DNA from: a virus
DNA length: 64,000 bases
Reading direction: 5' to 3' (one strand)
IMG/VR virus record: IMGVR_UViG_3300036817_000176
Span: 21,947 to 85,946 of that record
The notes beneath the pieces are model-generated. The model was given only the letters and a program-made list of their open reading frames with translations. It searched no databases and was not told where the DNA came from. This document shows, in pieces, positions 1-64,000 of this stretch; positions within the stretch are counted from its first letter, which is position 1, and each line of letters opens with the position of its first letter. A program made the translations under genes and the position numbers.

Positions 1-461
1 AGTACCCGAACCTTTCCATCGCTGTCGATGGCGACGGCGTAGGGGCCGATACAGCGACGATTCTGGAGGAGGCCGGTCGGCAGGTGCAGCGCATCCGCTG
101 GGGCCAGCCGTGCTTCTCCCAGGAAGATAAGAAACGCTTCCTCAATAAACGCGCCTACGCGAACATCATGGCACGCGATGCCGTGCGAACCGGCCGCCTG
201 CGCCTCGACCGGCACGAGAAGACCCTCGATCAGGCCTCGCGCCTCCCGTGCAAGCTGAATGAGCAGGGGCTCTGGTGCATGATGCCGAAAGAGACAATGC
301 GCAAGGAGCTGGGCCTGCCGTCTCCTGACCGCTGGGATACGTATTGCTTCAGCTTTATGGCAGATTATGTCCCGGCAGAAATGGTCATTACCGGCGATAT
401 GGTCAAGGAGCGTGAGTCGGTGGCGGGATGGGCGCGGGATCTTGTTGCAGAGGATGTCTGA
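1..461 (+). CDS. pacB: Terminase large subunit, C-terminal part (5' end outside window)
   Basis: The frame is open from base 3 and ends at the TGA at 459-461. The visible part has an Asp-rich strand (AVDGDGVGAD) followed by a strand ending IRWGQP, which fits the RNase H-like nuclease domain of phage large terminases that cuts DNA during headful packaging. In P1 the large terminase is PacB and lies on the same side of cre as here, so the P1 symbol is used by homology of role and context. The N-terminal ATPase is outside the window, so the call rests on the nuclease-like segment and context. Confidence 0.72.
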   Translation, partial: YPNLSIAVDGDGVGADTATILEEAGRQVQRIRWGQPCFSQEDKKRFLNKRAYANIMARDAVRTGRLRLDRHEKTLDQASRLPCKLNEQGLWCMMPKETMRKELGLPSPDRWDTYCFSFMADYVPAEMVITGDMVKERESVAGWARDLVAEDV

Positions 462-510
462 TGCCCCGCCCGGGGAACGTTGCGGCGGGGTGCAGAGACA
501 ACACTAATTT

Positions 511-1308
511 TTACTTCTGACGCGCCTGATAGCGGGCGCGGGCCTTCAGAATCTCACTTTCCTTGTAGACCAGCCCGGCAAGCCCGGACAGGGAACAATC
601 CAGCGGTACCACACCCAGATGCTCGAGACGATCGGAACGCGGCGCCATAACGCGCGGCGTGCGGATCTCGATACTGCTGTTTGGGGCGGCGAACGCAATC
701 CCTACGCGGGGTACCCGTACCTTGTTGCTGGTTCCATCCGTAAAGGTCAGGGTGCAGATTGTTTCCGTGCTGCAGGTGTTGCGGATCCGGTAATGCGTTT
801 CGTTGTCACCGGCCAGCAGTTCACGCTCACGCTCGAGCTGACGCAGCAGCGTGCTGTCGTGGCTCACATCCGCGCCCTGGCGCGCATGACGGATAGCGCG
901 GTCATAGCGGCCCAGAATGCTCGCTTTGGTGTACTTCTTGCTGGTGGTTGCGCTCCCGACGCCAATGGACATCGAGCGTACCCCGTGGATCACCTGTGGT
1001 ACCGGCGCCAGCACAAAGGCATTGCTGGGGAAGCGAACCGGGTCCGCAAGGGTGAGGTCCCGCGCGCGGTTCTCCCACTCCTGGGTGAGGCGCTGCAGCT
1101 CCAGAATCTGTTCACTGTCCGACAGCACCGCAACGTGACGGTGTTTGACGACAGCGGCCGGTGCCTTCAGAGACTCCGGGTCAGTCCGCTCTTCCAGCGG
1201 AATGTTCTCTTCTTTAGTTTCGTAATGGACCGAAAAGCTCTCGATGATCTTTATAGCGGTATTCCGAACGTTCAAAAACTTTTCGTACCGAGCGATGTCG
1301 ATGGCCAT
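511..1308 (-). CDS. Hypothetical protein, 265 aa
   Basis: Not recognised. ATG start at 1308 with an AAAGGTAA-like ribosome site just upstream. The soluble protein has a charged N-terminal half and a beta-rich C-terminal half (about residues 170-240) of alternating hydrophobic strands. It lies convergent to the terminase gene. A long plus-strand open frame inside it (619-1326) lacks a good ribosome site and is judged a shadow. It could be a virion or packaging accessory protein, but nothing in the sequence proves this. Confidence 0.6.
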   Translation of the reverse strand: MAIDIARYEKFLNVRNTAIKIIESFSVHYETKEENIPLEERTDPESLKAPAAVVKHRHVAVLSDSEQILELQRLTQEWENRARDLTLADPVRFPSNAFVLAPVPQVIHGVRSMSIGVGSATTSKKYTKASILGRYDRAIRHARQGADVSHDSTLLRQLERERELLAGDNETHYRIRNTCSTETICTLTFTDGTSNKVRVPRVGIAFAAPNSSIEIRTPRVMAPRSDRLEHLGVVPLDCSLSGLAGLVYKESEILKARARYQARQK

Positions 1309-1474
1309 GGTTTTACCTTTGCCTAATGTAACCTCTGAAAAATGCGAGCCTGGAAGGGCTTTGCCGCTTCATTACTCCGGGTCATATTAGCTCACAAAAG
1401 TACCGTTTGAAAGAGCTTAGGAAGTGAATCCAGACATTGCGCCAGTACCAAATGGTAACTGGCTGCAACTTGTT

Positions 1475-1795
1475 TCAGCGGCGTTTAACATCTCTGTTAG
1501 CCGCAAAGAGGACCAGGAATAGCCAGAGCAGCGCGCCAGCTATGGTGAAGTGTAGTTGAGTATTGAAAGCATGGAGGGCGAAAATGCAAAGAGTGATGCC
1601 GCATATTCGTACAGCTAAGCGATAAGGCGTCTCCGTTAGGAAGTCGAGTGGGACGCAAATTAGGAGAAGTCCGAGCGCGGCCTGAAGTGCAATATCAACG
1701 GGAACACGGCTTAACATGCCACCGGCCAGGAATCCACTGGCGGTCGTGCGGGCCAGTTCGGTCAGTTGTGTTCCGGGGTGCTTAATGTCTGTCAC
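1475..1795 (-). CDS. Small membrane protein, 106 aa, three predicted TM helices
   Basis: Hydrophobic segments lie at about residues 33-52, 60-78 and 82-99, followed by a basic tail (NRDVKRR). This fits a small inner-membrane protein such as a holin-like or superinfection-related protein, but no family motif is visible. It overlaps the preceding minus-strand gene by 14 bp, so the two are probably translated together. The 166 bp between it and the 511-1308 gene hold no recognisable signal. Confidence 0.6.
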   Translation of the reverse strand: MTDIKHPGTQLTELARTTASGFLAGGMLSRVPVDIALQAALGLLLICVPLDFLTETPYRLAVRICGITLCIFALHAFNTQLHFTIAGALLWLFLVLFAANRDVKRR

Positions 1796-2072
1796 TGTGA
1801 CGCTCCTTCATGGCGGCCACGAACAGGCGACGGATTCTGGCTATTTCGCTCTGGTGGCTGTCGGGGATCGCAAACTGATAGATGATCCACGCGGACAAGA
1901 TATCTGAACCTCCACATACGGCTTCCACGTCGGCGATATTCGCCGGGAGCTGAAGAGAGGCACGTTTGCGTCCGGTGGCGCGGCTGTAAACAAAATCAAT
2001 ATTGTTTACCACTTCTCTTACTTCCATTCCTTCGACCTCAACATGTTTCACCCGTGCTGGCGGGTGGGCCAT
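1782..2072 (-). CDS. Hypothetical protein, 96 aa
   Basis: Not recognised. Small soluble mixed alpha/beta protein with a central Ala/Ile-rich helix and a basic C-terminus. It is the first gene of a two-gene minus-strand unit with the membrane protein at 1475-1795. It reads away from the recombinase gene, so the 2073-2385 gap is a divergent intergenic region holding the lox-like site. Confidence 0.55.
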   Translation of the reverse strand: MAHPPARVKHVEVEGMEVREVVNNIDFVYSRATGRKRASLQLPANIADVEAVCGGSDILSAWIIYQFAIPDSHQSEIARIRRLFVAAMKERHSDRH

Positions 2073-2290
2073 CTGTATTCTGTCACATAAGTGGGGGCGT
2101 GCGGGGTTTTCCCGGTGCGATGGCCGCGGCCGCCAATACTGACAGATATCATGAATCTTTGCAGGGGTAACTACATCAGGTCCGCTTTAAAACTGGACCC
2201 GGCTCACAATAAGCGGTTTACATATTTTGACATATAGTAACATTGCGATTGATCTGAGCGAAGTGTCACCCTCATAAAAAGACGTAATTT

Positions 2291-2324
2291 TCAATTCGGA
2301 CTAATGGCAGTTATTCCGAATTGA
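2291..2324. other. lox-like recombination site (34 bp)
   Basis: Exactly 34 bp: left arm TCAATTCGGACTA, spacer ATGGCAGT, right arm TATTCCGAATTGA. The 13-bp arms are inverted repeats with one mismatch (C versus A at arm position 11). This is the loxP layout of 13-8-13. From memory of VloxP, the site of Vibrio VCre, the arms share the outer TCAATT and the reverse-complement spacer ACTGCCAT differs from the VloxP spacer by one base. It ends 61 bp before the recombinase start codon. That it is the enzyme's site is an inference from structure and position. Confidence 0.88.
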
Positions 2325-2385
2325 CCCCATAATACAACAGCGCAACCGACGCGCCTAATAATTACAAAAATGTGGAAATTCCTTT

Positions 2386-3507
2386 ATGACGCAGCTCATC
2401 AATCCCGACGGCGGGAAATTGTTTCCGCCTGAAATCATAAGCAGCATAGATAGTTTGGATCTCGATGCCTTTTCGCCGGGCGACCTCGGGGACCTCATTC
2501 GCCGCGCGCGGCTGCATGGCCATCGTATCGAAAAGCACCCGCGTATCCAGGACGCCATCAAGCAGAACCTCGAGGCGTTTCAGTTCCGTGCCGGTCGTTA
2601 CTCCGAGCGCACGCTCGAAGCACTCACCGGTGCCTGGCAGCGCTACGTCACCTGGTGCAGCCAATATGATGACCGTTCGCCATTACCAGCTGATGTGGCC
2701 GACGTGGAAGCCTACCTGACCGAGCGTGCCGGTTCGGTGCATCGCAACACCCTGGCGATCGACCGCTGGGCCATCGGCCGGGTCAGCCGCGCCGCCGGTT
2801 GCCCGGATCCCACGACGGATGAGCGCCTGAAGGACACCTTCGCCTCCCTGGTGCGGGCTAAGGTCCAGGCGGAAGAAACTACCGAGCAGGCCTCGGCCTT
2901 GCGCGAGCTCCACCTCGATCAGCTGGTGGAGCTGTGGCGTGAATCGCCGCTGCTGGTCTGCAGGCGTGACCTGGCCCTGCTGGTGGTGGCGTATGAAACC
3001 CTGCTGCGCGCGTCGGAGGTGGCGAGGATCCGCTGTAGCCATATCCGCACCGGCAGCGACGGTACCGCCATTCTGACCATCCCTATCACCAAGACTAATC
3101 ACTCCGGCGAACCGGACAAGGCGCCGCTGTCCCGGCAGGCCATGCGTCTGGTGCTGGACTATCTGGCCATGTGCAACCGCAAGCTGGAGGGGGATCATTA
3201 CCTGTTTGGCAAGGCGACGAAGCACAACAAGCCCGCCTATGTCAGCGGACCGCTGTCGGTCGATACGGTGGAGAACATCTTCGCTCGGGCCTGGGAGGCG
3301 CTGGAGCTGGAGACGCTGGGGATCCCGCGCTGGTCGGGTCACTCTGCCCGGGTCGGGGCCTCGCAGGACCTGGCGGCCGGAGGATATAACACACTGGAGA
3401 TCATGCAGGCCGGGCGCTGGACCAGTGAGCGGATGGTGATCCGCTACTGTCGTGACATTCTTGCCGGTGAATCTGCAATGGCCCGTCGCCGGGCTGGAAA
3501 ACTGTAG
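2386..3507 (+). CDS. Cre-family tyrosine site-specific recombinase, VCre-like
   Basis: 373 aa. Family catalytic residues are visible: R208 in LLRAS with E211, K236 in ITKT, H319 and R322 in GHSARVG, W345 in AGRWT and nucleophile Y354. The N-terminal half (about 70-165) is the helical core-binding domain. Blocks such as GDGTAILTIPITKTNHSGEP-like and AGCPDP match remembered VCre (Vibrio plasmid p0908) far better than P1 Cre or D6 Dre. ATG at 2386 with a GGAA ribosome site. Expected role: resolving plasmid multimers and circularising terminally redundant phage DNA at the adjacent lox-like site. Confidence 0.95.
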   Translation: MTQLINPDGGKLFPPEIISSIDSLDLDAFSPGDLGDLIRRARLHGHRIEKHPRIQDAIKQNLEAFQFRAGRYSERTLEALTGAWQRYVTWCSQYDDRSPLPADVADVEAYLTERAGSVHRNTLAIDRWAIGRVSRAAGCPDPTTDERLKDTFASLVRAKVQAEETTEQASALRELHLDQLVELWRESPLLVCRRDLALLVVAYETLLRASEVARIRCSHIRTGSDGTAILTIPITKTNHSGEPDKAPLSRQAMRLVLDYLAMCNRKLEGDHYLFGKATKHNKPAYVSGPLSVDTVENIFARAWEALELETLGIPRWSGHSARVGASQDLAAGGYNTLEIMQAGRWTSERMVIRYCRDILAGESAMARRRAGKL

Positions 3508-3565
3508 GTTATCGCTTAACGGGATGGGCCTGTCTGGAGCAGGCTTACATCCCGACCGGCACCCA

Positions 3566-4567
3566 TCAGCCCATATAAATGGAAGGTATTGAACAAAATA
3601 CTTTACTATGACACTGGTAAACAGCATTCATGTTATAGCCAGCTAACTGTGAAAGTGCCTCTTCGTTATCTTCTTGAACATAAACATTTACGTTCTTATT
3701 CAGTTTTAAAAACGCCTCCATCACTTTCTCTTTATCCATGCCTGCTGGAGCTTTTGCTTCCATGAAACGAGTGACGTCTAATATGGCAAATTTTATAAAG
3801 TAATTGGCGTTTAGATTGAATGCCATCATTAGATTTCCATCGGCAGCAGCAGAATAATCAACGTAAGACCTGTCGCTTAATACCACCTTTTTATCGGGGT
3901 GAGCATCTGAAATGCCATAGATCGTAGCAGCCGTGCCGAGGCCTTTATTTTCAAAGAGCTCTCTTACCAGGTGTTCAAGTATTGTCTCGCCCCCTCCTAC
4001 ATCAATTAAAGATAGGAAGATAACTTTCATCCAGTTCAGGTATTGCTCCCGGGTAACATCAAAATCCCGGCAGATACGCTCTATCCCCCCGTCGTTCCTT
4101 TTCTCAAGCAACCGGTATTCTTCCAGCAACTGCTCCTGACTCGGATGATGATCAGCCAGCACGCCTATTGAGTTAAGGACCTTTTTAATATTGTAGGGGT
4201 TGCGGATGAAGTTAAGAAATTTCAGTCGCAGAACATCATTTAATTCTTCGAGAATATTTTCGTCATTGGCTTTAATTTTATCCAGAAGCGCAGATGTAGC
4301 AGAACCTATTTTAGATTCATATACTCCAAATGCACTTTCGAAATTCTTTCTCATCCCTTCATCAAGAAATTCAAATGTATATAAATCAATAAAGCTCAGG
4401 TTGCTTTGTATTCCAATCCCATTCACATTTTCCAGTTCAACTGTACATTTCTCACGGTCCTTTAAGACAAAAGAATATATTTTTTTGCCTTTGCCGGGAA
4501 TTGAGTTAAGTCTTTGTTCGACTTGTGATAAATAATGCTGATTCTTGGTTGCATCAATATAACTCAT
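3566..4567 (-). CDS. DUF4238-like protein, 333 aa, AT-rich cargo gene
   Basis: The N-terminus (residues 9-20, NQHYLSQVEQRL) resembles the opening of DUF4238 proteins, a family of unknown biochemical role often found in mobile or defence neighbourhoods. The rest is mixed helical with no recognisable catalytic motif. Its base composition is clearly more AT-rich than the flanking phage genes, which suggests recent acquisition as a moron. It lies alone, convergent with the recombinase gene. A defence or exclusion role is only an inference from family and context. Confidence 0.7.
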   Translation of the reverse strand: MSYIDATKNQHYLSQVEQRLNSIPGKGKKIYSFVLKDREKCTVELENVNGIGIQSNLSFIDLYTFEFLDEGMRKNFESAFGVYESKIGSATSALLDKIKANDENILEELNDVLRLKFLNFIRNPYNIKKVLNSIGVLADHHPSQEQLLEEYRLLEKRNDGGIERICRDFDVTREQYLNWMKVIFLSLIDVGGGETILEHLVRELFENKGLGTAATIYGISDAHPDKKVVLSDRSYVDYSAAADGNLMMAFNLNANYFIKFAILDVTRFMEAKAPAGMDKEKVMEAFLKLNKNVNVYVQEDNEEALSQLAGYNMNAVYQCHSKVFCSIPSIYMG

Positions 4568-4707
4568 ATTAATTTCTCAGTCGTTAAGTGTTACACATGC
4601 CAGTAAGGGGTAAGCGAAAATCCACTTTAGCACGGCAGGTCAGCCTGTCCCATAAACAGGCTTTCCGAACGACGATTTTTGCCAGACTGGGCGATGATTA
4701 AAGCGCG

Positions 4708-4950
4708 TCAGCGCAGCCAGGAGCCGACGATCTGCGCCTCATCGCCTGAATTGCGCGGCAGCCAGGTGAAGCCATTTTGATAAAAGTGGGTATCAATCTC
4801 CTGGCGTGACTCCGCCAGTATGGCGATGTTGGTCGTTTCGACCTTGCCACCGCGGATGTCAAAGCGGCGCGCCACGAAGTGACCCGGGAAGTCTTTGGGC
4901 TTGTCGTAGATTGTCCAGAACTCGAGCTTGTTTTTGGCTTGTTTATTCAT
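4708..4950 (-). CDS. Small hypothetical protein, 80 aa
   Basis: Not recognised as a named family. Compact basic protein with FWTIYDKPKDFPGHFVARRF near the start, a pattern seen in many small conserved phage and plasmid proteins. Third gene of the minus-strand operon that starts with the DHH phosphoesterase; it overlaps the preceding gene by 4 bp (ATGA type), which indicates coupled translation. The 140 bp between it and the DUF4238-like gene contain a 7-bp-stem hairpin (4642-4662) and no gene. Confidence 0.6.
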   Translation of the reverse strand: MNKQAKNKLEFWTIYDKPKDFPGHFVARRFDIRGGKVETTNIAILAESRQEIDTHFYQNGFTWLPRNSGDEAQIVGSWLR

Positions 4951-5246
4951 TGGGGCAGCTTTCCGTCGGGGTTAGGGGCCGTCACTGTAACAATCTTACT
5001 GCGGGATTCATCCCAGCGGGCGCGGATCCCGTCCACGCCAAAGGGTCCATCGCCGAACGGCGGCAGGCAACAGTTAACCGACTTCATATCTACACGGGCT
5101 TTCAGGCTCTCCAGCGTGTCCCGCACCAGCTCAACGTCGTAGAGGCACAAACGATAATAGTTATGCTGGAAGCGCCAGCGATTGAGCTCCGCCATTTCTT
5201 TACCGGCGATCCACCACTTTAAACGTTCCTTCAGCCAGTCGATCAT
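4947..5246 (-). CDS. Hypothetical protein, 99 aa
   Basis: Not recognised. Helical N-terminal half with a Trp-rich amphipathic start (MIDWLKERLKWW), then a Cys pair (residues about 59-60) and a Gly/Pro-rich C-terminus. Middle gene of a tightly packed minus-strand operon with 4-bp overlaps on both sides, between the DHH phosphoesterase and an 80-aa protein. Confidence 0.6.
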   Translation of the reverse strand: MIDWLKERLKWWIAGKEMAELNRWRFQHNYYRLCLYDVELVRDTLESLKARVDMKSVNCCLPPFGDGPFGVDGIRARWDESRSKIVTVTAPNPDGKLPQ

Positions 5247-6112
5247 ACCTTACCTCCTAACACCGTCTGCAGGTGGGTGGCCAGTTCGCCGCCGAGCCGC
5301 TGCTGCAGGTCAGGAGGCAGGGTGAATCCGGCAGCGCGCTGATGGCCACCGCCCCCAAACCAGCGCGCCATGATGCTGACATCCACATCGGGGCGATGGG
5401 TACGCAGGGAGTATTTACGCGAGCCGTCCGGCATATCGTTGTAGATGGCCACCAGCTCGGATTGCGGGTGCAGTGTGGCCAGATGGTTACCCAGCTCGGA
5501 ATGTAGCACGGAGCTGTTCACCACAACCGCGCGCTTGCCAAACAGATCGACGCGGCGCGCTTTCTTCGCCAGGGACTTCAGCTGGATCTCCTGGCTGGCC
5601 AGTAGCGCCGATCCCATCGTCATTTCCCGCTCGCCAATGCCGTCGCGCAGCACCTCGGCCCAGCGTGCGAAGTCCAGCGGCAGGATGGCCACCCAGGCGT
5701 TAATCTCCTCGGAATTGGGGAGCTCCCACTTCCATAAATCCCGGTCGGCGACGTAAGCCAGCAGGTCCGGCAGCGGTTTATCCGGGTGGAAATAGGCCCA
5801 CGCCAGCTCGCAACCGGCGCGGTTCATATCGAAAAGCGCATACGGCGCCCCTGCCAGTTCTTCCCGGGTGGTTTTGTGGTGGTCGATCACCTGCAGCATG
5901 AACCGGCTGGCCAGATACTCGCACGTTTCCCGCATGTAGCTGAAATCGAGGATGAACAGCTCGATGGTGCCGGTCGGTAACGGCGGGACCGGCTCACCGT
6001 AGCGAACCGGGATATAGTTGGCGTTATCACCGTACACCAGCCAGGCGGCAAGGGCGGACGCGAAGCCGTCGGCGTCATTGTGATACAGGACGGCGGTTTT
6101 CTTCAGGGACAT
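5243..6112 (-). CDS. DHH/DHHA1-family phosphoesterase
   Basis: 289 aa. DHH-family motifs occur in order: HNDADGF (residues 11-17), DFS near 56-58, DHHK (77-80), DRD in the middle, and the DHHA1 motif GGGGHQRAAG near the C-terminus. These provide the metal-binding Asp/His set of phosphoesterases such as nanoRNases, RecJ-like nucleases and cyclic dinucleotide phosphodiesterases. The short single-domain form resembles the oligonucleotide or phosphoester hydrolase group rather than RecJ. Start ATG at 6112 with GGAGAG upstream. First gene of a minus-strand operon. A role in cleaving short RNAs or nucleotide signals is plausible but not shown. Confidence 0.9.
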   Translation of the reverse strand: MSLKKTAVLYHNDADGFASALAAWLVYGDNANYIPVRYGEPVPPLPTGTIELFILDFSYMRETCEYLASRFMLQVIDHHKTTREELAGAPYALFDMNRAGCELAWAYFHPDKPLPDLLAYVADRDLWKWELPNSEEINAWVAILPLDFARWAEVLRDGIGEREMTMGSALLASQEIQLKSLAKKARRVDLFGKRAVVVNSSVLHSELGNHLATLHPQSELVAIYNDMPDGSRKYSLRTHRPDVDVSIMARWFGGGGHQRAAGFTLPPDLQQRLGGELATHLQTVLGGKV

Positions 6113-6202
6113 TGGCTCTCCGGGTGTTTGAACAGGCGGCCATTAACGCATAATGACAAAAGGCCTCTTGCTCCAGATTTACAGACGGGTATGCTTCACA
6201 AT

Positions 6203-6227
6203 AACATCCTAAGACGCAGATCATAAT
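6203..6227 (+). promoter_or_regulatory. ACATCCTAA element, site A, with CATAAT downstream
   Basis: AACATCCTAAG at 6203-6213, followed after 8 bases by CATAAT at 6222-6227, about 60 bp before the 6264 start codon. It is one of eight plus-strand copies of the same element placed ahead of plus-strand transcription units. Here the CATAAT spacing allows the element to replace a -35 box, but this does not hold at most other copies. Confidence 0.6.
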
Positions 6228-6263
6228 CTCGTCGTGTAAATAACCCAGCCCCGAAAGGAAAAA

Positions 6264-6878
6264 ATGATGCAAGATTCAAACGAGCCAACAACCGTAGCCG
6301 AAACCGACCTGCAGCCACTGCCGGAAGCTCACCAGCCAATGGAAGAGGCAGACCCGGCGGAAGTCCTGCGCAGCGCGATGGCCAGCAACTACCTGCAGCA
6401 CTGCCTGAACAGCGCCGTGGCGGACAAGACTCACGGTGGCGCCCCACTGGCGGTGGGCGTGGCGACTGCCGTATCCGGCCTGCTGCTGGCTATCTTCCGT
6501 ATGAGCCCGGAGCACTTCGAAGAAACGCTCACTGCTGTTTCCCGCGGGATTGGTGAGATCAAGATTGATGAGACGCACCTGAGTGAGATGCTTATGGGTA
6601 CATGGGCTGTCGGCCTGTCCCGCAACGGCCAGCTTAACGCTACGCTGGGCCGCCTGAAGGATATAGCCGACTATGACCGCAATCAGTTCATTGCCCAGCA
6701 CATGGCCACCCTGGCTGCAGGTAGCCAGGCCCCGGACGCTGTGGAGCCAGAACTGGCACAACCGGCGCCGCCCGTGGAGGCAGGTAATGCGGATGAGAAA
6801 CCGGCAGAACTCCCGCGGAAAGTACGTAGCCGCGCGGCGAAGAAACGTCCGGATGGTGAGAGTAATAAGACGGCGTAA
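6264..6878 (+). CDS. Hypothetical late protein, 204 aa
   Basis: Not recognised. Acidic N-terminus (about 1-35), a helical core with a Gly/Ala/Leu-rich hydrophobic stretch near residues 62-80, and a basic Pro/Ala tail (RKVRSRAAKKR). ATG at 6264 with GAAAGGAA upstream; a second ATG follows directly. It is preceded by the ACATCCTAA element and is probably a late virion-associated or assembly protein, which is an inference from that element. Confidence 0.6.
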   Translation: MMQDSNEPTTVAETDLQPLPEAHQPMEEADPAEVLRSAMASNYLQHCLNSAVADKTHGGAPLAVGVATAVSGLLLAIFRMSPEHFEETLTAVSRGIGEIKIDETHLSEMLMGTWAVGLSRNGQLNATLGRLKDIADYDRNQFIAQHMATLAAGSQAPDAVEPELAQPAPPVEAGNADEKPAELPRKVRSRAAKKRPDGESNKTA

Positions 6879-6897
6879 ACGGCCGTAGAAACGAAAA

Positions 6898-7110
6898 CCC
6901 CCGGCCGAGGCCAGGGGGTCGTAATTGAGCTGGTGTCCTGCTGAGCAGCAGGCCAACATCAAGAAGCAAGGAAATCGTAGAGGATGACGCGTGCAAATAC
7001 AATGCTTTTCGCGTGCTTCGTCCGGTTCGCGGCGCTTGCCACCAGCCATGCACGACTACGGGGCGCCCTTCTCTGTACCCGGGCGCGGGATCGATGGCTG
7101 GTGCTATTGG
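6898..7110. other. Gene-free structured region with several inverted repeats
   Basis: No convincing gene lies between 6879 and 7261. It holds a C-rich/G-rich hairpin at about 6899-6918, a perfect 7-bp hairpin CCTGCTG / CAGCAGG (6937-6952), and a nested structure: outer perfect 10-bp repeat CACCAGCCAT (7040-7049) with ATGGCTGGTG (7094-7103), enclosing GCGCCC (7063-7068) and GGGCGC (7081-7086). This could be a structured RNA or a protein-binding locus; function unknown. Confidence 0.45.
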
Positions 7111-7114
7111 CTAT

Positions 7115-7141
7115 TTACACATCCTAACCTTATTGTGTAAT
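7115..7141 (+). promoter_or_regulatory. ACATCCTAA element, site B, inside an inverted repeat
   Basis: The core is at 7119-7127. It is flanked by a perfect 7-bp inverted repeat TTACACA (7115-7121) and TGTGTAA (7134-7140). TGTAAT at 7136-7141 could serve as a -10 box. It is upstream of the large baseplate operon that starts at 7262. Confidence 0.6.
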
Positions 7142-7148
7142 ACTGTTT

Positions 7149-7250
7149 GTGACGGCCCGAAATACGATAGGTGCCGTCACCTCTGTTGTCATTTCTCGAC
7201 ATTGTTCTGCTCATTTATCTTTTTAAGCGCCTTCGGGCGCTCTTTTTTTA
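7149..7250 (+). terminator. Leader hairpin and UUCG-loop intrinsic terminator before the baseplate operon
   Basis: A perfect 8-bp hairpin GTGACGGC (7149-7156) / GCCGTCAC (7173-7180) is followed by a textbook terminator: AGCGCC (7226-7231), TTCG loop, GGCGCT (7236-7241) and a run of seven T ending at 7249. It lies between ACATCCTAA site B and the first gene of the operon, so transcripts from site B would need readthrough, or end as a roughly 100-nt RNA. Confidence 0.8.
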
Positions 7251-7261
7251 AGGGGCTAACC

Positions 7262-7927
7262 TTGAGTCAATCAACACCTGCGCCCATTAACGTCCTGGCT
7301 GTCTCGCTGGCCACCCGGCAAGCTCCTGTCATGCTCACCGGCACGCTCACCACCAACGCCCTTCACGTTATCAGCCTGACGCCGCTCCCCCGCTCTATTG
7401 CACAAATTCGTGAGCGCATGGAGGCCATGGCGGCGCGCACCGAGTCGGGTGCATTCGATGCCACGATCATGATAGAGGACCCGACCGGGCTGATGACCGG
7501 CATGGGTTACCGCGTGCGCCTCGATGACAAGACGGCAGACGATCGGCCGGTGCTCGCGCTGGCCATGGAGCGTTACCGCGCGCTGACGGCGATGGGCGGC
7601 CTGTATTACCCGGGCGACAACCCGAGCCAGTACCAGATCAGCGATGCCATCATGAATATCAAGATGGGCGACAACGGTAAGGCGGTCTATGAAATCGACT
7701 GGGCCCAGCTGAAGGATGCCTCCCGCGTCCTGTTGCTGCTGATTTACGGCGCAATGTGCCAGGGTCCGATGCACGCCACCTATCTGGAGCGCCTGTTTTC
7801 CGGGCTCTCTCACGACGGTGACGATTCGGTTCGCCTGACCTCGTTTCGCGCCCTGACGGTCGATTATGACCGTGAGCAGGCGCTGTCCACGCCGCAGGTG
7901 GCCGGACTACGGGAGGGCTGGTTATGA
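7262..7927 (+). CDS. Hypothetical protein, first gene of the baseplate operon, 221 aa
   Basis: The open frame extends upstream to 7013, but the terminator at 7226-7249 lies inside that extension. The TTG at 7262 has AAGGGG six to seven bases upstream and is chosen as start. The protein is mixed alpha/beta with a conserved-looking core (PGDNPSQYQISDAIMNIKMG) and a hydrophobic helix near residues 156-168. It overlaps the next gene by 4 bp. No family recognised; a tail or baseplate role is inferred from the operon. Confidence 0.65.
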   Translation: MSQSTPAPINVLAVSLATRQAPVMLTGTLTTNALHVISLTPLPRSIAQIRERMEAMAARTESGAFDATIMIEDPTGLMTGMGYRVRLDDKTADDRPVLALAMERYRALTAMGGLYYPGDNPSQYQISDAIMNIKMGDNGKAVYEIDWAQLKDASRVLLLLIYGAMCQGPMHATYLERLFSGLSHDGDDSVRLTSFRALTVDYDREQALSTPQVAGLREGWL

Positions 7928-8247
7928 CCGAACTCTCCCGTCTTTCCTCGCTCAACATCGATGACGACATCCTGCGCTCCTACCTCTTCGCTTCCCTGCG
8001 CGCCTACGTGGCCGATGAATCCAACGCCGACGTGCTGGAGTACGAGATACGCCTGGATGAGGAGTACCGGCGCGACCTGTCCGCTTACCGGGTGTATGGC
8101 AACGCCGATCTGCGCTGGGTCTTCTCTGTCGTGGCCGACGTGGAGGATGAGGCCGACCCTATGCCGGTGGGCACCGTGCTGCGCCTGCCGACGGCGGCCT
8201 GGTTACGTGAGGAGATCCGCCACTTTGCTGAAGGTGGAGGTCTGTAA
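7924..8247 (+). CDS. Probable baseplate wedge protein, T4 gp53-like / LysM-like
   Basis: 107 aa. The stretch AYRVYGNADLRWVFSVVADV followed by PMPVGTVLRLPTAAWL matches the pattern of small LysM-like baseplate proteins (T4 gp53, Mu/P2 gpX type): a Tyr-Gly-Asp/Asn-x-x-Trp core followed by a G-T-x-L-R-x-P strand. These clamp wedge components at the baseplate. It overlaps both neighbours by 1 to 4 bp in the operon that encodes the hub and spike. Confidence 0.6.
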   Translation: MTELSRLSSLNIDDDILRSYLFASLRAYVADESNADVLEYEIRLDEEYRRDLSAYRVYGNADLRWVFSVVADVEDEADPMPVGTVLRLPTAAWLREEIRHFAEGGGL

Positions 8248-9485
8248 TGCCGGTAGCCTTTGAGCAGGACAGGAGCGGCCGCTATCTCACTGAGGGGCTG
8301 GGACACCGTGACTTCATGCGCGTGTTCCGGGCTATCTACCAGGAGAACAACACGAAGCGCCGCCGGGCGCAGCGCACGCTTACCCCGGGGATCCTGAGCC
8401 GTGGCCAGCGTAACAGCGTGCAGGACCTGGTGCGGCTCGGGCGCAAGAAAGACGGTACCGAGTTTACCCAGGAGGATCTGGCGCGTTTCGCCAGGATGCG
8501 CAAGAGCTTCAAAAAGCGGGCTGGTGGCCATACCGGCGTAACGTATCTTGAGGTGGCCGCCCGATCGGCAAAAACCCGCATTGACCGCGCCAGTAACCGT
8601 TCAAATGACCGGCGCGGGATCAGTAAGGCGGCGCTGGTGGCCCTGCGTGTCAACGTCGCAACCATCCGCGTTAAGGCCTCCGCCGCGTCGGTTCACCAGG
8701 AGCACCGCGTCAGGCTGCGTCTCGAGGAGTGGGACGACTGCATGGCCGAGGCCGAGGGCACGCCGCGTAGCTACGAGCTGGCCGCCAAACGGGCGTGCGC
8801 GGGCCGGATGTCGATCGCCTGTGATTGTGGCGATCACCAGTACCGCTACCGCTACATGGCCACGCTGGGCAACTACTGTCTGGCGCCACCCAAAGAGCTC
8901 GCTTTCCCGAAGGTCACCAACCCCGAACTGACCGGTCTGGCGTGTAAGCACGTCATTAAGGCCATGACCATGATGCAGTCCCCGGTCTGGCAAAAGTCAC
9001 TCGGGCGCCAGATGGCCGACCAGGCACGCCGCAGCGGCTACGGTGACGACAAGCGCACCGAGAAGGTATTCACCGGCGAGGAAGAAAAGGCCCTCGCCCG
9101 CAACAAAACCACCAGCGTCGATAGCGACAAGATTAAGGCCGCCTGGGAGGACTATCAGGCCCGTCAGGAGGCCGCCCGCGGCAAGCTCAAGTCCAGCCGC
9201 GCCAAAATCGAAGAGCTGCGCACGCAGGCCACTAAGGCCCGTCGCGTGATCACCAAAGCCCGCACCGGCGCCCGCAAAGCCCGGGAAGAGGCCCGCAAGC
9301 TAACCGCAGAGAATGACGCCCTGAAGAAACAGGCCGCCCAGCTGCTGCGCGACCGGCTGAAGATCCAGTTTGAGGCCTTCTCGGATGCGTTCACCCTGGC
9401 TGGCCTGCCGAAAGGTAAGGCGCTTGAGGCCTTTGCCAAGCAACAGAAGATGCCGCTCGACAAGCTCAAGGAGGCACTGAAATGA
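8247..9485 (+). CDS. SWIM-type zinc finger protein with C-terminal coiled coil, 412 aa
   Basis: Residues C192-x-C194 followed by C233-x-H235 form the CxC...CxH signature of a SWIM zinc-binding domain, an unusual module in a tail operon. The N-terminal 100 residues are strongly basic. Residues about 300-375 are Lys/Glu/Ala-rich and predicted coiled coil. It lies in the baseplate operon and overlaps the next gene by 4 bp. A structural or DNA-contact role inside the virion is possible; exact function unknown. Confidence 0.7.
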   Translation: MPVAFEQDRSGRYLTEGLGHRDFMRVFRAIYQENNTKRRRAQRTLTPGILSRGQRNSVQDLVRLGRKKDGTEFTQEDLARFARMRKSFKKRAGGHTGVTYLEVAARSAKTRIDRASNRSNDRRGISKAALVALRVNVATIRVKASAASVHQEHRVRLRLEEWDDCMAEAEGTPRSYELAAKRACAGRMSIACDCGDHQYRYRYMATLGNYCLAPPKELAFPKVTNPELTGLACKHVIKAMTMMQSPVWQKSLGRQMADQARRSGYGDDKRTEKVFTGEEEKALARNKTTSVDSDKIKAAWEDYQARQEAARGKLKSSRAKIEELRTQATKARRVITKARTGARKAREEARKLTAENDALKKQAAQLLRDRLKIQFEAFSDAFTLAGLPKGKALEAFAKQQKMPLDKLKEALK

Positions 9486-10018
9486 GCACACCTACCCTGA
9501 ACCGCGCCCGTAACCGGGGGCATAGTCCGCTCAATGACCTGATGCGTGATGACTGGCGACGGCTGGTGGAGAACCACCCCGACGGCTTCGACGTGCTGAT
9601 CTACGTTCCTGGCGTGGCCACCGTGGCCGCCGAGGGCGATGAAGAGGCGTTGTTCGGTTCGCTGGACCGCCACCAGCAGGCGGTGACCTATCAGGACCCT
9701 GTGGTGATCTCCGCGCTGGCTGCAGCGCAGGATGACCCGCTTTTTTCGTCCATGTGGGATGACCCTGAATCACTCGGTACCGGTGACGCGGATACGCTGA
9801 GGCTGCTGCTGTCGGTCGGCGTGGCCCCGCTGGGGTCAATTGTTGAGTTTGAAGAGGAGATCGCCAGCGGCCAGAACCGGCGCGTCTGGTGGTACGTCCA
9901 TCATGTTGAGGCGGTCGGTACCGCGGCCATCGGCGCACTGCATACCTGTATCCCGTGCGGGGATCTGGAGCAGGCACGCGCTACCGCCACGCAGGTATTA
10001 ACAGGAGAGACTGAATGA
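9482..10018 (+). CDS. Hypothetical protein, 178 aa
   Basis: Not recognised. Acidic soluble protein with a central helical region and a short CIPC motif near residue 155. ATG overlaps the stop of the SWIM gene by 4 bp and its own stop overlaps the DUF4406 gene by 4 bp, so it is firmly part of the late operon. Confidence 0.6.
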   Translation: MSTPTLNRARNRGHSPLNDLMRDDWRRLVENHPDGFDVLIYVPGVATVAAEGDEEALFGSLDRHQQAVTYQDPVVISALAAAQDDPLFSSMWDDPESLGTGDADTLRLLLSVGVAPLGSIVEFEEEIASGQNRRVWWYVHHVEAVGTAAIGALHTCIPCGDLEQARATATQVLTGETE

Positions 10019-10323
10019 CGAAGCCACGCAAGATCTACATCGCCGGGCCTATGACCGGCATCGAGGACTACAACCGTGCCGCGTTCGATGGCTACGAAAT
10101 TGAGCTGGTAGCCCAGGGGCTGGGACATATCGTCCTGAACCCGGCCGTTCATCCGGACGGGCTCGAGCACCACGAATACATGCAGCTGTGCCGTCCTATG
10201 GTGGAGGTGGCTGATGAAATTCACCTGCTGCCGGGCTGGGAGCGCAGCAAGGGCGCCATGATGGAATACGGCTGGGCGCTGGCCGGGGGCAAATCCATTC
10301 ACTACGTGGGAGAGAACCTGTGA
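10015..10323 (+). CDS. DUF4406 / nucleoside deoxyribosyltransferase-like protein
   Basis: 102 aa. The N-terminal IYIAGPMTGI, the central LNPAVHPDGL and the C-terminal block WERSKGAMMEYGWALAGG are the hallmarks of DUF4406, a Rossmann-like family related to nucleoside 2-deoxyribosyltransferases that is common in phages. The conserved Glu in MMEYGWA corresponds to the catalytic Glu of the related enzymes. A nucleotide-modifying role is possible, though here it sits among baseplate genes and may only travel with them. Confidence 0.85.
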   Translation: MTKPRKIYIAGPMTGIEDYNRAAFDGYEIELVAQGLGHIVLNPAVHPDGLEHHEYMQLCRPMVEVADEIHLLPGWERSKGAMMEYGWALAGGKSIHYVGENL

Positions 10324-11090
10324 GCGGGGATTCACCAATACTGAGCTGGTCCGAGGTCATTCGGACCACCATCGAGGAGCGTGAAGTCAGTTCGCTCGAT
10401 GGCGTTGATCGTGGCTTCGGTAACATGCTGGTGGCGGCCCTGCGTGGGCTGACTGTCTCGCGTCCCGGCTCGGCCTTTGACGATGTACGGGCGTTTCTGG
10501 CCAGACCGCCTGCAGAGCAGATCATTAAATCCCCTTACAGCGACCCGCGCACGTTCATGAAGGCATTGCGGGCGGCCGGTCGGGGGCGTGCGAGTGAAAC
10601 GAAGCTCGGGGAGATCGTCAACAAGAGCGCGCTGCCAATCATCATGTTTCAGCGTGACCTCGCGCATTCGGTGTACGAGGGCGATCGCTACGCGCCGGTG
10701 CGGGACTGGGACCAGCTGGGCTTTAACGACGGCTCATCGGCCACGATTAACCAGTATCACCTGGCCACCAGCTACCGGCTGGCCATTCTGGCATGGGATC
10801 TGGAGTCGCTGGACGTGCTGTCTACTGCGCTGGGGTCATGGTTCCGTATCCATGCGCGCCGGTTCGGCTTCAACGTCCACCTGTACAACACCCCTATCGG
10901 CGCCTTTGCGGACGTGGTGACCAAAACGGTCCTCTGGGAGGACGTAAGCCCGGGTGCGGAGACGGACCGCCTGATGGGGCTGGCCTGTACCATTGAAGTG
11001 ATTGCCGAGGCGTATGAGGCGCAGGGCACCACGGAAATGACGGCCAACTATGTCCTGATGGAGCCTCAAGCGCTGTACGGGGGTGAGTAA
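10320..11090 (+). CDS. Hypothetical tail/baseplate operon protein, 256 aa
   Basis: GTG start at 10320 overlaps the previous TGA (GTGA). The long helical protein has Trp/Tyr-rich segments (YAPVRDWDQLGFNDG, HLATSYRLAILAWD). It directly precedes the hub gene and overlaps it by 1 bp, so it is probably a baseplate hub or hub-assembly protein. The family is not recognised. Confidence 0.6.
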   Translation: MSGDSPILSWSEVIRTTIEEREVSSLDGVDRGFGNMLVAALRGLTVSRPGSAFDDVRAFLARPPAEQIIKSPYSDPRTFMKALRAAGRGRASETKLGEIVNKSALPIIMFQRDLAHSVYEGDRYAPVRDWDQLGFNDGSSATINQYHLATSYRLAILAWDLESLDVLSTALGSWFRIHARRFGFNVHLYNTPIGAFADVVTKTVLWEDVSPGAETDRLMGLACTIEVIAEAYEAQGTTEMTANYVLMEPQALYGGE

Positions 11091-12079
11091 TGGCCGGACG
11101 TAAGCCACAACAACGCTTTTTCCAGCAGCTGATGATTAACGGCAAGGAAGCGCCCATTTTCAGCATTGTGAGCGGGACCTACATCGAGGCGATGTCCCTC
11201 GACGGGCCCCAGCTGATCCTGAACATCAACGATCTGGACGGCAACCTGCGCGACACCATGGGGCTGGTGAGCGGGGCGAAGCTCGAGCTCATCATGGGCG
11301 ACGTGAGCGGGCGCGGGGAGGCGTACTTCCGCACCGCGTTTAAGGTGGTATCCATCAAGCCTGACGGGCGCCGGTTGCGGGTGGAAGCGATCGAGGCCAC
11401 GGTCTACCAGCACAAACACCCCGCACCTGCAGGAACGTTCTTTATCGACCGGCGTGTGAAAGAGGTGCTGATGACCCTGTTCCAGGGCTACACCATCAAC
11501 ACCACGTTCACCAGCAAGGTGAACTATCACATCAACATGGGCGGTTCGGCGATCGCCATGCTCGAGAAGATGGCACGCGACCTGGGAGCGGCTATCTGGG
11601 TGGCGCGTAATACCGTCTACTGCCTGCCGCGGGATCAGCTCGGTACCCGGGAGAAAGATTTTCCGGTGCTGGAGTATCAGGCGCAGAAGAGCCAGCACCC
11701 CATTCAGGCCTTCAAGCCACTGTATAACAACCCGGCGGCCGCGCGTTCCGTCCAGCGTAATTACATGTCATGGGATACGGTCGGCGGGCTGATGGCCAGC
11801 CCGGTTAACCCGACAGCCCCGCGCCAGTTCGTGGCGGGTGCCACGCTCGATGAGCTGGACAAAATGGGCGCCTGCACCGTACCGGCAATGACGTGCGATA
11901 TGCCCGGCAACGGCTCCTATACGGCCGGGATGACGGTCGGGGTGCGCTTACACCGTCTGAACCGGGAGGCAGTGCTGGACGAATCTCTGCCGCCTAAGCA
12001 GGTGATCATGACCGTGAGCCATATCGACGAAAACAGCGAGTACCGCTGCAAACTGACAACAGGAGCGTACCAGCTATGA
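11090..12079 (+). CDS. Baseplate hub protein (T4 gp27 / P2 gpD-like)
   Basis: 329 aa. The layout of two tube-like beta domains (about 1-115 and 200-325) joined by a mixed insert (about 115-190, VLMTLFQGY...MLEKMARDLGAAIW) matches gp27/gpD hub proteins, which form the trimeric torus linking tube and spike. The next gene is the spike, the partner expected directly downstream, overlapping by 4 bp. Assignment rests on fold pattern and gene order rather than a short diagnostic motif. Confidence 0.65.
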   Translation: MAGRKPQQRFFQQLMINGKEAPIFSIVSGTYIEAMSLDGPQLILNINDLDGNLRDTMGLVSGAKLELIMGDVSGRGEAYFRTAFKVVSIKPDGRRLRVEAIEATVYQHKHPAPAGTFFIDRRVKEVLMTLFQGYTINTTFTSKVNYHINMGGSAIAMLEKMARDLGAAIWVARNTVYCLPRDQLGTREKDFPVLEYQAQKSQHPIQAFKPLYNNPAAARSVQRNYMSWDTVGGLMASPVNPTAPRQFVAGATLDELDKMGACTVPAMTCDMPGNGSYTAGMTVGVRLHRLNREAVLDESLPPKQVIMTVSHIDENSEYRCKLTTGAYQL

Positions 12080-12753
12080 GCATGGACAAGACAATGCTGG
12101 GATCGTGGCGGGCGAAGGTGGTGAGCGTGGAGCACCCGCAGAAGCTCTACAAGGCGCAGATCCAGGTGCTGGGCCTGTGGGAGGAACTGGGGCCGGGCGA
12201 GCTGCCGTGGGCGGAGTACCGTTTCCCGCTGGGTACCCGGCCCAACAGTGGCGGCACCATCCCCTGCGAGGTGGGCGATCTGGTGTGGGTCGAGTTCGAC
12301 CAGGGGGATAGCCGCTGCCCTATCATCACCGGCGCGTGCCATTACGCCCCGGGCGGCGTGCTGAACCTGCCGCACGAGGCGTTTGGCGGTCCCGAGGCCT
12401 ACCAGCACAAGCGCACCGACGATGAGCCAAAACCGGAAGCGGCGGCCTACCATGCTAACCTTGCGTTCACCCTGCACAACATCCTCATCGAACTGACGAA
12501 GGAAAGCGCGCTGCGCTTCACCCACAAGCCCACCGGCTCGGCCGTCGAACTGACCAGAGAGGGGGATATATTGCTCCACGGCGAGAAGAACATAACCCAG
12601 ACGGCCGCGGAGAAATGGAAAGTTTTCGTCGTGGGCAATATCGAGCTGCAGACGAAGGGGGATTACACCGTGAAAGCCGACGGCAAGATGTCGTTTGAGG
12701 CGCGCGGGGCTATCTCATTCAAGGGTGCAAGTGCTGACTGGACACTGGGCTGA
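12076..12753 (+). CDS. Baseplate spike protein (gpV / gp5 OB-fold type)
   Basis: 225 aa. N-terminal OB-fold block (about 10-100) with WAEYRFPLGTRPNSGG, VGDLVWVEFDQGD and CPIITGACH, the typical order in gpV/gp5/VgrG spike proteins. The C-terminal third has short repeating strands (ITQTAAEKWKVFVVGNIELQ, GDYTVKADGKMSFEARGAIS) as in the triple-stranded beta-helix needle. It is followed by the PAAR tip gene. No lysozyme domain is present, unlike T4 gp5. Confidence 0.88.
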   Translation: MSMDKTMLGSWRAKVVSVEHPQKLYKAQIQVLGLWEELGPGELPWAEYRFPLGTRPNSGGTIPCEVGDLVWVEFDQGDSRCPIITGACHYAPGGVLNLPHEAFGGPEAYQHKRTDDEPKPEAAAYHANLAFTLHNILIELTKESALRFTHKPTGSAVELTREGDILLHGEKNITQTAAEKWKVFVVGNIELQTKGDYTVKADGKMSFEARGAISFKGASADWTLG

Positions 12754-13037
12754 TGGCAGAAATCGCGTTAGAAGGATCGATGTGTTCCGGACACGACGGC
12801 TACCCGCCGCGGCCCTCGGTGGAGGGTGCGCCCCTGTTCACGGTTAACGGCGTGCCGGTTCACTGTGATGGGATGGTCTGGGCCATGCACGCCAAGCCTA
12901 ATCACCCGCCGCATAGCGGGGTGGGCATTGGCTCAAAGAATTTCACCATCAACGGCGCTAAGGTCTGCGTCGTCGGTGATTCTGTGTCCTGTGGGTCGGT
13001 GATCATCACCGGCGACGGGACTTTTCAAATCCTGTAG
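12753..13037 (+). CDS. PAAR-motif spike tip protein
   Basis: 94 aa. Gly-rich PAAR-like repeats with conserved Cys and His (CSGHDGYPPR, VPVHCDGMVWAMHAKP, NHPPHSGVGIGSKNFTINGA) that can bind a metal at the needle tip. PAAR proteins cap the gpV/VgrG spike, and this gene starts at the last base of the spike gene. Confidence 0.85.
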   Translation: MAEIALEGSMCSGHDGYPPRPSVEGAPLFTVNGVPVHCDGMVWAMHAKPNHPPHSGVGIGSKNFTINGAKVCVVGDSVSCGSVIITGDGTFQIL

Positions 13038-13047
13038 GGGAAAAAAA

Positions 13048-13437
13048 ATGGGCTTACTGTCTAGTTTAGGTTTTGGTAAGGCGGCCACCAATGCCGCAGA
13101 GGGGGTGATCTCCGCCATTGGCGAAGCGGGCGACCGGCTTTTCACGTCGGATGCTGAGCGCGCGCAGTGGGCGGTTATCATGAAGAAGGTGGAGCAGGAG
13201 CCGCAGATCATGCAGGCGATGATTACGGCCATGAATACCGCTAACGGGAGCTGGTTCGTTGCCTCGGCGCGTTCCGCCGTGCTGTATCTCATGGGGCTGT
13301 CTGTGTTCTACGGGGTGGTGATCCGCGATCTGGTGGTGCTGGCGCTGGGCATCAAGCCTGAAGACATTCCGCCGATGCCGGTTGAATCTGGCGTGTTACT
13401 GCGCTATATCGGTTCACTGCTGGGTATTAACGGCTAA
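13048..13437 (+). CDS. Holin-like membrane protein (GTA 3TM-holin type)
   Basis: 129 aa. N-terminal amphipathic region with GDRLFTSDAERAQ, then hydrophobic segments at about 76-101 and 115-127, the arrangement of the GTA-type 3TM holin family. ATG at 13048 preceded by AGGGGAAAAA. It sits after the spike tip, away from the amidase, and a second holin candidate exists at 36047, so it may act in lysis or have another membrane role. Confidence 0.65.
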   Translation: MGLLSSLGFGKAATNAAEGVISAIGEAGDRLFTSDAERAQWAVIMKKVEQEPQIMQAMITAMNTANGSWFVASARSAVLYLMGLSVFYGVVIRDLVVLALGIKPEDIPPMPVESGVLLRYIGSLLGING

Positions 13438-13480
13438 CCAACCCCTTCCCCGTTTCCGGCCGCCCAATCCGGAGACAAAG

Positions 13481-13843
13481 ATGAGCTTTAATTTTGAACA
13501 AGTCGCGCGTATCGCCTATCTGGCCATTAAGGCCCTGGCTGAAGCAAGTGGCGACCTGAACACACCCGACTGGGACGATGCCCCAGAGAAAGATCGCCTC
13601 CGTGCAATCAACGGCGTCACCATGTACGTGGCCAACCCGCATAGCGGCCCGGAAGCGACCCACAATCGCTGGATGGCAGAGAAGAAGGCCGACGGCTGGA
13701 CGCACGGCCCGGAGAAGCGCGAGGTACTGAAAGAGCACCCGCTGCTGGTCCCGTTTGAGAAGCTGGAGCCCCACCAGCAGATGAAAAACATTATGTTCTG
13801 CGACATCGTGGCAAGCCTGCGCCACCTCATCAAAACGTTCTGA
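13481..13843 (+). CDS. RyR-domain protein, 120 aa
   Basis: Start set at ATG 13481, with GGAGACAAAG upstream, rather than an upstream in-frame codon. Residues 60-115 (THNRWMAEKKADGWTHGPEK, KEHPLLVPFEKL) match the RyR domain pattern (N-x-W-x-x-E-K...GW-x-x-G...K-x-HP-x-L-x-P). RyR domains occur in many phage and bacterial proteins of uncertain role, possibly nucleotide binding. It is part of the same late operon. Confidence 0.75.
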   Translation: MSFNFEQVARIAYLAIKALAEASGDLNTPDWDDAPEKDRLRAINGVTMYVANPHSGPEATHNRWMAEKKADGWTHGPEKREVLKEHPLLVPFEKLEPHQQMKNIMFCDIVASLRHLIKTF

Positions 13844-13855
13844 GGAGGGTAAGCC

Positions 13856-14641
13856 ATGCTCGATGACGAGAAGACGCAAGCCATCTACCGCGCCCTGAAT
13901 AACAGCGCCGGACTGTCGTCACCCGCGGCGGCCAAGGTCACGGACACCCTCGATAAGGGCGTGGCCATCAAGAACCGGTTCGAGGCCCTGAAGACCCTGC
14001 CGCCAGATGCCGTGGCGACACTGCCGGGTGAGGTCGGTATCAAGATCCCACCGGAGATCCGCGCTGCAGCAGAGAAATTCGGTGACTACCACGACAAGGT
14101 GAAGAGCGCCAACGATGCGCTGTCATTGCTCGGCGGGGCCATTGATAAGCGCATGGATGACGTGACAAGTAATTTTGCCGTGCTCGGCGTGGCGGCGGGC
14201 GTGGCCCAGAAGATGGGCGATGCAAGCGGCGGTTGTGGCCCTCTGGGGTCGGCCTTCTCGGTCCTGACCTCATCCGGGCGAACCGACATTCTGAAGGGGC
14301 TGCTGGAGTCTGCAGAAGGGCCGCTCGGCGAACTGGAAGACCTCGTGAACCGCTACCGCGCCAGCATGAGCGGCGTGATAAGCGATGCTGACAAGGATCT
14401 GCTGGAGTCCCTGAACACCATGATGGATGCCATCAAGGACCAGATCGAGGCGGCGACTGCAGCGCTGCAGCTGCTGGTGGATGAGGCAGAAGAAATGTTT
14501 GACCACCTGAAGAACAAATTTAACGTGGCGGTGCAGTCCTCCATTCTGGGCTCCATCATCCATAACCCGTGCCTGCGTGATATCGCTGATTCCGTGATGC
14601 CGGACAACGTTAAACAGGTAATTGACGGCTTCGGCCTCTGA
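13856..14641 (+). CDS. Hypothetical helical late protein, 261 aa
   Basis: Almost entirely alpha-helical, with Ala/Leu/Asp-rich heptad-like stretches in the C-terminal half (about 175-230) and a Gly-rich central loop (QKMGDASGGCGPLG). Last gene before the capsid unit. Resembles large-phage tail or baseplate helical proteins in general character, but no specific family is recognised. Confidence 0.6.
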   Translation: MLDDEKTQAIYRALNNSAGLSSPAAAKVTDTLDKGVAIKNRFEALKTLPPDAVATLPGEVGIKIPPEIRAAAEKFGDYHDKVKSANDALSLLGGAIDKRMDDVTSNFAVLGVAAGVAQKMGDASGGCGPLGSAFSVLTSSGRTDILKGLLESAEGPLGELEDLVNRYRASMSGVISDADKDLLESLNTMMDAIKDQIEAATAALQLLVDEAEEMFDHLKNKFNVAVQSSILGSIIHNPCLRDIADSVMPDNVKQVIDGFGL

Positions 14642-14676
14642 CCGGTTCCCCCACTCATTCGTCCAATATAGGCGCA

Positions 14677-14745
14677 TTGACACCCGAGAAAAGAAATCCG
14701 CTATGATCTGCGTGCTCTAACATCCTAACCCGATTTTAGAGCACC
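14677..14745 (+). promoter_or_regulatory. Promoter region and ACATCCTAA element, site C, for the capsid operon
   Basis: TTGACA (14677-14682) and TATGAT (14702-14707) are spaced 19 bp, a weak sigma70 arrangement. Immediately after, a perfect 9-bp inverted repeat GTGCTCTAA (14712-14720) / TTAGAGCAC (14737-14745) encloses the rest of the ACATCCTAA element (14720-14728) as its loop. The capsid start codon is about 110 bp downstream. This is the best combined promoter and element site in the window. Confidence 0.65.
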
Positions 14746-14831
14746 CCTTCCTTTGGTTGCCCAGCCAGGAAAACAGTAAGCGGCCCCCGCCGCCCGTTTT
14801 CTATCGACCATAAATCCAAGGGAATAAGCCC

Positions 14832-16472
14832 ATGCAAAACATGCAAGCCGTTAAAGCCCGCGCTGCGCTGATCGAGAACCTGAGCAGCGCGGTCACCAAA
14901 GTCTGTATTACCTCTCAACTTGCCGACGGCAAGCTCATCGCCGACTCCAACGCTCGCATGAGTGCTATTGCTGAAGCTGCAGCTGAGAGCCCGATGTTCG
15001 ATGCCCTGGGTGATCGTTCTGCCATGGTGGCCACGGCGTGGGCCTCCGCGATCAACGGCTATTTCGATTCTTACGATCGTATGCCGTCCAAAGAAATCCT
15101 GGCTTCCGCTGCGCAGGCGCTGGCCAACATCACCGTGGATATCGAGGGCGCGAAAGAAGTGGCGATGCTGGACTCCGTGCGCTCCTCCCTGTCCACCACG
15201 GAAGGTATCGAGATCCGTGCGAAACAGGCGGCGCTGATCCTGCCTACCCTGCTGATGTGTGCGACCTCTGACGCCGTGACCTACATCCCGGCGCAGGCTA
15301 ACGAAGCTGAAATTTTCCAGGTTCGTCGCGTGGCTGGCTCCAACTTCGGTGACTACGAACAGGGCGACGCGCTGGATAACTCCGCGTATGGCCAGTATTC
15401 CAGCCTGAACCAGATTTACGCGTTCCCGTCAGACCAGCAGCCGGATGGCACCAAAAAAGCCTTTATCTACGATTCGGCCGTTGCCGGTTTTGCGAAGGCC
15501 CTTCCGTTCAAGAAAGGCACCGTCAAGCTGTGGCTGGACGGCAAAGTGGTGGCGACCGAAGTCGAAGGCCAGACCGGTAAGCTGTACGGCACCACGCTGG
15601 TGGGCGGTACCGAAGTCGTTATTAACGGCACCGTGACCCCGAACATTGGCAAGGTCGAGCTGAACCTCGCCACGGCGCTGAGCGCTGGCCAGCTGATGCT
15701 GCTGGAATACGACGTGGACATCGAGAAGAACCCGGACCTGATCCCGGTCATCGCCAACGATATGCGTTCCTTCAAGCTGCGCCCGCACGAATCTGCGCTG
15801 GCCGCTGAGCACACTATCCAGGCGTACTGGACCATGAACCGCGAGTTCGGCATCGACACCCGCTCCATGCAGATGTCCGACCTGCGTAACTTCCTGGCCT
15901 ACGAGAAAGACGTGCGTAACCTGCGCAAGATGATCCTGGCTATCTCCAAGAACTACACCTTCCCGCTGGCTGTGCCGGAAGGTCAGTATTTCAAAGAGCA
16001 CTACGAAACCCTCAACAAGCTGCTGCTGCAAATCTCCCAGGATATGCAGGTCAAGACCGAAGTATCCGGTCTGGTCGGCCTGTATTGCGGCCCGCAGGCA
16101 TCCGCAGTGATCAAGTCTCTGGGTGCGCCGCACTTCCAGATGGTTGACGGCTACCGCCAGGTAAACCGTGTTCACTACGTCGGCCGCCTGTTTGGCCAGT
16201 TCAAGATCTACGAAGTGCCGGTGGAAATTGAAGTCATCAAGGGCGTGCCGTCCACCAAGCTCGGGACCTTCGACTGCCTGTGCTACGCCCGTGGTGAAGG
16301 CCACGCGGAAGCGGGCATTGTCGTTGGTGATGCGGTACCGGCCACCATCTACAACCACAACGTTTCTACCGCGCTCAAAGACCGCAACACGATCTGGGAG
16401 CTCGCGTACTGCGACATCCACCCGAACGACGGCGGCCGTTACTTCGCGCGCCTGACCATGATTCCTGCCTGA
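14832..16472 (+). CDS. Major capsid protein (P1 gp23-like)
   Basis: 546 aa, close to the roughly 558 aa remembered for P1 gp23. Mixed alpha/beta sequence with long spine-like helices at the N-terminus and a Gly/Val-rich insertion (about 215-300). First gene of a unit followed by sheath and tube, with its own promoter region. Codon choice looks optimised (many CTG, CGT, GAA), consistent with an abundant product. The assignment rests on size, order and overall resemblance. Confidence 0.8.
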   Translation: MQNMQAVKARAALIENLSSAVTKVCITSQLADGKLIADSNARMSAIAEAAAESPMFDALGDRSAMVATAWASAINGYFDSYDRMPSKEILASAAQALANITVDIEGAKEVAMLDSVRSSLSTTEGIEIRAKQAALILPTLLMCATSDAVTYIPAQANEAEIFQVRRVAGSNFGDYEQGDALDNSAYGQYSSLNQIYAFPSDQQPDGTKKAFIYDSAVAGFAKALPFKKGTVKLWLDGKVVATEVEGQTGKLYGTTLVGGTEVVINGTVTPNIGKVELNLATALSAGQLMLLEYDVDIEKNPDLIPVIANDMRSFKLRPHESALAAEHTIQAYWTMNREFGIDTRSMQMSDLRNFLAYEKDVRNLRKMILAISKNYTFPLAVPEGQYFKEHYETLNKLLLQISQDMQVKTEVSGLVGLYCGPQASAVIKSLGAPHFQMVDGYRQVNRVHYVGRLFGQFKIYEVPVEIEVIKGVPSTKLGTFDCLCYARGEGHAEAGIVVGDAVPATIYNHNVSTALKDRNTIWELAYCDIHPNDGGRYFARLTMIPA

Positions 16473-16516
16473 TAACCCGCGGTGCGGCTTCGGCCGCGCC
16501 CTTCTTGAGGGACGTT

Positions 16517-16981
16517 ATGAAACTTATCGTTATCAACTCCACCGGGCGCCACTGCTATATCGGGCACCTTAACCATCCCGGTATCAGCATTGAGCCTGTT
16601 TCCAAGGTCAATGAGCCGCAGCACTTCGACCTGCCGGAAAACCTGGTTGGCTACTTTGTTCGCGCCATCAACACCCTGCTGCCGCAGACCACTGTGCTGC
16701 AGGGCGAAGAGGCGGAAGCCTTTGCCAGTGCCCTTAACGAACCGACTCCTGACGTTGAGCCGCTGCCGATCGTGGAGCAGCCGCCAGTCGTTGATCCGGT
16801 CGTAGAAGTGCCACCAGCCATCGAGCTGATCCCCGAGCTGCAACCCGTAGTCGAGCAGACTGCAGAGCTGCCACCAGTTGTTGAGCAGCAGACCACCGAA
16901 CCGGCCCCTGAAGCTGAACAGCCGCAGGCTCCTGCAGCTGAGAGCAAAAGCAAAAAATCCACCCGTCAGAAACAGGAGTAA
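16517..16981 (+). CDS. Hypothetical protein with Pro/Glu-rich repeat tail, 154 aa
   Basis: ATG at 16517 preceded by GAGGGACG. Residues 1-80 form a small folded domain; residues about 85-140 are degenerate repeats of the type VE-x-PPVV / PELQPVVEQ, followed by a basic end (SKSKKSTRQKQE). Between capsid and sheath genes. It could be a head decoration or head-tail joining protein; unproven. Confidence 0.6.
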   Translation: MKLIVINSTGRHCYIGHLNHPGISIEPVSKVNEPQHFDLPENLVGYFVRAINTLLPQTTVLQGEEAEAFASALNEPTPDVEPLPIVEQPPVVDPVVEVPPAIELIPELQPVVEQTAELPPVVEQQTTEPAPEAEQPQAPAAESKSKKSTRQKQE

Positions 16982-16986
16982 GCCGT

Positions 16987-18573
16987 ATGTCTACCATCCC
17001 GTTCAGCCTGAGCCAGGTCGCCCAGGTTGCCGTACAAGCGATTGATACCTCTGCCACGCTCTCCGCTGGTGGCACGGGCGGAGAGTCGGTGTTTGCGGGG
17101 ATCGTTATCTCCGAAACGGGCGCCCCGTTCGAGCTGCTGCATATCAACAAATCGAACTGGAAAACGAAGCTCGGCGCACCGTACCACCCATCACTGGGGC
17201 AGACCGTTGCCGAGCCGCTGCGCCATGTGAGCGACGCCGTGAACGGTGGCGAAGGCTATGTGGTTCGCGTGGTATCTGAGGATGCACGTCGCCCGGTGCT
17301 GTTCATTCAGCGCAACGACAACGGCGGTACCATTACCTTTGACACCATGCCGGGCGCACTGTCCTTCAACACCCCGCTCGAGCTGCCACAAGCCGGTGGC
17401 GCGCTGCTGGGTCTGGCCGTGAAAGATGGTAACGTCAGCGGCCGTAGCCTGAGCATGACCGCGATCGCCAGCAAACCGGGTTCGTACATGCTGACCGTCT
17501 CCGCAACCGACAAATTCGGTGTGGATTACGTCGTTGAAGAGATCGAGGTGTCCTTCAGCACCGACGCCACCAACGACATGGGCGAAAGCACCTTCATTCT
17601 GGATCGTATGCAGTCCACCAGCACCGTTCTGGAAGCGGTATTCGATGCAGAAGTAGACCGCACCGGCTTCACCGGCTTCAGCAAAATCACCCTGTCTGGC
17701 GGCACGCTGGGCGATCAGAAGGCTATCCAGCCTGAGCAGTACGCGAAGGCCGTGGGTATCCTGCGCAGCGCGCTGGTTGGTTATACCGCCGTGCTGGGCC
17801 TGGGCTGCTATGACGTGACCACCATGGCGGCTCTGGGTGACGTGGCCCGCGATCGTCGCGTGGACGCGTTCGTGGACCTGGCGCCGGGTAACACCTACGC
17901 CAAGGCGCTCACTGCAGCGAAAGCCCTCAACCTGAACAACAACCACCTTTGTCTGTATCACTTCCCGTACAGCGCGAAGGACCCGCATAGCGGTGGCCGT
18001 GCAATCTGGGGTATCTCCGGTGTCGCCTTCTGCGCGAAAGCTGCAGGTGTGGCGCAGGCTACCGGCAACGTCGGCGGCTGGCACTACTCACCGGCGGGCG
18101 CCGATCGCGGCATCATCGACCGTCGTGAAATTCAGATCCTCCCGGGTGTCGGTGAGTCTGACGAGAAGGCGATGTATACGGCCCGTATCAACAAAATCGG
18201 CCTGAGCCCGTCGGGTCAGCTGATGATTGACGACGCCATCACCTGCCGCACGTCGGAAGACTACCTGCGCTTCCAGCACGTCTCCTCGGTGATGAATGCA
18301 ATCTCCCGTCAGTTCTTCAGCCTGGCGTCCCAGCTCAAGCACTCCCCGGACGGTCTGACCTACGACGGTCTGTACCGTGGCATGACCAACATCCTCGATG
18401 GCTACGTGTCCTCTGAAGCGCTGGTGGCACCACGTAACCCCGATGAAGACGGCGATTCTCCGTACATCCTGAGCGTGGAACAGATCGAAATGGACTACTG
18501 GGAAGTGCGCTGGAAATGCTGCGTCACCGGCACCGCTCGTCGAATCATGGGCTCCCCTTCACTCATTCGTTAA
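16987..18573 (+). CDS. Tail sheath protein (contractile tail, P1 gp22-like)
   Basis: 528 aa. N-terminal insertion-rich domain and a conserved C-terminal region (about 370-528) with strand-helix pattern ending VEQIEMDYWEVRWKCCVTGT, typical of contractile sheath subunits whose C-terminal arms weave neighbours together. Followed two genes later by the tube protein. Role: contracts to drive the tube through the cell envelope. Confidence 0.8.
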   Translation: MSTIPFSLSQVAQVAVQAIDTSATLSAGGTGGESVFAGIVISETGAPFELLHINKSNWKTKLGAPYHPSLGQTVAEPLRHVSDAVNGGEGYVVRVVSEDARRPVLFIQRNDNGGTITFDTMPGALSFNTPLELPQAGGALLGLAVKDGNVSGRSLSMTAIASKPGSYMLTVSATDKFGVDYVVEEIEVSFSTDATNDMGESTFILDRMQSTSTVLEAVFDAEVDRTGFTGFSKITLSGGTLGDQKAIQPEQYAKAVGILRSALVGYTAVLGLGCYDVTTMAALGDVARDRRVDAFVDLAPGNTYAKALTAAKALNLNNNHLCLYHFPYSAKDPHSGGRAIWGISGVAFCAKAAGVAQATGNVGGWHYSPAGADRGIIDRREIQILPGVGESDEKAMYTARINKIGLSPSGQLMIDDAITCRTSEDYLRFQHVSSVMNAISRQFFSLASQLKHSPDGLTYDGLYRGMTNILDGYVSSEALVAPRNPDEDGDSPYILSVEQIEMDYWEVRWKCCVTGTARRIMGSPSLIR

Positions 18574-18585
18574 TGGAGTAAAAGT

Positions 18586-19281
18586 ATGCGTAATCCTCAA
18601 GGTTTTGCCGGTGCTGCAGCTGGCAGTGAGTTTGGCCAGGCGGTGGCCATGTTTGACGGGGTGCAGCAGACGCCCCAGGACAGCGTATCCGAGCGTGCAT
18701 TTTTCGACTCGGTAACCCCTGAGCAGATGCTCGATGCCGTGTCCGCTGCAGCCGATCAGGTCGCGCGTGCGGATGCCATGGCGATGGCCATTGAGTGGGT
18801 CGCTGATGGCGACGACTCCGCAGAAGGCCTCGACATCTACGCGCAGGCGCTGGCTGACGTGGACGAAGACGGCGAAGTGTCCGGTGATGAAGAGCAGGAC
18901 CTGTACGAAACCTCGCTGACCCTGATGGCAGAGGCGCTGGTATCGCTGGGTGTGCCTGCGCAGGTTGCCAGTGATGCGATGAACGGTGACGACACTGCAG
19001 CGGCTAAAGCCTTCGTGGCGGCCGGTGACAAGCTGGAAGGTGACGTGGACGTGGACGAAGTGATCGCCGCGTTCTCCGTGCGTGAAACGATGATGCTGGA
19101 CGCCGTGAAAAAGGTCATTCGTGACGGCAAGCTCACGCTGATCCGCCGTCCGCTGCGCAAGAAACGCCTGTCAGCAGCCCAGCGAGCGGCCCTGAAAAAG
19201 GCCCGCGCGAAGGCCAACACGGCATCGGCCCGCACGGCACGCCGTAAGTCGATGCGTATCCGTGCATCCCGCGGCCTGTAA
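18586..19281 (+). CDS. Hypothetical protein with canonical EF-hand loop, 231 aa
   Basis: Acidic helical N-terminal two thirds and a strongly basic C-terminal tail (about 180-231, rich in Arg/Lys/Ala). Residues 91-102 (DVDEDGEVSGDE) match a canonical 12-residue EF-hand calcium loop at every key position: D1, D3, D5, G6, V8, S9, E12. The position between sheath and tube genes suggests a structural or assembly protein. The basic tail may contact DNA or acidic partners. Family unknown. Confidence 0.65.
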   Translation: MRNPQGFAGAAAGSEFGQAVAMFDGVQQTPQDSVSERAFFDSVTPEQMLDAVSAAADQVARADAMAMAIEWVADGDDSAEGLDIYAQALADVDEDGEVSGDEEQDLYETSLTLMAEALVSLGVPAQVASDAMNGDDTAAAKAFVAAGDKLEGDVDVDEVIAAFSVRETMMLDAVKKVIRDGKLTLIRRPLRKKRLSAAQRAALKKARAKANTASARTARRKSMRIRASRGL

Positions 19282-19297
19282 GTAACGAGGGGGAGCA

Positions 19298-19894
19298 ATG
19301 GCTATTGTCGGCGTGAGCACCAAAGACGGGATCAGCGGGTACCTCAAGGTATACATCACCCAGGGGGATACCACTGTGGTCGGTTACATCGCAGAGGGGG
19401 CTTCAAAGACCCTGAGCTCGAACTGGACCAGCCCGTTTGAGAGCGACACGTTAGGCAGCACCGGCGGCGGCAGTAAGGCCGCCGGGATAGCCCAGTCGCT
19501 GCAGTCTGGCGAGGGTGAGGGCAAGCTGACCACCGTCTCGCAGCACAACTCCGTCATGGTATGGGAGGGCACCAGCCCGCCCACACTCAACCTGCCCGTG
19601 TACTTTCAGGCCTACGCTGACGCCAAGCTGGAAGTGGAGGACGCGATCCAGGCGCTGGAGCGTTTCGCCTCCCCTGAACTGAATGCGTATATGCCGCTCG
19701 GGCGCTCCCCCCAGCTGGTGGTGATCGACGTGGGTCGGCGCTTCAAAATCCTGAATGCGCTGCTTACTGAGGTCACCAGCGAACTGGACGCCCCAAGGAC
19801 AAGCGAGGGTTACATGATCCGAAACGCCGTCAACCTCACGGTGACGCCGGACAGGATGGTTAACGCCTCGGAACTGCAATCTATGTACCCATAA
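19298..19894 (+). CDS. Probable tail/baseplate structural protein, 198 aa
   Basis: Not matched to a named family. Beta-rich N-terminal region with Gly/Ser-rich segments (about 35-85), then a helix and strands. Located directly before the tail tube gene in the sheath-tube unit, so likely a tube-baseplate joining or tail terminator protein. Clear ribosome site (GAGGGGG) before ATG 19298. Confidence 0.55.
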   Translation: MAIVGVSTKDGISGYLKVYITQGDTTVVGYIAEGASKTLSSNWTSPFESDTLGSTGGGSKAAGIAQSLQSGEGEGKLTTVSQHNSVMVWEGTSPPTLNLPVYFQAYADAKLEVEDAIQALERFASPELNAYMPLGRSPQLVVIDVGRRFKILNALLTEVTSELDAPRTSEGYMIRNAVNLTVTPDRMVNASELQSMYP

Positions 19895-19903
19895 GGATCC
19901 ACT

Positions 19904-20404
19904 ATGTCTGGACATACCAATACCAAGAGCAGCCTGGGGCTGCTGAAAACCAAGTTCAGGAAGAACCTCGATGCAGGCGAAAAGCTGTTAGGTGCCGAGT
20001 TCGAAATGAACATCGACGGCTACCCGGAGCTCTCCGTGCTGATTCGTGCGGCGCAGATGCCTGCTATGGGGCGCGCTGACGTGGAAGACTTCGGTCCAAT
20101 GGGGCTTAACTTCACCCAGCACGGCCCGCTCGAGAACAAGGGCGAGATTACCATCAACGCGGTGGAAACCATCAAGGGCCCGGTTGTGCGTGCGCTGCAG
20201 GACATTATCCGTGGCAAGAAGTACGTGGACATCACCATGAAACCGACCCCGGAATCCCTGGACGGCAAACCGGCTAAGGGCATGACCTGCCGTATGGAGC
20301 ACTGCAAACTGCGCAGCGATGCGATCGAGTTCAGTACCGAAGATGTGGGGTCCCTGGTGAAGCCGTCAATCACTGTGACCTACAACTGGTCTGAGTGGGA
20401 GTAA
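19904..20404 (+). CDS. Tail tube protein
   Basis: 166 aa. A single beta-barrel type sequence with the block VVRALQDIIRGKKYVDITMK and a C-terminal strand (SITVTYNWSEWE), typical of inner tail tube subunits of contractile phages. Size and position after the sheath fit. The unit ends here, with a hairpin terminator directly after the TAA. Confidence 0.75.
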   Translation: MSGHTNTKSSLGLLKTKFRKNLDAGEKLLGAEFEMNIDGYPELSVLIRAAQMPAMGRADVEDFGPMGLNFTQHGPLENKGEITINAVETIKGPVVRALQDIIRGKKYVDITMKPTPESLDGKPAKGMTCRMEHCKLRSDAIEFSTEDVGSLVKPSITVTYNWSEWE

Positions 20405-20440
20405 ACATCCTAACCCCGTCTTAGGGCGGGGTTTTTACTG
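20404..20440 (+). terminator. ACATCCTAA element, site D, immediately followed by an intrinsic terminator
   Basis: The core (20405-20413) begins right after the stop codon of the tube gene, and the next bases form CCCCG (20414-20418) pairing with CGGGG (20427-20431) followed by five T. AGTAAA (20400-20405) and TTTACT (20434-20439) extend the pairing. So the element, the terminator and the next start codon (20472) come in that order. Confidence 0.75.
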
Positions 20441-20471
20441 ACCACCAGCACATAACCACGAGGTCCCTGCG

Positions 20472-21029
20472 ATGACAGCTACCGAACTACTCAATGCGGT
20501 AAAAAATCGTTTTTCGGTGCTGCTGGTAGGCGAAACCCAGCAACGCCAGTTACTCGTTGATGCCCTCGGCCAGTATCAGGATCTGGCTGGCGTCACCAAA
20601 ACCGTCAAGCTCACCGAGCTGAAGGCCTATACCACACCACCGGATTTTCTGGCCCCCGTTGTGGCCACCGATGACGCCGGTAATTACACCCCCATGGAAG
20701 TGACCACCGACGACGACGGCGCAACCATCGTCGAACCGGACGCCAGCGCCATTGTGCCGGTGCGCTTCACCTACCTCGTCAACCTGCGCGCCATTGACCT
20801 GGACAAGTACCAGATCCCACCGACCGCCGTCGGGATGATTCAGGACTATCTCGAGCTGCTGATCGCCATCCCGAACGATGATCGTGTTTCCAGCATCCAG
20901 GAGGCAGGCAAGCTCGATATCTCCCGCGTACCGGCACCAGCTGACCGGGAAACCCAGCTCGCCACCCTGCGCGAAGCCATGAAGTCCCAGCGGGCCATCA
21001 TGCCAATGATCACCATCCATCCGTACTGA
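20472..21029 (+). CDS. Hypothetical structural protein, 185 aa
   Basis: Not recognised. Mixed fold with an acidic central segment (TDDDGATIVEPDAS) and a C-terminal helix. First gene of the tape-measure and baseplate-wedge unit. By position it may be a tail completion or tail terminator protein. GAGG-type ribosome site before ATG 20472. Confidence 0.55.
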   Translation: MTATELLNAVKNRFSVLLVGETQQRQLLVDALGQYQDLAGVTKTVKLTELKAYTTPPDFLAPVVATDDAGNYTPMEVTTDDDGATIVEPDASAIVPVRFTYLVNLRAIDLDKYQIPPTAVGMIQDYLELLIAIPNDDRVSSIQEAGKLDISRVPAPADRETQLATLREAMKSQRAIMPMITIHPY

Positions 21030-21038
21030 GGAAGCGCT

Positions 21039-21527
21039 ATGGGCCTGTTAGACAGACAGCGACGGATCATCAAACAGCTGGTGGAGACGCCCTTCCAGCA
21101 GGGCTGGCAGTTCCGCGTTGAGTGCGATGGCCAGCCGTCGGACCTGGATATCTACGTGAAGGAAATTACCTACGGCGGCACCACCATCGAGTACGACACG
21201 AAGGTGATTGGCGCCCTCGCGTTTACGTCTCCGAACAACAAAACGCCGCCCATCATCACCCTGACCGTGCGTGACCATGAGGACGGCCGCGTGCTGGCGT
21301 TTTTCCAGAAGAAATGCGACGGCGTAATTAACAAGGATGGCACCGTCAACGTGCCCGCGAAGTACCTGTTCAAGCTGCGCCTGTTCCGGCTCATGAGCGA
21401 CGACAGTGAAAAGCTCGATACCGAATGGGAAGTTTCGCCCGCGTCCTGGGGCGAGATTCCCCGTGACCGTTCCGCGCCGGGCGAGTTCGTCAGCATTCCA
21501 ATGACATTCCAGACCTACCACTCCTGA
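21039..21527 (+). CDS. Tube-like tail protein, 162 aa
   Basis: Beta-rich protein with a strand-turn pattern (ALAFTSPNNKTPPIITLTVR, PAKYLFKLRLFR) reminiscent of tube-fold proteins such as T4 gp19/gp54-type tube initiators. It lies between a small structural gene and the tail assembly chaperone. Likely joins the tube to the hub; the fold inference is moderate. Confidence 0.5.
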   Translation: MGLLDRQRRIIKQLVETPFQQGWQFRVECDGQPSDLDIYVKEITYGGTTIEYDTKVIGALAFTSPNNKTPPIITLTVRDHEDGRVLAFFQKKCDGVINKDGTVNVPAKYLFKLRLFRLMSDDSEKLDTEWEVSPASWGEIPRDRSAPGEFVSIPMTFQTYHS

Positions 21528-21537
21528 GAGAGCACCC

Positions 21538-22377
21538 ATGATTTCAATACCTCCGTATCCGCTCCCCAGCGCCCCTGAGAAGAAGATCCACTTCCGGGCG
21601 CCTACCGTTGCCGATTGCATCGACTTTAGCGACCTGCGTCCTGAGCTCGAGGAGCAATCGACCACGGAATACCTGACCCAGCTGCAGGAAGGTGGCGAGG
21701 TCAGCAACCCTGCGCTATGGACCGCGCAGGACCGCCGCACCGCGTTGTGGTGGATTTTTGTGTCCAGCGCTGCTGACACCTCCCTGGCCTACTCGTACCC
21801 GTGCCAGCACTGCGGGGAAACCCATCACGTTGATATCGATCTGGTGGACCTGGACGACATGGCCACCGCACTGGACCGCCCGCCGTTCATGGAAGGCGAA
21901 GTGCGGGTAAACGGCGAGTTTAAAGCCGCCCGTTTCCATCCGCTGGACGGCCGCGCCGTGACGCACCTCGAGGAGCTGCGCATGGAGCTCGAGAACAGCG
22001 AACCGGCACGTCACAAACGCCTGAAGACGGAAATGAAAGTCGCCGAGATCCTTCATTCGTTCACGTTGCTGGAGTGGGCCGATCTGCCCTGGGAGGAAGC
22101 GCTGGCCAAAAAGCGCGAGCTCGTCACCGCTATGGACCGGGAAAGCGAATACAAGCCGCTGGTGGCGCAATGCCTTATTGCGGCCGCCGAGCTGCGTCAC
22201 GGGCTTGCGGTAGAGATTAACGAGGGCCGGGTCGATCTCGTATCACCGGCGCTCCCGTGCGAAACCTTCCTGGCAAAACAGAAGGAACAGAGCGAAGAGG
22301 AGGCAGCGGGCGAGCCGGTACCGGCGACTGTCCTGCTGCTGCGATTTCGGGCTGGCCAATTCATTCCAGCAATTTAG
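21538..22377 (+). CDS. Tail assembly chaperone, upstream frame, zinc-finger containing
   Basis: 279 aa. C89-x2-C92 with H96/H97 (PCQHCGETHH) is a putative zinc knuckle. Its end overlaps an open continuation in another frame (to 22531) that stops inside the start of the tape measure gene, the classic location of a frameshifted tail chaperone pair (lambda G/GT arrangement). The product would coat the tape measure protein during tail assembly. The family match itself is weak; position and frame overlap give most of the support. Confidence 0.65.
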   Translation: MISIPPYPLPSAPEKKIHFRAPTVADCIDFSDLRPELEEQSTTEYLTQLQEGGEVSNPALWTAQDRRTALWWIFVSSAADTSLAYSYPCQHCGETHHVDIDLVDLDDMATALDRPPFMEGEVRVNGEFKAARFHPLDGRAVTHLEELRMELENSEPARHKRLKTEMKVAEILHSFTLLEWADLPWEEALAKKRELVTAMDRESEYKPLVAQCLIAAAELRHGLAVEINEGRVDLVSPALPCETFLAKQKEQSEEEAAGEPVPATVLLLRFRAGQFIPAI

Positions 22378-22531
22378 CCTGGCCGACTGGATGACCATCA
22401 TCAAGAACCTGACGGTCTACGGTGGCCAGCCGGTTGATAGCGTCATGAGCTCCAGCGCCCGCCTGATTTCCACCATCAATGACGGGCTGGTGGAGCGATT
22501 CAAACCGAAGAAACGGAGCAACTATGCGTGA
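22345..22531 (+). CDS. Frameshift extension of the tail assembly chaperone (no own start)
   Basis: The second frame is open from 22214 to the TGA at 22529-22531 and reads LANSFQQFSLADWMTIIKNL near the crossover, a coding-like sequence with no ribosome site. Relative to the upstream frame it needs a +1 or -2 shift, probably near GATTTCGGG at 22343-22351. It ends overlapping the ATG of the tape measure gene. The start coordinate given is approximate. Confidence 0.6.
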
Positions 22532-25500
22532 CGATACCCAGGACGAGAAGCGCACCGTACTGGCCGAGGCGGTAGAGGCCACCCCGGCTGTTGCGAGCGC
22601 GGCCGGGCGGCAGAACATCGGGGGGATGCCTAACGTCCCGGGCGTGGAGGAGTTTACCAGCGTCAGCGTCATTGAAGAGCTGGCTCACCTGACCGAAACG
22701 GTGGAGCGCCAGGGCACCGATCAGCAACGGATTCTGGTCGATATTTTCCGCCAGTTAAGGGATGGTGCTGGCCCTGACAATGCAGACCTGAAAAACCCAC
22801 AAAAGGGAAAACAAGGGAAATTAAGCACTGAACAACCAACACCTATTAGTGAAATAGAGACTAAAACGGATATTTATGGTTCCGAAAAGGGAAAAACGGA
22901 ACCGAAAAGGACCGACAACCGACGCCCCAAATTATCCGAATCGACACCTGAAAGGAAAATAACGGTAAATAAAGTTATTTCAGGAACCGAAAAGGGAAAA
23001 TCAGCACCAAAAAAGGAAAGAAGAGAAACACCTGTAGAGGAGCCAGTAACGGCCCCGACAGCACGCAAGACAGCCAGTGAGGCACGCGCGCGCCGCACGG
23101 TAACCCTCGGCGACACACCACCAGCACCAACCGTAGCCGAGCCAGTGACCGCTGTAAGTGACGCAGCTGCAGTGACCGATGTCGTCAGCCAACCGGCCGA
23201 ACCGACAACACCGGTACCGCCGACACCGGCGCGCACCAGTGCAGACTCACCGCCTGAAAACAGCTCCCGCGCCGACGGCTTTTATCTGGGCGATGACGGA
23301 CGGGTTCGCCGACCGGATGGCCGCTTTGCTAACCGGGTGGAGGTCCGACGCTTTAACCGGGATACCGGCAGCAGCAGCGGCGAGGGAGACAATGCTGCAG
23401 GTGATTCATCACTGCTGAAAAAAGCGGTCGGGATGCTCGGCGGCAAGGGTAGCCATAGCCTCGCCGAAACGGACGCCGCTGATACCGCTGGCGTGGCTGC
23501 AGGTAGCTCTTTCTGGATGGCCGCCAAAGAAGTTAAGGGCATGGCCGATGAGGTCAAGGATGCGCTGAACGAGCGCGAGATCACCAGCGCCAAAGGGGCC
23601 AAAGCCTACGCCAAAGACAAGGCGCAGAAACTCTGGGGCGTGATTAAGAAGCCGTTTGGCACCGCGGCCGACAGTGAGACGGCCACACCGCCACCGGCGA
23701 CAACCGTGGCCAACCCTGACCCCGGGCCGGGACCGGTGAATGATGTCGGGATCGGGGAGCGTAAGAATCAGGAGCAAACCGAGAACGCGCGCGCGGATGC
23801 GATCCGCCGCAAGGAGCAAGCCCAGACCCAGGAGCAGCACACGGAGGTCCTGGATCGTCTGGATGCCCTGATTGATGCGTCCAAAAACCGGCAGCGCGGG
23901 CTGGCCGGTGAAAAGCTCAAGAGCTGGTTAGATGGCCGGGGCGACAAAGAGGGGCGCAGGGGGCGGAAGGGTCGTAAGGGACGGGGTAAGGGACCGTTCA
24001 GCCGTAGCGCCGGTGCAGACCCGGACGCGCGCAGGCGGGGCCGCCAGACAGGCGCGGATCGCACGCGTACCACTCGCCCGGGTATCGAGCGCACCACCAG
24101 CGCGGGTGACCTGCCCGATCTGTCGTCTTCCCGTCGTGAGCCGGGCCGAACCGGCCGCCAGGGTAGCGCGCCCGATCGCCCGTCAGCACGCCGTGAACCG
24201 GTTCGCGCCGGTCGCCGCGGACGAATGCCGCGCCTCGGTGCCGTCACTGAAGGTCTGAGCACCGTAACCAGCCGGGGAACCGAAACCCTCGCAAGGGCGG
24301 CGAAGACCGGACCCATTGCGCGCGTGGCAGCAGCTATGCCGCGCGTGGGTGCTCCGCTGGCATCCGTGGCCAGCATGAGCGGCGTCACCGGCGGTGTACT
24401 GAATACCGCCGTCAATACCGCCACCACGGCCGGGAAAGGAGCTGCTGCAGTCGGTAAGGGCGTGCTCTCTGCAGGCAAAGGGGCGCTCGAGGTGGGCGGA
24501 CGTGGCGCACTGGCGATGGGTGGCCGTGCCATTCCGCTGATCGGTGCGGCAATGACCGCCTATGACGCTTACACCGGCTTTAACGACGAGGAAGCGCAGC
24601 GCCGCACGTTTGGCATCAAGGATGACACCGCTCCGACGACCGGTCAGAAGACGGCTATGGCGGCCGGGCAGGTGCTCGATATGGGTGGGCTTACCTCGGG
24701 GCTGTCCGGCCTGCTGGCGAGCGGCGCGGGGGCGCTGGGCATGACGAACCTGGAGAAGTCCCTGACGTTCGACTCTGACGACATCGCCCGCAAGGTATAC
24801 GACGCCTTCAGCAACGACAAATCCATGGCCCGTATGGGCGTGAAAGAAGGGGATTCAGGCACGGCACTGCAGAAGATCACTTCTGGCGTGGCAACGGCGG
24901 CAAACCTGGGCGGCATCGTCTCGGGAACGGCCAGCCTGCTGGGCGGGATAGCGGAGGATCTGGGCTTTGACGGGGCTAAAAAGGCGCTGACCTTCGACAC
25001 CGGCGATCTGGCGGAGTCGCTTTATGACTTCTTCGGCCCGCTGCTGGGGGACAAAAACACCGGCCAGAACGGTCCGGTAACCATCAACATGAGTACCGCG
25101 CGTTATGAAACTGCAAGCGCGCGCCAGAGCATAACGGAGGCAGATGTGAAACAGGCAGGCAAGCAGTATGACTTCAGCGAAGTGGAGCAGGCTAACGGCT
25201 TACCTCCAGGCTTTATGAACGCCATGGCCGCTGTGGAAAGTGGCGGTAATCCGCTGGCGTACAACGCGTCCGGCGCTGCTGGGATGTTCCAGCTGATGCC
25301 CAAAACCGCAGCGTCGCTGGGCGTAACCGACCCGTATGACGTGAAACAGTCAGCGAACGCGGCGGCCAAGCTCGCCACGGACAACGCCCGCTATTTCACC
25401 AAACAGACGGGACGCGTGCCGGAAGGCCGCGAGCTGTATCTACTCCACCAGCAGGGGATGGGTGGCGGTACCGCGCTGGCGCAGAATCCGACCATGAGCG

Positions 25501-26093
25501 CCGTCGATGCACTGACCAAAGGCGGGCAGAAAAACCCCGCGAAGGCCATTTTGCAGAACGGCGGGACCCTCAACATGACCGCCCAGCAGTTCGCCGACAT
25601 GATCATGGCCAAGTACGACAAGAATTTCACCGCCCAGAGCATGGCCCGCGAGCAGGGCGCCAAGCCGGTACCGCTGGAGAAGGCCACCGAGACGGCCGTA
25701 AGCAAGTCGGTTGAAGACGCCCCGAACATGCTGCTGCGCAAGCCTGCCGCTGACGTGGCATCTACGGGTGCTGCAGCGGCACCTGCAGCCGTGCCACCGG
25801 CCGTCGCCGTGCCGCTCAAGGATGCGACAGCTGCAGGGGTGACGGACATTCAGAAAGAGGAGGCACGGGCCGAACAGCTCAACCCGGGCGCCACCGAACT
25901 GACCGCCAAAATGGATCCTCGTATGACTGACGTGATGGTGAAGCTGGACCGGACCCTGAACGGCATGAAGCCAGCGCAGAGCAACACCACCAACACCACA
26001 AACAACACCACCAATACCACCAACAACTATCACGGGCAGTCGCGCAGCGTGGGTGATCACGACTCTGTGAGCTGGCCGGGTGGCGGGAAATAA
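22524..26093 (+). CDS. Tape measure protein with lytic transglycosylase (SLT) domain
   Basis: 1189 aa from ATG 22524 (GGAG five bases upstream), preferred over an upstream in-frame codon. Residues about 90-185 hold Lys/Pro-rich repeats (EKGK-x-x-PK); about 480-620 is Arg/Gly-rich; about 620-830 is Ala/Gly-rich and hydrophobic. Residues about 895-990 form an SLT domain with catalytic E905 in AVESGGNP and GAAGMFQLMPKTAASLG. The C-terminus has an Asn/Thr-rich repeat. It sets tail length and likely cuts peptidoglycan during DNA injection. Confidence 0.85.
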   Translation: MRDDTQDEKRTVLAEAVEATPAVASAAGRQNIGGMPNVPGVEEFTSVSVIEELAHLTETVERQGTDQQRILVDIFRQLRDGAGPDNADLKNPQKGKQGKLSTEQPTPISEIETKTDIYGSEKGKTEPKRTDNRRPKLSESTPERKITVNKVISGTEKGKSAPKKERRETPVEEPVTAPTARKTASEARARRTVTLGDTPPAPTVAEPVTAVSDAAAVTDVVSQPAEPTTPVPPTPARTSADSPPENSSRADGFYLGDDGRVRRPDGRFANRVEVRRFNRDTGSSSGEGDNAAGDSSLLKKAVGMLGGKGSHSLAETDAADTAGVAAGSSFWMAAKEVKGMADEVKDALNEREITSAKGAKAYAKDKAQKLWGVIKKPFGTAADSETATPPPATTVANPDPGPGPVNDVGIGERKNQEQTENARADAIRRKEQAQTQEQHTEVLDRLDALIDASKNRQRGLAGEKLKSWLDGRGDKEGRRGRKGRKGRGKGPFSRSAGADPDARRRGRQTGADRTRTTRPGIERTTSAGDLPDLSSSRREPGRTGRQGSAPDRPSARREPVRAGRRGRMPRLGAVTEGLSTVTSRGTETLARAAKTGPIARVAAAMPRVGAPLASVASMSGVTGGVLNTAVNTATTAGKGAAAVGKGVLSAGKGALEVGGRGALAMGGRAIPLIGAAMTAYDAYTGFNDEEAQRRTFGIKDDTAPTTGQKTAMAAGQVLDMGGLTSGLSGLLASGAGALGMTNLEKSLTFDSDDIARKVYDAFSNDKSMARMGVKEGDSGTALQKITSGVATAANLGGIVSGTASLLGGIAEDLGFDGAKKALTFDTGDLAESLYDFFGPLLGDKNTGQNGPVTINMSTARYETASARQSITEADVKQAGKQYDFSEVEQANGLPPGFMNAMAAVESGGNPLAYNASGAAGMFQLMPKTAASLGVTDPYDVKQSANAAAKLATDNARYFTKQTGRVPEGRELYLLHQQGMGGGTALAQNPTMSAVDALTKGGQKNPAKAILQNGGTLNMTAQQFADMIMAKYDKNFTAQSMAREQGAKPVPLEKATETAVSKSVEDAPNMLLRKPAADVASTGAAAAPAAVPPAVAVPLKDATAAGVTDIQKEEARAEQLNPGATELTAKMDPRMTDVMVKLDRTLNGMKPAQSNTTNTTNNTTNTTNNYHGQSRSVGDHDSVSWPGGGK

Positions 26094-26103
26094 GGGGTGA
26101 CGC

Positions 26104-26451
26104 ATGGCTTTTGAGGTCGATTACCTGATGAGGCTGGATGAGTCCGGCGTCATCACCTGCAGCGGTGACGATGCCGTGGCCAACGATGTCGGGGAGTGGC
26201 TGGATACCCCGCGCGGACACATCTACGGGCGTCCGGAGTGGGGAAACCTGCTGGCGCTGTTTAAGCACCAGCCGCCGAATGAAGACACGTCGGTTGCGCT
26301 GGAAAACTCCATTTTGCTGGGGATGCAAACCGATCTGACGCACCTGCTGGTATCCGGTATTCGCTGCATACCGGACAGCAGCGAACCGGACCTTTACCGG
26401 GTGCAGATCATGACGCAGGAAGGCTATGTGGATGCGGTTTATCGTGTTTAA
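26104..26451 (+). CDS. Baseplate wedge protein, gp25 / gpW-like
   Basis: 115 aa. The run EWLDTPRGHIYGRPEWGNLL is the signature region of the T4 gp25/P2 gpW family, which joins wedges to the sheath-tube ring and starts sheath polymerisation. It directly precedes the gpJ-type wedge gene as in most contractile tails. Confidence 0.9.
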   Translation: MAFEVDYLMRLDESGVITCSGDDAVANDVGEWLDTPRGHIYGRPEWGNLLALFKHQPPNEDTSVALENSILLGMQTDLTHLLVSGIRCIPDSSEPDLYRVQIMTQEGYVDAVYRV

Positions 26452-26461
26452 GGAGTAGGGA

Positions 26462-27898
26462 ATGAGCACTAACGAATTTGAGAAAGCTATAGAAACCGCA
26501 CTGTCGCAGAAAACATGGTGGTCCCGCCTGATGGGGTCCCAGTTCGCCGCCGGTATCGCAACGTTTGTCGGGCAGATGGTGGAGCGGTGCGATTTTCTCG
26601 CCCGCCGCCTGCTACAGGAAGCGTTTATGTCCACCGCTACCAAGCGCGCCTCCATTCTTGCTGCAGCGGAGGATCGGGGCTACGTGGGGCGCATGATCAC
26701 CCCGTCCATCGGCAAGGTGAAGGTAACTAACAAGCTGACCTCACCAATCAACCTGCCGTATGGCACGCCAATCAACGCGCCGAACCGGTTGCCGTATGTG
26801 CTGTATGAAGCGGTGAAGCTCGATCCGGGCGAATCGCAGGTTGTGTCCGCCGCCCAGCTCGAGGAGAAGGTGCTCACCACCAGCATTACCGCGGAACAGA
26901 AGTGGCTGGAGCTGCTACTGAGCAAGGAGATCAGCCAGGCGGCCTCGAAAGTGGATGTTTATGTCACCGAACCCAAACGACCGGCGGAGCAGTGGGAGAA
27001 ACGTTACCAGTTCCGCCGTGCGGACGGCGAGGCCCGCGTCTATACCGAGTTCTACAAGCCCACCGAACAGCTCGGTGTGCGCTTCGGTAACGGGCTATCC
27101 GGCAAGATCCCACCGGTGGGCTCGGTGATCACCCTCAACGTGTGGTGTACGAAAGGCGATTCAACCCTGATTGAAGGCCAGAAGATGTCGCTCAACAGCG
27201 TGAATGACGCGCTGGTGGCCGGTGTGGAGATCGTCTCTGCCACCTCGATAGTTGGCGGTGCCGCGGGTGAATCCACGGAAGAGGTGCGTAAAGGGGCGCT
27301 GTATGCGACCGCCTACGACGAGCAGATCGTATGGGATAACGATTACCGGCACTTCATTACCACGCATATCCCCGATCTTATCTGGCTAAACGTGTGGGGC
27401 GAAACCGCGCAGGAAAAAGAGACGGGTTATGATCTCGATAACCTCAACCGAATCTTCTTCTCGGCTTACTCCGCCAAGAAAGACCAGGCCACGCTCGAGG
27501 CGGAGATCCTGGCGCTGTTCGAGTCCAACCACGAACTGAACCGCCGTTACCGTTATGTGCCGGTACAGCGCCGTCCATTCACCATTACGCTGAATGGCAT
27601 CATGAGCGGGCGCCAGCAGGCCGACGTGGTGCGCCAGTCGATGATTGATACCCTGACCAAAGCGTTTGGGGAAGATGCGATCGCCAACAAGAACAACTCA
27701 ACCAGCACCAGGCAGAGCGGGAGCAGCAGCAACGACACCACAATCTACGAAAAGGATATCTGGGGCGTGCTGCGTGAACTGGATAACGTTATTGAGTTCA
27801 CGCTCTCCGTGGACAACCAGTCCCGCAACGCGCTGCTGAATGAATACGTGTTCCTGGACGCGGCGAACAGCACTTACAACCTGGAGTACAAGCTGTGA
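26462..27898 (+). CDS. Baseplate wedge protein, gpJ / gp6-like
   Basis: 478 aa. Contains the Baseplate_J core pattern (LGVRFGNGLSGKIPPVGSVI, about 200-220) and the N-terminal dimerisation region with ATKRASILAAAEDRGY (about 60-75), as in gpJ/gp6 wedges. A Ser/Asn-rich linker (about 405-425) precedes the last domain. Order gp25-gp6-gp7/gpI is conserved here. Confidence 0.88.
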   Translation: MSTNEFEKAIETALSQKTWWSRLMGSQFAAGIATFVGQMVERCDFLARRLLQEAFMSTATKRASILAAAEDRGYVGRMITPSIGKVKVTNKLTSPINLPYGTPINAPNRLPYVLYEAVKLDPGESQVVSAAQLEEKVLTTSITAEQKWLELLLSKEISQAASKVDVYVTEPKRPAEQWEKRYQFRRADGEARVYTEFYKPTEQLGVRFGNGLSGKIPPVGSVITLNVWCTKGDSTLIEGQKMSLNSVNDALVAGVEIVSATSIVGGAAGESTEEVRKGALYATAYDEQIVWDNDYRHFITTHIPDLIWLNVWGETAQEKETGYDLDNLNRIFFSAYSAKKDQATLEAEILALFESNHELNRRYRYVPVQRRPFTITLNGIMSGRQQADVVRQSMIDTLTKAFGEDAIANKNNSTSTRQSGSSSNDTTIYEKDIWGVLRELDNVIEFTLSVDNQSRNALLNEYVFLDAANSTYNLEYKL

Positions 27899-28755
27899 AA
27901 ACAGACTGGCTAAAACAACGGCTGACAGCAGCCAAGCAGGCTTCGCCCATGTGGGCGGAGCTGGCAGAAGCCATACAGGAAGTCTTTGAGGGGCAGATAG
28001 AGCCGCTGCTGGACCGCCTGAAGGGGCTTACCAGCGCCTACACCATGGACAGTGACGACCTGCTGCAGCGTATTAACGAGCTCGGGGAGTTCTTCATTCT
28101 GTCGGACCGCGTGGACAAAGCAGACTGGCCGCTGGCGCTTATGCAGCGCCACGACGAGATCCACATGAAGAAAACCGACTATCCGCTGCTGAACACCATC
28201 AGCCGCGAATTTAGCGGGATGAAGGCGACGTGGGAACCGCTGTATGCGCCCAAAGACCAGGTGAATTACCCCTACGGAAGCCGGTTCGTCATCAAAAGCC
28301 AGCTCGAGTATGAAACCATCCCGGAGAAGGATTGGTTCATGACCTCGAGGGGCGTGATCCGCCTGCCGATCACCTCCCTGCATAACTTCGGGGATGCGCT
28401 GAGCATTGACGAACGCGCCGCTGCGTTTGAGGAGGTCATGACCCGCTTTATCGAGCCGCTGATCCCGCTGCATATCGTGTTTGAAGGTCCGCAGTATTAC
28501 ATGATCTACACCGTGCGCGAGCTGGAGGAGATTTTTGCGCTGCTGCTGGCCGAGTGTGGCCAGACGTTCCCACCAGCACTGGAATCGAACATGCTCAAAC
28601 GCCCGGAAGAGCTGGCCACCGCGCCGGACGGTATCACGCAAACCATGCCGGTGATGAACAACGGCGTGGCGTATGCGTACAGCTACCGGGCGCGTATGGA
28701 TGCCTCCCCACTGGACGCATGGACGCTGGATCGGCAATTCCCAGGCGCGCCATAA
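27895..28755 (+). CDS. Baseplate wedge protein, gpI / gp7-like
   Basis: 286 aa, GTG start overlapping the previous TGA by 4 bp. Helical N-terminus (MKTDWLKQRLTAAKQASPMW) and a mixed C-terminal domain. By position after the gpJ-type gene it is the gpI/gp7 component that attaches fibres to the wedge. The family assignment is mainly from order. Confidence 0.6.
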   Translation: MKTDWLKQRLTAAKQASPMWAELAEAIQEVFEGQIEPLLDRLKGLTSAYTMDSDDLLQRINELGEFFILSDRVDKADWPLALMQRHDEIHMKKTDYPLLNTISREFSGMKATWEPLYAPKDQVNYPYGSRFVIKSQLEYETIPEKDWFMTSRGVIRLPITSLHNFGDALSIDERAAAFEEVMTRFIEPLIPLHIVFEGPQYYMIYTVRELEEIFALLLAECGQTFPPALESNMLKRPEELATAPDGITQTMPVMNNGVAYAYSYRARMDASPLDAWTLDRQFPGAP

Positions 28756-28815
28756 CGATGTGTTAGCATACCTGCGCCCCCTTTCCCGGCTTCAGCCTCT
28801 CGCCCAGAGGCTGCT

Positions 28816-29232
28816 ATGGCACAAACTGTCACACTCTATGAAGCAAAGCTCCTCTATCGCTATTTCGATAGACGCGCGAAGGCCAGTATTGGCCTGAATA
28901 CCTTCCGGCTCGGGAAAGCCGTATGGGGGAAGGGGAACACTACCTTAGTCAACGGGGCCCCGTCGGTCACCACGATCCCATCAAACCTCGCCACCGTGGA
29001 CGGGGTATTCCTGACCAACCAACCCATTTACAGCTATGCCAACGGGCGGATCACCGTTCGCGCTACCCTGCAGCCCGGGGACATTCCCGCTGGCCAACAG
29101 TTTGAGTTCACCACGCTCGGCATTCTGGATGATGAAAACGGGCTGGTGGCCGTGCTGGTATCCACACCGATGTGGCTTCATGACAAGCGCTCGCTGGTCA
29201 TCGAGGGCTATATCGACACCAACATCGCGTAA
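28816..29232 (+). CDS. Baseplate or tail fibre attachment protein, 138 aa
   Basis: Beta-rich small protein with the N-terminal pattern TLYEAKLLYRYFDRRA resembling the attachment region of collar-type tail fibre proteins (gpH N-terminal family). Lies between wedge genes and the long fibre gene. Likely the adaptor that docks the fibre. Moderate confidence. Confidence 0.5.
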   Translation: MAQTVTLYEAKLLYRYFDRRAKASIGLNTFRLGKAVWGKGNTTLVNGAPSVTTIPSNLATVDGVFLTNQPIYSYANGRITVRATLQPGDIPAGQQFEFTTLGILDDENGLVAVLVSTPMWLHDKRSLVIEGYIDTNIA

Positions 29233-29243
29233 GGGGAGGGGCT

Positions 29244-30221
29244 ATGTCTGAGCATGAGATAGTTCTACTCCCGCCGACAGATATCGATTATGCCGCGCTG
29301 CCGCTGCTGGCTGATGTGCAGTTTCTGGAGCCGTTCGCCGCCGATGCGCTGAACCGTAAATTCCATGGGATTGTTCCGCCGGGGATCTACCGCGGCTATC
29401 AGTACAGCCTGCCCGGACAGATGCAACTGACGATCGGCAAGGACATGACCGGTGTGGCCGTGGTGGAGCTGGGGAACTGGAGCCTGAACGTTCACCAGGT
29501 GGCGCCGGTTACCCTGACCGTACCTGCAGGCTTTAAGGGCTACGTCATCCTCGATGCCATCTATGGCGTCGGCATTGTCACCAAACAGGTCAGCTCGAGC
29601 AGCCAGATTGACGCCGCAACGATCAAGCTGGTGGCCACGGCCGACCTGAAGCCGCAACACGTCATCCTGTACACCCTGGATGTGCCAGCCAGCGCCACCA
29701 GTATGCAGCATAGCTATATCAGCTCGGCTGACCGCATGGCTATGTCTCTGGCGCGCAGCTCGCGCGTGGACGGCGGTTACTTCGTTAACAGCCCCGAAGG
29801 GACCATGACGGTGCAGATCCGCCGCGGACCTGACGCCGAGCGCCGCACGTTCCCGGGTCTGGACGGTGAACCTTTCTGGACACTCGATACCCACCGGTTC
29901 GCCATCGGCATCGAGGGCGAACCGGGCGGCCTGCTGCTACCGGCGTCAAAGGTCGTCGAAGCGGCGGCCGTGACCGCTACCCCGCAGGGGGCGTACCAGT
30001 TCACCAAAGCGGGCACGTTGACCCTCCCGGCAGTCGCGCGCACCGGCGAGCACGTCCGGGTAAGCGTGACGGCTGCAGCCGTGGCGGCGGCGCTGGACTG
30101 TCAGGTTGTCGTTTCTGACGGTTCAGCCATTGCTACACGGGGCGGTGATGCTCTGGCTGTCAGCATGGACGTGACTCAGGAATTTGTGTTTATCAAAACC
30201 ACCACCGGCTGGAGGTGCTAA
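29244..30221 (+). CDS. Tail fibre adaptor / baseplate-proximal protein, 325 aa
   Basis: Not assigned to a named family. Beta-rich, with a compact N-terminal domain that opens LPPTDIDYAALPLLADVQFL and a C-terminal carbohydrate-module-like beta region (about 240-325). Its TAA overlaps the ATG of the long tail fibre by one base (TAATG), so the two are coupled; probably a fibre adaptor. Confidence 0.55.
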   Translation: MSEHEIVLLPPTDIDYAALPLLADVQFLEPFAADALNRKFHGIVPPGIYRGYQYSLPGQMQLTIGKDMTGVAVVELGNWSLNVHQVAPVTLTVPAGFKGYVILDAIYGVGIVTKQVSSSSQIDAATIKLVATADLKPQHVILYTLDVPASATSMQHSYISSADRMAMSLARSSRVDGGYFVNSPEGTMTVQIRRGPDAERRTFPGLDGEPFWTLDTHRFAIGIEGEPGGLLLPASKVVEAAAVTATPQGAYQFTKAGTLTLPAVARTGEHVRVSVTAAAVAAALDCQVVVSDGSAIATRGGDALAVSMDVTQEFVFIKTTTGWRC

Positions 30222-33200
30222 TGGCTGTATTAGCGAAGATCTCAGCCCGGCAACTCCTGCTGCTGGATCTGAATCTTGAGAAAGTTAACAACTGGGGCGC
30301 CAGTTCGGCGGTCAATGACCCCAGCGACCTCACCTATGCGACTGCAGGAGCAGTCAAAAAGGCCTATGACCTGGCGAAGGCGGCTCTTCCGGCCACGTCC
30401 AATGCGGTATCAGCCAGCAAACTGCTAACGGCGCGCACGATCAGCCTGACCGGTGACGCCACCGGCAACGGGAACTTTGACGGCTCGGCCAACCTGTCTA
30501 TTGCTCTGGATCTGAAGGCCTCCGGCGTGGCCGCGGGGACCTATCGATCCGTCACGGTCGATGCCAGAGGCATAGTGACGGGCGGTACCAACCCGACCAC
30601 GCTGGCGGGCTACGGCATCACCGATGCGCTGGGCATCAAAGACAACGCCGTTTCTGCCAGCAAGCTGGCCACCGCGCGCACGATCGCTCTTACCGGCGAC
30701 GCCACCGGTAACGCCACCTTTGACGGCTCGGCCAACCTGTCCATTGCTCTGACGGCCAAAGATACCGGCGTCGTGGCGGGCACCTACTCATCTGTGACGG
30801 TCGATTCCAAGGGGCGCGTAACGGCAGGGGCCGCGCTTGCCTCCGCCGATCTGCCTGCCTCCGGCGTCACTGCCGGGACCTATCGATCGGTGACGGTCGA
30901 TAGCAAGGGGATTGTGACCGGCGGCACGAACCCGACCACGCTGGCGGGCTATGGCATCACCGATGCGCTGGGCATCAAAGACAACGCCGTTTCTGCCAGC
31001 AAGCTGGCCACCGCACGCACTATTACCTTTACCGGCGATGCTACCGGCAGTGGGACCTTTGACGGTTCGGGTAACCTCTCCATCGCCCTGACTGGCCGCT
31101 CCACTGGCGTTGCGGCGGGTACCTACCGATCGGTGACGGTCGATGTGAGGGGGGACGTTACGGCCGGTTCCAATCCGACCACGCTGGCAGGCTACGGCAT
31201 TACCGACGCGGCGCCGATCGCCCACGTATCAGCTGGTGGTAACGCACACGCTGCAGCCACTACCACGCTGGCAGGCTTTATGTCCGCAGCGGACAAGGCC
31301 AAGCTGGATGGGATCGCCAGCAGCGCCACCAACTACACCCACCCGAGCGGCGACGGCAACTTGCACGTTCCGGCCACTGGCAACAACAACAGCGGCAAGG
31401 TACTACGCGCGGGCGCGACGGCGGGATCCCTGTCGTGGGCCACCCTCACACCGGCCGACGTCGGCGCGTTGCCAGATTCCGGCGGGGGCATTAAGGGCAA
31501 CTTCTGGCGCGAATCAGGCGGTAAGCAGTATGCGCTGACGGCACACCTGGGCTGGACCGCCGAGGCGAAGCCTAACCTTATCCTGCTGGCCAGGAAGTAC
31601 GTCACTACCTTTGTGGCCAAAACCGGCTTTATCGGGCGTATCCTTTTCGATCGCGGCTCCAACACCGCCAACATGCGCACCGACTATGTGGATGTAAACG
31701 TATCGTGCGCCTATCAGACGAACCGTGCGGAGATCCTGTACCGCACCGGCATCTCGCTGGATGATGCCAGGATTGTCGAGGTGACCTACAACAGCGAGGT
31801 GTATTACGCGCTGTATCGTCCGAGCGTGACCACCAGCAACAGCGAGGTGATCGTCGATGGCCATTCATTTGGTGGCGGCCTGCCGCTGCTGATCCCGGAT
31901 GCCACGGCATACACCGTGACCGATGTCGTGACCACTGATAGCCTGTATCACGTCAACAACAAGCCGACTTCTTCCGACGTGGGTCTGGGCAACCTCGATA
32001 ACGCCAGGCAGATGCGCGCGACGCTGACGAACGGCTACTGGGGTCTGACGGATGCCGCCGGGAGCTCGTCGGCCTATATTCGTACCACGTCCTCGGGGAT
32101 CATCCCGTATCAGTCCGGCTCATCGAGCGCGCTCGGTACCAGCACCTGGCAGTTCAACAGCGCCTATGTCAAAACCTTCTATGAAGATGGCGCGTCGCTG
32201 GTGACCAAGTATCTGGGCATCAGTGATAACGCCGTATCGGCGACCAAGCTGGCCACCGCCCGCACGCTGACGATCGGCAACACCGGCAAGACTTTTGACG
32301 GCTCGGCTAACGTGTCCTGGACACTGGACGAACTGGGGGCGCTGCCGATCAAAGGCGGGGCGTTAACCGGCGCTATCAGCCTGCCTGGCGGAAGGTCACT
32401 GAGAATCGTTGCTACGACGACGAACCCGGCGGCGGTCGTGAGCTCTGAAGGTGGCTACGCCATGCTCTGGCGCGACCCGACTGCGGATGAAGCGGCGGCC
32501 GGTAAGTCGATGGAGTTCGTTGGCATCAACCGGTCCAGTCAGCTGATCTTCCGCCAGGATAAGGGGAACGGAGACGGAAAATACAGCGATCAGATCGTGT
32601 ATCACACGGGTAACAAGCCGTCAGCTTCCGACGTGGGCGCACTGCCAGCCGTGGGCGGAAACCCGACGGGTAACGTCTATGTAGACAAGGGCGCTTCCGC
32701 CGAACCGAACATTGGCGTGAAGCGTGATGTTCGCCTCCTGTACCTGTATGACAGCGGTTCGCACCATGGCCTTTACAGCACCGGCCTTTCCGGCAAGGTT
32801 AACGCTTCGCTGATCCGTCGCGTCGTGGCCACCGGCGATATCGATATCGGGTCCACGATGGACGCGGGCGGCGTCGTGACGATGTACGGCGATCCGCGCT
32901 CGGCCGTGGCGCAGGGCACTAACGCCGCCTCACTGGTGCGCAAGGACTACGCCGACGCGCAGTTTGTTTCTGGTACCGGCGGTACCGGCGTCGGCAACAA
33001 CCCACTGCTGGAAACCACCACCGGCGGGGTGAGGGACTTCAACCTGGCCAAGACCAACGGTACCTTCACCGTGGCTAACGGCTGGCTGAACGGTATCTCC
33101 AACGTTGGCGCTACATCAGTAGGCCACTCAGGTATTGTTGAGGTTTTCCAGCGTGCTTTTGATAACCAGACCACACAGGTCTTTACCGGTACGGCATCAG

Positions 33201-34774
33201 TTGACGGCGTTCGTGTCTCTAACTCCTCTTCGCGTACCTGGGTAAGCGCCGCCGAAGACTGGGGTCCCTGGATCAAGTGCGGCATATACGAAAGCGTGAA
33301 CATGTACCGCGCTGGTATTCTGCGCCTTAACGCCGAAGGTGCGAATGGCCCGGATGGCAACTACCCGTTTTACACGCTGACCAAAGAGAAGTTCCGCACC
33401 GATACCACCAGCTATTACGGCATTGGTGAGCTGGGCTTCAGGGTAAATGCCGCCAACCGCTACGATCCCCACACGGCAGATCTAATGGTGAGAGTGACCG
33501 CGCAGGTCAAGCCAAGTGGCGACGAGCATGACGGTCGTATGTATCTGGCCGCACGCCGCCGTGACGCGGCCGGTGGTATAGCTGATGTCAGCGTTCTGGC
33601 ACTGGACAGGGATTCCGGCGCGGTATTCACGCACAGCTCGAAAAGCGTCTCGATCAAGGCGGGTGTGATTAATGCGATCGATGCGTATTTAACAGGCTCA
33701 CTGACGCTGGGCGGAAAGCTCCAGCATTCCCTGTATCCCGGCGCGAATAAACAGTTGCTGAACGTCAATACCAACGGTCAGGTTTACCTGGGCAACCCGG
33801 AAGCCGCCAGCGTTGACATTGAAACCGTGGACGGGATGGCGCGCGTGAAAGTGGCCGGTGGGACGGGTTATCGTATCTACCATGAAAACTTCAAACCCAC
33901 AGCATCCGACGTGGGCGCCGCACCGGATGGGTATGGTCTGGGCGGCTACGGCAAAATCATTTCCACCGTTACAGGGAATACCGATCTGCGTCGGCAGTCC
34001 GGCTTCTTCCAGGGTTCCAACGTAAACGGACTCCCGGTAGGGAATGCCTGGGCCTACGTGTTTTCGCAGGCGCATAACAACACTAATGGCTATTTCGGCT
34101 ACCTGGCGATCAACTTCAACGGATCTTCGGCGTGGATTGGGGGGCAGGAGGCAGGCAACCAGAAAGGACCTTTCGCGGTCGTTCTGGATAACAGCCCCAA
34201 CACCTATAACTCGATCAAGATGAGCAACTGGTTCCGCTCCACGGGCGATACCGGCTGGTTCAACGAGACATACGGCGGCGGTTTTCATATGACCGACTCG
34301 CTGTATGTCCGCGTTTATAACAATAAGCGAATACATGTACCAAGCACCGCTGATGACGCGATAAACGTAGCGGGTGGCATCTGGATGGGTGGCCTGCTGC
34401 AGGCGGCCAATATGAGACTGGCTGGTGCTGCGTGGATAAATGGCGGCCAGCCGGTTGAGGATAACGCACTCACCCGTAAAGACTACGTGGATAACAAAAC
34501 GTGGGCCGCCTGGCAGGGCAACCAGGACGTTATCACTGGCGGCTGGGCGCAGGTTGGCTCGTATCTCATGTGTGCGGTTCACACTAACGCCGGTATCCCG
34601 GGTTTAAACAACCTGATTTCTGGCGCGTATCTGGTCCCGTCTGGTGCGGGTAAGAAAAGCTATGAAGGCAGCGGCTCTATCCCCGGCACATGGCGACAGA
34701 TGGGGGCGCTGGGTTCCGCCAACACCGACTCCGAGTGGGATGACCGTACAACTCTCTTCTTCCGCGTAGCGTAG
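30221..34774 (+). CDS. Long tail fibre protein with internal repeats, 1517 aa
   Basis: ATG 30221 with GGAGGT upstream. The N-terminus (residues about 1-50) is a baseplate-binding helix region. Residues about 60-345 contain repeats with the pattern GTYRSVTVD-x-x-G-x-VTGG-x-NPTTLAGYGITDA and SASKLATARTI, typical of phage fibre shafts; related modules recur further on (KPTSSDVG, NKPSASDVG, FKPTASDVG). The C-terminal about 150 residues, rich in Trp and Gly, are the probable receptor-binding tip. Role: host recognition. No invertase or inverted gene segment is visible beside it. Confidence 0.9.
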   Translation: MAVLAKISARQLLLLDLNLEKVNNWGASSAVNDPSDLTYATAGAVKKAYDLAKAALPATSNAVSASKLLTARTISLTGDATGNGNFDGSANLSIALDLKASGVAAGTYRSVTVDARGIVTGGTNPTTLAGYGITDALGIKDNAVSASKLATARTIALTGDATGNATFDGSANLSIALTAKDTGVVAGTYSSVTVDSKGRVTAGAALASADLPASGVTAGTYRSVTVDSKGIVTGGTNPTTLAGYGITDALGIKDNAVSASKLATARTITFTGDATGSGTFDGSGNLSIALTGRSTGVAAGTYRSVTVDVRGDVTAGSNPTTLAGYGITDAAPIAHVSAGGNAHAAATTTLAGFMSAADKAKLDGIASSATNYTHPSGDGNLHVPATGNNNSGKVLRAGATAGSLSWATLTPADVGALPDSGGGIKGNFWRESGGKQYALTAHLGWTAEAKPNLILLARKYVTTFVAKTGFIGRILFDRGSNTANMRTDYVDVNVSCAYQTNRAEILYRTGISLDDARIVEVTYNSEVYYALYRPSVTTSNSEVIVDGHSFGGGLPLLIPDATAYTVTDVVTTDSLYHVNNKPTSSDVGLGNLDNARQMRATLTNGYWGLTDAAGSSSAYIRTTSSGIIPYQSGSSSALGTSTWQFNSAYVKTFYEDGASLVTKYLGISDNAVSATKLATARTLTIGNTGKTFDGSANVSWTLDELGALPIKGGALTGAISLPGGRSLRIVATTTNPAAVVSSEGGYAMLWRDPTADEAAAGKSMEFVGINRSSQLIFRQDKGNGDGKYSDQIVYHTGNKPSASDVGALPAVGGNPTGNVYVDKGASAEPNIGVKRDVRLLYLYDSGSHHGLYSTGLSGKVNASLIRRVVATGDIDIGSTMDAGGVVTMYGDPRSAVAQGTNAASLVRKDYADAQFVSGTGGTGVGNNPLLETTTGGVRDFNLAKTNGTFTVANGWLNGISNVGATSVGHSGIVEVFQRAFDNQTTQVFTGTASVDGVRVSNSSSRTWVSAAEDWGPWIKCGIYESVNMYRAGILRLNAEGANGPDGNYPFYTLTKEKFRTDTTSYYGIGELGFRVNAANRYDPHTADLMVRVTAQVKPSGDEHDGRMYLAARRRDAAGGIADVSVLALDRDSGAVFTHSSKSVSIKAGVINAIDAYLTGSLTLGGKLQHSLYPGANKQLLNVNTNGQVYLGNPEAASVDIETVDGMARVKVAGGTGYRIYHENFKPTASDVGAAPDGYGLGGYGKIISTVTGNTDLRRQSGFFQGSNVNGLPVGNAWAYVFSQAHNNTNGYFGYLAINFNGSSAWIGGQEAGNQKGPFAVVLDNSPNTYNSIKMSNWFRSTGDTGWFNETYGGGFHMTDSLYVRVYNNKRIHVPSTADDAINVAGGIWMGGLLQAANMRLAGAAWINGGQPVEDNALTRKDYVDNKTWAAWQGNQDVITGGWAQVGSYLMCAVHTNAGIPGLNNLISGAYLVPSGAGKKSYEGSGSIPGTWRQMGALGSANTDSEWDDRTTLFFRVA
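30538..31023 (+). repeat. Near-identical direct repeats inside the tail fibre gene
   Basis: The segments at about 30538-30683 and 30873-31023 are almost identical at DNA level (both run through CCGACCACGCTGGCGGGCTA and on to GCATCAAAGACAACGCCG). Further, more diverged copies follow to about 31210. Such repeats allow unequal recombination that changes shaft length. Confidence 0.85.
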
Positions 34775-34784
34775 GGCGCTGATA

Positions 34785-35249
34785 ATGAAATATTCATCTG
34801 TTAAAGATTTACAGTGGGGCAACGCCGAGCGCACCACGATCCTGATGACGGTTAACTTCGACCTTATCGGTGAAGCGCCGTTTACCGCCTCCGCCACGGA
34901 TACGGCAGAGCATGGCGTCCAGCTCTTTAAGGACGCCGTGGCGGGAAAATTTGGCCCGATTGCCGCCTGGGTCGATGACCGCGACTACTACGGTGCCTGG
35001 AAAGCCGAAAGGGCGGAAAAGGTGGCGGCGATCGTCGTCGAAGTGGACGGTATGCTGTTTGACGGTGATGAAAACTCCCAGAACCGCATGGGACGTGCGG
35101 TGGCCATCGCCGACAGTCTGGAAGATAAAGTGTCGTGGACGCTGGCGGATAATACCGTGGCGCAGGTGACAGTGGCCCAGCTCAAGCAGGCGCTGGTGCT
35201 GGCAAGCCTCGAACAGACCCGGATCTGGAACGAAGAGCGACCGGAGTAG
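34785..35249 (+). CDS. Tail fibre assembly protein (DUF4376-containing)
   Basis: 154 aa. C-terminal region with EVDGMLFDGDENSQNRMGRA matches the DUF4376 pattern (F-D-x-D-E-x-S-x-x-R-M) found in tail fibre assembly chaperones and next to fibre genes. It directly follows the fibre gene, separated by 10 bp. Expected to help trimerisation or attachment of the fibre. Confidence 0.85.
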   Translation: MKYSSVKDLQWGNAERTTILMTVNFDLIGEAPFTASATDTAEHGVQLFKDAVAGKFGPIAAWVDDRDYYGAWKAERAEKVAAIVVEVDGMLFDGDENSQNRMGRAVAIADSLEDKVSWTLADNTVAQVTVAQLKQALVLASLEQTRIWNEERPE

Positions 35250-35256
35250 TAATGAC

Positions 35257-35282
35257 AAAGGCCCCAAAAGGGGCCTTTTTTA
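35257..35282 (+). terminator. Intrinsic terminator after the tail fibre unit
   Basis: Perfect stem AAAGGCCCC (35257-35265) / GGGGCCTTT (35270-35278) with an AAAA loop and a run of seven T. Ends the long unit that begins at 20472. Confidence 0.95.
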
Positions 35283-35284
35283 TG

Positions 35285-35293
35285 ACATCCTAA
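35285..35293 (+). promoter_or_regulatory. ACATCCTAA element, site F
   Basis: ACATCCTAACG lies two bases after the terminator T-run and 29 bp before the start codon at 35322. There is no convincing -10 box on either side, so if it drives transcription it must do so with a non-sigma70 factor. Confidence 0.55.
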
Positions 35294-35321
35294 CGCCAAA
35301 CCAAAGAGAAGGAGTCTATGA

Positions 35322-35924
35322 ATGTCAGAGTTTGACTGGACTGCCCCGAATGCAAGGAATTTTAAGCTGTGCTTTGCCGCTGGGTCAGGTATGGATACGG
35401 CGCTGGAAATTGGCGCCGGGGAAGGGCATAACACGGCCATGCTGGCGGGCCGGTTCGGCTCGGTTATGGTGGTGGACTCGCAGGTAAGCCCGGCGCTTCA
35501 CCAGGTGGCGACAGCGCACCGCAATATCACTCTGTTGAAGGGTCTGCTGGTGGAGCGTATCGCGGCCTGTTCCCGCTCCCTGCTGTTTGACTTCATCTAC
35601 GTGAACGGCGCCAGTATCGCCCAGGACGTGCTGTTGGATCTGACGCTGGCATGGAGCCGCCTGAAGCCGGGCGGGGTGATGCTGATTGACGATTACGATC
35701 GCCAGAATGACGCCAGCACACGTCTGGACCCGCTCATGCTGGCCGCCTTAACGCAGGAGCGGCGCTGGGATCTGTTTTCACCCCGGGCAGCGGTAGACAG
35801 CTTTATCCGGGTCAACGCGGAAGCTGAACCGCTGTTCATCGGCTATCAGGTTGTACTACGCCGCCGGTTCGATATCCGCACTCACCTCACCCCCGTGGAG
35901 CCTTCTGTCAGCCTGCAGGAGTAA
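35322..35924 (+). CDS. SAM-dependent methyltransferase-like protein, 200 aa
   Basis: Class I methyltransferase fold: motif I EIGAGEGHNT (about 28-37), motif II acidic end VMVVD, and a C-terminal FDFIYVNGA ... LKPGGVMLIDDY as in the Methyltransf_24 group. The usual IDG Asp is Asn here (VNG), so activity is uncertain. Transcribed alone behind ACATCCTAA site F, between tail fibre and lysis/Dar genes, which suggests a late role such as modifying a virion or cell-surface component. Substrate unknown. Confidence 0.75.
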   Translation: MSEFDWTAPNARNFKLCFAAGSGMDTALEIGAGEGHNTAMLAGRFGSVMVVDSQVSPALHQVATAHRNITLLKGLLVERIAACSRSLLFDFIYVNGASIAQDVLLDLTLAWSRLKPGGVMLIDDYDRQNDASTRLDPLMLAALTQERRWDLFSPRAAVDSFIRVNAEAEPLFIGYQVVLRRRFDIRTHLTPVEPSVSLQE

Positions 35925-35974
35925 CCGGATTTTCATCCAATAGAGCCAATCCGCAAAAACAGGGCCGGGACGGT

Positions 35975-36014
35975 TACAATATTAACATCCTAACCCCGTA
36001 TCAGATTGCTGATA
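35975..36014 (+). promoter_or_regulatory. Promoter-like TACAAT and ACATCCTAA element, site E, for the holin/Dar operon
   Basis: TACAAT (35975-35980, preceded by GGT) is a plausible -10. The element core follows at 35985-35993, then a perfect 6-bp hairpin TATCAG (35999-36004) / CTGATA (36009-36014). The holin start codon is at 36047. The remaining gap 35925-36046 holds nothing else. Confidence 0.55.
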
Positions 36015-36046
36015 GTGGAGGTCAGGTGTTAACGACGGGAGGGAGT

Positions 36047-36358
36047 ATGGCCTTTGAGATCTGGCTGGTGGTGCTGGTTTCAGTGCTGGCGCTGCTGGGC
36101 GGTATTGTCTCGTATCTGAAGGGGCGACTATCCAGGCGGCTTAGCGGCAGCGGGATGGAGCTTGCGGTAGAGCTGATTACCGCCGCCCTGGCAGGCTGGA
36201 GCATGTATTTCCTCGGGGTATGGCAACGCTGGCCAGAGCCGCTGGTGTGCCTGATGGTGATCGCCTCCACCCATAACGGGGCGGCGGTGATCGGCCTGCT
36301 GGCAGCGAGTCTGGTCCGCTTTTTGAAATCGGCTGGCCAGCCTACGGAGGAGGGATAA
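36047..36358 (+). CDS. Holin (LydA-like position), 103 aa
   Basis: ATG 36047 with GGGAGGGAG upstream. Three hydrophobic segments at about 4-24, 40-59 and 64-92 and a polar C-terminus, typical of small phage holins. In P1 the holin gene lydA also lies next to the dar operon. It forms the inner-membrane lesion that releases or activates the endolysin; the amidase at 44400 is the expected partner. Confidence 0.75.
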   Translation: MAFEIWLVVLVSVLALLGGIVSYLKGRLSRRLSGSGMELAVELITAALAGWSMYFLGVWQRWPEPLVCLMVIASTHNGAAVIGLLAASLVRFLKSAGQPTEEG

Positions 36359-36574
36359 ATGGAAGGATTGCTCTTGTCGCTGCAGGTGGCGGCAACGGTA
36401 CTGACGGCCGGGGTGAGTGACCGGTATTTCAGTCTGCGGGGCCGTGTCTCTCACACGGCCCCGGAGCACGCCTTTTTGCCCGGTTCGCGTCCTCACTACC
36501 TGATTTTCCTCCCGGTCCGTGCGATCGGCCTGCGTTTCTTCTTCCCGCTCACCGCCACCCACACCCGAAGGTAA
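36359..36574 (+). CDS. Small protein downstream of the holin, 71 aa
   Basis: Starts at the base after the holin stop and ends seven bases before the next ATG, so it fits the operon exactly. Contains a hydrophobic N-terminal helix (LLLSLQVAATVLTAGV) and a basic, Pro/His-rich C-terminus. Position matches P1 lydB (holin antagonist) but the size is smaller and no sequence match is claimed. Confidence 0.45.
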   Translation: MEGLLLSLQVAATVLTAGVSDRYFSLRGRVSHTAPEHAFLPGSRPHYLIFLPVRAIGLRFFFPLTATHTRR

Positions 36575-36581
36575 CCCATTC

Positions 36582-37217
36582 ATGACGCAAAAAGACGAAC
36601 GTTACAGTCAGAACAAGGCTGAGTATTTCACCCTCGACTTTGACAACGTGACCGAAAAAGGCCTCAAGAAGCTGATCACCAGCTTCAAAAAAGCCGGACA
36701 GACTGTCGCTGCAGTGGAAGCAACGAACCGCACGATCACTAAAGACCGCATGGCAACCAAAAAGGCGCTGCTGCGCTTTGAGGGTGGCCAGTCCATCACT
36801 ATCACTCTGGGCGATCACGGTGACGTTATCGAAACCAAACTGAACGCCACCATTGTGCCGGTGCAGGCGCTGAAAACCATGGACGCCTACGCCAAAGAGG
36901 TGGCGGCGAAAGTGGTGGCCAACCAGTCCCGCTGGGATAACAGCCTCGCGCGTAAAGCCATCAAGAAGGTGGACACCGACGCCTCGAAGAAAAAGCCCGC
37001 CGGTAGGACCATTCAGGCCCGCATGATCGAGGCCAAAAACGCCAACGCCAGCGCCCGCACCAACGTGGCCACCCTGACCACACGGATCCACGAGCTGCAG
37101 ACCTCCAGCGCCAGCCGCACCAGCGAACTGGACGGCCTGCGCAAAAAGCTCGAGCTGGAGCGCACCACCACCAACGAACTCATTCAGCAAATCGAAGCCC
37201 TGGGAGGCGAAGCATGA
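36582..37217 (+). CDS. Dar-operon protein, 211 aa (Hdf-like position)
   Basis: ATG 36582 with GAAGGTAA upstream is chosen over an upstream in-frame codon. N-terminal mixed domain (1-110) and a C-terminal coiled coil (about 140-211, Lys/Ala/Glu/Thr-rich). It directly precedes a DarA-like gene with a 4-bp overlap, the position of Hdf in P1, an internal head protein needed for normal DarA incorporation. The similarity call is by order and size. Confidence 0.6.
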   Translation: MTQKDERYSQNKAEYFTLDFDNVTEKGLKKLITSFKKAGQTVAAVEATNRTITKDRMATKKALLRFEGGQSITITLGDHGDVIETKLNATIVPVQALKTMDAYAKEVAAKVVANQSRWDNSLARKAIKKVDTDASKKKPAGRTIQARMIEAKNANASARTNVATLTTRIHELQTSSASRTSELDGLRKKLELERTTTNELIQQIEALGGEA

Positions 37218-39760
37218 TTTACGCACGACACAACGGCGTGCGGGTGGCCAACGTGATTGACCACACCGCCAAACGACTGACACGCGAGCAGTACCTCGAC
37301 GCGCTCGGCATCGACACCATGATGCTGGAACCGACGACGCTCGAGGAGATCATCGCCACGCACCTGTTTGATCTGCCGGGGCAGGGTGAAACCGCCTTCA
37401 CCGATGCGATCGTGACCACGCGCAACCGCATTGACCGCACCATGATGGGCTTCATCCGTGCGCTGAACGGCTCCCTGACGGGTACCGACATTGCCGCCAG
37501 CGATGCCCTGATTGGCGACCCACGCCGTTCCGGTGACATCGCCGTGATTGCCGCGGAAATCCCGCTGTCCGATGGCCAGTCGATTTTTGTGATTTTCCAT
37601 AGCCCGAGCAACGACCCGAGCAAAATCACCGGTACCGACACGCTGGTGGCTTTCCGCTTCCTGCTGAACAAGCGCGACGTGACCCACGTTGTTGCCCCGA
37701 ACAAGGGCCGCGACATTTCGCTCAAGCAAACCACCCTGTCACTGTCGAATCTCGTGGAACGCAACAGCGCCAAATTTGCCAGCAAACAGGCCGACAACAA
37801 GGCGAAGGCCGAAGAACTGGCCGCGCTGGAAGCGGACACCGAGCAGCAGATGAAAGAGGCCGACCAGCTCACTGAGCAGGCCGACACCCTGGCTAACTCG
37901 CGTAATGCGACCGATGCCGAAGTGGGTAAAGTGGCATCACAACTGAATCGCCAGGTAGAGCGCAACGACGAGCTACGCAAAACGCTGGCCGGGCTACAGG
38001 CGAAGAAAGAGGCATCAAAGCCAGCCCCGATCCCGGTACCAAAACCTGAGCCAGTACCGACCCCGGAACCAACGCCAGAACCTGAACCGGCACCTGAGCC
38101 AACACCGACCGGCAAGCACGCCGAGAAGCTGGGCATGATCACCCCTGACACCCTCCCGGGCACCGGCAGCACGCTCGGCCAGTTCACCGTTGTGAAGGCC
38201 AGCGCCCGCGTGATTGACGTGAACGGCGCCAAAGGGAATGAACGTTACACCTGGGATGGCACCGGCTATAAGCGCCGTGATATGTACCTGATGGCTGACG
38301 GCAGCACCCTCGATGCGTTAAAGGCGCGGGGAAAAATCCGCGCAGCGGAAAACACGCCGGAAGACGGCCTGCGCTACGTTAAGCAGCAGCTGATGATCAA
38401 TGGTACCCACACTCTGACGAACGGCGCGGTGATTGCCTACCGCACGGTGGACGTGAACGGCGAGCTGGTGGGCCAGGTCACCATTACCGAGCAGAACGGC
38501 GACCTGTACCGCATTGATTCGGCCAGTTCCCAGGGTGGCGCCATGGGTGATGCTGCAGGCAAGCTCTATACCGCGTACCGTGACGACAAAGCGGATCGTT
38601 ACTGGGTCGAAGTGGAGTCGGACGAGGACCGAGAAGCCCGTGAAAAGGCCGAGCTGATTGCCCTGCAGAGGACCGCCCTGAAACCGTTTGAGGGGAGCTA
38701 CGGCAAGGGCTGGAAAGGGACCCCGGACGAGATTGGTGATGACAGACCGGTTATTTTCATTTCAACGCCGCCCCTCCCGGGCGAAGACGAGCACGACGGT
38801 TATATCGTCGTGGCCAACGTGAGTGATGACAACAAGCTGACCGGCACATTCCGCGTGATTTACGGCAGTGACGGCGGCCCGATCACCGGCGGTACCGAGG
38901 TGACCAGCAAGGATGAAGCCAAAGAGGTGGCCTACCGGGAATACCAGCGCGAGCTCGAGGAAAAGCTCGAGCGCAACACCCCGAATCCGACGCCTGAGCC
39001 AGTTCCCGAGCCAGCCCCGGAAGCGGCGCTTTACTGGTACGGCCTGCGCATTCGTCCGTTCTCCCCGTCAAACCAGCCAGAAGGTCACACCGCCTATATC
39101 GCCCCGGAAGATGTGGCGACCGATCCGCGCGTATCCGGGCTTATCCGCGATCGCAACGAGCGCGACATGCGTTACGGGCTGGTGGGCTACGCCGAGCCGC
39201 TGACCGCTGAAGCGGTTGATCACTACAACCTCACCGATATGTCCGCCACGTCATGGAATGAGCGCACCCGTGCCGAGTCGCTGGCCCGCGTGGATGAGCT
39301 GGTGGAGCAGATGGTGCAGGGCGATGAATCGCCGGAGGCTATCTGGGATCTGCTGTTCAAACCGAATGGCGACCTGATCAAGAACAACCCGTTCTTTGCG
39401 GATGGAAAATACCAGACCAACCAACTCACAACCGCACTGCAGGAGGCCGGTTATTCCGGCAGCGTGAAAGCCATGGTTAACGCCCTTATCGACAAAGCCA
39501 CCAGCAAGAACAAGCCCGAACCGGCCCCGGAGCCTGAACCAACCCCGGGCAACCAGTGGGATGAAACTGACCCGGCAATTCTGGCGATCCTCGAGCAGCT
39601 GGAGGCACTGCGCACCGGCGAAACGGATTACAACACCTACCTGGAGAAGATGGGCGGCCTGATTGAGCAGCTGGAAAAAGCGGGCGCGGTCGAGAAGCAC
39701 GAGCCGTATCTGCATACCGTTGCCGATCGCCTGACTGAACTGATGGAGGAGGCTGTCTGA
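37214..39760 (+). CDS. darA: DarA-like antirestriction internal head protein, 848 aa
   Basis: The N-terminal 190 residues resemble the DarA N-terminal domain (RLTREQYLDALGID, RTMMGFIRALNGSLTGTDIA). A coiled coil (about 190-265) leads into three Pro/Glu linkers (PEPVPTPEPTPEPEPAPEPT type, near residues 270-300, 590-610 and 765-780) that separate compact domains. In P1, DarA is packed in the head, is injected with DNA and protects it from type I restriction. It is longer than P1 DarA (about 640 aa). The linkers suggest added modules. Confidence 0.7.
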   Translation: MIYARHNGVRVANVIDHTAKRLTREQYLDALGIDTMMLEPTTLEEIIATHLFDLPGQGETAFTDAIVTTRNRIDRTMMGFIRALNGSLTGTDIAASDALIGDPRRSGDIAVIAAEIPLSDGQSIFVIFHSPSNDPSKITGTDTLVAFRFLLNKRDVTHVVAPNKGRDISLKQTTLSLSNLVERNSAKFASKQADNKAKAEELAALEADTEQQMKEADQLTEQADTLANSRNATDAEVGKVASQLNRQVERNDELRKTLAGLQAKKEASKPAPIPVPKPEPVPTPEPTPEPEPAPEPTPTGKHAEKLGMITPDTLPGTGSTLGQFTVVKASARVIDVNGAKGNERYTWDGTGYKRRDMYLMADGSTLDALKARGKIRAAENTPEDGLRYVKQQLMINGTHTLTNGAVIAYRTVDVNGELVGQVTITEQNGDLYRIDSASSQGGAMGDAAGKLYTAYRDDKADRYWVEVESDEDREAREKAELIALQRTALKPFEGSYGKGWKGTPDEIGDDRPVIFISTPPLPGEDEHDGYIVVANVSDDNKLTGTFRVIYGSDGGPITGGTEVTSKDEAKEVAYREYQRELEEKLERNTPNPTPEPVPEPAPEAALYWYGLRIRPFSPSNQPEGHTAYIAPEDVATDPRVSGLIRDRNERDMRYGLVGYAEPLTAEAVDHYNLTDMSATSWNERTRAESLARVDELVEQMVQGDESPEAIWDLLFKPNGDLIKNNPFFADGKYQTNQLTTALQEAGYSGSVKAMVNALIDKATSKNKPEPAPEPEPTPGNQWDETDPAILAILEQLEALRTGETDYNTYLEKMGGLIEQLEKAGAVEKHEPYLHTVADRLTELMEEAV

Positions 39761-40875
39761 TGGCACTAAGCATTCTGGAAAAAATCGCGCTGCAGAAACA
39801 GGCTGCAGGGCTGAAAGGGGAGCTCAAGAGCGGCACGCTGTCGATCATGGAAAAGCTCGGCAGGCAACGTGAGCTGGCCGTGATCATGGCTACCCTGAAA
39901 GGGGACGCGAAGCCCGCGCCGGTTCCGACCCCGGAACCCACGCCTGAACCTGGCGCCGGTGACGAGGAGGGGACCGATGAAGAGGCCGAGACAGAAGCCT
40001 CCCGCTCGGTGCAGGGCTTCGAGCTGGCAGGGGTCACCCATCCGGCATGGACCAAACCGTTCGCCAACAAGGCGGGGCTGTACGGCGGTGACGTGGTGGT
40101 GTCTAACGAGGGCCTGAACATCGCGATCATTCTGGTGCTGTCCGGTGGTAAAAGCCTGAGCCGCGACGATCTGAAGATCGCGTGGCCTGACTACATTGCA
40201 GGCACAAGCAAGGTCGAAGATTACCTCTCGATGCCAGCCCAGCGCGCGTGGGATGGCGTTTACAGCCCGTTCCCGCCCAAGATGCGTAAGAAGGTCCGCC
40301 GTCTGGTGGAGCAGGGCCTGAAGGTGGCGGAGCGGGCCTTCTCTGAGGGGATCGGCGAGTACCGCCTGACCCTCAAACCCGGTGCTTCGGTGGAAATTAC
40401 CCTCGGCAATGAGTCGGCCTCCGACTGGACCGTGGGGGCCGCGGCCGCGCGTCTGAAGCTGGCAAACCAGGGGCTGGAAGTGGTGGCGGGGATGCTGACC
40501 CAGGGTGACGCCCGCGCCGCCCGCGCCAAGCTGCTCGAGGAGCTGGCCAAGCTGGATCATAATGCCAACGATCTGACCAGCGAGGAGCGCACGAAAGCCA
40601 TCGAGGAGCTGCGCGCGTTGATGACCCATCCGGACATCGGCATCACCGCTGATACCATCAAGGATGCGCTCGACAAGCTGGTGGCCCTGCAGCCTGAAGC
40701 CGAACCGGAAACCACACTGTCAGAACGCTTTATGCGCGGTGACTTCAACACCGACGCGCCCGAATTGTTCCGCACGCGCATTCTGGCGGTTGCTGACGAG
40801 GGTCTGGTGCTCGATGACGTTAAAACCGGTGTGAACCGCTGGATCGAGGCGAACCCGGAGCTAATCGCCGCGTAA
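39760..40875 (+). CDS. Dar-operon protein, 371 aa
   Basis: Starts at the last base of the DarA-like gene. N-terminal helical segment (1-45), a Pro/Glu linker like those in the DarA-like protein (about 50-65), an acidic patch, then a helical C-terminal body. The shared linker style and the operon position suggest another co-packaged internal head protein, comparable in place to P1 DdrA or a split DarA. Function not known. Confidence 0.6.
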   Translation: MALSILEKIALQKQAAGLKGELKSGTLSIMEKLGRQRELAVIMATLKGDAKPAPVPTPEPTPEPGAGDEEGTDEEAETEASRSVQGFELAGVTHPAWTKPFANKAGLYGGDVVVSNEGLNIAIILVLSGGKSLSRDDLKIAWPDYIAGTSKVEDYLSMPAQRAWDGVYSPFPPKMRKKVRRLVEQGLKVAERAFSEGIGEYRLTLKPGASVEITLGNESASDWTVGAAAARLKLANQGLEVVAGMLTQGDARAARAKLLEELAKLDHNANDLTSEERTKAIEELRALMTHPDIGITADTIKDALDKLVALQPEAEPETTLSERFMRGDFNTDAPELFRTRILAVADEGLVLDDVKTGVNRWIEANPELIAA

Positions 40876-40930
40876 ACCATCCTGGCGCGGGTGCCCACCC
40901 TTTCCCGCCGACGCCCCTTAAAGGGCTCAT

Positions 40931-43927
40931 ATGCAGTACAACATTCAAAAGGCCGTCCAGAGCATTCTGGGGGCGACCTCGCCCGTTGCGCTGGTGAAGG
41001 TCTTCGACGAGATCACCGCCGTACCCGTGGCCGCCGCCGCACTGCCTGAATCCGTGCCACCGGATGAGCTGGACCACGGGCGCGTCAGCTACGTGGCCAC
41101 CGTCAAAGGCGCGTCAGTTCGCACGGCGTTTAAGCTGGTGGAGGCCAACGCCCTGATCCCGTCAAACGGGCTGGACGGCAAGCTGAACGGCGCCTATCCG
41201 CAGGAGCTGCAGCCGCGCGACCGCACCCGTGTATCGAGCGTAATGCAGATAACCAAACTTTCCCGATCGCTGCAGCCTGCCCGCCTGACGGATTCAGGCT
41301 TGTCCAGCCACGGCGCGCCGATCATCGGCCCGGACCGCGTGGTGGAGTCGGGGAACGGCCGCACGATGGCCATCATCAAAGCCTACGTGGAGGGCAACGC
41401 CGGTGAATACCGGCAGTACCTGGAAGACAACGCCGAGCTCTACGGCTTTACCACCGCGCAGGTTAAATCCTTCAGCTCACCGGTCCTGGTGCGCGTGCGC
41501 CTCGATGAGGTGGATCGCGTCCAGTTCACCAAAGACAGCAACGTTTCTGACATGCAGGCCATGAGCCCCACAGAACAGGCCAGAATCGACGCAGAGGCTA
41601 TGGACGATGGGGTTATGTCCCTTTTTGCTCCCGGCTCGTCTGGGGACCTTCTGGCTGCGTCTAATCGCCCCTTTGTTTCGGCGTTTATGGCGAAGCTGAC
41701 CGGTGAGCAGGCGGCCGGGCTCTTAACCGCCGACGGGCGCCCGACCCGGCAGGTTATCGATCGTATCCGTGGCGCCATGTTTGCCCGGGCCTACCAGAAC
41801 GACAACCTGCTGCAGCTGGCCATCGAGGAACCGGACCCGGAGATCCGCAACGTCCTGACCGCGCTGACCACCGCCGCGCCCCAGTTCGTGCAGATGCGCG
41901 CGCTGTCCGGAGAGGCCCACAAGCAGACCACCGACGCCCTGGTTGAAAGCGTGGACATGAACCGCACGCTGGATGAAGAGGCCCTGTCGGCGCTGGTGGA
42001 GGCCACCACGATCGTGCGTGAGGCCCGCAACAATGGCCAGACGGTACCGGAGTATCTGGCGCAGGGTGACATGTTCGGCGATCGTGACCCGCAGGCGGCT
42101 GCGCTGGCCACCTTCATCGCGGCGAATAACCGCTCAACTAAGCGCATGGGCGAGGCCTTTACACAGATGGCTGACGAGATATGTCAGGTCCTCGCCCACA
42201 AAGGGTCTGCCGTGGCGGATATGTTCGGCGCGCCGCCGGTGGATCTGGTGAGCGTGCTCGCCCGGGTAAGTGACCATATGGCCGAGCTCTACGGAGAGAA
42301 GGCGGGGATCCAGGTCGGGATGTTCGACAGCTTCGACTATGCCCGGCAGGCACTGCTGCTGGACGTTACCAGTCGGATCCTCCGCTCCACGTCCATTCCC
42401 GGGCTACTGGACATGTTTGACGCGGTGACCACCCTCGACAAGGGGGCCCGGCAGGCGAAGACCCGCGCCCTGATTGGGGAGGTGATCGGCCGGTTCCACG
42501 CCGTGAGCGACATCGAGGCGCTGGCCGTGGCCCTGAAAGACCTCAACGCCATCCTGAGTCTGGCCAGCGATATCACACGCAAGGCCCGGGCGGAGCAGTG
42601 GGAAACCTCGCCGGTCAATGTCTGGTTCGGCGGCAATGCGGAGGACGGAAGCTGGATCAATCGCCTGCGCCCGGCCGCTGAGCTGGTCCTGCTGGCCATG
42701 ACTGCAGCTGAGGACAAGGCCACTAAACCGGAGGACCTTTCTGAACGACTGGCCTCCCTGGAATCTGACTTCGAGGGGACTCTGACGGGTACGTCATTCC
42801 CGCCGACGGACGCGCTGCTGTCGTGGATCACCGGCAGGCCCACCACCACTGACACGCTACGGGCTTCATTCGTCTCGGAACGCACGCAGCAGTTCGGGCA
42901 TGACGCGAAGGAGTTTGAACAGCAGATCCGCGCCCTGGGCATCCATGAGAAGGCCGACAAAGACGCCACCAGCCGCTTCATACAGCAGAACATGACCCGG
43001 GAGAAGGTGCGCGCGCTGGTGGATGCTGACCCGAACTATCAGGCGCTCACTGACGCCCAGCGTGAAAGTATCGCCGCCCACGTCGCCCGTGCGGCCATGG
43101 AGATACCGGACGGGTCGAAAGACATCACCAAGCCGGTGTATACCGCCCTGACGACGTTTGCCGAGCAGCAGAAAGGCCAGCCGAACCGCTCCGCGTCCTA
43201 TCAGGCGGCCAACCAGCTATATCAATCCCTGCGCAAGCAACTGTTAGCCACCCAGAAGCCGACCCTCGTTGGTACGGAATCCCTGCGCAAGATGGTGGAC
43301 CAGCTGGTGGAGGGTGTGATGCCTGACAGCGAAGCGGCCGCCATGGGGGCGAAGACGAAGATCCGCATTAAGTCCGCCAGTCTGGCCAGAGGCTATGAGC
43401 TCCCGGCGATGAAAGAGGACATGAACCGGTTCTATCAGATCGTGTCCGGGCAGACCGCGACGCCTGAGCTGGTGCGCACGGCAAAACGGGCCCACGCCAG
43501 CCGGAAAGACAACCATATCAACAGCGGCGAGGGGATGACCAAAACCACGTTGTGGCACGAGATGGGGCACTTTGTTGAGTACCAGCACCCTGAGCTGCTG
43601 GCGGCCGCTAAGGCGCTGCTGAAGCGCCGCATGGATGCCATACCGGAGAAGCTGGGCAAGATCGCCTATCTCAAGAACATGACCGGCTCGAAGTCCTACG
43701 GGAAAGAGGTGGCGATCAACGACGGCTTCTATAACCCGTATGTGGGCAAGGTCTACGGTGAGCTGGGTATTGAAGGCACAAATGCGACTGAGGTCTTTTC
43801 GATGGGCTTCCAGGCGCTGGCGACCGACGCCGAACTGGCCCGGCTGGCCATGAAAGATCCGGAGCACCTGTCGCTGGTGATGGCGGCCATCAAGATGCTG
43901 GGCATCAAATACAAGGAGTCCCGCTAA
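40931..43927 (+). CDS. ddrB: DdrB-like protein: ParB-like domain plus zinc-metalloprotease motif, 998 aa
   Basis: Residues about 30-190 fit the ddrB-type ParB-like domain, with the nuclease-like GPDRVVESGNGRTMAI motif. The C-terminal region has WHEMGHFVE (about 874-882), an HExxH zinc protease signature, with further helices. Size is near that of P1 DdrB. In P1 this protein is injected with the DNA and belongs to the antirestriction set. Having both a nucleic-acid-type domain and a protease motif suggests activity in the infected cell. Confidence 0.8.
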   Translation: MQYNIQKAVQSILGATSPVALVKVFDEITAVPVAAAALPESVPPDELDHGRVSYVATVKGASVRTAFKLVEANALIPSNGLDGKLNGAYPQELQPRDRTRVSSVMQITKLSRSLQPARLTDSGLSSHGAPIIGPDRVVESGNGRTMAIIKAYVEGNAGEYRQYLEDNAELYGFTTAQVKSFSSPVLVRVRLDEVDRVQFTKDSNVSDMQAMSPTEQARIDAEAMDDGVMSLFAPGSSGDLLAASNRPFVSAFMAKLTGEQAAGLLTADGRPTRQVIDRIRGAMFARAYQNDNLLQLAIEEPDPEIRNVLTALTTAAPQFVQMRALSGEAHKQTTDALVESVDMNRTLDEEALSALVEATTIVREARNNGQTVPEYLAQGDMFGDRDPQAAALATFIAANNRSTKRMGEAFTQMADEICQVLAHKGSAVADMFGAPPVDLVSVLARVSDHMAELYGEKAGIQVGMFDSFDYARQALLLDVTSRILRSTSIPGLLDMFDAVTTLDKGARQAKTRALIGEVIGRFHAVSDIEALAVALKDLNAILSLASDITRKARAEQWETSPVNVWFGGNAEDGSWINRLRPAAELVLLAMTAAEDKATKPEDLSERLASLESDFEGTLTGTSFPPTDALLSWITGRPTTTDTLRASFVSERTQQFGHDAKEFEQQIRALGIHEKADKDATSRFIQQNMTREKVRALVDADPNYQALTDAQRESIAAHVARAAMEIPDGSKDITKPVYTALTTFAEQQKGQPNRSASYQAANQLYQSLRKQLLATQKPTLVGTESLRKMVDQLVEGVMPDSEAAAMGAKTKIRIKSASLARGYELPAMKEDMNRFYQIVSGQTATPELVRTAKRAHASRKDNHINSGEGMTKTTLWHEMGHFVEYQHPELLAAAKALLKRRMDAIPEKLGKIAYLKNMTGSKSYGKEVAINDGFYNPYVGKVYGELGIEGTNATEVFSMGFQALATDAELARLAMKDPEHLSLVMAAIKMLGIKYKESR

Positions 43928-44286
43928 TGCAACTGACACTGGTTTACCTCACCCTCGAGGTGAGTATCGACCTGGACGCGCCGACGGCGGACTACCGTTG
44001 CGACATGACCGTTTACCCGGACTGGCTGCAGGCAACCTTTGAGGAGTTTTGCGCCGGTGAGGATGACGGGCGCGGTATTCCGATGGCGGCCGGTGCCTAT
44101 ACGGCAATGGGCATCGAGGGCGTATTTGCCCGCATGGGGATAGACGTTGACGGAGTGGGAGAGGTAGCGCAGGATCTGGACGGTGAACAGGAAGTAGGGG
44201 AGTCGGAATCGGCCCCGCTGCTGGATGGGTACGTGCCGCGCCATGTGGCCGAGCATTACGCACTGCTGGACAAACTGAAGCGATAA
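43927..44286 (+). CDS. Small acidic protein, 119 aa, last gene of the Dar operon
   Basis: Not recognised. Strongly acidic in the second half, with a beta-like N-terminus. TAATG overlap with the DdrB-like gene shows coupled translation. Followed by a terminator at 44291. Confidence 0.55.
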   Translation: MQLTLVYLTLEVSIDLDAPTADYRCDMTVYPDWLQATFEEFCAGEDDGRGIPMAAGAYTAMGIEGVFARMGIDVDGVGEVAQDLDGEQEVGESESAPLLDGYVPRHVAEHYALLDKLKR

Positions 44287-44290
44287 AAAA

Positions 44291-44316
44291 AACGGGCGCA
44301 CGAATGCGCCCGTTTC
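44291..44316. terminator. Bidirectional intrinsic terminator
   Basis: Ten-bp stem AACGGGCGCA (44291-44300) / TGCGCCCGTT (44305-44314) with a CGAA loop. Eight A on the left give a strong T-run on the minus strand; the plus strand has three to four T. Confidence 0.85.
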
Positions 44317-44368
44317 CCCTTCCCCGCTCCAGCCTACAGTGTGTGTAGTTAGGGCTGGGTGCCCGTAA

Positions 44369-44377
44369 ACATCCTAA
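44369..44377 (+). promoter_or_regulatory. ACATCCTAA element, site G
   Basis: AAACATCCTAACC lies 23 bp upstream of the amidase start codon (44400) and downstream of the Dar-operon terminator, so some start signal for the amidase is expected here. No standard -10 box lies between the element and the gene. Confidence 0.55.
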
Positions 44378-44399
44378 CCTTTTTTTGAGAGAATGATCA

Positions 44400-44867
44400 A
44401 TGACTATCAAATTTATTACCGTCCATTGTTCCGCAACCCCCGGTTCCCGTGACATCGGCGCCAAAGAAATTACGGCCATGCACCTGCAGCGGGGCTTTCG
44501 CACGATCGGGTATCACTACGTCATTCGTCGTGACGGCACGGTAGAGGCAGGCCGCCCGGAGAACCAGCAGGGTGCCCATGTGGAAGGGCATAACCCGAAC
44601 AACCTCGGGATCTGCCTGGTCGGTGGGGTCAATCAGGCGATGAAGTCTGAGTGTAACTACACCGAAGCCCAGTTCGCCGCGCTGGCCGAGCTGGTGAAGA
44701 AGCTGCAGGCGAAACACAACGTGCCAGACAACGCCATTAAGGGTCACCGTGACTGGTTCGGCGATACCAACGGCGACGGCAAGATCGACAGCCGCGACTG
44801 GCTGAAGGACTGCCCGTGCTTCGACGTGCGCACCTGGTTCAAGGGGATCAACGTTAAGCCTAAGTGA
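44400..44867 (+). CDS. N-acetylmuramoyl-L-alanine amidase endolysin (T7 lysozyme-like)
   Basis: 155 aa. Amidase_2 fold with zinc ligands H9 (ITVHCSAT), H116 (GHRDW) and C138 (KDCPC), and Y40 in GYHYVIRRDG, matching T7 lysozyme spacing. DTNGDGKIDSRD (about 122-133) resembles a calcium-binding loop. No signal peptide, so release depends on a holin. It has its own ACATCCTAA site and a terminator on each side, forming a single-gene lysis unit. Confidence 0.95.
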   Translation: MTIKFITVHCSATPGSRDIGAKEITAMHLQRGFRTIGYHYVIRRDGTVEAGRPENQQGAHVEGHNPNNLGICLVGGVNQAMKSECNYTEAQFAALAELVKKLQAKHNVPDNAIKGHRDWFGDTNGDGKIDSRDWLKDCPCFDVRTWFKGINVKPK

Positions 44868-44874
44868 TAGCCAC

Positions 44875-44900
44875 AAAAAAGCCGCCTGCGGGCGGCTTTT
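44875..44900. terminator. Bidirectional intrinsic terminator between amidase and minus-strand operon
   Basis: GCCGCC (44881-44886) / GGCGGC (44891-44896) with a run of A before and T after. It serves the amidase on the plus strand and could end the minus-strand operon running from 48200 to 44937. Confidence 0.9.
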
Positions 44901-44936
44901 ACACACTGTGGGCGGGCTGTTTTGCGCCTGCAGGCA

Positions 44937-45281
44937 TCACTTCTGGGTTATAGCGTTCAGAGCATCATGTGCTTCACACATCAGCTGCGAATAGGCCGTC
45001 TTACGCTCATGGAGCGCCTGCAGCATATCATTCGACTGGCCGATGATGGATTCCAGTACCGCCTCTTTCGTGTCGTAAAAATCATATTTCTCATGAGAAT
45101 AAACGAGACTATCACTGCTGGCGTTGATCCTGACGTGGTAGCCGTCTGAAATCTCTTTAATGACTTCGTAGCGGTTCAGGTAGGCATTGAGGTCAAATAC
45201 GCCACCATCACCGCGAAGTGGATTCTTGCGTGTAACCCAGATATAACGCAGGTCCGTCGCTGGCTTATTGGTTTCTTTCAT
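44937..45281 (-). CDS. Hypothetical protein, 114 aa, paralogue of its neighbour
   Basis: The C-terminal half (KYDFYDTKEAVLESI ... LQALHERKTAYSQL) aligns with that of the adjacent 45278-45595 product (DYDFFDTRIAALLHL ... LEDLEEREKALVNF), so the two arose by duplication. Last gene of the minus-strand operon. Function unknown. Confidence 0.6.
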   Translation of the reverse strand: MKETNKPATDLRYIWVTRKNPLRGDGGVFDLNAYLNRYEVIKEISDGYHVRINASSDSLVYSHEKYDFYDTKEAVLESIIGQSNDMLQALHERKTAYSQLMCEAHDALNAITQK

Positions 45282-45595
45282 GTTGTCGGCTCCTCAATCA
45301 CTGCCTGCTCAACCTCCTGCAGGAAGTTAACAAGCGCTTTCTCACGCTCCTCCAGATCCTCAAGCACCTCTTTAGCGGCAAACTCCAGGTGAAGCAGAGC
45401 CGCTATCCGGGTGTCAAAAAAGTCGTAGTCGCTATGCAGATACATCGAACCCTTTTCCCTGTCACTGACCACCAGGCGCAGGCCTTTCGGGGTTTCGTTC
45501 ATCACTTCGCGCACCTGAATGCAGTTTTCCAGCTTGCGGGTAGGGTAGTGGAGCGTTATTGGTTTCTTTTCCAGCACAAACACGGTCTTGCCCAT
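45278..45595 (-). CDS. Hypothetical protein, 105 aa, paralogue of its neighbour
   Basis: Start set at 45595, where the ATG overlaps the previous stop (TAATG), the same arrangement as the neighbours. Shares the DYDFFDT block and C-terminal helix with the 44937-45281 protein. Overlaps that gene by 4 bp. Function unknown. Confidence 0.6.
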   Translation of the reverse strand: MGKTVFVLEKKPITLHYPTRKLENCIQVREVMNETPKGLRLVVSDREKGSMYLHSDYDFFDTRIAALLHLEFAAKEVLEDLEEREKALVNFLQEVEQAVIEEPTT

Positions 45596-45933
45596 TATTT
45601 CATCTCCGGCAGGCGATACAGTGGAGCCACACGGTAATGCGGCTCGCAATTAACATCGATCTCGTCGATGGCGTTTAGTGTTTCTACCTCTTTTTCGATG
45701 TGCTGCAGGTTGCCCGAGACGCAAAACTCAGCAAAATGCGGCCCGCCATCAGGGTCAGCGATGCCGTACATGAATGGCTTAGCAGTCAGCGTAGCGAGTG
45801 CATTTTCGAGCAAGGCAATGCTCACCTCACATGCCGAACGCTCAGCGGGTGATGGTGTGGCTTCTGCGATCTCCCGTGCTGCCCCTATGCGCTCCTGCGC
45901 GCACCATATCAAATGCTCTTTTGTGAACTGCAT
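45595..45933 (-). CDS. Small phage protein with Ead/Ea22-like N-terminal helix domain, 112 aa
   Basis: Start at 45933 (MQFTKEHLIWCAQERI) using a TAATG overlap. The first 55 residues (FTKEHLI ... SIALLENALATLTAKP) match the module in the next two genes and resemble the start of lambdoid Ead/Ea22-like proteins. The second half is a mixed domain ending RVAPLYRLPEMK, also typical of that group. Confidence 0.65.
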   Translation of the reverse strand: MQFTKEHLIWCAQERIGAAREIAEATPSPAERSACEVSIALLENALATLTAKPFMYGIADPDGGPHFAEFCVSGNLQHIEKEVETLNAIDEIDVNCEPHYRVAPLYRLPEMK

Positions 45934-46187
45934 TATTTCCTCCCTGCATGGCAATAGTGCTCACCGTTCGGGCGTGTTGTCGTCGTTCCGCACCGCTCAC
46001 AGGTAAACGACTCCTCCGGCTCGGAGTGGACGCCATCAGGCGCGGTAAGCGTAGCCAGTGCGATTTCCAATATGCGCAGATTCATCAGCGCCTCAATCCG
46101 GTACTTCTCGTTAATCTGCACGTCAGGCTTTATGCGCGCGGCCTTGTCAGTGATATGCGCGATCAGCTGCTCAGTTGTGAATTGCAT
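45933..46187 (-). CDS. Small protein: Ead/Ea22-like helix module plus zinc finger, 84 aa
   Basis: MQFTTEQLIAHI ... LRILEIALATLTA repeats the module of the neighbouring genes. The C-terminus CERCGTTTTRPNGEHYCH is a short zinc-finger-like CxxC...CH. It overlaps the downstream gene start by TAATG. Confidence 0.65.
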   Translation of the reverse strand: MQFTTEQLIAHITDKAARIKPDVQINEKYRIEALMNLRILEIALATLTAPDGVHSEPEESFTCERCGTTTTRPNGEHYCHAGRK

Positions 46188-46816
46188 TATTTAACATCCC
46201 ACTGCAGAAGTGCGTCATGCAACGCGGTGGCGCCGCGGGTCATGGCTGCTGCGTCGTCATAGCTAATGCCGCGAGCATCCATTACGCAGTCCGTGTCCAT
46301 GACATCGCTGCAATCATCTAGCGCCGTGCGCATTAGCTCGCCAGTTAGCCCAGCCAGCGCGATCTCCACCAGCGAAAGACTCTTTCTTAACTCCCCCTCG
46401 ATCTGCGGGAATGGCGATTTGCCGATGGATTCAGTCAGTTTCGCTTTGCACTCTTCCGCGAACTGAATCAGCTGCGCTTTCGTGAGCTCCGCGGTTTGTT
46501 CAGGTTCGTTGGCCACAGCATCATCCAGCACGTTTTCGGCCCAGTCCCGGTCAAAACCCGGCATCGCTGGCAGTGTCGCTACAACGTCCTTCGGTATCGC
46601 GTCGATGTAATCCAGCGCAGCACGGGCAACAGACTTGACGTCTTTTGTGTTAAAGCCAGCGGTGATCACGCTATCAACGAACTTTTCAACGGCCTGACAT
46701 TTGTCTTCGGTCAGCTTGCGCTCCAGATCGAACTCAATAGAGTCGATAACAGCCGATACATAGCCTTCTTGCGAGCTAAGCATCGCATCGTGAATCATCT
46801 GGGTTAAGTTACTCAT
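46187..46816 (-). CDS. Hypothetical protein with internal Ead/Ea22-like module, 209 aa
   Basis: Start at ATG 46816 rather than an upstream in-frame codon; this overlaps the previous gene by 8 bp. Residues about 110-160 (LTKAQLIQFAEECKAKL ... LSLVEIALAGLTG) carry the module found at the N-terminus of the next two proteins. The rest is acidic and helical. Confidence 0.6.
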   Translation of the reverse strand: MSNLTQMIHDAMLSSQEGYVSAVIDSIEFDLERKLTEDKCQAVEKFVDSVITAGFNTKDVKSVARAALDYIDAIPKDVVATLPAMPGFDRDWAENVLDDAVANEPEQTAELTKAQLIQFAEECKAKLTESIGKSPFPQIEGELRKSLSLVEIALAGLTGELMRTALDDCSDVMDTDCVMDARGISYDDAAAMTRGATALHDALLQWDVK

Positions 46817-47507
46817 CGCTCTTATCCTCAAGCGCGGCGAGGCGGCTAATTTCTTTAATCCCCAGTCGGGTGGCTACGCCCAGGGCGGTCGCTTCCAGCT
46901 CTGCCTTGCCGCTTGCTACGATCTTATCCATGGACTCCTGAATCAGCTCCGTGGTGAATGACAGGTTGGCTGGCAGGTTATCAATGACGGTAGAGAGGCC
47001 AGAATAGAGCTCGGTCAGTTCGCGCTTGCTCGCCTTGCCCTTCGCCACCAGCTCACCCAGTTCTGCCATTTTTTCGTTGAGCTTTTCGAGCTGGCGCCGT
47101 GTCGCTTCCTGAATTTGACGGTCGTAACGTTCGCGTGTGGATTCGACATGACCTACGTGCGGCAGGTCTACATAGCCGTCAGTGCGGATTGACTTCAGGG
47201 TGCATGGCACGCCGTCGCCCATGCCGAAGCTGGTGATCATCGCGGCCCATTGCGCGGGAGAGAGGCTGACGGACAGCAGCGGTCCGTTGCGGCGGGTCCG
47301 GCGGTAACGGATGTCGCCGTCCTGCTCAAGCTGTTCGGCCTCATGAAACGTCATGGTGATCACCTCACGGTGAACCAGGTCGGATGCAAACAGGCGCGTG
47401 CCGCTGCTATGCAGCCGGTTAACAGATACCAGCCCAAAGGCCGGGTGATTGGTCAGGGTTTCGCTGGTGGTTTCAGTCACTGTCGGGGTGACCGTTGGGG
47501 TCTTCAT
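46809..47507 (-). CDS. Hypothetical phage protein, 232 aa
   Basis: The start is uncertain: ATG 47507 (MKTPTVTPTVTETT) is chosen over 47549, where no ribosome site is seen. Thr-rich N-terminus, a middle domain with SLSPAQWAAMITSFGMGDGVPC, and a long helical C-terminus (about 120-225). The type occurs in phage accessory operons; role unknown. Confidence 0.6.
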   Translation of the reverse strand: MKTPTVTPTVTETTSETLTNHPAFGLVSVNRLHSSGTRLFASDLVHREVITMTFHEAEQLEQDGDIRYRRTRRNGPLLSVSLSPAQWAAMITSFGMGDGVPCTLKSIRTDGYVDLPHVGHVESTRERYDRQIQEATRRQLEKLNEKMAELGELVAKGKASKRELTELYSGLSTVIDNLPANLSFTTELIQESMDKIVASGKAELEATALGVATRLGIKEISRLAALEDKSDE

Positions 47508-47748
47508 TCTTGTTCTCTCGCTCGGCATCGGCGGCGTCACACACCGCATCTAAGTGTTTTTGCTGCCATTCGGACAGCTTCATCCCTTCCCGCCTGGCCT
47601 GCGCGACGTACCGGCTCTTTCGTTGCGGCGTAACGCGCTGCTGGATGGTGGCGGTAGCTGGCGCAGTGTCTTTTTGCGCCAGTTTGTTCCCGGTCAGGGT
47701 TTCGTATTTCTTCATGGTTTCTCGCAGGTGATTGGGGCTCCCGGCCAT
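47473..47748 (-). CDS. Small basic hypothetical protein, 91 aa
   Basis: ATG 47748 has AAGGAG five bases upstream and a TAATG overlap with the previous stop, which supports it over the internal ATG at 47715. Basic centre (QRKSRYVAQARREGMKLSEW) and acidic tail; may bind nucleic acid. Family unknown. Confidence 0.55.
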   Translation of the reverse strand: MAGSPNHLRETMKKYETLTGNKLAQKDTAPATATIQQRVTPQRKSRYVAQARREGMKLSEWQQKHLDAVCDAADAERENKNEDPNGHPDSD

Positions 47749-48200
47749 TAACTCCTTCGATGGAGTGTAATGTCCATTTCCAGTGCGGTGGCGTGCGCTA
47801 CGTCAATGCGTGCGGCCTTATACACCTCGTTATAGACCTCATCCCAAATATACTGGCGGTTGCGAAATTCAACGGGCTTTTTCAACGGGTAGGCCTCATC
47901 GCGGATCGCCTGGTTGCGGATGAGGTGATAAGCCAGGGCCAAATCGTATGCCTTATCAAGCTCGATTTCCCGGCTCATCCGGTCCATGGCGCCCCAGTTC
48001 GCAGCACGGCGGTGGAATGAAGTATCGAAAGCATCATTAAGGCCACGCGCCTCGGTATGCGCTTCTTCCACCAGCTCGGCGATTTCGGCCTGGGTCATGT
48101 TGCGCAGATCAGGCAAAAAACCCACTAAGTCAGCGTCGATATCATGGGAAGGGGTAGCTACTGCATTGATGGTGATTAAGGCTTTCAGCATTGGTTTCAT
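47748..48200 (-). CDS. Hypothetical protein, 150 aa, first gene of the minus operon
   Basis: Start at ATG 48200 (MKPMLKALITINAV), because a TTGACA-type promoter lies at 48264-48292 inside the longer open frame. Helical protein with conserved-looking DKAYDLALAYHLIRNQAI and FRNRQYIWDEVYNEVYKAA. Function unknown. Confidence 0.6.
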   Translation of the reverse strand: MKPMLKALITINAVATPSHDIDADLVGFLPDLRNMTQAEIAELVEEAHTEARGLNDAFDTSFHRRAANWGAMDRMSREIELDKAYDLALAYHLIRNQAIRDEAYPLKKPVEFRNRQYIWDEVYNEVYKAARIDVAHATALEMDITLHRRS

Positions 48201-48263
48201 GGGGGAGTCCCTTAGTGCCCGGAAACGCCGGGGCGTATGCCCGCAACTGCGGTCAGTGTGATA

Positions 48264-48292
48264 ACAATATTCCTCCTTTAACCGATTGTCAA
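48264..48292 (-). promoter_or_regulatory. Sigma70 promoter for the minus-strand operon
   Basis: On the minus strand: perfect TTGACA (48292-48287), 17-bp spacer, TATTGT (48269-48264). It reads into the gene starting at 48200. It is the only promoter in the window with a perfect -35 box and ideal spacing, so the operon is probably expressed early or in the prophage. Confidence 0.8.
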
Positions 48293-48386
48293 TACAAACG
48301 GTTGGAGTGAGAAGGGCGGCCACATGTGCGATGGAGGGAAACTTATCAACGCTGGCGGGTACGGCCGCTATTGGGAAGTTGTTAAG

Positions 48387-48635
48387 TTATCCACTGGATA
48401 GATCCCATAAGAGATCCCTAAAGAGATCCATACAGTACCAAACAGATCCCGGCAGGCTGCAAGCCGCTCCGGTTGTGGCTTCAAGGCACTTTAGGATGTG
48501 TGCTGGAGGGGAAAAGGTGTGCGCTGGAGGGAAAAAGATGTGTGCTGGAGGGTTGTAAATGTGTGCTGGAGGGAATTAAGATGTGTGCTGAAGGGAAAAA
48601 ACAGGCCTTATTCACGATCTTTCGTCTTATCCACA
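48387..48635 (+). other. P1-type plasmid origin of replication (oriR)
   Basis: In order: DnaA box TTATCCACT (48387-48395); four AGATCC/Dam-site repeats (48400, 48412, 48424, 48444); five RepA iterons (48495-48598); and a perfect DnaA box TTATCCACA (48627-48635) just before repA. This is the layout of P1 oriR, where Dam methylation and DnaA control opening. P1 has five heptamers in this region as remembered; four are visible here. Confidence 0.92.
48495..48598 (+). repeat. Five RepA-binding iterons
   Basis: 19-bp direct repeats of the type GATGTGTGCTGGAGGGAA starting at 48495, 48516, 48537, 48558 and 48580, so spaced 21-22 bp or two helical turns. They match the P1 iteron sequence as remembered. 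They are RepA binding sites and probably overlap the repA promoter, allowing autorepression. Confidence 0.95.
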
Positions 48636-48654
48636 GAGTGATGGTAACTGATTG

Positions 48655-49515
48655 ATGGACAAACATTTTATAGCTGATGCGCTGTATGCTGATATGGAAA
48701 GCAAGGCGAAAGAGTTAACAGTTAATTCTAACAATACCGTGCAGCCTGTCGTACTCATGCGATTGGGCGTATTTGTTCCCAAACCCACAAAAAACCAGCC
48801 CGAAAATAACGAGATTGATGCCTCTCAAGTATTTTCACAGCTGGAGATCGCCCGGGCGGAAGGTTACGACAATATTAAAATTACCGGACCCCGCCTGGAT
48901 ATGGACACCGATTTTAAAGTGTGGGCGGGCGTTATCTATGCGTTCAGTCAGTACGGCCTGTCCTCAAATTCAATTCAGCTTTCTTTCCAGGAGTTCGCAA
49001 AGTTTTGCGGGTTCCCGTCCAAACGGCTTGATATCAAGTTAAGAAAGACTATCCACGCATCGCTGGGGCGACTTCGTAACAAAGGGATCTCTTTCAGTCG
49101 CGGCAAGAGCGTGTTGGGTAGCTATCATACCGGCCTACTCAAGACAGGTTATTTTGATGCCGAACGTGACATTGTTGAGCTTGAGGCCGATTCCAAGCTA
49201 TGGGAAATATTTCAGTTAGATTACCGGGTATTGTTGCAGCAGCACGCTCTACGGGCCTTACCCAAAAAAGAGGCGGCGCAGGCGATCTACACCTTCATCG
49301 AAAGCCTTCCTTCCCGGCCGGTTCCTATCTCGTTCGCGCGTATCCGTGAGCGACTGGCATTGATCTCAAGTATTAGTGAGCAGAACCGGACTATCAAAAA
49401 AGCTATCGAGCAGCTTAAATCCATCGGATACCTGGATTGCTCGATTGAAAAGCAAGGCCGGGAGAATTTCATCATCGTTCACTCGCGCAACCCAAAACTG
49501 AAGCCATCAGTTTAG
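48655..49515 (+). CDS. repA: P1-type replication initiator RepA
   Basis: 286 aa from ATG 48655 (a TTG lies one codon earlier), equal in length to P1 RepA as remembered. Blocks such as ESKAKELTVNSNNTVQP, KITGPRLDMDTDFK and QAIYTFIESLP appear near-identical to P1 RepA. It binds the iterons on both sides to start plasmid replication. The TAG stop overlaps the first downstream iteron. Incompatibility with P1/IncY plasmids is a reasonable prediction. Confidence 0.97.
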   Translation: MDKHFIADALYADMESKAKELTVNSNNTVQPVVLMRLGVFVPKPTKNQPENNEIDASQVFSQLEIARAEGYDNIKITGPRLDMDTDFKVWAGVIYAFSQYGLSSNSIQLSFQEFAKFCGFPSKRLDIKLRKTIHASLGRLRNKGISFSRGKSVLGSYHTGLLKTGYFDAERDIVELEADSKLWEIFQLDYRVLLQQHALRALPKKEAAQAIYTFIESLPSRPVPISFARIRERLALISSISEQNRTIKKAIEQLKSIGYLDCSIEKQGRENFIIVHSRNPKLKPSV

Positions 49516-49999
49516 ATGTGTGCTGGCGGGAAGATGCCCTCCAGCGCACACTTTTGAGGGCAATATTTACATCCTCTTCCCGCCGAACAGAACGTTAGCC
49601 AGTTCATGGCCAACGTTAGCTAATTCATGGAAACGGCCTTAAAAGGGCTTTATTTCGGGCGCGAACCGGCGTCCAGCAACTACGCGCCATGAATAGACGA
49701 ACATCCATCATGAATAGACTAACGCTGGAATGTTGGCTGGAGGATGTGTGCTGTAGGGAAGATTCCCTCCAGCACACATTTTAAGGGAAGGATTTATATG
49801 GCTCCCCGCCAGGCCTTGCCAGATGAGCGTTAACTTAATTCCGTCATTGACCGGCAGGATGTAAAAATTACCCTCGACAGCAACCAGACGACCCTTTTTG
49901 TGTGCGCTGGCGGGAAAAAGTGGACGGTGGAGGGAACAATCAGGGCAAAACCGGCATGTTCGGTGTGCGCTGCAGGGAAATTTCCCTCCAGCACCCACT
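49515..49999. repeat. incA-like control iterons in back-to-back pairs
   Basis: Seven iterons downstream of repA: plus strand at 49515, 49743, 49899 and 49962; minus strand at 49535-49553, 49762-49780 and 49981-49999. Six form inverted, nearly abutting pairs. In P1 the incA locus sits here and limits copy number by handcuffing RepA-iteron complexes. No partition genes follow, unlike P1. No gene is seen between 49516 and 50075. Confidence 0.9.
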
Positions 50000-50075
50000 A
50001 TGTGGACCTCATTTACATGAGGCAACAGGCAGAAAAAAGCCCGCTCGATGGCGGGCGTGTCGGTTCCTGGCGCGA

Positions 50076-50429
50076 TTATTCCCCCTGCAGGAGTTCAGCT
50101 GCCGCGCCGTCCGGATCGGCATCGCTCAGGCGCTCGAGACACTTGCTGCAGACAACGCAGCGGTAACCATGCACGCCGACACGCGGTGTACGGGGCGGAG
50201 TCAGGCCACGGGCCTTACAGAACGTCACCCACTGACCGGCACGGCGCAGCAGGCACTCAATGGACATCTGGCGCCATGGTTGCATTGGCTCATCCATGTT
50301 GCTCATCAGCGAACGGGTGGAGATCCCGAGCTGTTCGGCAAACTCTTTGTGGGTCGAAATACCCAGGAGTCTCATGGCCAGTGGAATATGCTCATGAGTA
50401 ATATTTGTGATAGGGTCGATCTGGGTCAC
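50076..50429 (-). CDS. Helix-turn-helix regulator with CxxC motif, 117 aa
   Basis: Residues 27-46 (HKEFAEQLGISTRSLMSNMD) form a probable helix-turn-helix. The C-terminal part has CVVCSKC (91-97), a possible zinc site. The HTH region resembles that of the 63466 protein (KFAKLLGLSGHHSL). It lies directly downstream of a three-site operator array, which it may bind; autoregulation is an inference. Confidence 0.65.
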   Translation of the reverse strand: MTQIDPITNITHEHIPLAMRLLGISTHKEFAEQLGISTRSLMSNMDEPMQPWRQMSIECLLRRAGQWVTFCKARGLTPPRTPRVGVHGYRCVVCSKCLERLSDADPDGAAAELLQGE

Positions 50430-50478
50430 TGGCGGGTTCCGTAAGAGACATTATGCTTATCGCCCAGGGTACTCGTGA

Positions 50479-50537
50479 TGCGAAAATATTTCCACTTTCT
50501 GCGAAAATATTTCCACATTTTGCGACAATATTTCCTA
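50479..50537. promoter_or_regulatory. Operator array 1: three quasi-palindromes, 21-bp spacing
   Basis: TGCGAAAATATTTCCAC at 50479-50495 and 50500-50516, and TGCGACAATATTTCCTA at 50521-50537. The starts are exactly 21 bp apart. They lie 50-108 bp upstream of the minus-strand HTH gene. The same array design occurs at 63280-63338. Confidence 0.8.
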
Positions 50538-50547
50538 CTGCAGGCGT

Positions 50548-50569
50548 AAAAAAGCCCGGCGAACCGGGC
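50548..50569 (-). terminator. Intrinsic terminator of the darB/ulx unit
   Basis: On the minus strand: GCCCGG, TTCG loop, CCGGGC, followed by six T. It sits just after the stop of the 50586 gene and isolates it from operator array 1. Confidence 0.9.
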
Positions 50570-50585
50570 TTATGGGGTTGAAGGG

Positions 50586-51008
50586 TTAACCCAGCTTGCT
50601 CTGAATAATCTCTTCCATGCCATCATCAACCAGTTCGTATGCGTAGGTATCGCCGTCCGGTAAATCAAGCTGGTGGCTTGCGGTGCGGATCTTGCCCTCT
50701 GCGAATCGTTCCTGTTGATACGCCCACGCCGCGCACAAGGTCAGGGCAGGGCTCGCCAGGGTGTAACGCTGCAGCGTGCCCAGCTCCAGAGCATTCCCCC
50801 GGATCTCGATGCCGCGCGCAGCCATCAGCGCCTTCAGTGGCCACCAGTACGGACCATAGCCACGATACTGGCGAGGATCTTTCTCCAGCACGCTCAGCAG
50901 CCCGGCCAGATAGCCGGTAATAAATTCCTCTTCGGTCCGGTCGGCCGTGGCTTCCGCCAGCAGCGGGGCCAGTTCCTCAGAGGTGGGGATCACGGTATCG
51001 GCGATCAT
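50586..51008 (-). CDS. Ulx-like protein, 140 aa
   Basis: Start at 51008, overlapping the darB stop by 4 bp (ATGA). Contains ITGYLAGLLSVLEKDPRQYR and GYGPYWWPLKALMAARGIEI. In P1, ulx lies beside darB and its product is a Dar-system virion component; the assignment is by adjacency and size. Confidence 0.6.
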   Translation of the reverse strand: MIADTVIPTSEELAPLLAEATADRTEEEFITGYLAGLLSVLEKDPRQYRGYGPYWWPLKALMAARGIEIRGNALELGTLQRYTLASPALTLCAAWAYQQERFAEGKIRTASHQLDLPDGDTYAYELVDDGMEEIIQSKLG

Positions 51009-54000
51009 TCTTCGGTTACTCCCAGTACGTTTGCGATTTCTTTCATGGATGCCGACGCGGGAATAAACCACCAGCCGCCCGGAAACTCATCTGACACCGA
51101 ATCCGCAAAGAACACAAGCCCACGCCCCTCGCCGAAAGCGGCCTTAATGTTCTCTTTCTTGTCGTAAAGCAGACCGTTCTTGCCCTGCTTGTCGAACAGG
51201 CCGATCACCTCACCCACATCCTTCTTAACCGCCGGACGCGTGCGCCAGCGCCCCCGGAACTGGTATTTGCTCGGCGACTGATTGATGGCCAGCGCGTTGC
51301 GGCGAACCAGCACCGTATCGAGCTGAATGTCACCGGCGCTGGTGGCCTCGACGGTGGCCTCGGCGACAACTTTAGCCTCCTGCAGCTGCTCCTGTTCGAC
51401 CGGCGTCGGTTCCGGTTTTTCCTCTTCCGGTGCGTCGCCCTTCAGCCAGGTCTCAAGCAGGTCCTGGTTCTTGTTACCGTAGGACCCGCCGTAGGTCACA
51501 TAGATGGCGTTGTCGAAGGCGGTGCGCAGGCCTGCTGCGGTGTTTTCTGACGGTGCTGCAGCGATACCGGGGGCCATCAGGTCAGCCACGGCAGACGGCA
51601 GATCAAACCCATCCTGGCGGACATACGGGCCTTCCTTCGCGTTGCGCAGTTCGCCTGCGAAGGTATAGCCATTGGCGCTGCGGTTTCTCGTGGCCATTTC
51701 GCGGACCCAGCTCAGGCGGATGACGCGAGTTTCACGGCTGGTATTCTGACGTTCCAGCTCGAAGCGGGCGGCCAGTTCGGCATCCTTGCGCGCCTGCGCG
51801 GCCCGTTTCGCCTCTTTAACCTCCGCGTCCAGTGTGTCTTCGCCGGTCTTAATGGCGGCTTCAAAGGCGGTACGGTTGCTCCACTCAGCAGGGATCGCTT
51901 TCTTCGCGGCCTTGCTGAAATAGTAGGAGGTCATATTATTCAGTTCATAGGACGGATCAGCGCGGTAGGCGGCGAGGGTGGAAGCCAGCCACTCGTTAAT
52001 CAGCTGTTCCGGCGCCGTGTTGCCGTACCCCTCGACCGCCGCAACGATGTCGGTACCGTACAGAATGGTGAGCCAGTTCTTCGGTGCCTGGCTGGCATCG
52101 CCATACGTGCTGGTCGGGAACCGGCTACGATCGGCCAGCAGCCACTTCGCCAGATTTGCCTTCAGGGCGGCGTCGTTCACGTCCGGATAGACGATGCGGC
52201 TCAGCAAACCGGACTTCATCGGCTTGTCGCCGTAACGCTCAACGTAGTTCACCTCAAACGCGTTGCCGTCCTCACCATGCAACAGGAAATACGAATCGGT
52301 CAGCACCAGTGACCGGCTGATCAGGTGCTGGCTGAACTGACCGGCATCCAGTAGCCTCGTCGCGCGGGCGAGGGTAAGCGCCTCAGACATTTCTTTCCAG
52401 ACTTCCAGCTCAGACGGCGTATAGCTGACCTCATTCTGGAAGGACGCAACGTCATACCATACCTTGTTGTCCGGTTTTAGGGACACGCCTCGCAGGCGGT
52501 TCGGGACGTGGATCAGGGTGACCAGCGCCTGCTTGTCGTCAAAGTGCAATTTATCAGCCCGGGCAATGACGCCGGATGCCATCTGGTAGACGCGGCCCAC
52601 GCGCACGGTATGGATACCGTCGGTCAGGAACTCGTTACCCTTGTCCAGCATATCGGCTGGCATTTCCAGCAGGCCTTTTTTGATGGCCTCCTCGAGGGAT
52701 GGGCGCAGGCGCTTCAGGGCATCGGCGGCTTTAGCGTTACGCTCCGTGCGACGCTCCGCCATCAGCAGGTTTTTGCGCGCCTTCGCCAGTTCGGCCCGGT
52801 TGGCACTGACCTCTTTCTGGCTTTCTTTGGCCTGCTGTTTGAAGTATCCGGCCATGTAAGTATCGCCTTCGGAGTTGGCGAGGTTGCGGGTGAAGGCTTC
52901 GCTGTGAACGGTGACGTTCCGCTCAAAGCGGGCGACATCCTCTTTCAGCTTGCTGACGGTGGTCTGCAGTTCCGCCGGGTCACCGCTCTGATCGTGCGCG
53001 GCCTTCAGGTAGTTATGCAGGTCGATGCCAGCGCGGCGGCGGGCGGCTTCCTCGACCCGGGCGCGGGCCTTCTCCTGGTTCGCCTCGATGCGGGCGCGGC
53101 GTTCTTCCGGATCGGCGGCAAGGAGCAAGCTGGCCTCCATGGCGTCGTCGGCGTCGGCGTTCTTCATCTTCTCGGCGTCACTGGTGAACAGCTCATTCTG
53201 CCAGTTGGCCTTGCGCTTGAGCGTGTCCAGACGGAACTGGTCAAAGCTGCCTTTGCCCACGTAGTAATGCACGCGGACTTTCTTCTGTTTGGCACCCACG
53301 CGCGCGCCACGGCCGTTACGCTGCTTGATACTGGCCGGTGTCCACGGGAGGGTAAGGTGGTGAATGTCGGTGGTACCGTGATGCAGGTTGACGCCCACCT
53401 CGGCTTTTTTGTTGCAGATCAGGATGCGGATACGGCCGTCGTTGTAGGCCCCGGCGAACTTCTCCAGACTGGCCTGTTCGCCGTCCACACCTTTCTCGCT
53501 GACCGTCTTCGCGTTGATGATCCCGATCTCGCTTTCCGGGATGCCGAGGCTGTTCACGATGATGCGCTTCAGCTTCTCGTGCTGCGACTTCTCCTCGGTA
53601 AAGATAATCTGCTTACCGCCTTGCTCGTAGCCGGTCTTCAGGTTCTCCAGCATACGGGCGTACTTCGGCATCAGCGGGTGCGATACGTCGCTGGCGGTGA
53701 TGTCGAACTGGCTCAGACGGTTGATCACCTCCTGCTCGTACAGCTCAGGCACAACAAGCGTTACGGCGTGTTCGCTGGTGGTCACCCGGGCGTCCAGTTT
53801 GACCTGGTTCACTACCTTTTCGGCGTCCTCATCCTGCTTGTCGTCATCGCCACCGGCGAGCTTGATACTTTCCGGCAGGTCGGCCACCAGTTTGCCCACG
53901 GCGTCGGCATACTTCAGCGGGAACCGGAACGTCATGGTACGGCGGTACAGGTCCATATCCGTACATACGCGGTCCATGTCACGGATGATGGCAAAGGTGA

Positions 54001-57000
54001 AATCTTCCGGCTCGTCCTCGTTATCGGGGCCTTTCTCTTTCTTCTTGCTCAGGGCTTCAGCGCGCTGGCGCAGTTCTTCATAGACGACGGACTGCTCAGG
54101 GGTCATGTCTGACTCAGCCAGCAACTCCTCGAGATCCGGAATGGTGACAGTATGTGACACGTCTTTCGCGTCTTTGAGGTTCACCCAGCGGTGGAAAAGG
54201 GAGCGCAGCCCGGAGAGGTTTTTAAAGCCCACCAGGCCTTGCTTCAGCTCCACTTCGCCGGAGAGCTTCTGAACCATTACATCTTCAACTTCGCCGAACA
54301 CCTTGATGAAGTCGTCCACGTCGGCGATCCCCAGCTGCCCCCACTCCTCGTTATTCAGCAAGTGTGACAGCATGTTGAAGATATCGATCGGGGAGTTCAC
54401 GGTCGGGGTGGCGGTCAGCATAACCGGCCCACGGCCGTCGTACTTCTCGCGCATGTACGAGGACTTGACCGCCAGATCGATAGCGACCTTCGCGCTCGCC
54501 TGCGTCGGCAGGTAGGCCAGCTTGGAGGACTCGCGGCCCGCCTGGTAGCTGTTGCGGTAGTTGTGGGCTTCATCGACGATCAGACTGTCAAAGCCCATAT
54601 CCTCCCAGTACGGCACATCCAGCGCCTTATCGGTACCGGTGTTGCTGTGCTTCTCGGCGAATTTCTCTTTCTTCATCGCCTCGCGGTGGTTTTTGGCCAC
54701 GGCGAGGATCTTGCCGCCGCGCAGGCCTGCCGCTTCCATACGCTCCGCGTGGGCAACGATGGATTCCGGGCGCATGGGGATGGTGGCCAGTTGCTCTTTG
54801 GTCATCACCACAGTGTCATAGTTAGACTGCGGGATGGCGTTAAGACGCGCCTTAACCTCTTTCGTACCCAGGATTTTCAGCTTGTCGCGGGTCAGCTCCT
54901 CGCCGTTGGCGCCCAGGCGCGGGTTACCCTCGTCATCCCGTATGACTTCCTGCTCAATCTGGCCATCCTTGCCCATCACCGGCTCGACGCCGACAAAGAG
55001 CATTCGTGAGAAGGTGGCTTCGTCGTAGAACGTCTTACTTTCGTGGTACCAGTTCTCGAGCACGGCCAGCGGCACGGCGATCCCTGCACGTTTAGAGCGG
55101 CCCATCTGCCGGTTGTAGGCCACAAGCCCCAGCGCGGTCGTGGTTTTACCGAGCCCGGTACCGTAGGCCAGCACGCCGCGCCCGTCTTCAGACGCCCGTC
55201 GGATCCCCGAGCACTGATAGCCGAACGGCACGATACGCCCCGAGATACCGTCCAGCTGCAGGTCGGCGTCGCTATGGTCGAAGTTAACAAAGCCGTTAAA
55301 GCTGTCGTTATACAGGTCGGCCAGCTTCTCGATGTCATCATGCTGGCGTAGCCAGACAGCAAACTGGTCCTCGATGCCCTTGATACGTTCACGGTACGCG
55401 GCCGCACCGGCGGCATCACCCGAGCGGACGGTCACGCCGTTGAGGTAGTTCTCGAGCTGGCGCTCGAATTGCTCGTTGGCGTTGCTGCGCTTCTTACCGT
55501 CACGCACACCGTAGCCGCTCCAGACGCCATCGCTGCCCTGATACTCCTTGTCCTCCACCATGTCGCCGTCGTCGCCGGTGGTGATTTTGGAATACTGGAT
55601 CTCGCTGTAGCCGCTCTCTTTCAGGAACTCGAGCACGTAGCTGCGCGGGACCCATTTGGCGGCCATGGTCATTTCGATGTCATCGACTTTGGCCCGGAAC
55701 CGGCGGCGCTCGATCTCATCCAGCTGGGCCTGATAGTTCGACAGGATGGCCGGGTCTTTCTCGTTACCCATGGCGTTGATCAGCTTGCGACGGGTGGCAA
55801 CAATGTTCCCGCTGGTGGCGCGGTCCATTGGCATCAACATGCCGTCTGCAGTGATGGCCACGCCCGGGATCTTCGCCAGTTCGCCGAGCGTCTTACCCTC
55901 ATCGCCGCGGTACAGGTCGGCAAAATCGGACACATCGACCGGGTTAAGCTCGAGCTGGCTGAACAGATAGGCGACGGTCTGCGCGGCGCTGGTGTCGTCA
56001 AAGGCGTGAACCGGACCACGATCCAGCGTGCCGGACATCAGGGCGCTGAATTTGCCGTTTACGTCGGTTGCGGTCACAAAGGCGTTCCATGCACCTGCAG
56101 CGGCGCCACCGCCCAGGGTAGAGAGCTTGCGATCGGCGGCGGCCACCCCGAAAACTTTCATTTCGGCATTGGTCAGGTCGCGCAGTTCGGCGGCTGTTTC
56201 CGGTGGGATAACGCCGGTTTCGTTGACCTCGCCCAGCATTCCCTGGATGCGATGGCCAATCAGCGCCCCGCGCACGATACGGGCGCGATGCTCGGCCGGT
56301 TGCGCGTTGGCCAGACGGATGGCATCAGCAACGATCCCATGCGTCGCGTCCGGGAAGTCGCGGTGAACGGCCATCAGTTGTGTGTGGCTCAGCTCCAGCG
56401 CATTCAGCGGGGACTGGTCCATCATGGTGTAGAGCTGGCGCAGCGAACTGGCCCCGTACACTTCCGCGCTGATAGTGTCACCGTCGCTGGCCACCGAAGA
56501 GGTGGAGCTCTGCCATTCACCGTTAACCAGTCGGCGCCAGCGGCCATTGATCATGCGCTCATCGCCTTCGTCATACGTTGGTGTGACCGGTTCGGTCAGC
56601 TCCAGCGCCAGCCAGTCAATGCGTGATTCGAACTTGTGGGCCAGCCGGTCTTTGATCTGCGCGTTAGTAGTGGCACCTTTGTCCACGACGGTGCGGGCAA
56701 ATTTGCCGACGCCCTGCGTGGACTGTTCGCCGTGAATGAATCGCTTGCCCTCGGCCGTGTCAAACCACTTGCCGTTGATGAACGTGTCCCAGAGAACGTT
56801 GGCTTCAGCCAGCACGGCCTTTTTGCGACCGTTCACCAGCTCGGCCATGCCTTCCGGATGCTTGCGCATAACCAGAATGTCGGTGGCCGTATCGGTACCG
56901 TTATTGGAGAAGGTACCCGAGGGGAGACGATGGGCACCCAGGAACTCGGCCTTCAGGCTGATCTCGGCGCGCCACTTTTTGAACTTGGCGCCGCTGACGA

Positions 57001-57709
57001 TGCGCATTGGTACCACGACGGTCATCAGGGAGCCGGGCTTAATCTTGTCGAGGATACGCGAGACGAAATACTGATCCACGTACTTCATATGGGCGTATTC
57101 AGGATCAAGCGCCCCATAGCTGCCGCGCGTTTCACCAAATGGCACGTTACCCACGGCCCCGTCCCAGCTGTTGTCTTCGGCGCTCACGGCCAGCGATTCG
57201 AATGACTTGTTAACCACCTTGTCTTCCGGGTGGAGGAGCTGGTTCACCTGCGAGCTGGTTTCATCGATCTCGGTGGCGGTCATCAGCGCACCGGCGGGCT
57301 TGGTACCGTGGAAAACACCGGCACCGGCGGACGGCTCCAGGTAGTTACCCGGGCCCTGTCCCTGGTTGGCCATCAGCTGCCAGATCCCCTCTGCCACCCA
57401 CTGGGGAGTGTAATACTCGTGGATACTGCCGCCGATGCCGCCCAGACCGGAATACTGGCGCAGGATAGTGCGATCTTCCTCGGTGAGCTGGCTGGCATCC
57501 GTGCCTACCCGGGCAAGAACTCCGAGCACGCGCTCGTTAGCCTCCCGGCGGGCGCGTTCTACCGATACGCCGTCTTCCTTCTCGATGCCGTACACGGCCC
57601 CGACCCGGCTGGCGGTCGGGAACAGGCGATCGTACTCTGCCAGGAGGCTGGTCAGGCTGCGTGCCTCCAGAATGGCAGATACCGCGCTTGCCACAGCGGT
57701 TATAGACAT
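51005..57709 (-). CDS. darB: DarB antirestriction protein: methyltransferase plus SNF2-type helicase, 2234 aa
   Basis: N-terminal methyltransferase region with EPSAGAG (about 122) and catalytic-type GNVPFG (about 183). The helicase core has Walker A GTGLGKT (about 848), Walker B LIVDEAHNY (about 1044), LTATPT and motif VI QRNGRGARVG (about 1462). Coiled coil at about 1540-1650. Size and domain order equal P1 DarB (about 2255 aa), which is packed in the head, enters the cell and protects DNA in cis from type I restriction. ATG 57709 has GAGAGGA upstream. Confidence 0.95.
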   Translation of the reverse strand: MSITAVASAVSAILEARSLTSLLAEYDRLFPTASRVGAVYGIEKEDGVSVERARREANERVLGVLARVGTDASQLTEEDRTILRQYSGLGGIGGSIHEYYTPQWVAEGIWQLMANQGQGPGNYLEPSAGAGVFHGTKPAGALMTATEIDETSSQVNQLLHPEDKVVNKSFESLAVSAEDNSWDGAVGNVPFGETRGSYGALDPEYAHMKYVDQYFVSRILDKIKPGSLMTVVVPMRIVSGAKFKKWRAEISLKAEFLGAHRLPSGTFSNNGTDTATDILVMRKHPEGMAELVNGRKKAVLAEANVLWDTFINGKWFDTAEGKRFIHGEQSTQGVGKFARTVVDKGATTNAQIKDRLAHKFESRIDWLALELTEPVTPTYDEGDERMINGRWRRLVNGEWQSSTSSVASDGDTISAEVYGASSLRQLYTMMDQSPLNALELSHTQLMAVHRDFPDATHGIVADAIRLANAQPAEHRARIVRGALIGHRIQGMLGEVNETGVIPPETAAELRDLTNAEMKVFGVAAADRKLSTLGGGAAAGAWNAFVTATDVNGKFSALMSGTLDRGPVHAFDDTSAAQTVAYLFSQLELNPVDVSDFADLYRGDEGKTLGELAKIPGVAITADGMLMPMDRATSGNIVATRRKLINAMGNEKDPAILSNYQAQLDEIERRRFRAKVDDIEMTMAAKWVPRSYVLEFLKESGYSEIQYSKITTGDDGDMVEDKEYQGSDGVWSGYGVRDGKKRSNANEQFERQLENYLNGVTVRSGDAAGAAAYRERIKGIEDQFAVWLRQHDDIEKLADLYNDSFNGFVNFDHSDADLQLDGISGRIVPFGYQCSGIRRASEDGRGVLAYGTGLGKTTTALGLVAYNRQMGRSKRAGIAVPLAVLENWYHESKTFYDEATFSRMLFVGVEPVMGKDGQIEQEVIRDDEGNPRLGANGEELTRDKLKILGTKEVKARLNAIPQSNYDTVVMTKEQLATIPMRPESIVAHAERMEAAGLRGGKILAVAKNHREAMKKEKFAEKHSNTGTDKALDVPYWEDMGFDSLIVDEAHNYRNSYQAGRESSKLAYLPTQASAKVAIDLAVKSSYMREKYDGRGPVMLTATPTVNSPIDIFNMLSHLLNNEEWGQLGIADVDDFIKVFGEVEDVMVQKLSGEVELKQGLVGFKNLSGLRSLFHRWVNLKDAKDVSHTVTIPDLEELLAESDMTPEQSVVYEELRQRAEALSKKKEKGPDNEDEPEDFTFAIIRDMDRVCTDMDLYRRTMTFRFPLKYADAVGKLVADLPESIKLAGGDDDKQDEDAEKVVNQVKLDARVTTSEHAVTLVVPELYEQEVINRLSQFDITASDVSHPLMPKYARMLENLKTGYEQGGKQIIFTEEKSQHEKLKRIIVNSLGIPESEIGIINAKTVSEKGVDGEQASLEKFAGAYNDGRIRILICNKKAEVGVNLHHGTTDIHHLTLPWTPASIKQRNGRGARVGAKQKKVRVHYYVGKGSFDQFRLDTLKRKANWQNELFTSDAEKMKNADADDAMEASLLLAADPEERRARIEANQEKARARVEEAARRRAGIDLHNYLKAAHDQSGDPAELQTTVSKLKEDVARFERNVTVHSEAFTRNLANSEGDTYMAGYFKQQAKESQKEVSANRAELAKARKNLLMAERRTERNAKAADALKRLRPSLEEAIKKGLLEMPADMLDKGNEFLTDGIHTVRVGRVYQMASGVIARADKLHFDDKQALVTLIHVPNRLRGVSLKPDNKVWYDVASFQNEVSYTPSELEVWKEMSEALTLARATRLLDAGQFSQHLISRSLVLTDSYFLLHGEDGNAFEVNYVERYGDKPMKSGLLSRIVYPDVNDAALKANLAKWLLADRSRFPTSTYGDASQAPKNWLTILYGTDIVAAVEGYGNTAPEQLINEWLASTLAAYRADPSYELNNMTSYYFSKAAKKAIPAEWSNRTAFEAAIKTGEDTLDAEVKEAKRAAQARKDAELAARFELERQNTSRETRVIRLSWVREMATRNRSANGYTFAGELRNAKEGPYVRQDGFDLPSAVADLMAPGIAAAPSENTAAGLRTAFDNAIYVTYGGSYGNKNQDLLETWLKGDAPEEEKPEPTPVEQEQLQEAKVVAEATVEATSAGDIQLDTVLVRRNALAINQSPSKYQFRGRWRTRPAVKKDVGEVIGLFDKQGKNGLLYDKKENIKAAFGEGRGLVFFADSVSDEFPGGWWFIPASASMKEIANVLGVTEE

Positions 57710-57740
57710 AGAAAGTCCTCTCAGGGTTGAATAAACCCCG

Positions 57741-57749
57741 ACATCCTAA
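57741..57749 (+). promoter_or_regulatory. ACATCCTAA element, site H
   Basis: ACATCCTAACC in the divergent darB/portal interval (57710-57868), 128 bp before the portal start. TATGAT at 57807-57812 is a possible -10 for the portal gene but has no matching -35 box. Confidence 0.55.
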
Positions 57750-57868
57750 CCTCATTGTGAAGTGAATGGATTATTGGACGATCCGCCGTCAGCGCCCGCG
57801 ATACGCTATGATCGGCCTGCCCCCTTCCTCCTCCCGCCCATGGTTAACCCCATTGGGAGGCCAGCCAG

Positions 57869-59569
57869 ATGGCTGAAACTACGAAAGCAGATACGAATGC
57901 AGAAAAAGGGCTGGTGTCGCTGCTGCGCCAGGCCTTCTCCGGGTTTAACCCGGACGACGCGCAGGACCGTGGCATTTTGCTGCAGGGCGCTGGTGGCTAT
58001 CACCTTGGCAATCCGCTTATGGCAGACAGCCCCACCAGCCAGAATGGCACTTCGGTAATCGGTGAACAGGACTGGATGGGGGAGAAGAAACTCCCGACAG
58101 ACCGCTTCGCCAAATACGCCCTGCTGGAAGACATGATCACCGATCCGGTGCTGTCGGCCGCGCTCGATATGCACATATCACATGCGCTCAGCGTGGACAG
58201 CCTCACGGGCAACATCCTGACAATTGAGGCCAAAACCGACGATGCGAAAGAGATCGCCGCGTCGCTCATGGCCGAACTGGGGCCGATGCTTAACACCGGT
58301 CTGCCGAGCTGGGCCAAACTAATGGCCGCGTTCGGCGTTCACTACATCCGCCCGTACTGCGAGCAGGGCAAGGGCATCATCGACATCGAGTCCTCCTGGT
58401 ACACGATGGCTCACCAGATCCGCGAATACGTCCGTGGCGGTCGGCTGGCAGGCTTTACCGGCGAATATCTCAAGACCCCGGCCCGCCCGGGTGAGGTCCA
58501 GCTGGTGGAGCCGTGGCAACTGGTCGGTCTGAAGGTACCGTACTGGCAACCGTCCTTGTCTCTGGAGCCGAAGGGCACCAGCGGCGCGCGCTATTCGCTG
58601 TATGACGATATTCACCGGCGCAAACCGACCGAAACGCAGGACTACGGCACCAGCTTCCTCGAGTTTGCCTACAGCTCGTGGTGCGACCTCAATGACGCCA
58701 TCCGCAGCCTGAAAGGGAGCCGCTATAACGCGAGCCGTATCGATCGCTTCGTGGCGCTCGGCATGGACAACCTCGACCCGGCACGCGCCGCTCAGCTCCT
58801 CAATATCGTCGGTACCCAGATGCGTAAGGACGCAGAAGCGGCCGCGCGCAAGGGCAAGGCGAAAGGCCTTATTCCGACTGTATGGAACCAAATCATCCCG
58901 AACCTTTCCGGTAACAAGGGCGGCGTGACGATCGATACGCAAGTGGTCAGCCCGGATATCCAGCACATCGAAGACGTGATGTTTCACCTCAAGCGCATGG
59001 CATCGGCACTCGGCATTGACGTGTCCATGCTCGGCTGGGGCGACCTGATGTCCGGCGGCCTCGGTGACGGCGGTTTCTTCCGCACGTCCATTCAGGCGGC
59101 CATCCGCGCGAACTGGCTGCGTGTCGGCATCGTGCAGGCCGTCAACCGGCTGATCGATATTCACATGGCCAACAAATACGGGAAGGTCTTCGGTGCAGGC
59201 GAGCTGCGCCCCATCGAAATTAAATTCCACTCACTCAATACCGCCATCGAGGCCGAACAGGCCGAAGCCATGGAAACGCGCACCAACTACGCCATGGCCC
59301 TGACCACCGTCCTCGACACGATCGAGAACGGGCGCCTGGCCGGTTCGGACGCTTTCAAGGAGCTCGTGCTGACCGACGTGGTGCGCCTCGATCCCGAGAA
59401 GGCGGCAGTAATCATTAAAGACCTCGCAAAGGCCGCTAAAGACGCCGCTGAAAACGAGGAGAGCTTCATGGAGTCCGTTGGCTACAAGGGACCCGAGAAG
59501 GGCTTCCAGAGTTATCTGGAGAGCGTAATCAATAAACAACTCGTTAATCTGTTAGGAGAGACACCGTGA
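57869..59569 (+). CDS. prt: Portal protein (P1 Prt-like)
   Basis: 566 aa. Typical portal layout: N-terminal beta/helical region, mid-region with SWAKLMAAFGVHYIRPYCEQ and EPWQLVGLKVPYW, and a long C-terminal helical stem (about 410-566). Its stop overlaps the protease start, as in P1 prt-pro. Forms the twelve-subunit ring at the packaging vertex. Transcribed divergently from darB. Confidence 0.85.
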   Translation: MAETTKADTNAEKGLVSLLRQAFSGFNPDDAQDRGILLQGAGGYHLGNPLMADSPTSQNGTSVIGEQDWMGEKKLPTDRFAKYALLEDMITDPVLSAALDMHISHALSVDSLTGNILTIEAKTDDAKEIAASLMAELGPMLNTGLPSWAKLMAAFGVHYIRPYCEQGKGIIDIESSWYTMAHQIREYVRGGRLAGFTGEYLKTPARPGEVQLVEPWQLVGLKVPYWQPSLSLEPKGTSGARYSLYDDIHRRKPTETQDYGTSFLEFAYSSWCDLNDAIRSLKGSRYNASRIDRFVALGMDNLDPARAAQLLNIVGTQMRKDAEAAARKGKAKGLIPTVWNQIIPNLSGNKGGVTIDTQVVSPDIQHIEDVMFHLKRMASALGIDVSMLGWGDLMSGGLGDGGFFRTSIQAAIRANWLRVGIVQAVNRLIDIHMANKYGKVFGAGELRPIEIKFHSLNTAIEAEQAEAMETRTNYAMALTTVLDTIENGRLAGSDAFKELVLTDVVRLDPEKAAVIIKDLAKAAKDAAENEESFMESVGYKGPEKGFQSYLESVINKQLVNLLGETP

Positions 59570-60534
59570 GACGCGTCGAAACCGCTATCAACATTCACAA
59601 AGAGGGGCGCTCAGGCCATAACGGGCGTCGCTATGTTCAGCATTCGGTCAGAGCCATGATCGACTCGGCCGCCACCCAGGAGGGGCTACGTCTGGGCGAG
59701 CTGTTCGGCTACTTTGGCCATACCGCCCGCACCCTGTCCGGCAAGATGAAACCGGATGAGCAGGAGGTCGTGATGGTTAACGGCAAGCCGGTCGTGATGC
59801 AGAACGTCCCCAGCAACCGGCTGGTGGATATCTCGCTCGATGACGACGGCACGCTGCATCACACGCAGGAGATCCTCGATACGCCGTCCGGCGGTCTGGT
59901 CTGCGCGATGATCGACAGCAACGCGGGCGGCTGGAGCTGGGCGGTGACCGGCCCGCGAAACAGCGCCGGTGACCACCCGCAAACCATGTACGGCTTTGAC
60001 TACGTGGCACAACCTAACTTCATCCCCCTGGTGCGCCAGGGCGCGATGCTGGACTCCGTGGGCGAAGACGTGATCACCCGTCTGGGCATGGACCGCGATG
60101 GCTACTGCGCGATGCTGGACAGCTGGGCGCAGGCGTCCGAGGCGCGCCATATTGAAGAGGCCAGCCTGTATGACATCATGATGCTGGACGGGATGCTGAT
60201 CGAGGAGCGTAACTCCTCGGCGCAGCTGAAGCGTGATCTGGAGGCGGCGAGGGAAGAGGCCCGCCAGGCGACAGAGGCCCGTCAGGAAGCGATGATGGAT
60301 GCGCTGGAGACTTACCCGGTGATGCTGACCAAAGAGCAGCGCCGCGCCATTGCCTCGATGGCCACGCCGGAGGATGCGCTGATCTTCCGCCAGTTCCTAG
60401 ATAGCCTGTCCCGTTCAGATCTGGGTAGCCTGCCGCTGGGCGGGAAACGCGAACCGCAGACGGCGGCGGTACCGAGTCAGTTCAGGGAGGTTCCGGGCGC
60501 GGTTGATTTTAATCACTCGCTCCGCTTGAGCTAA
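59566..60534 (+). CDS. pro: Prohead protease (P1 Pro-like)
   Basis: 322 aa, GTG start overlapping the portal TGA. N-terminal domain with FGYFGHTARTLSGKMKP and an APNRVVD-like segment VPSNRLVDISLDDDGTLHHT fits head maturation proteases, whose catalytic His and Ser lie in such blocks. The C-terminus (about 215-260) is a coiled coil, as in protease-scaffold proteins. It would cleave scaffold and head proteins during maturation. Confidence 0.75.
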   Translation: MRRVETAINIHKEGRSGHNGRRYVQHSVRAMIDSAATQEGLRLGELFGYFGHTARTLSGKMKPDEQEVVMVNGKPVVMQNVPSNRLVDISLDDDGTLHHTQEILDTPSGGLVCAMIDSNAGGWSWAVTGPRNSAGDHPQTMYGFDYVAQPNFIPLVRQGAMLDSVGEDVITRLGMDRDGYCAMLDSWAQASEARHIEEASLYDIMMLDGMLIEERNSSAQLKRDLEAAREEARQATEARQEAMMDALETYPVMLTKEQRRAIASMATPEDALIFRQFLDSLSRSDLGSLPLGGKREPQTAAVPSQFREVPGAVDFNHSLRLS

Positions 60535-60560
60535 AACACTGGATTGTTTGAGGTAATAAA

Positions 60561-60594
60561 CAAGCCCGCTCTGGTGATTCACCAGCGGGCTTTT
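60561..60594 (+). terminator. Intrinsic terminator after portal-protease
   Basis: Long hairpin GCCCG + CTGGT ... ACCAG + CGGGC (60564-60590) with a two-base bulge, followed by TTTT. Confidence 0.9.
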
Positions 60595-60710
60595 GTGAGC
60601 CTGTCAGGGTTTAGGTATTCTTTAGTCAAATACTTTACGAAAATCAGGCGCAGCAAGGTGTGGCGGGGTGTTCTTAATAAGTCAGTATTTAGTTTTAACT
60701 CAACCTTTGG

Positions 60711-60739
60711 TTGAATAAGTACAGTACACGGTTTACTAT
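60711..60739 (+). promoter_or_regulatory. Promoter-like sequence in a gene-free stretch
   Basis: TTGAAT (60711-60716), 17-bp spacer, TACTAT (60734-60739). A small hairpin TCAACC / GGTTGA (60700-60714) overlaps the -35 box and could be an operator. The stretch 60601-60825 is AT-rich and otherwise empty; the promoter would serve the gene at 60826. Confidence 0.5.
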
Positions 60740-60825
60740 ATGACCAGATAAGTTGTAATTAGTACCTGCAGAATCACCGGCTCAGCTAATAAGTAGAAGT
60801 CGGTATATGCGTGAGGAAGATACTT

Positions 60826-60996
60826 ATGAAAACATTTAAAGATATGACACCAATGGAACGCCTCGATTACATGCGTAAACACGGTGTGACTCTCTTTCCT
60901 AATCTCTCTAAGGAAGAAAAGAGAGCAGTGCTGTATGTCGAAAACGAACCGGCAGTATCAGCGCAAAGAACCGAGCATAAACTAGCCACCTATTGA
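60826..60996 (+). CDS. Small hypothetical protein, 56 aa
   Basis: ATG 60826 with AGGAAGA five bases upstream. Charged helical protein (MTPMERLDYMRKHGVTLFPN), not recognised. Its stop overlaps the 3' end of the convergent minus-strand gene by 7 bp. AT-rich compared with the structural genes; likely an accessory or regulatory gene. Confidence 0.6.
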   Translation: MKTFKDMTPMERLDYMRKHGVTLFPNLSKEEKRAVLYVENEPAVSAQRTEHKLATY

Positions 60997-61565
60997 TTGG
61001 TTGGTGGGGTTAGAACCTCATCAACCTTCACACTCATACTGGCAATAGCACCCTTCTGCCCTAACTTAAAACCGACTTCACCCTTCATGCTTCTCCTGTA
61101 CCGCTCAACAAGTTCCGGTGCAGGCTCACATATAGTAAGCACACCACGCCCCATAGCTTGCCCTAAGATTGCGCCATATGTGATGGACGCCGGTATCATG
61201 AAACCTTTAAGCGAGTCACAACGGATATCGCGCTGTACAAACTGCAGTTCGACCTCATCTGCCAATAACTTCCCGGAAAACAGTCCACCAAACACCCCGT
61301 TACTGGAGACGGCAACAATAAACTTCTCAGTGGAATATTTAGCCTTATGGTAGATATCTTCCCAGGACCAGCCGCCATACCCATCCTTGAAAGCTGACGT
61401 GTTAGGCCAGTTCTCTGCAACCATGTAATTCTGCTTTGAACACAATGTGTATTGAAGAGAAGGGGCAACAATTTCAGGGTAAGACTCCGCCATCTCTTGA
61501 GAGTACGCGTCAGCAGCCACAGGGCCAAGCCCAGAAATAAGAGCATTAAACTCAAGTTTGTTCAT
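60990..61565 (-). CDS. Accessory protein of unknown function, 191 aa
   Basis: ATG 61565 is preferred; a GTG at 61637 is possible. Mixed alpha/beta with GGLFSGKLLADEVELQFVQR and YGAILGQAMGRGVLTICEPA, a pattern loosely like acyltransferase-type small domains but without a diagnostic motif. AT-richer than neighbours, single gene, convergent with a small gene: looks like prophage cargo (moron). Confidence 0.6.
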   Translation of the reverse strand: MNKLEFNALISGLGPVAADAYSQEMAESYPEIVAPSLQYTLCSKQNYMVAENWPNTSAFKDGYGGWSWEDIYHKAKYSTEKFIVAVSSNGVFGGLFSGKLLADEVELQFVQRDIRCDSLKGFMIPASITYGAILGQAMGRGVLTICEPAPELVERYRRSMKGEVGFKLGQKGAIASMSVKVDEVLTPPTNQ

Positions 61566-61682
61566 GCAGCACCAGGTAGCAACACAAAGAATAGCAGCAT
61601 CATACCATGAGACATTAGGAGCTGAAAAATCCGGCACCTATGACACGGGACGATCGTTCTACCAGATGAGCAGGTTCAATAA

Positions 61683-61714
61683 ATAGGCCCCAAAAGGAGC
61701 CTATTTTTTTTGCC
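61683..61714. terminator. Terminator next to the second rep gene
   Basis: AATAGGC.CCC AAAA GGA.GCCTATT hairpin (61683-61707) followed by a run of T on the plus strand. It overlaps the end of the second rep gene and could act in both directions. Confidence 0.8.
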
Positions 61715-62594
61715 TGGTTCGGGTCGGTTTCTGGCGGCTATGAATCAAAACGAAGCGTTCACGGCCACGGGTCTGGATGTCGTAGTCCAGATAGCCGATC
61801 GCTTTCAGTTCGGTCAGCGCCTTAGTGATGCTGCGATTAGCTTCGGCCAGTTTGCTGGTGGTCAGGGCCACACGTTCGCGCAGGCGCGCAAAGGAGAGCG
61901 GGGCAGGGTCGGCGGGCAGGGCGGCGATAAACATATACAGGCACTGCGCCACCTCTTTCCGGCGTAGCGATTCCTGGAGCTCCATCGACAGCAGGATATT
62001 GTGATCGATGCGGTAGAGCTCCCAGAGGCACTTATCCGGAACCAGGCGCAGAACATCGCGCCGGGCATCGAACTCGGCAAGCTGCAGGAGGTGCGTTTTG
62101 AACTTGCTGCCGTCCGGGGCGCTGAAGGTGATCACCTGCGTCATGATGCGGGTAAGGCTATTGTCGATACGATGGCGCAACGCCGTTGTGAGCTGCTTTG
62201 ACGGGAAGCCGCAAAGGCTGGCGAACATCCTGAAGTCGATCTCCATGCCGGTGGCCTTAAACCCGTGCTGTTCAAAAACCTGCGTGATACCCGTCCAGAC
62301 GCGAAAATCCGTCTCGATATCCATAACCGCCCCGTAGATGGTCACCCGCTTATAACCCTCGGCCCGGGCGAAGGCCAGTTCGCGCATGGTATCGGACACG
62401 TCCGCCGATCGGCTCAGGTGTTTATTGTGCGGGTTGCGCGCCACCGGCGTGAAAATTTGCGTGCGCAAAATCAGGTTCGGGTGAACGGTGGATAACCTGT
62501 TGTGTTTTACTTCAGACAATGGCGTACCGTCTGGGACTGGTTTGTTGTAACCAATTGTTTTGTCTTCAAATAATGCTTGTGTTGCTAAAATCAT
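61701..62594 (-). CDS. Second plasmid replication initiator (RepA/Rep_3-type winged-helix), 297 aa
   Basis: Shares the RepA layout with the 48655 protein: FARAEGYKRVTIYGAVMDIE parallels RAEGYDNIKITGPRLDMD, CGFPSKQL parallels CGFPSKRL, and the C-terminal AIGYLDYDI ... LIHSR parallels SIGYLDCSI ... IVHSR. Start set at ATG 62594, because the longer frame to 62669 would run through the iterons. Its own iterons lie upstream at 62626-62736. Probably a second, independent replicon; whether plasmid or lytic is not known. Confidence 0.88.
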   Translation of the reverse strand: MILATQALFEDKTIGYNKPVPDGTPLSEVKHNRLSTVHPNLILRTQIFTPVARNPHNKHLSRSADVSDTMRELAFARAEGYKRVTIYGAVMDIETDFRVWTGITQVFEQHGFKATGMEIDFRMFASLCGFPSKQLTTALRHRIDNSLTRIMTQVITFSAPDGSKFKTHLLQLAEFDARRDVLRLVPDKCLWELYRIDHNILLSMELQESLRRKEVAQCLYMFIAALPADPAPLSFARLRERVALTTSKLAEANRSITKALTELKAIGYLDYDIQTRGRERFVLIHSRQKPTRTRQKK

Positions 62595-62625
62595 CTTTTG
62601 CTCAGTAACGTGTGACCGCTTCCAG

Positions 62626-62736
62626 TTATGGCTACATCGACTTCCATTTATGGCTACATCGTTTTCCACTTATGGCTACATCGAAATCCTTAAATCTCCA
62701 CTTATGGCTACATCGACTTCCACTTATGGCTACATC
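62626..62736. repeat. Iterons of the second replicon
   Basis: Five copies of the core TTATGGCTACATC at 62626, 62648, 62670, 62702 and 62724 (spacing 22, 22, 32, 22), most within a longer TTCCACTTATGGCTACATCG unit. They lie immediately upstream of the minus-strand initiator gene. A perfect DnaA box TGTGGATAA (62869-62877) and GATC-rich AT-rich DNA (62810-62850) complete an origin. Confidence 0.93.
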
Positions 62737-62950
62737 AAACCAACTTACCCACAGGCCGCAACAGCAGTAATGACGCGGCTCTCAGCGATATCGGCAAGGG
62801 TCGGGGATCTTTTAGGATCTTAAAAGAGGGATATATGGGGATCTATTGGGTATTAGCAGCACGTTTTTTGTGGATAACCGCTGCGAATAACCATGCGACC
62901 CGCTATTCCTTCAGGGCGTCACTAAAACAAAATATTAACTCGCAGACAAC

Positions 62951-62985
62951 AAAAAAAGGAGCCTTTCGGCTCCTGGTTAGGATGT
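62951..62985 (-). terminator. Terminator preceded by a minus-strand ACATCCTAA element (site I)
   Basis: On the minus strand: ACATCCTAA (62985-62977), then GGAGCC (62973-62968), loop GAAA, GGCTCC (62963-62958) and seven T. It ends the small gene at 63001. The element-then-terminator order repeats that of site D. Confidence 0.9.
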
Positions 62986-63000
62986 TACTTGCTACTAAAG

Positions 63001-63168
63001 CTAAATTATGGGGCAAGCCTCACAATATATCCTCGTTGCTTGTCTTAACAACCGGTTACGCGCGTCATGATTGATCTTCAGTGTCATAACCAGCGATTCA
63101 AATTCTTTCAGCTTCTCAAACGTGTTTATGCCATACAAAACACTGTAAAAAGATTCATATTTGCTCAT
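63001..63168 (-). CDS. Small protein, 55 aa
   Basis: ATG 63168 (preceded by GTGAG) to TAG 63001; sequence MSKYESFYSVLYGINTFEKL, then a charged helix and CEACPII at the end. Short, but with a clean terminator directly after it, so likely real. It lies between the second origin and operator array 2, a place typical for copy-control or partition accessory proteins. Function unknown. Confidence 0.6.
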   Translation of the reverse strand: MSKYESFYSVLYGINTFEKLKEFESLVMTLKINHDARNRLLRQATRIYCEACPII

Positions 63169-63279
63169 ATCTCACTAATCCGCTTCTTGATTTGAGATTT
63201 TATGCCACCAGCCCGGTGACGCCTTGCCGGTTCGTTTCGGAACCAACATGCTCACAATATGCCCCTTTAATGAACAAGT

Positions 63280-63338
63280 CACGAAAATATTTCGCATATA
63301 GGCTAAAATATTTACTATAAATAGGAAAATATTTCCTA
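63280..63338. promoter_or_regulatory. Operator array 2: three quasi-palindromes, 21-bp spacing
   Basis: Repeats centred on AAAATATTT: 63280-63296 (ACGAAAATATTTCGCAT region), 63301-63317 (GGCTAAAATATTTACTA) and 63322-63338 (TAGGAAAATATTTCCTA). Starts are exactly 21 bp apart, as in array 1. They lie 128 bp upstream of the 63466 start codon. The rest of 63169-63465 is AT-rich with no gene seen. Confidence 0.75.
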
Positions 63339-63465
63339 TCTCTTATGGCGAGGGTGGTAGTAAAATCTAAACAGCACCAAAAGACTCACAAATAAAACTT
63401 AGGATATTTGCAGGGGGATCTCCGTCGCGGTATCGTGTTACAACTTTTTGGATAAGAGGATTGTT

Positions 63466-63801
63466 ATGGATCTGGACGAACTGGACGCAGCGCGAATTTT
63501 GCTGGTTGGTGATGAGTTCGGGAGCAAGGGGAAGTTTGCGAAGCTGCTCGGCCTGTCTGGCCATCACTCGCTGCGCGGTTATTATCGCCGTGGGAGTGTC
63601 CCGAGGTGGATTGAGGTCCGCATCCTTGACTTGCTCGCTATGCGCGAAATGCGACTGGCTGAAGAAGCCAAAAAGGAAAAAAAAGCCCGTGCGCGCAAAG
63701 AGCGCCGTGCAAAACAGGATCTGGCTATCTTCGAAGCGGGGCCGGTTGCTGACAAGGATGATACTGATGATGATGCACCGGTGATCAAGGACGAAGACTG
63801 A
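63466..63801 (+). CDS. Small HTH-type protein with charged tail, 111 aa
   Basis: ATG 63466 with AGAGGA upstream. Residues 20-41 (SKGKFAKLLGLSGHHSLRGY) form a probable helix-turn-helix resembling that of the 50076 protein; VPRWIEVRILDLL follows in both (PWRQMSIECLL there). Residues 60-85 are Lys/Arg/Ala-rich, and the C-terminus is acidic. A probable DNA-binding regulator. Two bases separate it from the methyltransferase gene. Confidence 0.65.
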   Translation: MDLDELDAARILLVGDEFGSKGKFAKLLGLSGHHSLRGYYRRGSVPRWIEVRILDLLAMREMRLAEEAKKEKKARARKERRAKQDLAIFEAGPVADKDDTDDDAPVIKDED

Positions 63802-63803
63802 CA

Positions 63804-64000
63804 ATGTATCAGTTGATACACGCGGACCCGCCCTGGCGCTACTCCGACCGGAATGAAAACAGGGGCGGCGCCAGCCGCCACTACAACACCATGAGCCTTA
63901 AAGACATGAAGGCCATGAACGTCGCCGAACTGGCCGCGCCCACGTCTGTGCTCTGGATGTGGACCACTGCGCCCCAGCTCCCCGACTCCCTCGAGCTGAT
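63804..64000 (+). CDS. MT-A70-family DNA adenine methyltransferase, N-terminal part (runs off the window)
   Basis: 65 codons visible from ATG 63804. DPPW (residues 8-11) is the catalytic motif of the MT-A70 adenine-N6 group, followed by the typical HYNTMSLKDM and VLWMWTTAPQLP. Such enzymes methylate phage DNA to evade restriction or mimic host marks. Translationally linked to the HTH gene. Confidence 0.93.
   Translation, partial: MYQLIHADPPWRYSDRNENRGGASRHYNTMSLKDMKAMNVAELAAPTSVLWMWTTAPQLPDSLEL

Follow-up and report, generated by a model that had tools for sequence, protein, structure and literature searches.

Phased operator-like arrays at two loci of a phage-plasmid and a candidate small regulator that may bind them

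Genes and features at the two loci

The window (the whole stretch analysed: 64 000 nt, positions 21 947 to 85 946 of IMG/VR record IMGVR_UViG_3300036817_000176) contains two sets of three short boxes, array 1 and array 2, in the neighbourhood of genes for small proteins named here HTH1 and HTH2. The features are as follows (box letters of array 1 are those of the plus strand).

50076-50429, minus strand: HTH1, 117 aa, GTG start at 50429; predicted lambda-repressor-like domain followed by a Cys-rich tail
50466-50494, minus strand: predicted HTH1 promoter, -35 TGGAAA (50494-50489), 17 bp, -10 TACCCT (50471-50466)
50482-50535, minus strand: array 1, three operator boxes at 21/21 bp: 50482-50493 GAAAATATTTCC; 50503-50514 GAAAATATTTCC; 50524-50535 GACAATATTTCC
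50586-51071, minus strand: Ulx-like gene, 5' of array 1 (PHROG 1629 'Ulx-like anti-restriction', E = 1.6e-37)
63001-63168, minus strand: 55-aa ORF, conserved throughout the five genomes compared, followed by a terminator (62974-62957)
63254-63282, minus strand: predicted leftward promoter of the 55-aa ORF, -35 GTGACT (63282-63277), 17 bp, -10 TATTGT (63259-63254)
63283-63336, no strand assigned: array 2, three operator boxes at 21/21 bp: 63283-63294 GAAAATATTTCG; 63304-63315 TAAAATATTTAC; 63325-63336 GAAAATATTTCC
63407-63436, plus strand: predicted HTH2 promoter, TTTGCA (63407-63412), 18 bp, TATCGT (63431-63436)
63466-63801, plus strand: HTH2, 111 aa, ATG at 63466; first gene of an operon running into MT-A70

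Boxes in both arrays follow the near-palindromic motif GRAAATATTTYC, centred on a TA step. At array 1 the interval 50479-50541 is made of three 21-nt repeats, TGCGAAAATATTTCCACTTTC and then copies 90% and 76% identical (spacing 21,21); at array 2 the exact core AAATATTT occurs three times, at 63285, 63306 and 63327, with the same spacing. The geometry given in the initial annotation, three A/T repeats at exactly 21/21 bp in each array, was therefore found as described, and the core named there, AAAATATTT, is present in five of the six boxes, the third box of array 1 carrying the variant ACAATATTT.

Sixty first-order Markov simulations of the whole window yielded neither two exact cores spaced 21 bp apart nor a box triple, even with one mismatch allowed per box. 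A scoring matrix trained solely on the boxes of distant Aeromonas relatives ranked the six window boxes 1, 2, 3, 5, 7 and 8 across the 85.9-kb record; as a matrix built from Aeromonas boxes only picks the window boxes as top sites, the motif is lineage-wide. Scored as triples with the same matrix, the two arrays reached 55.9 and 48.2, where the mean was -66.5 (sd 14.4), and the next-best triple (29.5) was a copy of array 1 shifted in register.

One could suppose that the spacing reflects intrinsic DNA curvature or low-complexity A/T sequence with no dedicated binder, the boxes being A/T-rich and helically phased. However, the palindromic boxes have an outer G and C at fixed positions, only such boxes recur, and it is these that stand out in the simulations and in the cross-lineage scoring; furthermore, the TA step at the centre of the motif interrupts an A-tract. 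We consider this explanation highly improbable. As judged from sequence, both arrays are real, if putative, binding-site arrays, and very probably they are operators of some phage regulator.

Conservation in related phage-plasmids

The portal protein (86% identical) and the darB-like protein (∼75%) place the window's virus in the lineage of pASP-135 (NZ_CP016381), a phage-plasmid described as having some similarity to P1 without being P1-like (PMC9600943). Five related phage-plasmids were found (one from Leclercia, three of Aeromonas type and the window's own virus), and boxes, HTH1 and HTH2 occurred together in every one. All three were absent from each of nine P1/D6-like outgroup records, which share the portal gene and derive in several cases from enteric hosts. 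Sites and regulator genes are thus conserved together: the five genomes with the genes have the boxes, and none of the nine records without the genes has them. No relative was found that keeps the genes and has lost the repeats, an outcome that the initial annotation had named as evidence against its reading. P1 and D6 themselves, unlike the window lineage, have neither the arrays nor the HTH genes; the part of the pASP-135 account available (PMC9600943) makes no mention of either.

Orthologues in relatives share 52-97% identity for HTH1 (four relatives), 51-88% for HTH2 and 60-78% for the 55-aa ORF. In Leclercia, array 1 has three boxes at 21/21 with box 3 decayed, and array 2 has two good boxes 41 bp apart with the middle box decayed. 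The Aeromonas relatives have two boxes at 22 bp in array 1 and, in each genome, two boxes at 21 bp in array 2; they also have two additional paired arrays (arrays 3 and 4), again in promoter regions. Spacings in relatives (20, 21, 22, 30-31 and 41-42 bp) are all near whole helical turns. In four relatives the spacers and promoter flanks have diverged while the boxes were kept.

Wider searches returned little: scans of IMG/VR with single HTH protein queries gave no match and alignment-based scans matched two contigs, while GTDB genome scans and INPHARED searches found neither HTH1 nor HTH2. A PDB sequence search gave no match.

Array 1 lies on the predicted promoter of HTH1

The best-scoring promoter predicted 5' of HTH1 shares sequence with array 1 in each of the five genomes (variants TTGGAA/TTGGTA/TGGAAA-17-TACGAT/TAAGCT/TACCCT), with a box centre at -27.5/-28.5; in the window the -35 hexamer falls inside the nearest box. 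This promoter is weak in the window genome (score 6.2). A standard scan of array 1 at a strict cut-off gave no promoter, so the call is based on a weaker match that is conserved. Repeated near-palindromes over the promoter (here a predicted one) of the regulator's own gene are what is expected of an autoregulated repressor.

The nearest box is ∼50 bp from the GTG of HTH1, in agreement with the earlier placement of this array upstream of a small HTH gene. A connection to the darB side had also been proposed. HTH1 is a single-gene unit adjoining ulx/darB, and a terminator-like hairpin, AAAAAAGCCCGGCGAACCGGGCTT (about 50548-50573; not listed by a strict terminator scan), follows the Ulx-like gene. 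Since this hairpin lies between array 1 and the ulx/darB operon, and array 1 serves the monocistronic HTH1, the connection reduces to adjacency; we do not think that the Ulx-like gene is under array 1 control.

In its AlphaFold model HTH1 has a pLDDT of about 80-92 over residues 11-80. The best Foldseek matches were lambda-repressor-like HTH proteins, including 186 CI, 434 repressor, P2 C, Aca2, Aca7, Aca10, HigA2 and C.BclI; all were weak (E of at least 0.54, none below 0.001). Phage_CI_repr (PF07022) matched two of four members of the HTH1 family below threshold (best E = 0.079), and the Cys-rich tail weakly recalls the TraR/DksA zinc finger.

Array 2 faces the 55-aa gene

Array 2 does lie upstream of HTH2 (∼128 bp), as had been stated, yet it is also ∼112 bp 5' of the divergent 55-aa ORF, for which no Pfam or PHROG match was found. 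The -35 element of the predicted leftward promoter abuts the nearest box, and box centres fall at -41.5, -62.5 and -83.5. When 140 offsets were scanned in the five genomes, -41.5 gave the best mean for array 2 (6.7; next 2.9), and every genome had a predicted leftward promoter scoring at least 5.0 at that offset. For W02 and G001 the leftward promoter with the highest score places the boxes at -52.5, and a weaker one fits -41.5.

The predicted HTH2 promoter is likewise present in all five genomes; the nearest box, however, is ∼112 bp upstream of its +1 in the window and ∼89 bp upstream in the Aeromonas relatives, and across the five genomes the boxes had no phased position in common relative to this promoter. 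The proposed link of array 2 to the methyltransferase side is accordingly unsupported: the best conserved HTH2-MT-A70 promoter is ∼110 bp off and out of phase, and what the array abuts is the leftward promoter. The likely target is corrected from the methyltransferase operon to the conserved 55-aa gene, which is probably under array 2. An Rfam search of 62400-64000 gave no match.

Partition and replication

The initial annotation had offered a centromere function as an alternative, and repeated palindromes at helical spacing are indeed typical of centromeres such as parC. Partition centromeres adjoin the genes of a partition NTPase and its adaptor, whereas neither array does, and neither HTH1 nor HTH2 is adjacent to an NTPase gene. 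The virus has a ParM gene (record 18021-19154) with a small gene directly behind it (locus 17596-19154); array 1 is ∼30 kb away, array 2 ∼19 kb around the circle. In relatives its equivalents are likewise away from the arrays. Moreover, the boxes are dispersed over two to four loci per genome (four kinds of loci), on promoters. We rate a centromere function as extremely unlikely.

The arrays might instead be replication iterons. About ten IMG/VR contigs of unrelated phages carry GGAAATATTTTCC, a similar palindrome, two or three times at ∼22 bp within a replication-type gene with an HTH_36 domain, an arrangement that resembles the lambda ori inside gene O; in addition, a replicon with iterons lies ∼0.5 kb from each window array. 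Against this, both Rep proteins of the window virus have distinct iterons of their own, located away from the arrays, array 1 is not close to a replicon in the Aeromonas relatives, and the boxes are in promoter regions rather than coding DNA. Iterons are expected beside or inside the gene of their cognate initiator, and the arrays are not so placed. The virus encodes no HTH_36 protein, and an HTH_36 initiator was rejected as the binder. An iteron role is thus very unlikely; the placement of the boxes argues for transcription control over partition or replication.

Which protein binds the boxes

The motif common to both arrays, the helical phase kept and the co-occurrence with both HTH genes in every relative agree with the earlier proposal that both loci are bound by one regulator from the same side of the helix; on these sequence grounds a single regulator is the most economical reading. 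The variant with two related regulators lacks sequence support. The HTH regions had been said to resemble each other, but HTH1 and HTH2 are not detectably related: BLASTP gave E = 0.21 across 14 residues and profile-profile comparison a probability of 3.3% across 12 columns, neither significant, and homology was rejected.

HTH1 is the likeliest binder of both arrays, with about even chances, because array 1 is directly on its predicted promoter and its predicted fold is lambda-repressor-like. Co-occurrence cannot choose between the two proteins, since that of HTH2 is equally perfect. HTH2 could bind the boxes in place of HTH1: encoded in the operon beside array 2, it would exert control there and also repress HTH1 at array 1. 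It is conserved as HTH1 is, adjoins array 2 in all five genomes, and its region, array 2 included, is 86% identical between Leclercia and the window. On the other hand, with its promoter so distant from the boxes and unphased no autoregulation of HTH2 is visible; its AlphaFold model (pLDDT 76) has no convincing match in the PDB or to known DNA-binding folds, and the window member has no Pfam match. We regard HTH2 as a rather unlikely binder.

Less likely still, another lineage-shared phage protein or a host factor might occupy the boxes. The lineage has conserved further small proteins with a putative DNA-binding role, among them a ribbon-helix-helix-like protein at record 5281-5595 and a protein at record 702-1010. 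Ribbon-helix-helix repressors bind repeated palindromes; however, none of these genes sits at an array, and paired boxes are absent from the nine outgroup records, of which several come from enteric hosts, which speaks against a general host factor. An XRE gene found 3' of MT-A70 in the Aeromonas phages was rejected as it is missing from the operon of the window genome. A host RcsAB-type box was set aside, as its GAA/TTC spacing differs by 2 bp.

The arrays would then be operators of one phage-encoded transcription regulator in a P1-related phage-plasmid family, with HTH1, at the same even chances, as its identity. Each near-palindromic box would be taken by one dimer; with boxes two helical turns apart, adjacent dimers would share a face of the helix, which could allow cooperative binding. 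At array 1, HTH1 would cover the -35 region and presumably limit its own expression; at array 2, from -41.5/-62.5 of the leftward promoter, it might activate the 55-aa gene. The signs of both effects are read from box position, and the complete scheme, activation included, is tentative. The best offset from a predicted start was -41.5 for array 2 and -61.5 for array 4, but -16.5 for array 3, with -42.5/-41.5 second.

One could speculate further, though we hold it doubtful, that HTH1, with its predicted lambda-repressor-like HTH and its Cys-rich tail, represents a new small-regulator family of phages with a dispersed regulon in P1-related phage-plasmids, in which one box module at varied promoter positions would serve for repression at its own gene, as a class II site at the 55-aa gene and as class I sites at two further Aeromonas-phage operons. 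In pASP-135 one of these further sites would be just 5' of the gene for a DNA adenine methylase.

Resistance genes are spread by P1-related phage-plasmids (PMC9600943). Self-regulation of phage-plasmids outside the P1 group is little described; the analysis defines an operator motif, narrows the candidate regulators to a few and names the promoters that they may target.

Comparison with known systems

C.Esp1396I, a controller (C) protein of a restriction-modification (R-M) system, is a small HTH protein that acts at several operators, on its own promoter and those of other genes (PMC3758141). An operator ahead of a methyltransferase and paired dimer sites liken C proteins to HTH1 and the arrays, and the weak fold matches of HTH1 include C.BclI. 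Unlike C proteins, HTH1 has an additional Cys-rich tail; the box here is GRAAATATTTYC, and array control of the methyltransferase operon is not clear. No R-M endonuclease was seen in the ORFs neighbouring HTH1, where a C-protein gene would have one, and Pfam and NCBIfam gave no C-protein family hit.

Aca autorepressors are small phage HTH proteins acting on inverted repeats at their own promoter, and three of them are among the weak fold matches; HTH1, unlike these, is a single-gene unit with no partner acr gene and has several dispersed arrays. Repressors of the lambda, 186 and P2 type have the kind of HTH fold that is predicted for HTH1, and three operators per array and an operator at the own promoter are common ground; HTH1, however, has just 117 aa and no immunity-switch setting, and its matches are below every threshold. 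Lambda CI represses PR and activates PRM, and the HTH1 scheme may be similar, with one promoter turned down and another up.

CRP differs from HTH1 in protein and motif; its sites at -41.5 and -61.5 define class II and class I promoters, respectively (PMC6301791), and the centres of array 2 (-41.5) and array 4 (-61.5) have the same positions at promoters that are predicted rather than mapped.

Genomic context

Gene content (Ulx-like and darB-like genes, two Rep_3-type initiators, a ParM gene, a tyrosine recombinase and a portal protein 39% identical to that of P1) marks the element as a P1-related phage-plasmid. The virus record is 85,946 bp long, the window being its positions 21947-85946. Its ends are identical in sequence (window 63877-64000 equals positions 1-124 of the record, L007); since the record start repeats the window end, the 85.9-kb element is probably circular. 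Close relatives are scarce:

W01: Leclercia plasmid pM17-63
W02: Aeromonas salmonicida AS3 plasmid
W03: A. hydrophila pASP-135, nearly identical in the region compared to IMG/VR contig G002
G001: IMG/VR contig

A passage of PMC9600943 treats pASP-135 as a phage-plasmid too distant to count as P1-like. Resistance genes between IS26 copies are annotated in pM17-63 and pASP-135, the pASP-135 set including blaKPC-2. The window genome holds two complete replicons (48488-50019 and 62621-62739); the relatives apparently retain one.

48652-49515: first Rep gene; ten P1-like iterons of GATGTGTGCTGGAGGGAAAA type, 21 bp apart, upstream
50076-50429 (-): HTH1, predicted DNA-binding protein, 117 aa
50482-50535: array 1
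61701-62669: second Rep gene; TTATGGCTACATCGA iterons, 22-bp spacing
63001-63168 (-): 55-aa ORF
63283-63336: array 2
63466-63801 (+): HTH2, 111 aa, first gene of an operon running into an MT-A70 methyltransferase

Two conserved arrays

The initial annotation had described two arrays of three palindromes, and both are present: three boxes apiece at 21/21 bp, with box sequence GRAAATATTTYC. In 60 Markov simulations of the window we saw neither exact-core pairs at 21 bp nor core triples with one mismatch per core. A scoring matrix trained on Aeromonas boxes only and run over the 85.9-kb record ranked the six window boxes 1, 2, 3, 5, 7 and 8; the two triples had no rival in that scan.

In the Leclercia plasmid, array 1 retains three boxes at 21/21 bp; array 2 retains the outer two, with the middle box decayed and one base missing. 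The Aeromonas relatives have two boxes in array 1 (22 bp apart) and two in array 2 (21 bp apart), kept despite diverged flanks and an HTH1 identity of only 52-56%. They also hold two additional paired arrays:

Array 3: W02 35924-35957; G001 46466-46498; in pASP-135 near 23249, one good and one poor box, directly upstream of the gene for a DNA adenine methylase
Array 4: W02 59439/59470; W03 129786/129817; G001 27283/27314; pair at 30-31 bp, in a divergent intergenic region

All box-to-box distances are near whole helical turns. Boxes, HTH1 and HTH2 occur together in 5/5 genomes of the lineage; no relative was found that keeps the genes and lacks the repeats. The outgroup comprised nine further records, P1 and D6 included, all of them phages or phage-plasmids with the portal gene in common; these nine contained no paired boxes, no HTH2 match and no credible HTH1 match, the one HTH1 hit (Serratia plasmid, E = 0.013) being interrupted by two stop codons. 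A host factor could possibly bind the boxes; however, the outgroup phage-plasmids do without arrays. The arrays are genuine and conserved, and very probably serve as operators for a regulator that the phage itself encodes.

A role as plasmid partition sites, proposed earlier as an alternative, is disfavoured by the distance of ParM and its small partner gene from both arrays. Replication iterons are disfavoured as well, both Rep genes here having iterons of their own. Some unrelated phages do repeat a palindrome of the same kind within a replication-type gene of the HTH_36 type; as this genome has no HTH_36 protein, the likeness is probably convergent. In the unrelated contigs (L038, L039, L040, L042-L045, L048, L049, L051) GGAAATATTTTCC occurs two or three times at about 22-bp spacing, often with G or C runs between and mostly inside the HTH_36-domain gene; these repeats are probable in-gene origin iterons.

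Position relative to predicted promoters

Distances from box centre to predicted start were scanned across all offsets between 0.5 and 139.5 bp, with scores averaged over genomes. For the leftward promoter at array 2 there was a single clear optimum at -41.5 (mean 6.7, next best 2.9), where the score was at least 5.0 in every genome. This promoter (GTGACT-17-TATTGT in the window genome) leads to the 55-aa ORF, which is conserved in 5/5 genomes with a terminator behind it; in W02 and G001 a GTGACT promoter lying one turn beyond it scores higher and places the box at -52.5. The predicted rightward HTH2 promoter (TTTGCA-18-TATCGT, 5/5 genomes) lies 112 bp from the boxes in the two enteric genomes but 89 bp from them in the Aeromonas ones, with no common phase. 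The main change to the earlier reading concerns array 2, whose position appears to point to the 55-aa gene and not to HTH2 and the methyltransferase, with which it had been linked.

Array 1 overlies the -35 of the best predicted HTH1 promoter in 5/5 genomes, its profile peaking at -27.5. The array 4 profile peaks at -61.5 and that of array 3 at -16.5, its second-best offset being -42.5/-41.5. CRP uses positions -41.5 and -61.5 (PMC6301791). Given that several offsets and strands were tried, and with one array a misfit, the match is suggestive, not proof.

The 55-aa ORF has a highly conserved leader (63169-63250, TCTCAAATCAAGAAGCGGATT); its product ends in a C-terminal CxxC and matched no family in Pfam or PHROG. 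Also strongly over-represented in the window is the motif TTAGGATGTT (reverse ACATCCTAAC), at 6212, 7127, 14728, 20413, 35293, 35993, 44377, 57749 (- strand), 62977 and 63399 (+ strand); TTAGGATRTT occurs 7 times against 0.11 expected. Copies on the + strand are for the most part found a short way ahead of late genes or next to terminators, and the motif is also conserved in relatives; it is perhaps a late-promoter or RNA element.

The candidate binder

Comparison of HTH1 with HTH2 did not support the likeness earlier suggested between them, and equal co-occurrence with the boxes does not discriminate between the two. HTH1, a single-gene unit under array 1, stands about an even chance of being the binder; HTH2, whose fold search gave no convincing match, seems rather unlikely in that role. 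The Cys-rich HTH1 C-terminus (window about 50120-50220, - strand; L005 10455-10787) weakly resembles the TraR/DksA C4 zinc finger; a match to the TraR family TIGR02419 (E = 0.019 in one orthologue, far below cut-off) may be taken as a lead only.

The regulon is so far undescribed, though of a known kind. The HTH1 model has confident helices across residues 12-73, and the Phage_CI_repr profile gave sub-threshold matches in 2/4 HTH1 members. Fold search returned lambda-repressor-like proteins throughout, with no E-value below 0.5; these weak matches include 186 CI, 434 repressor, P2 C, HigA2, Aca2/7/10 and C.BclI.
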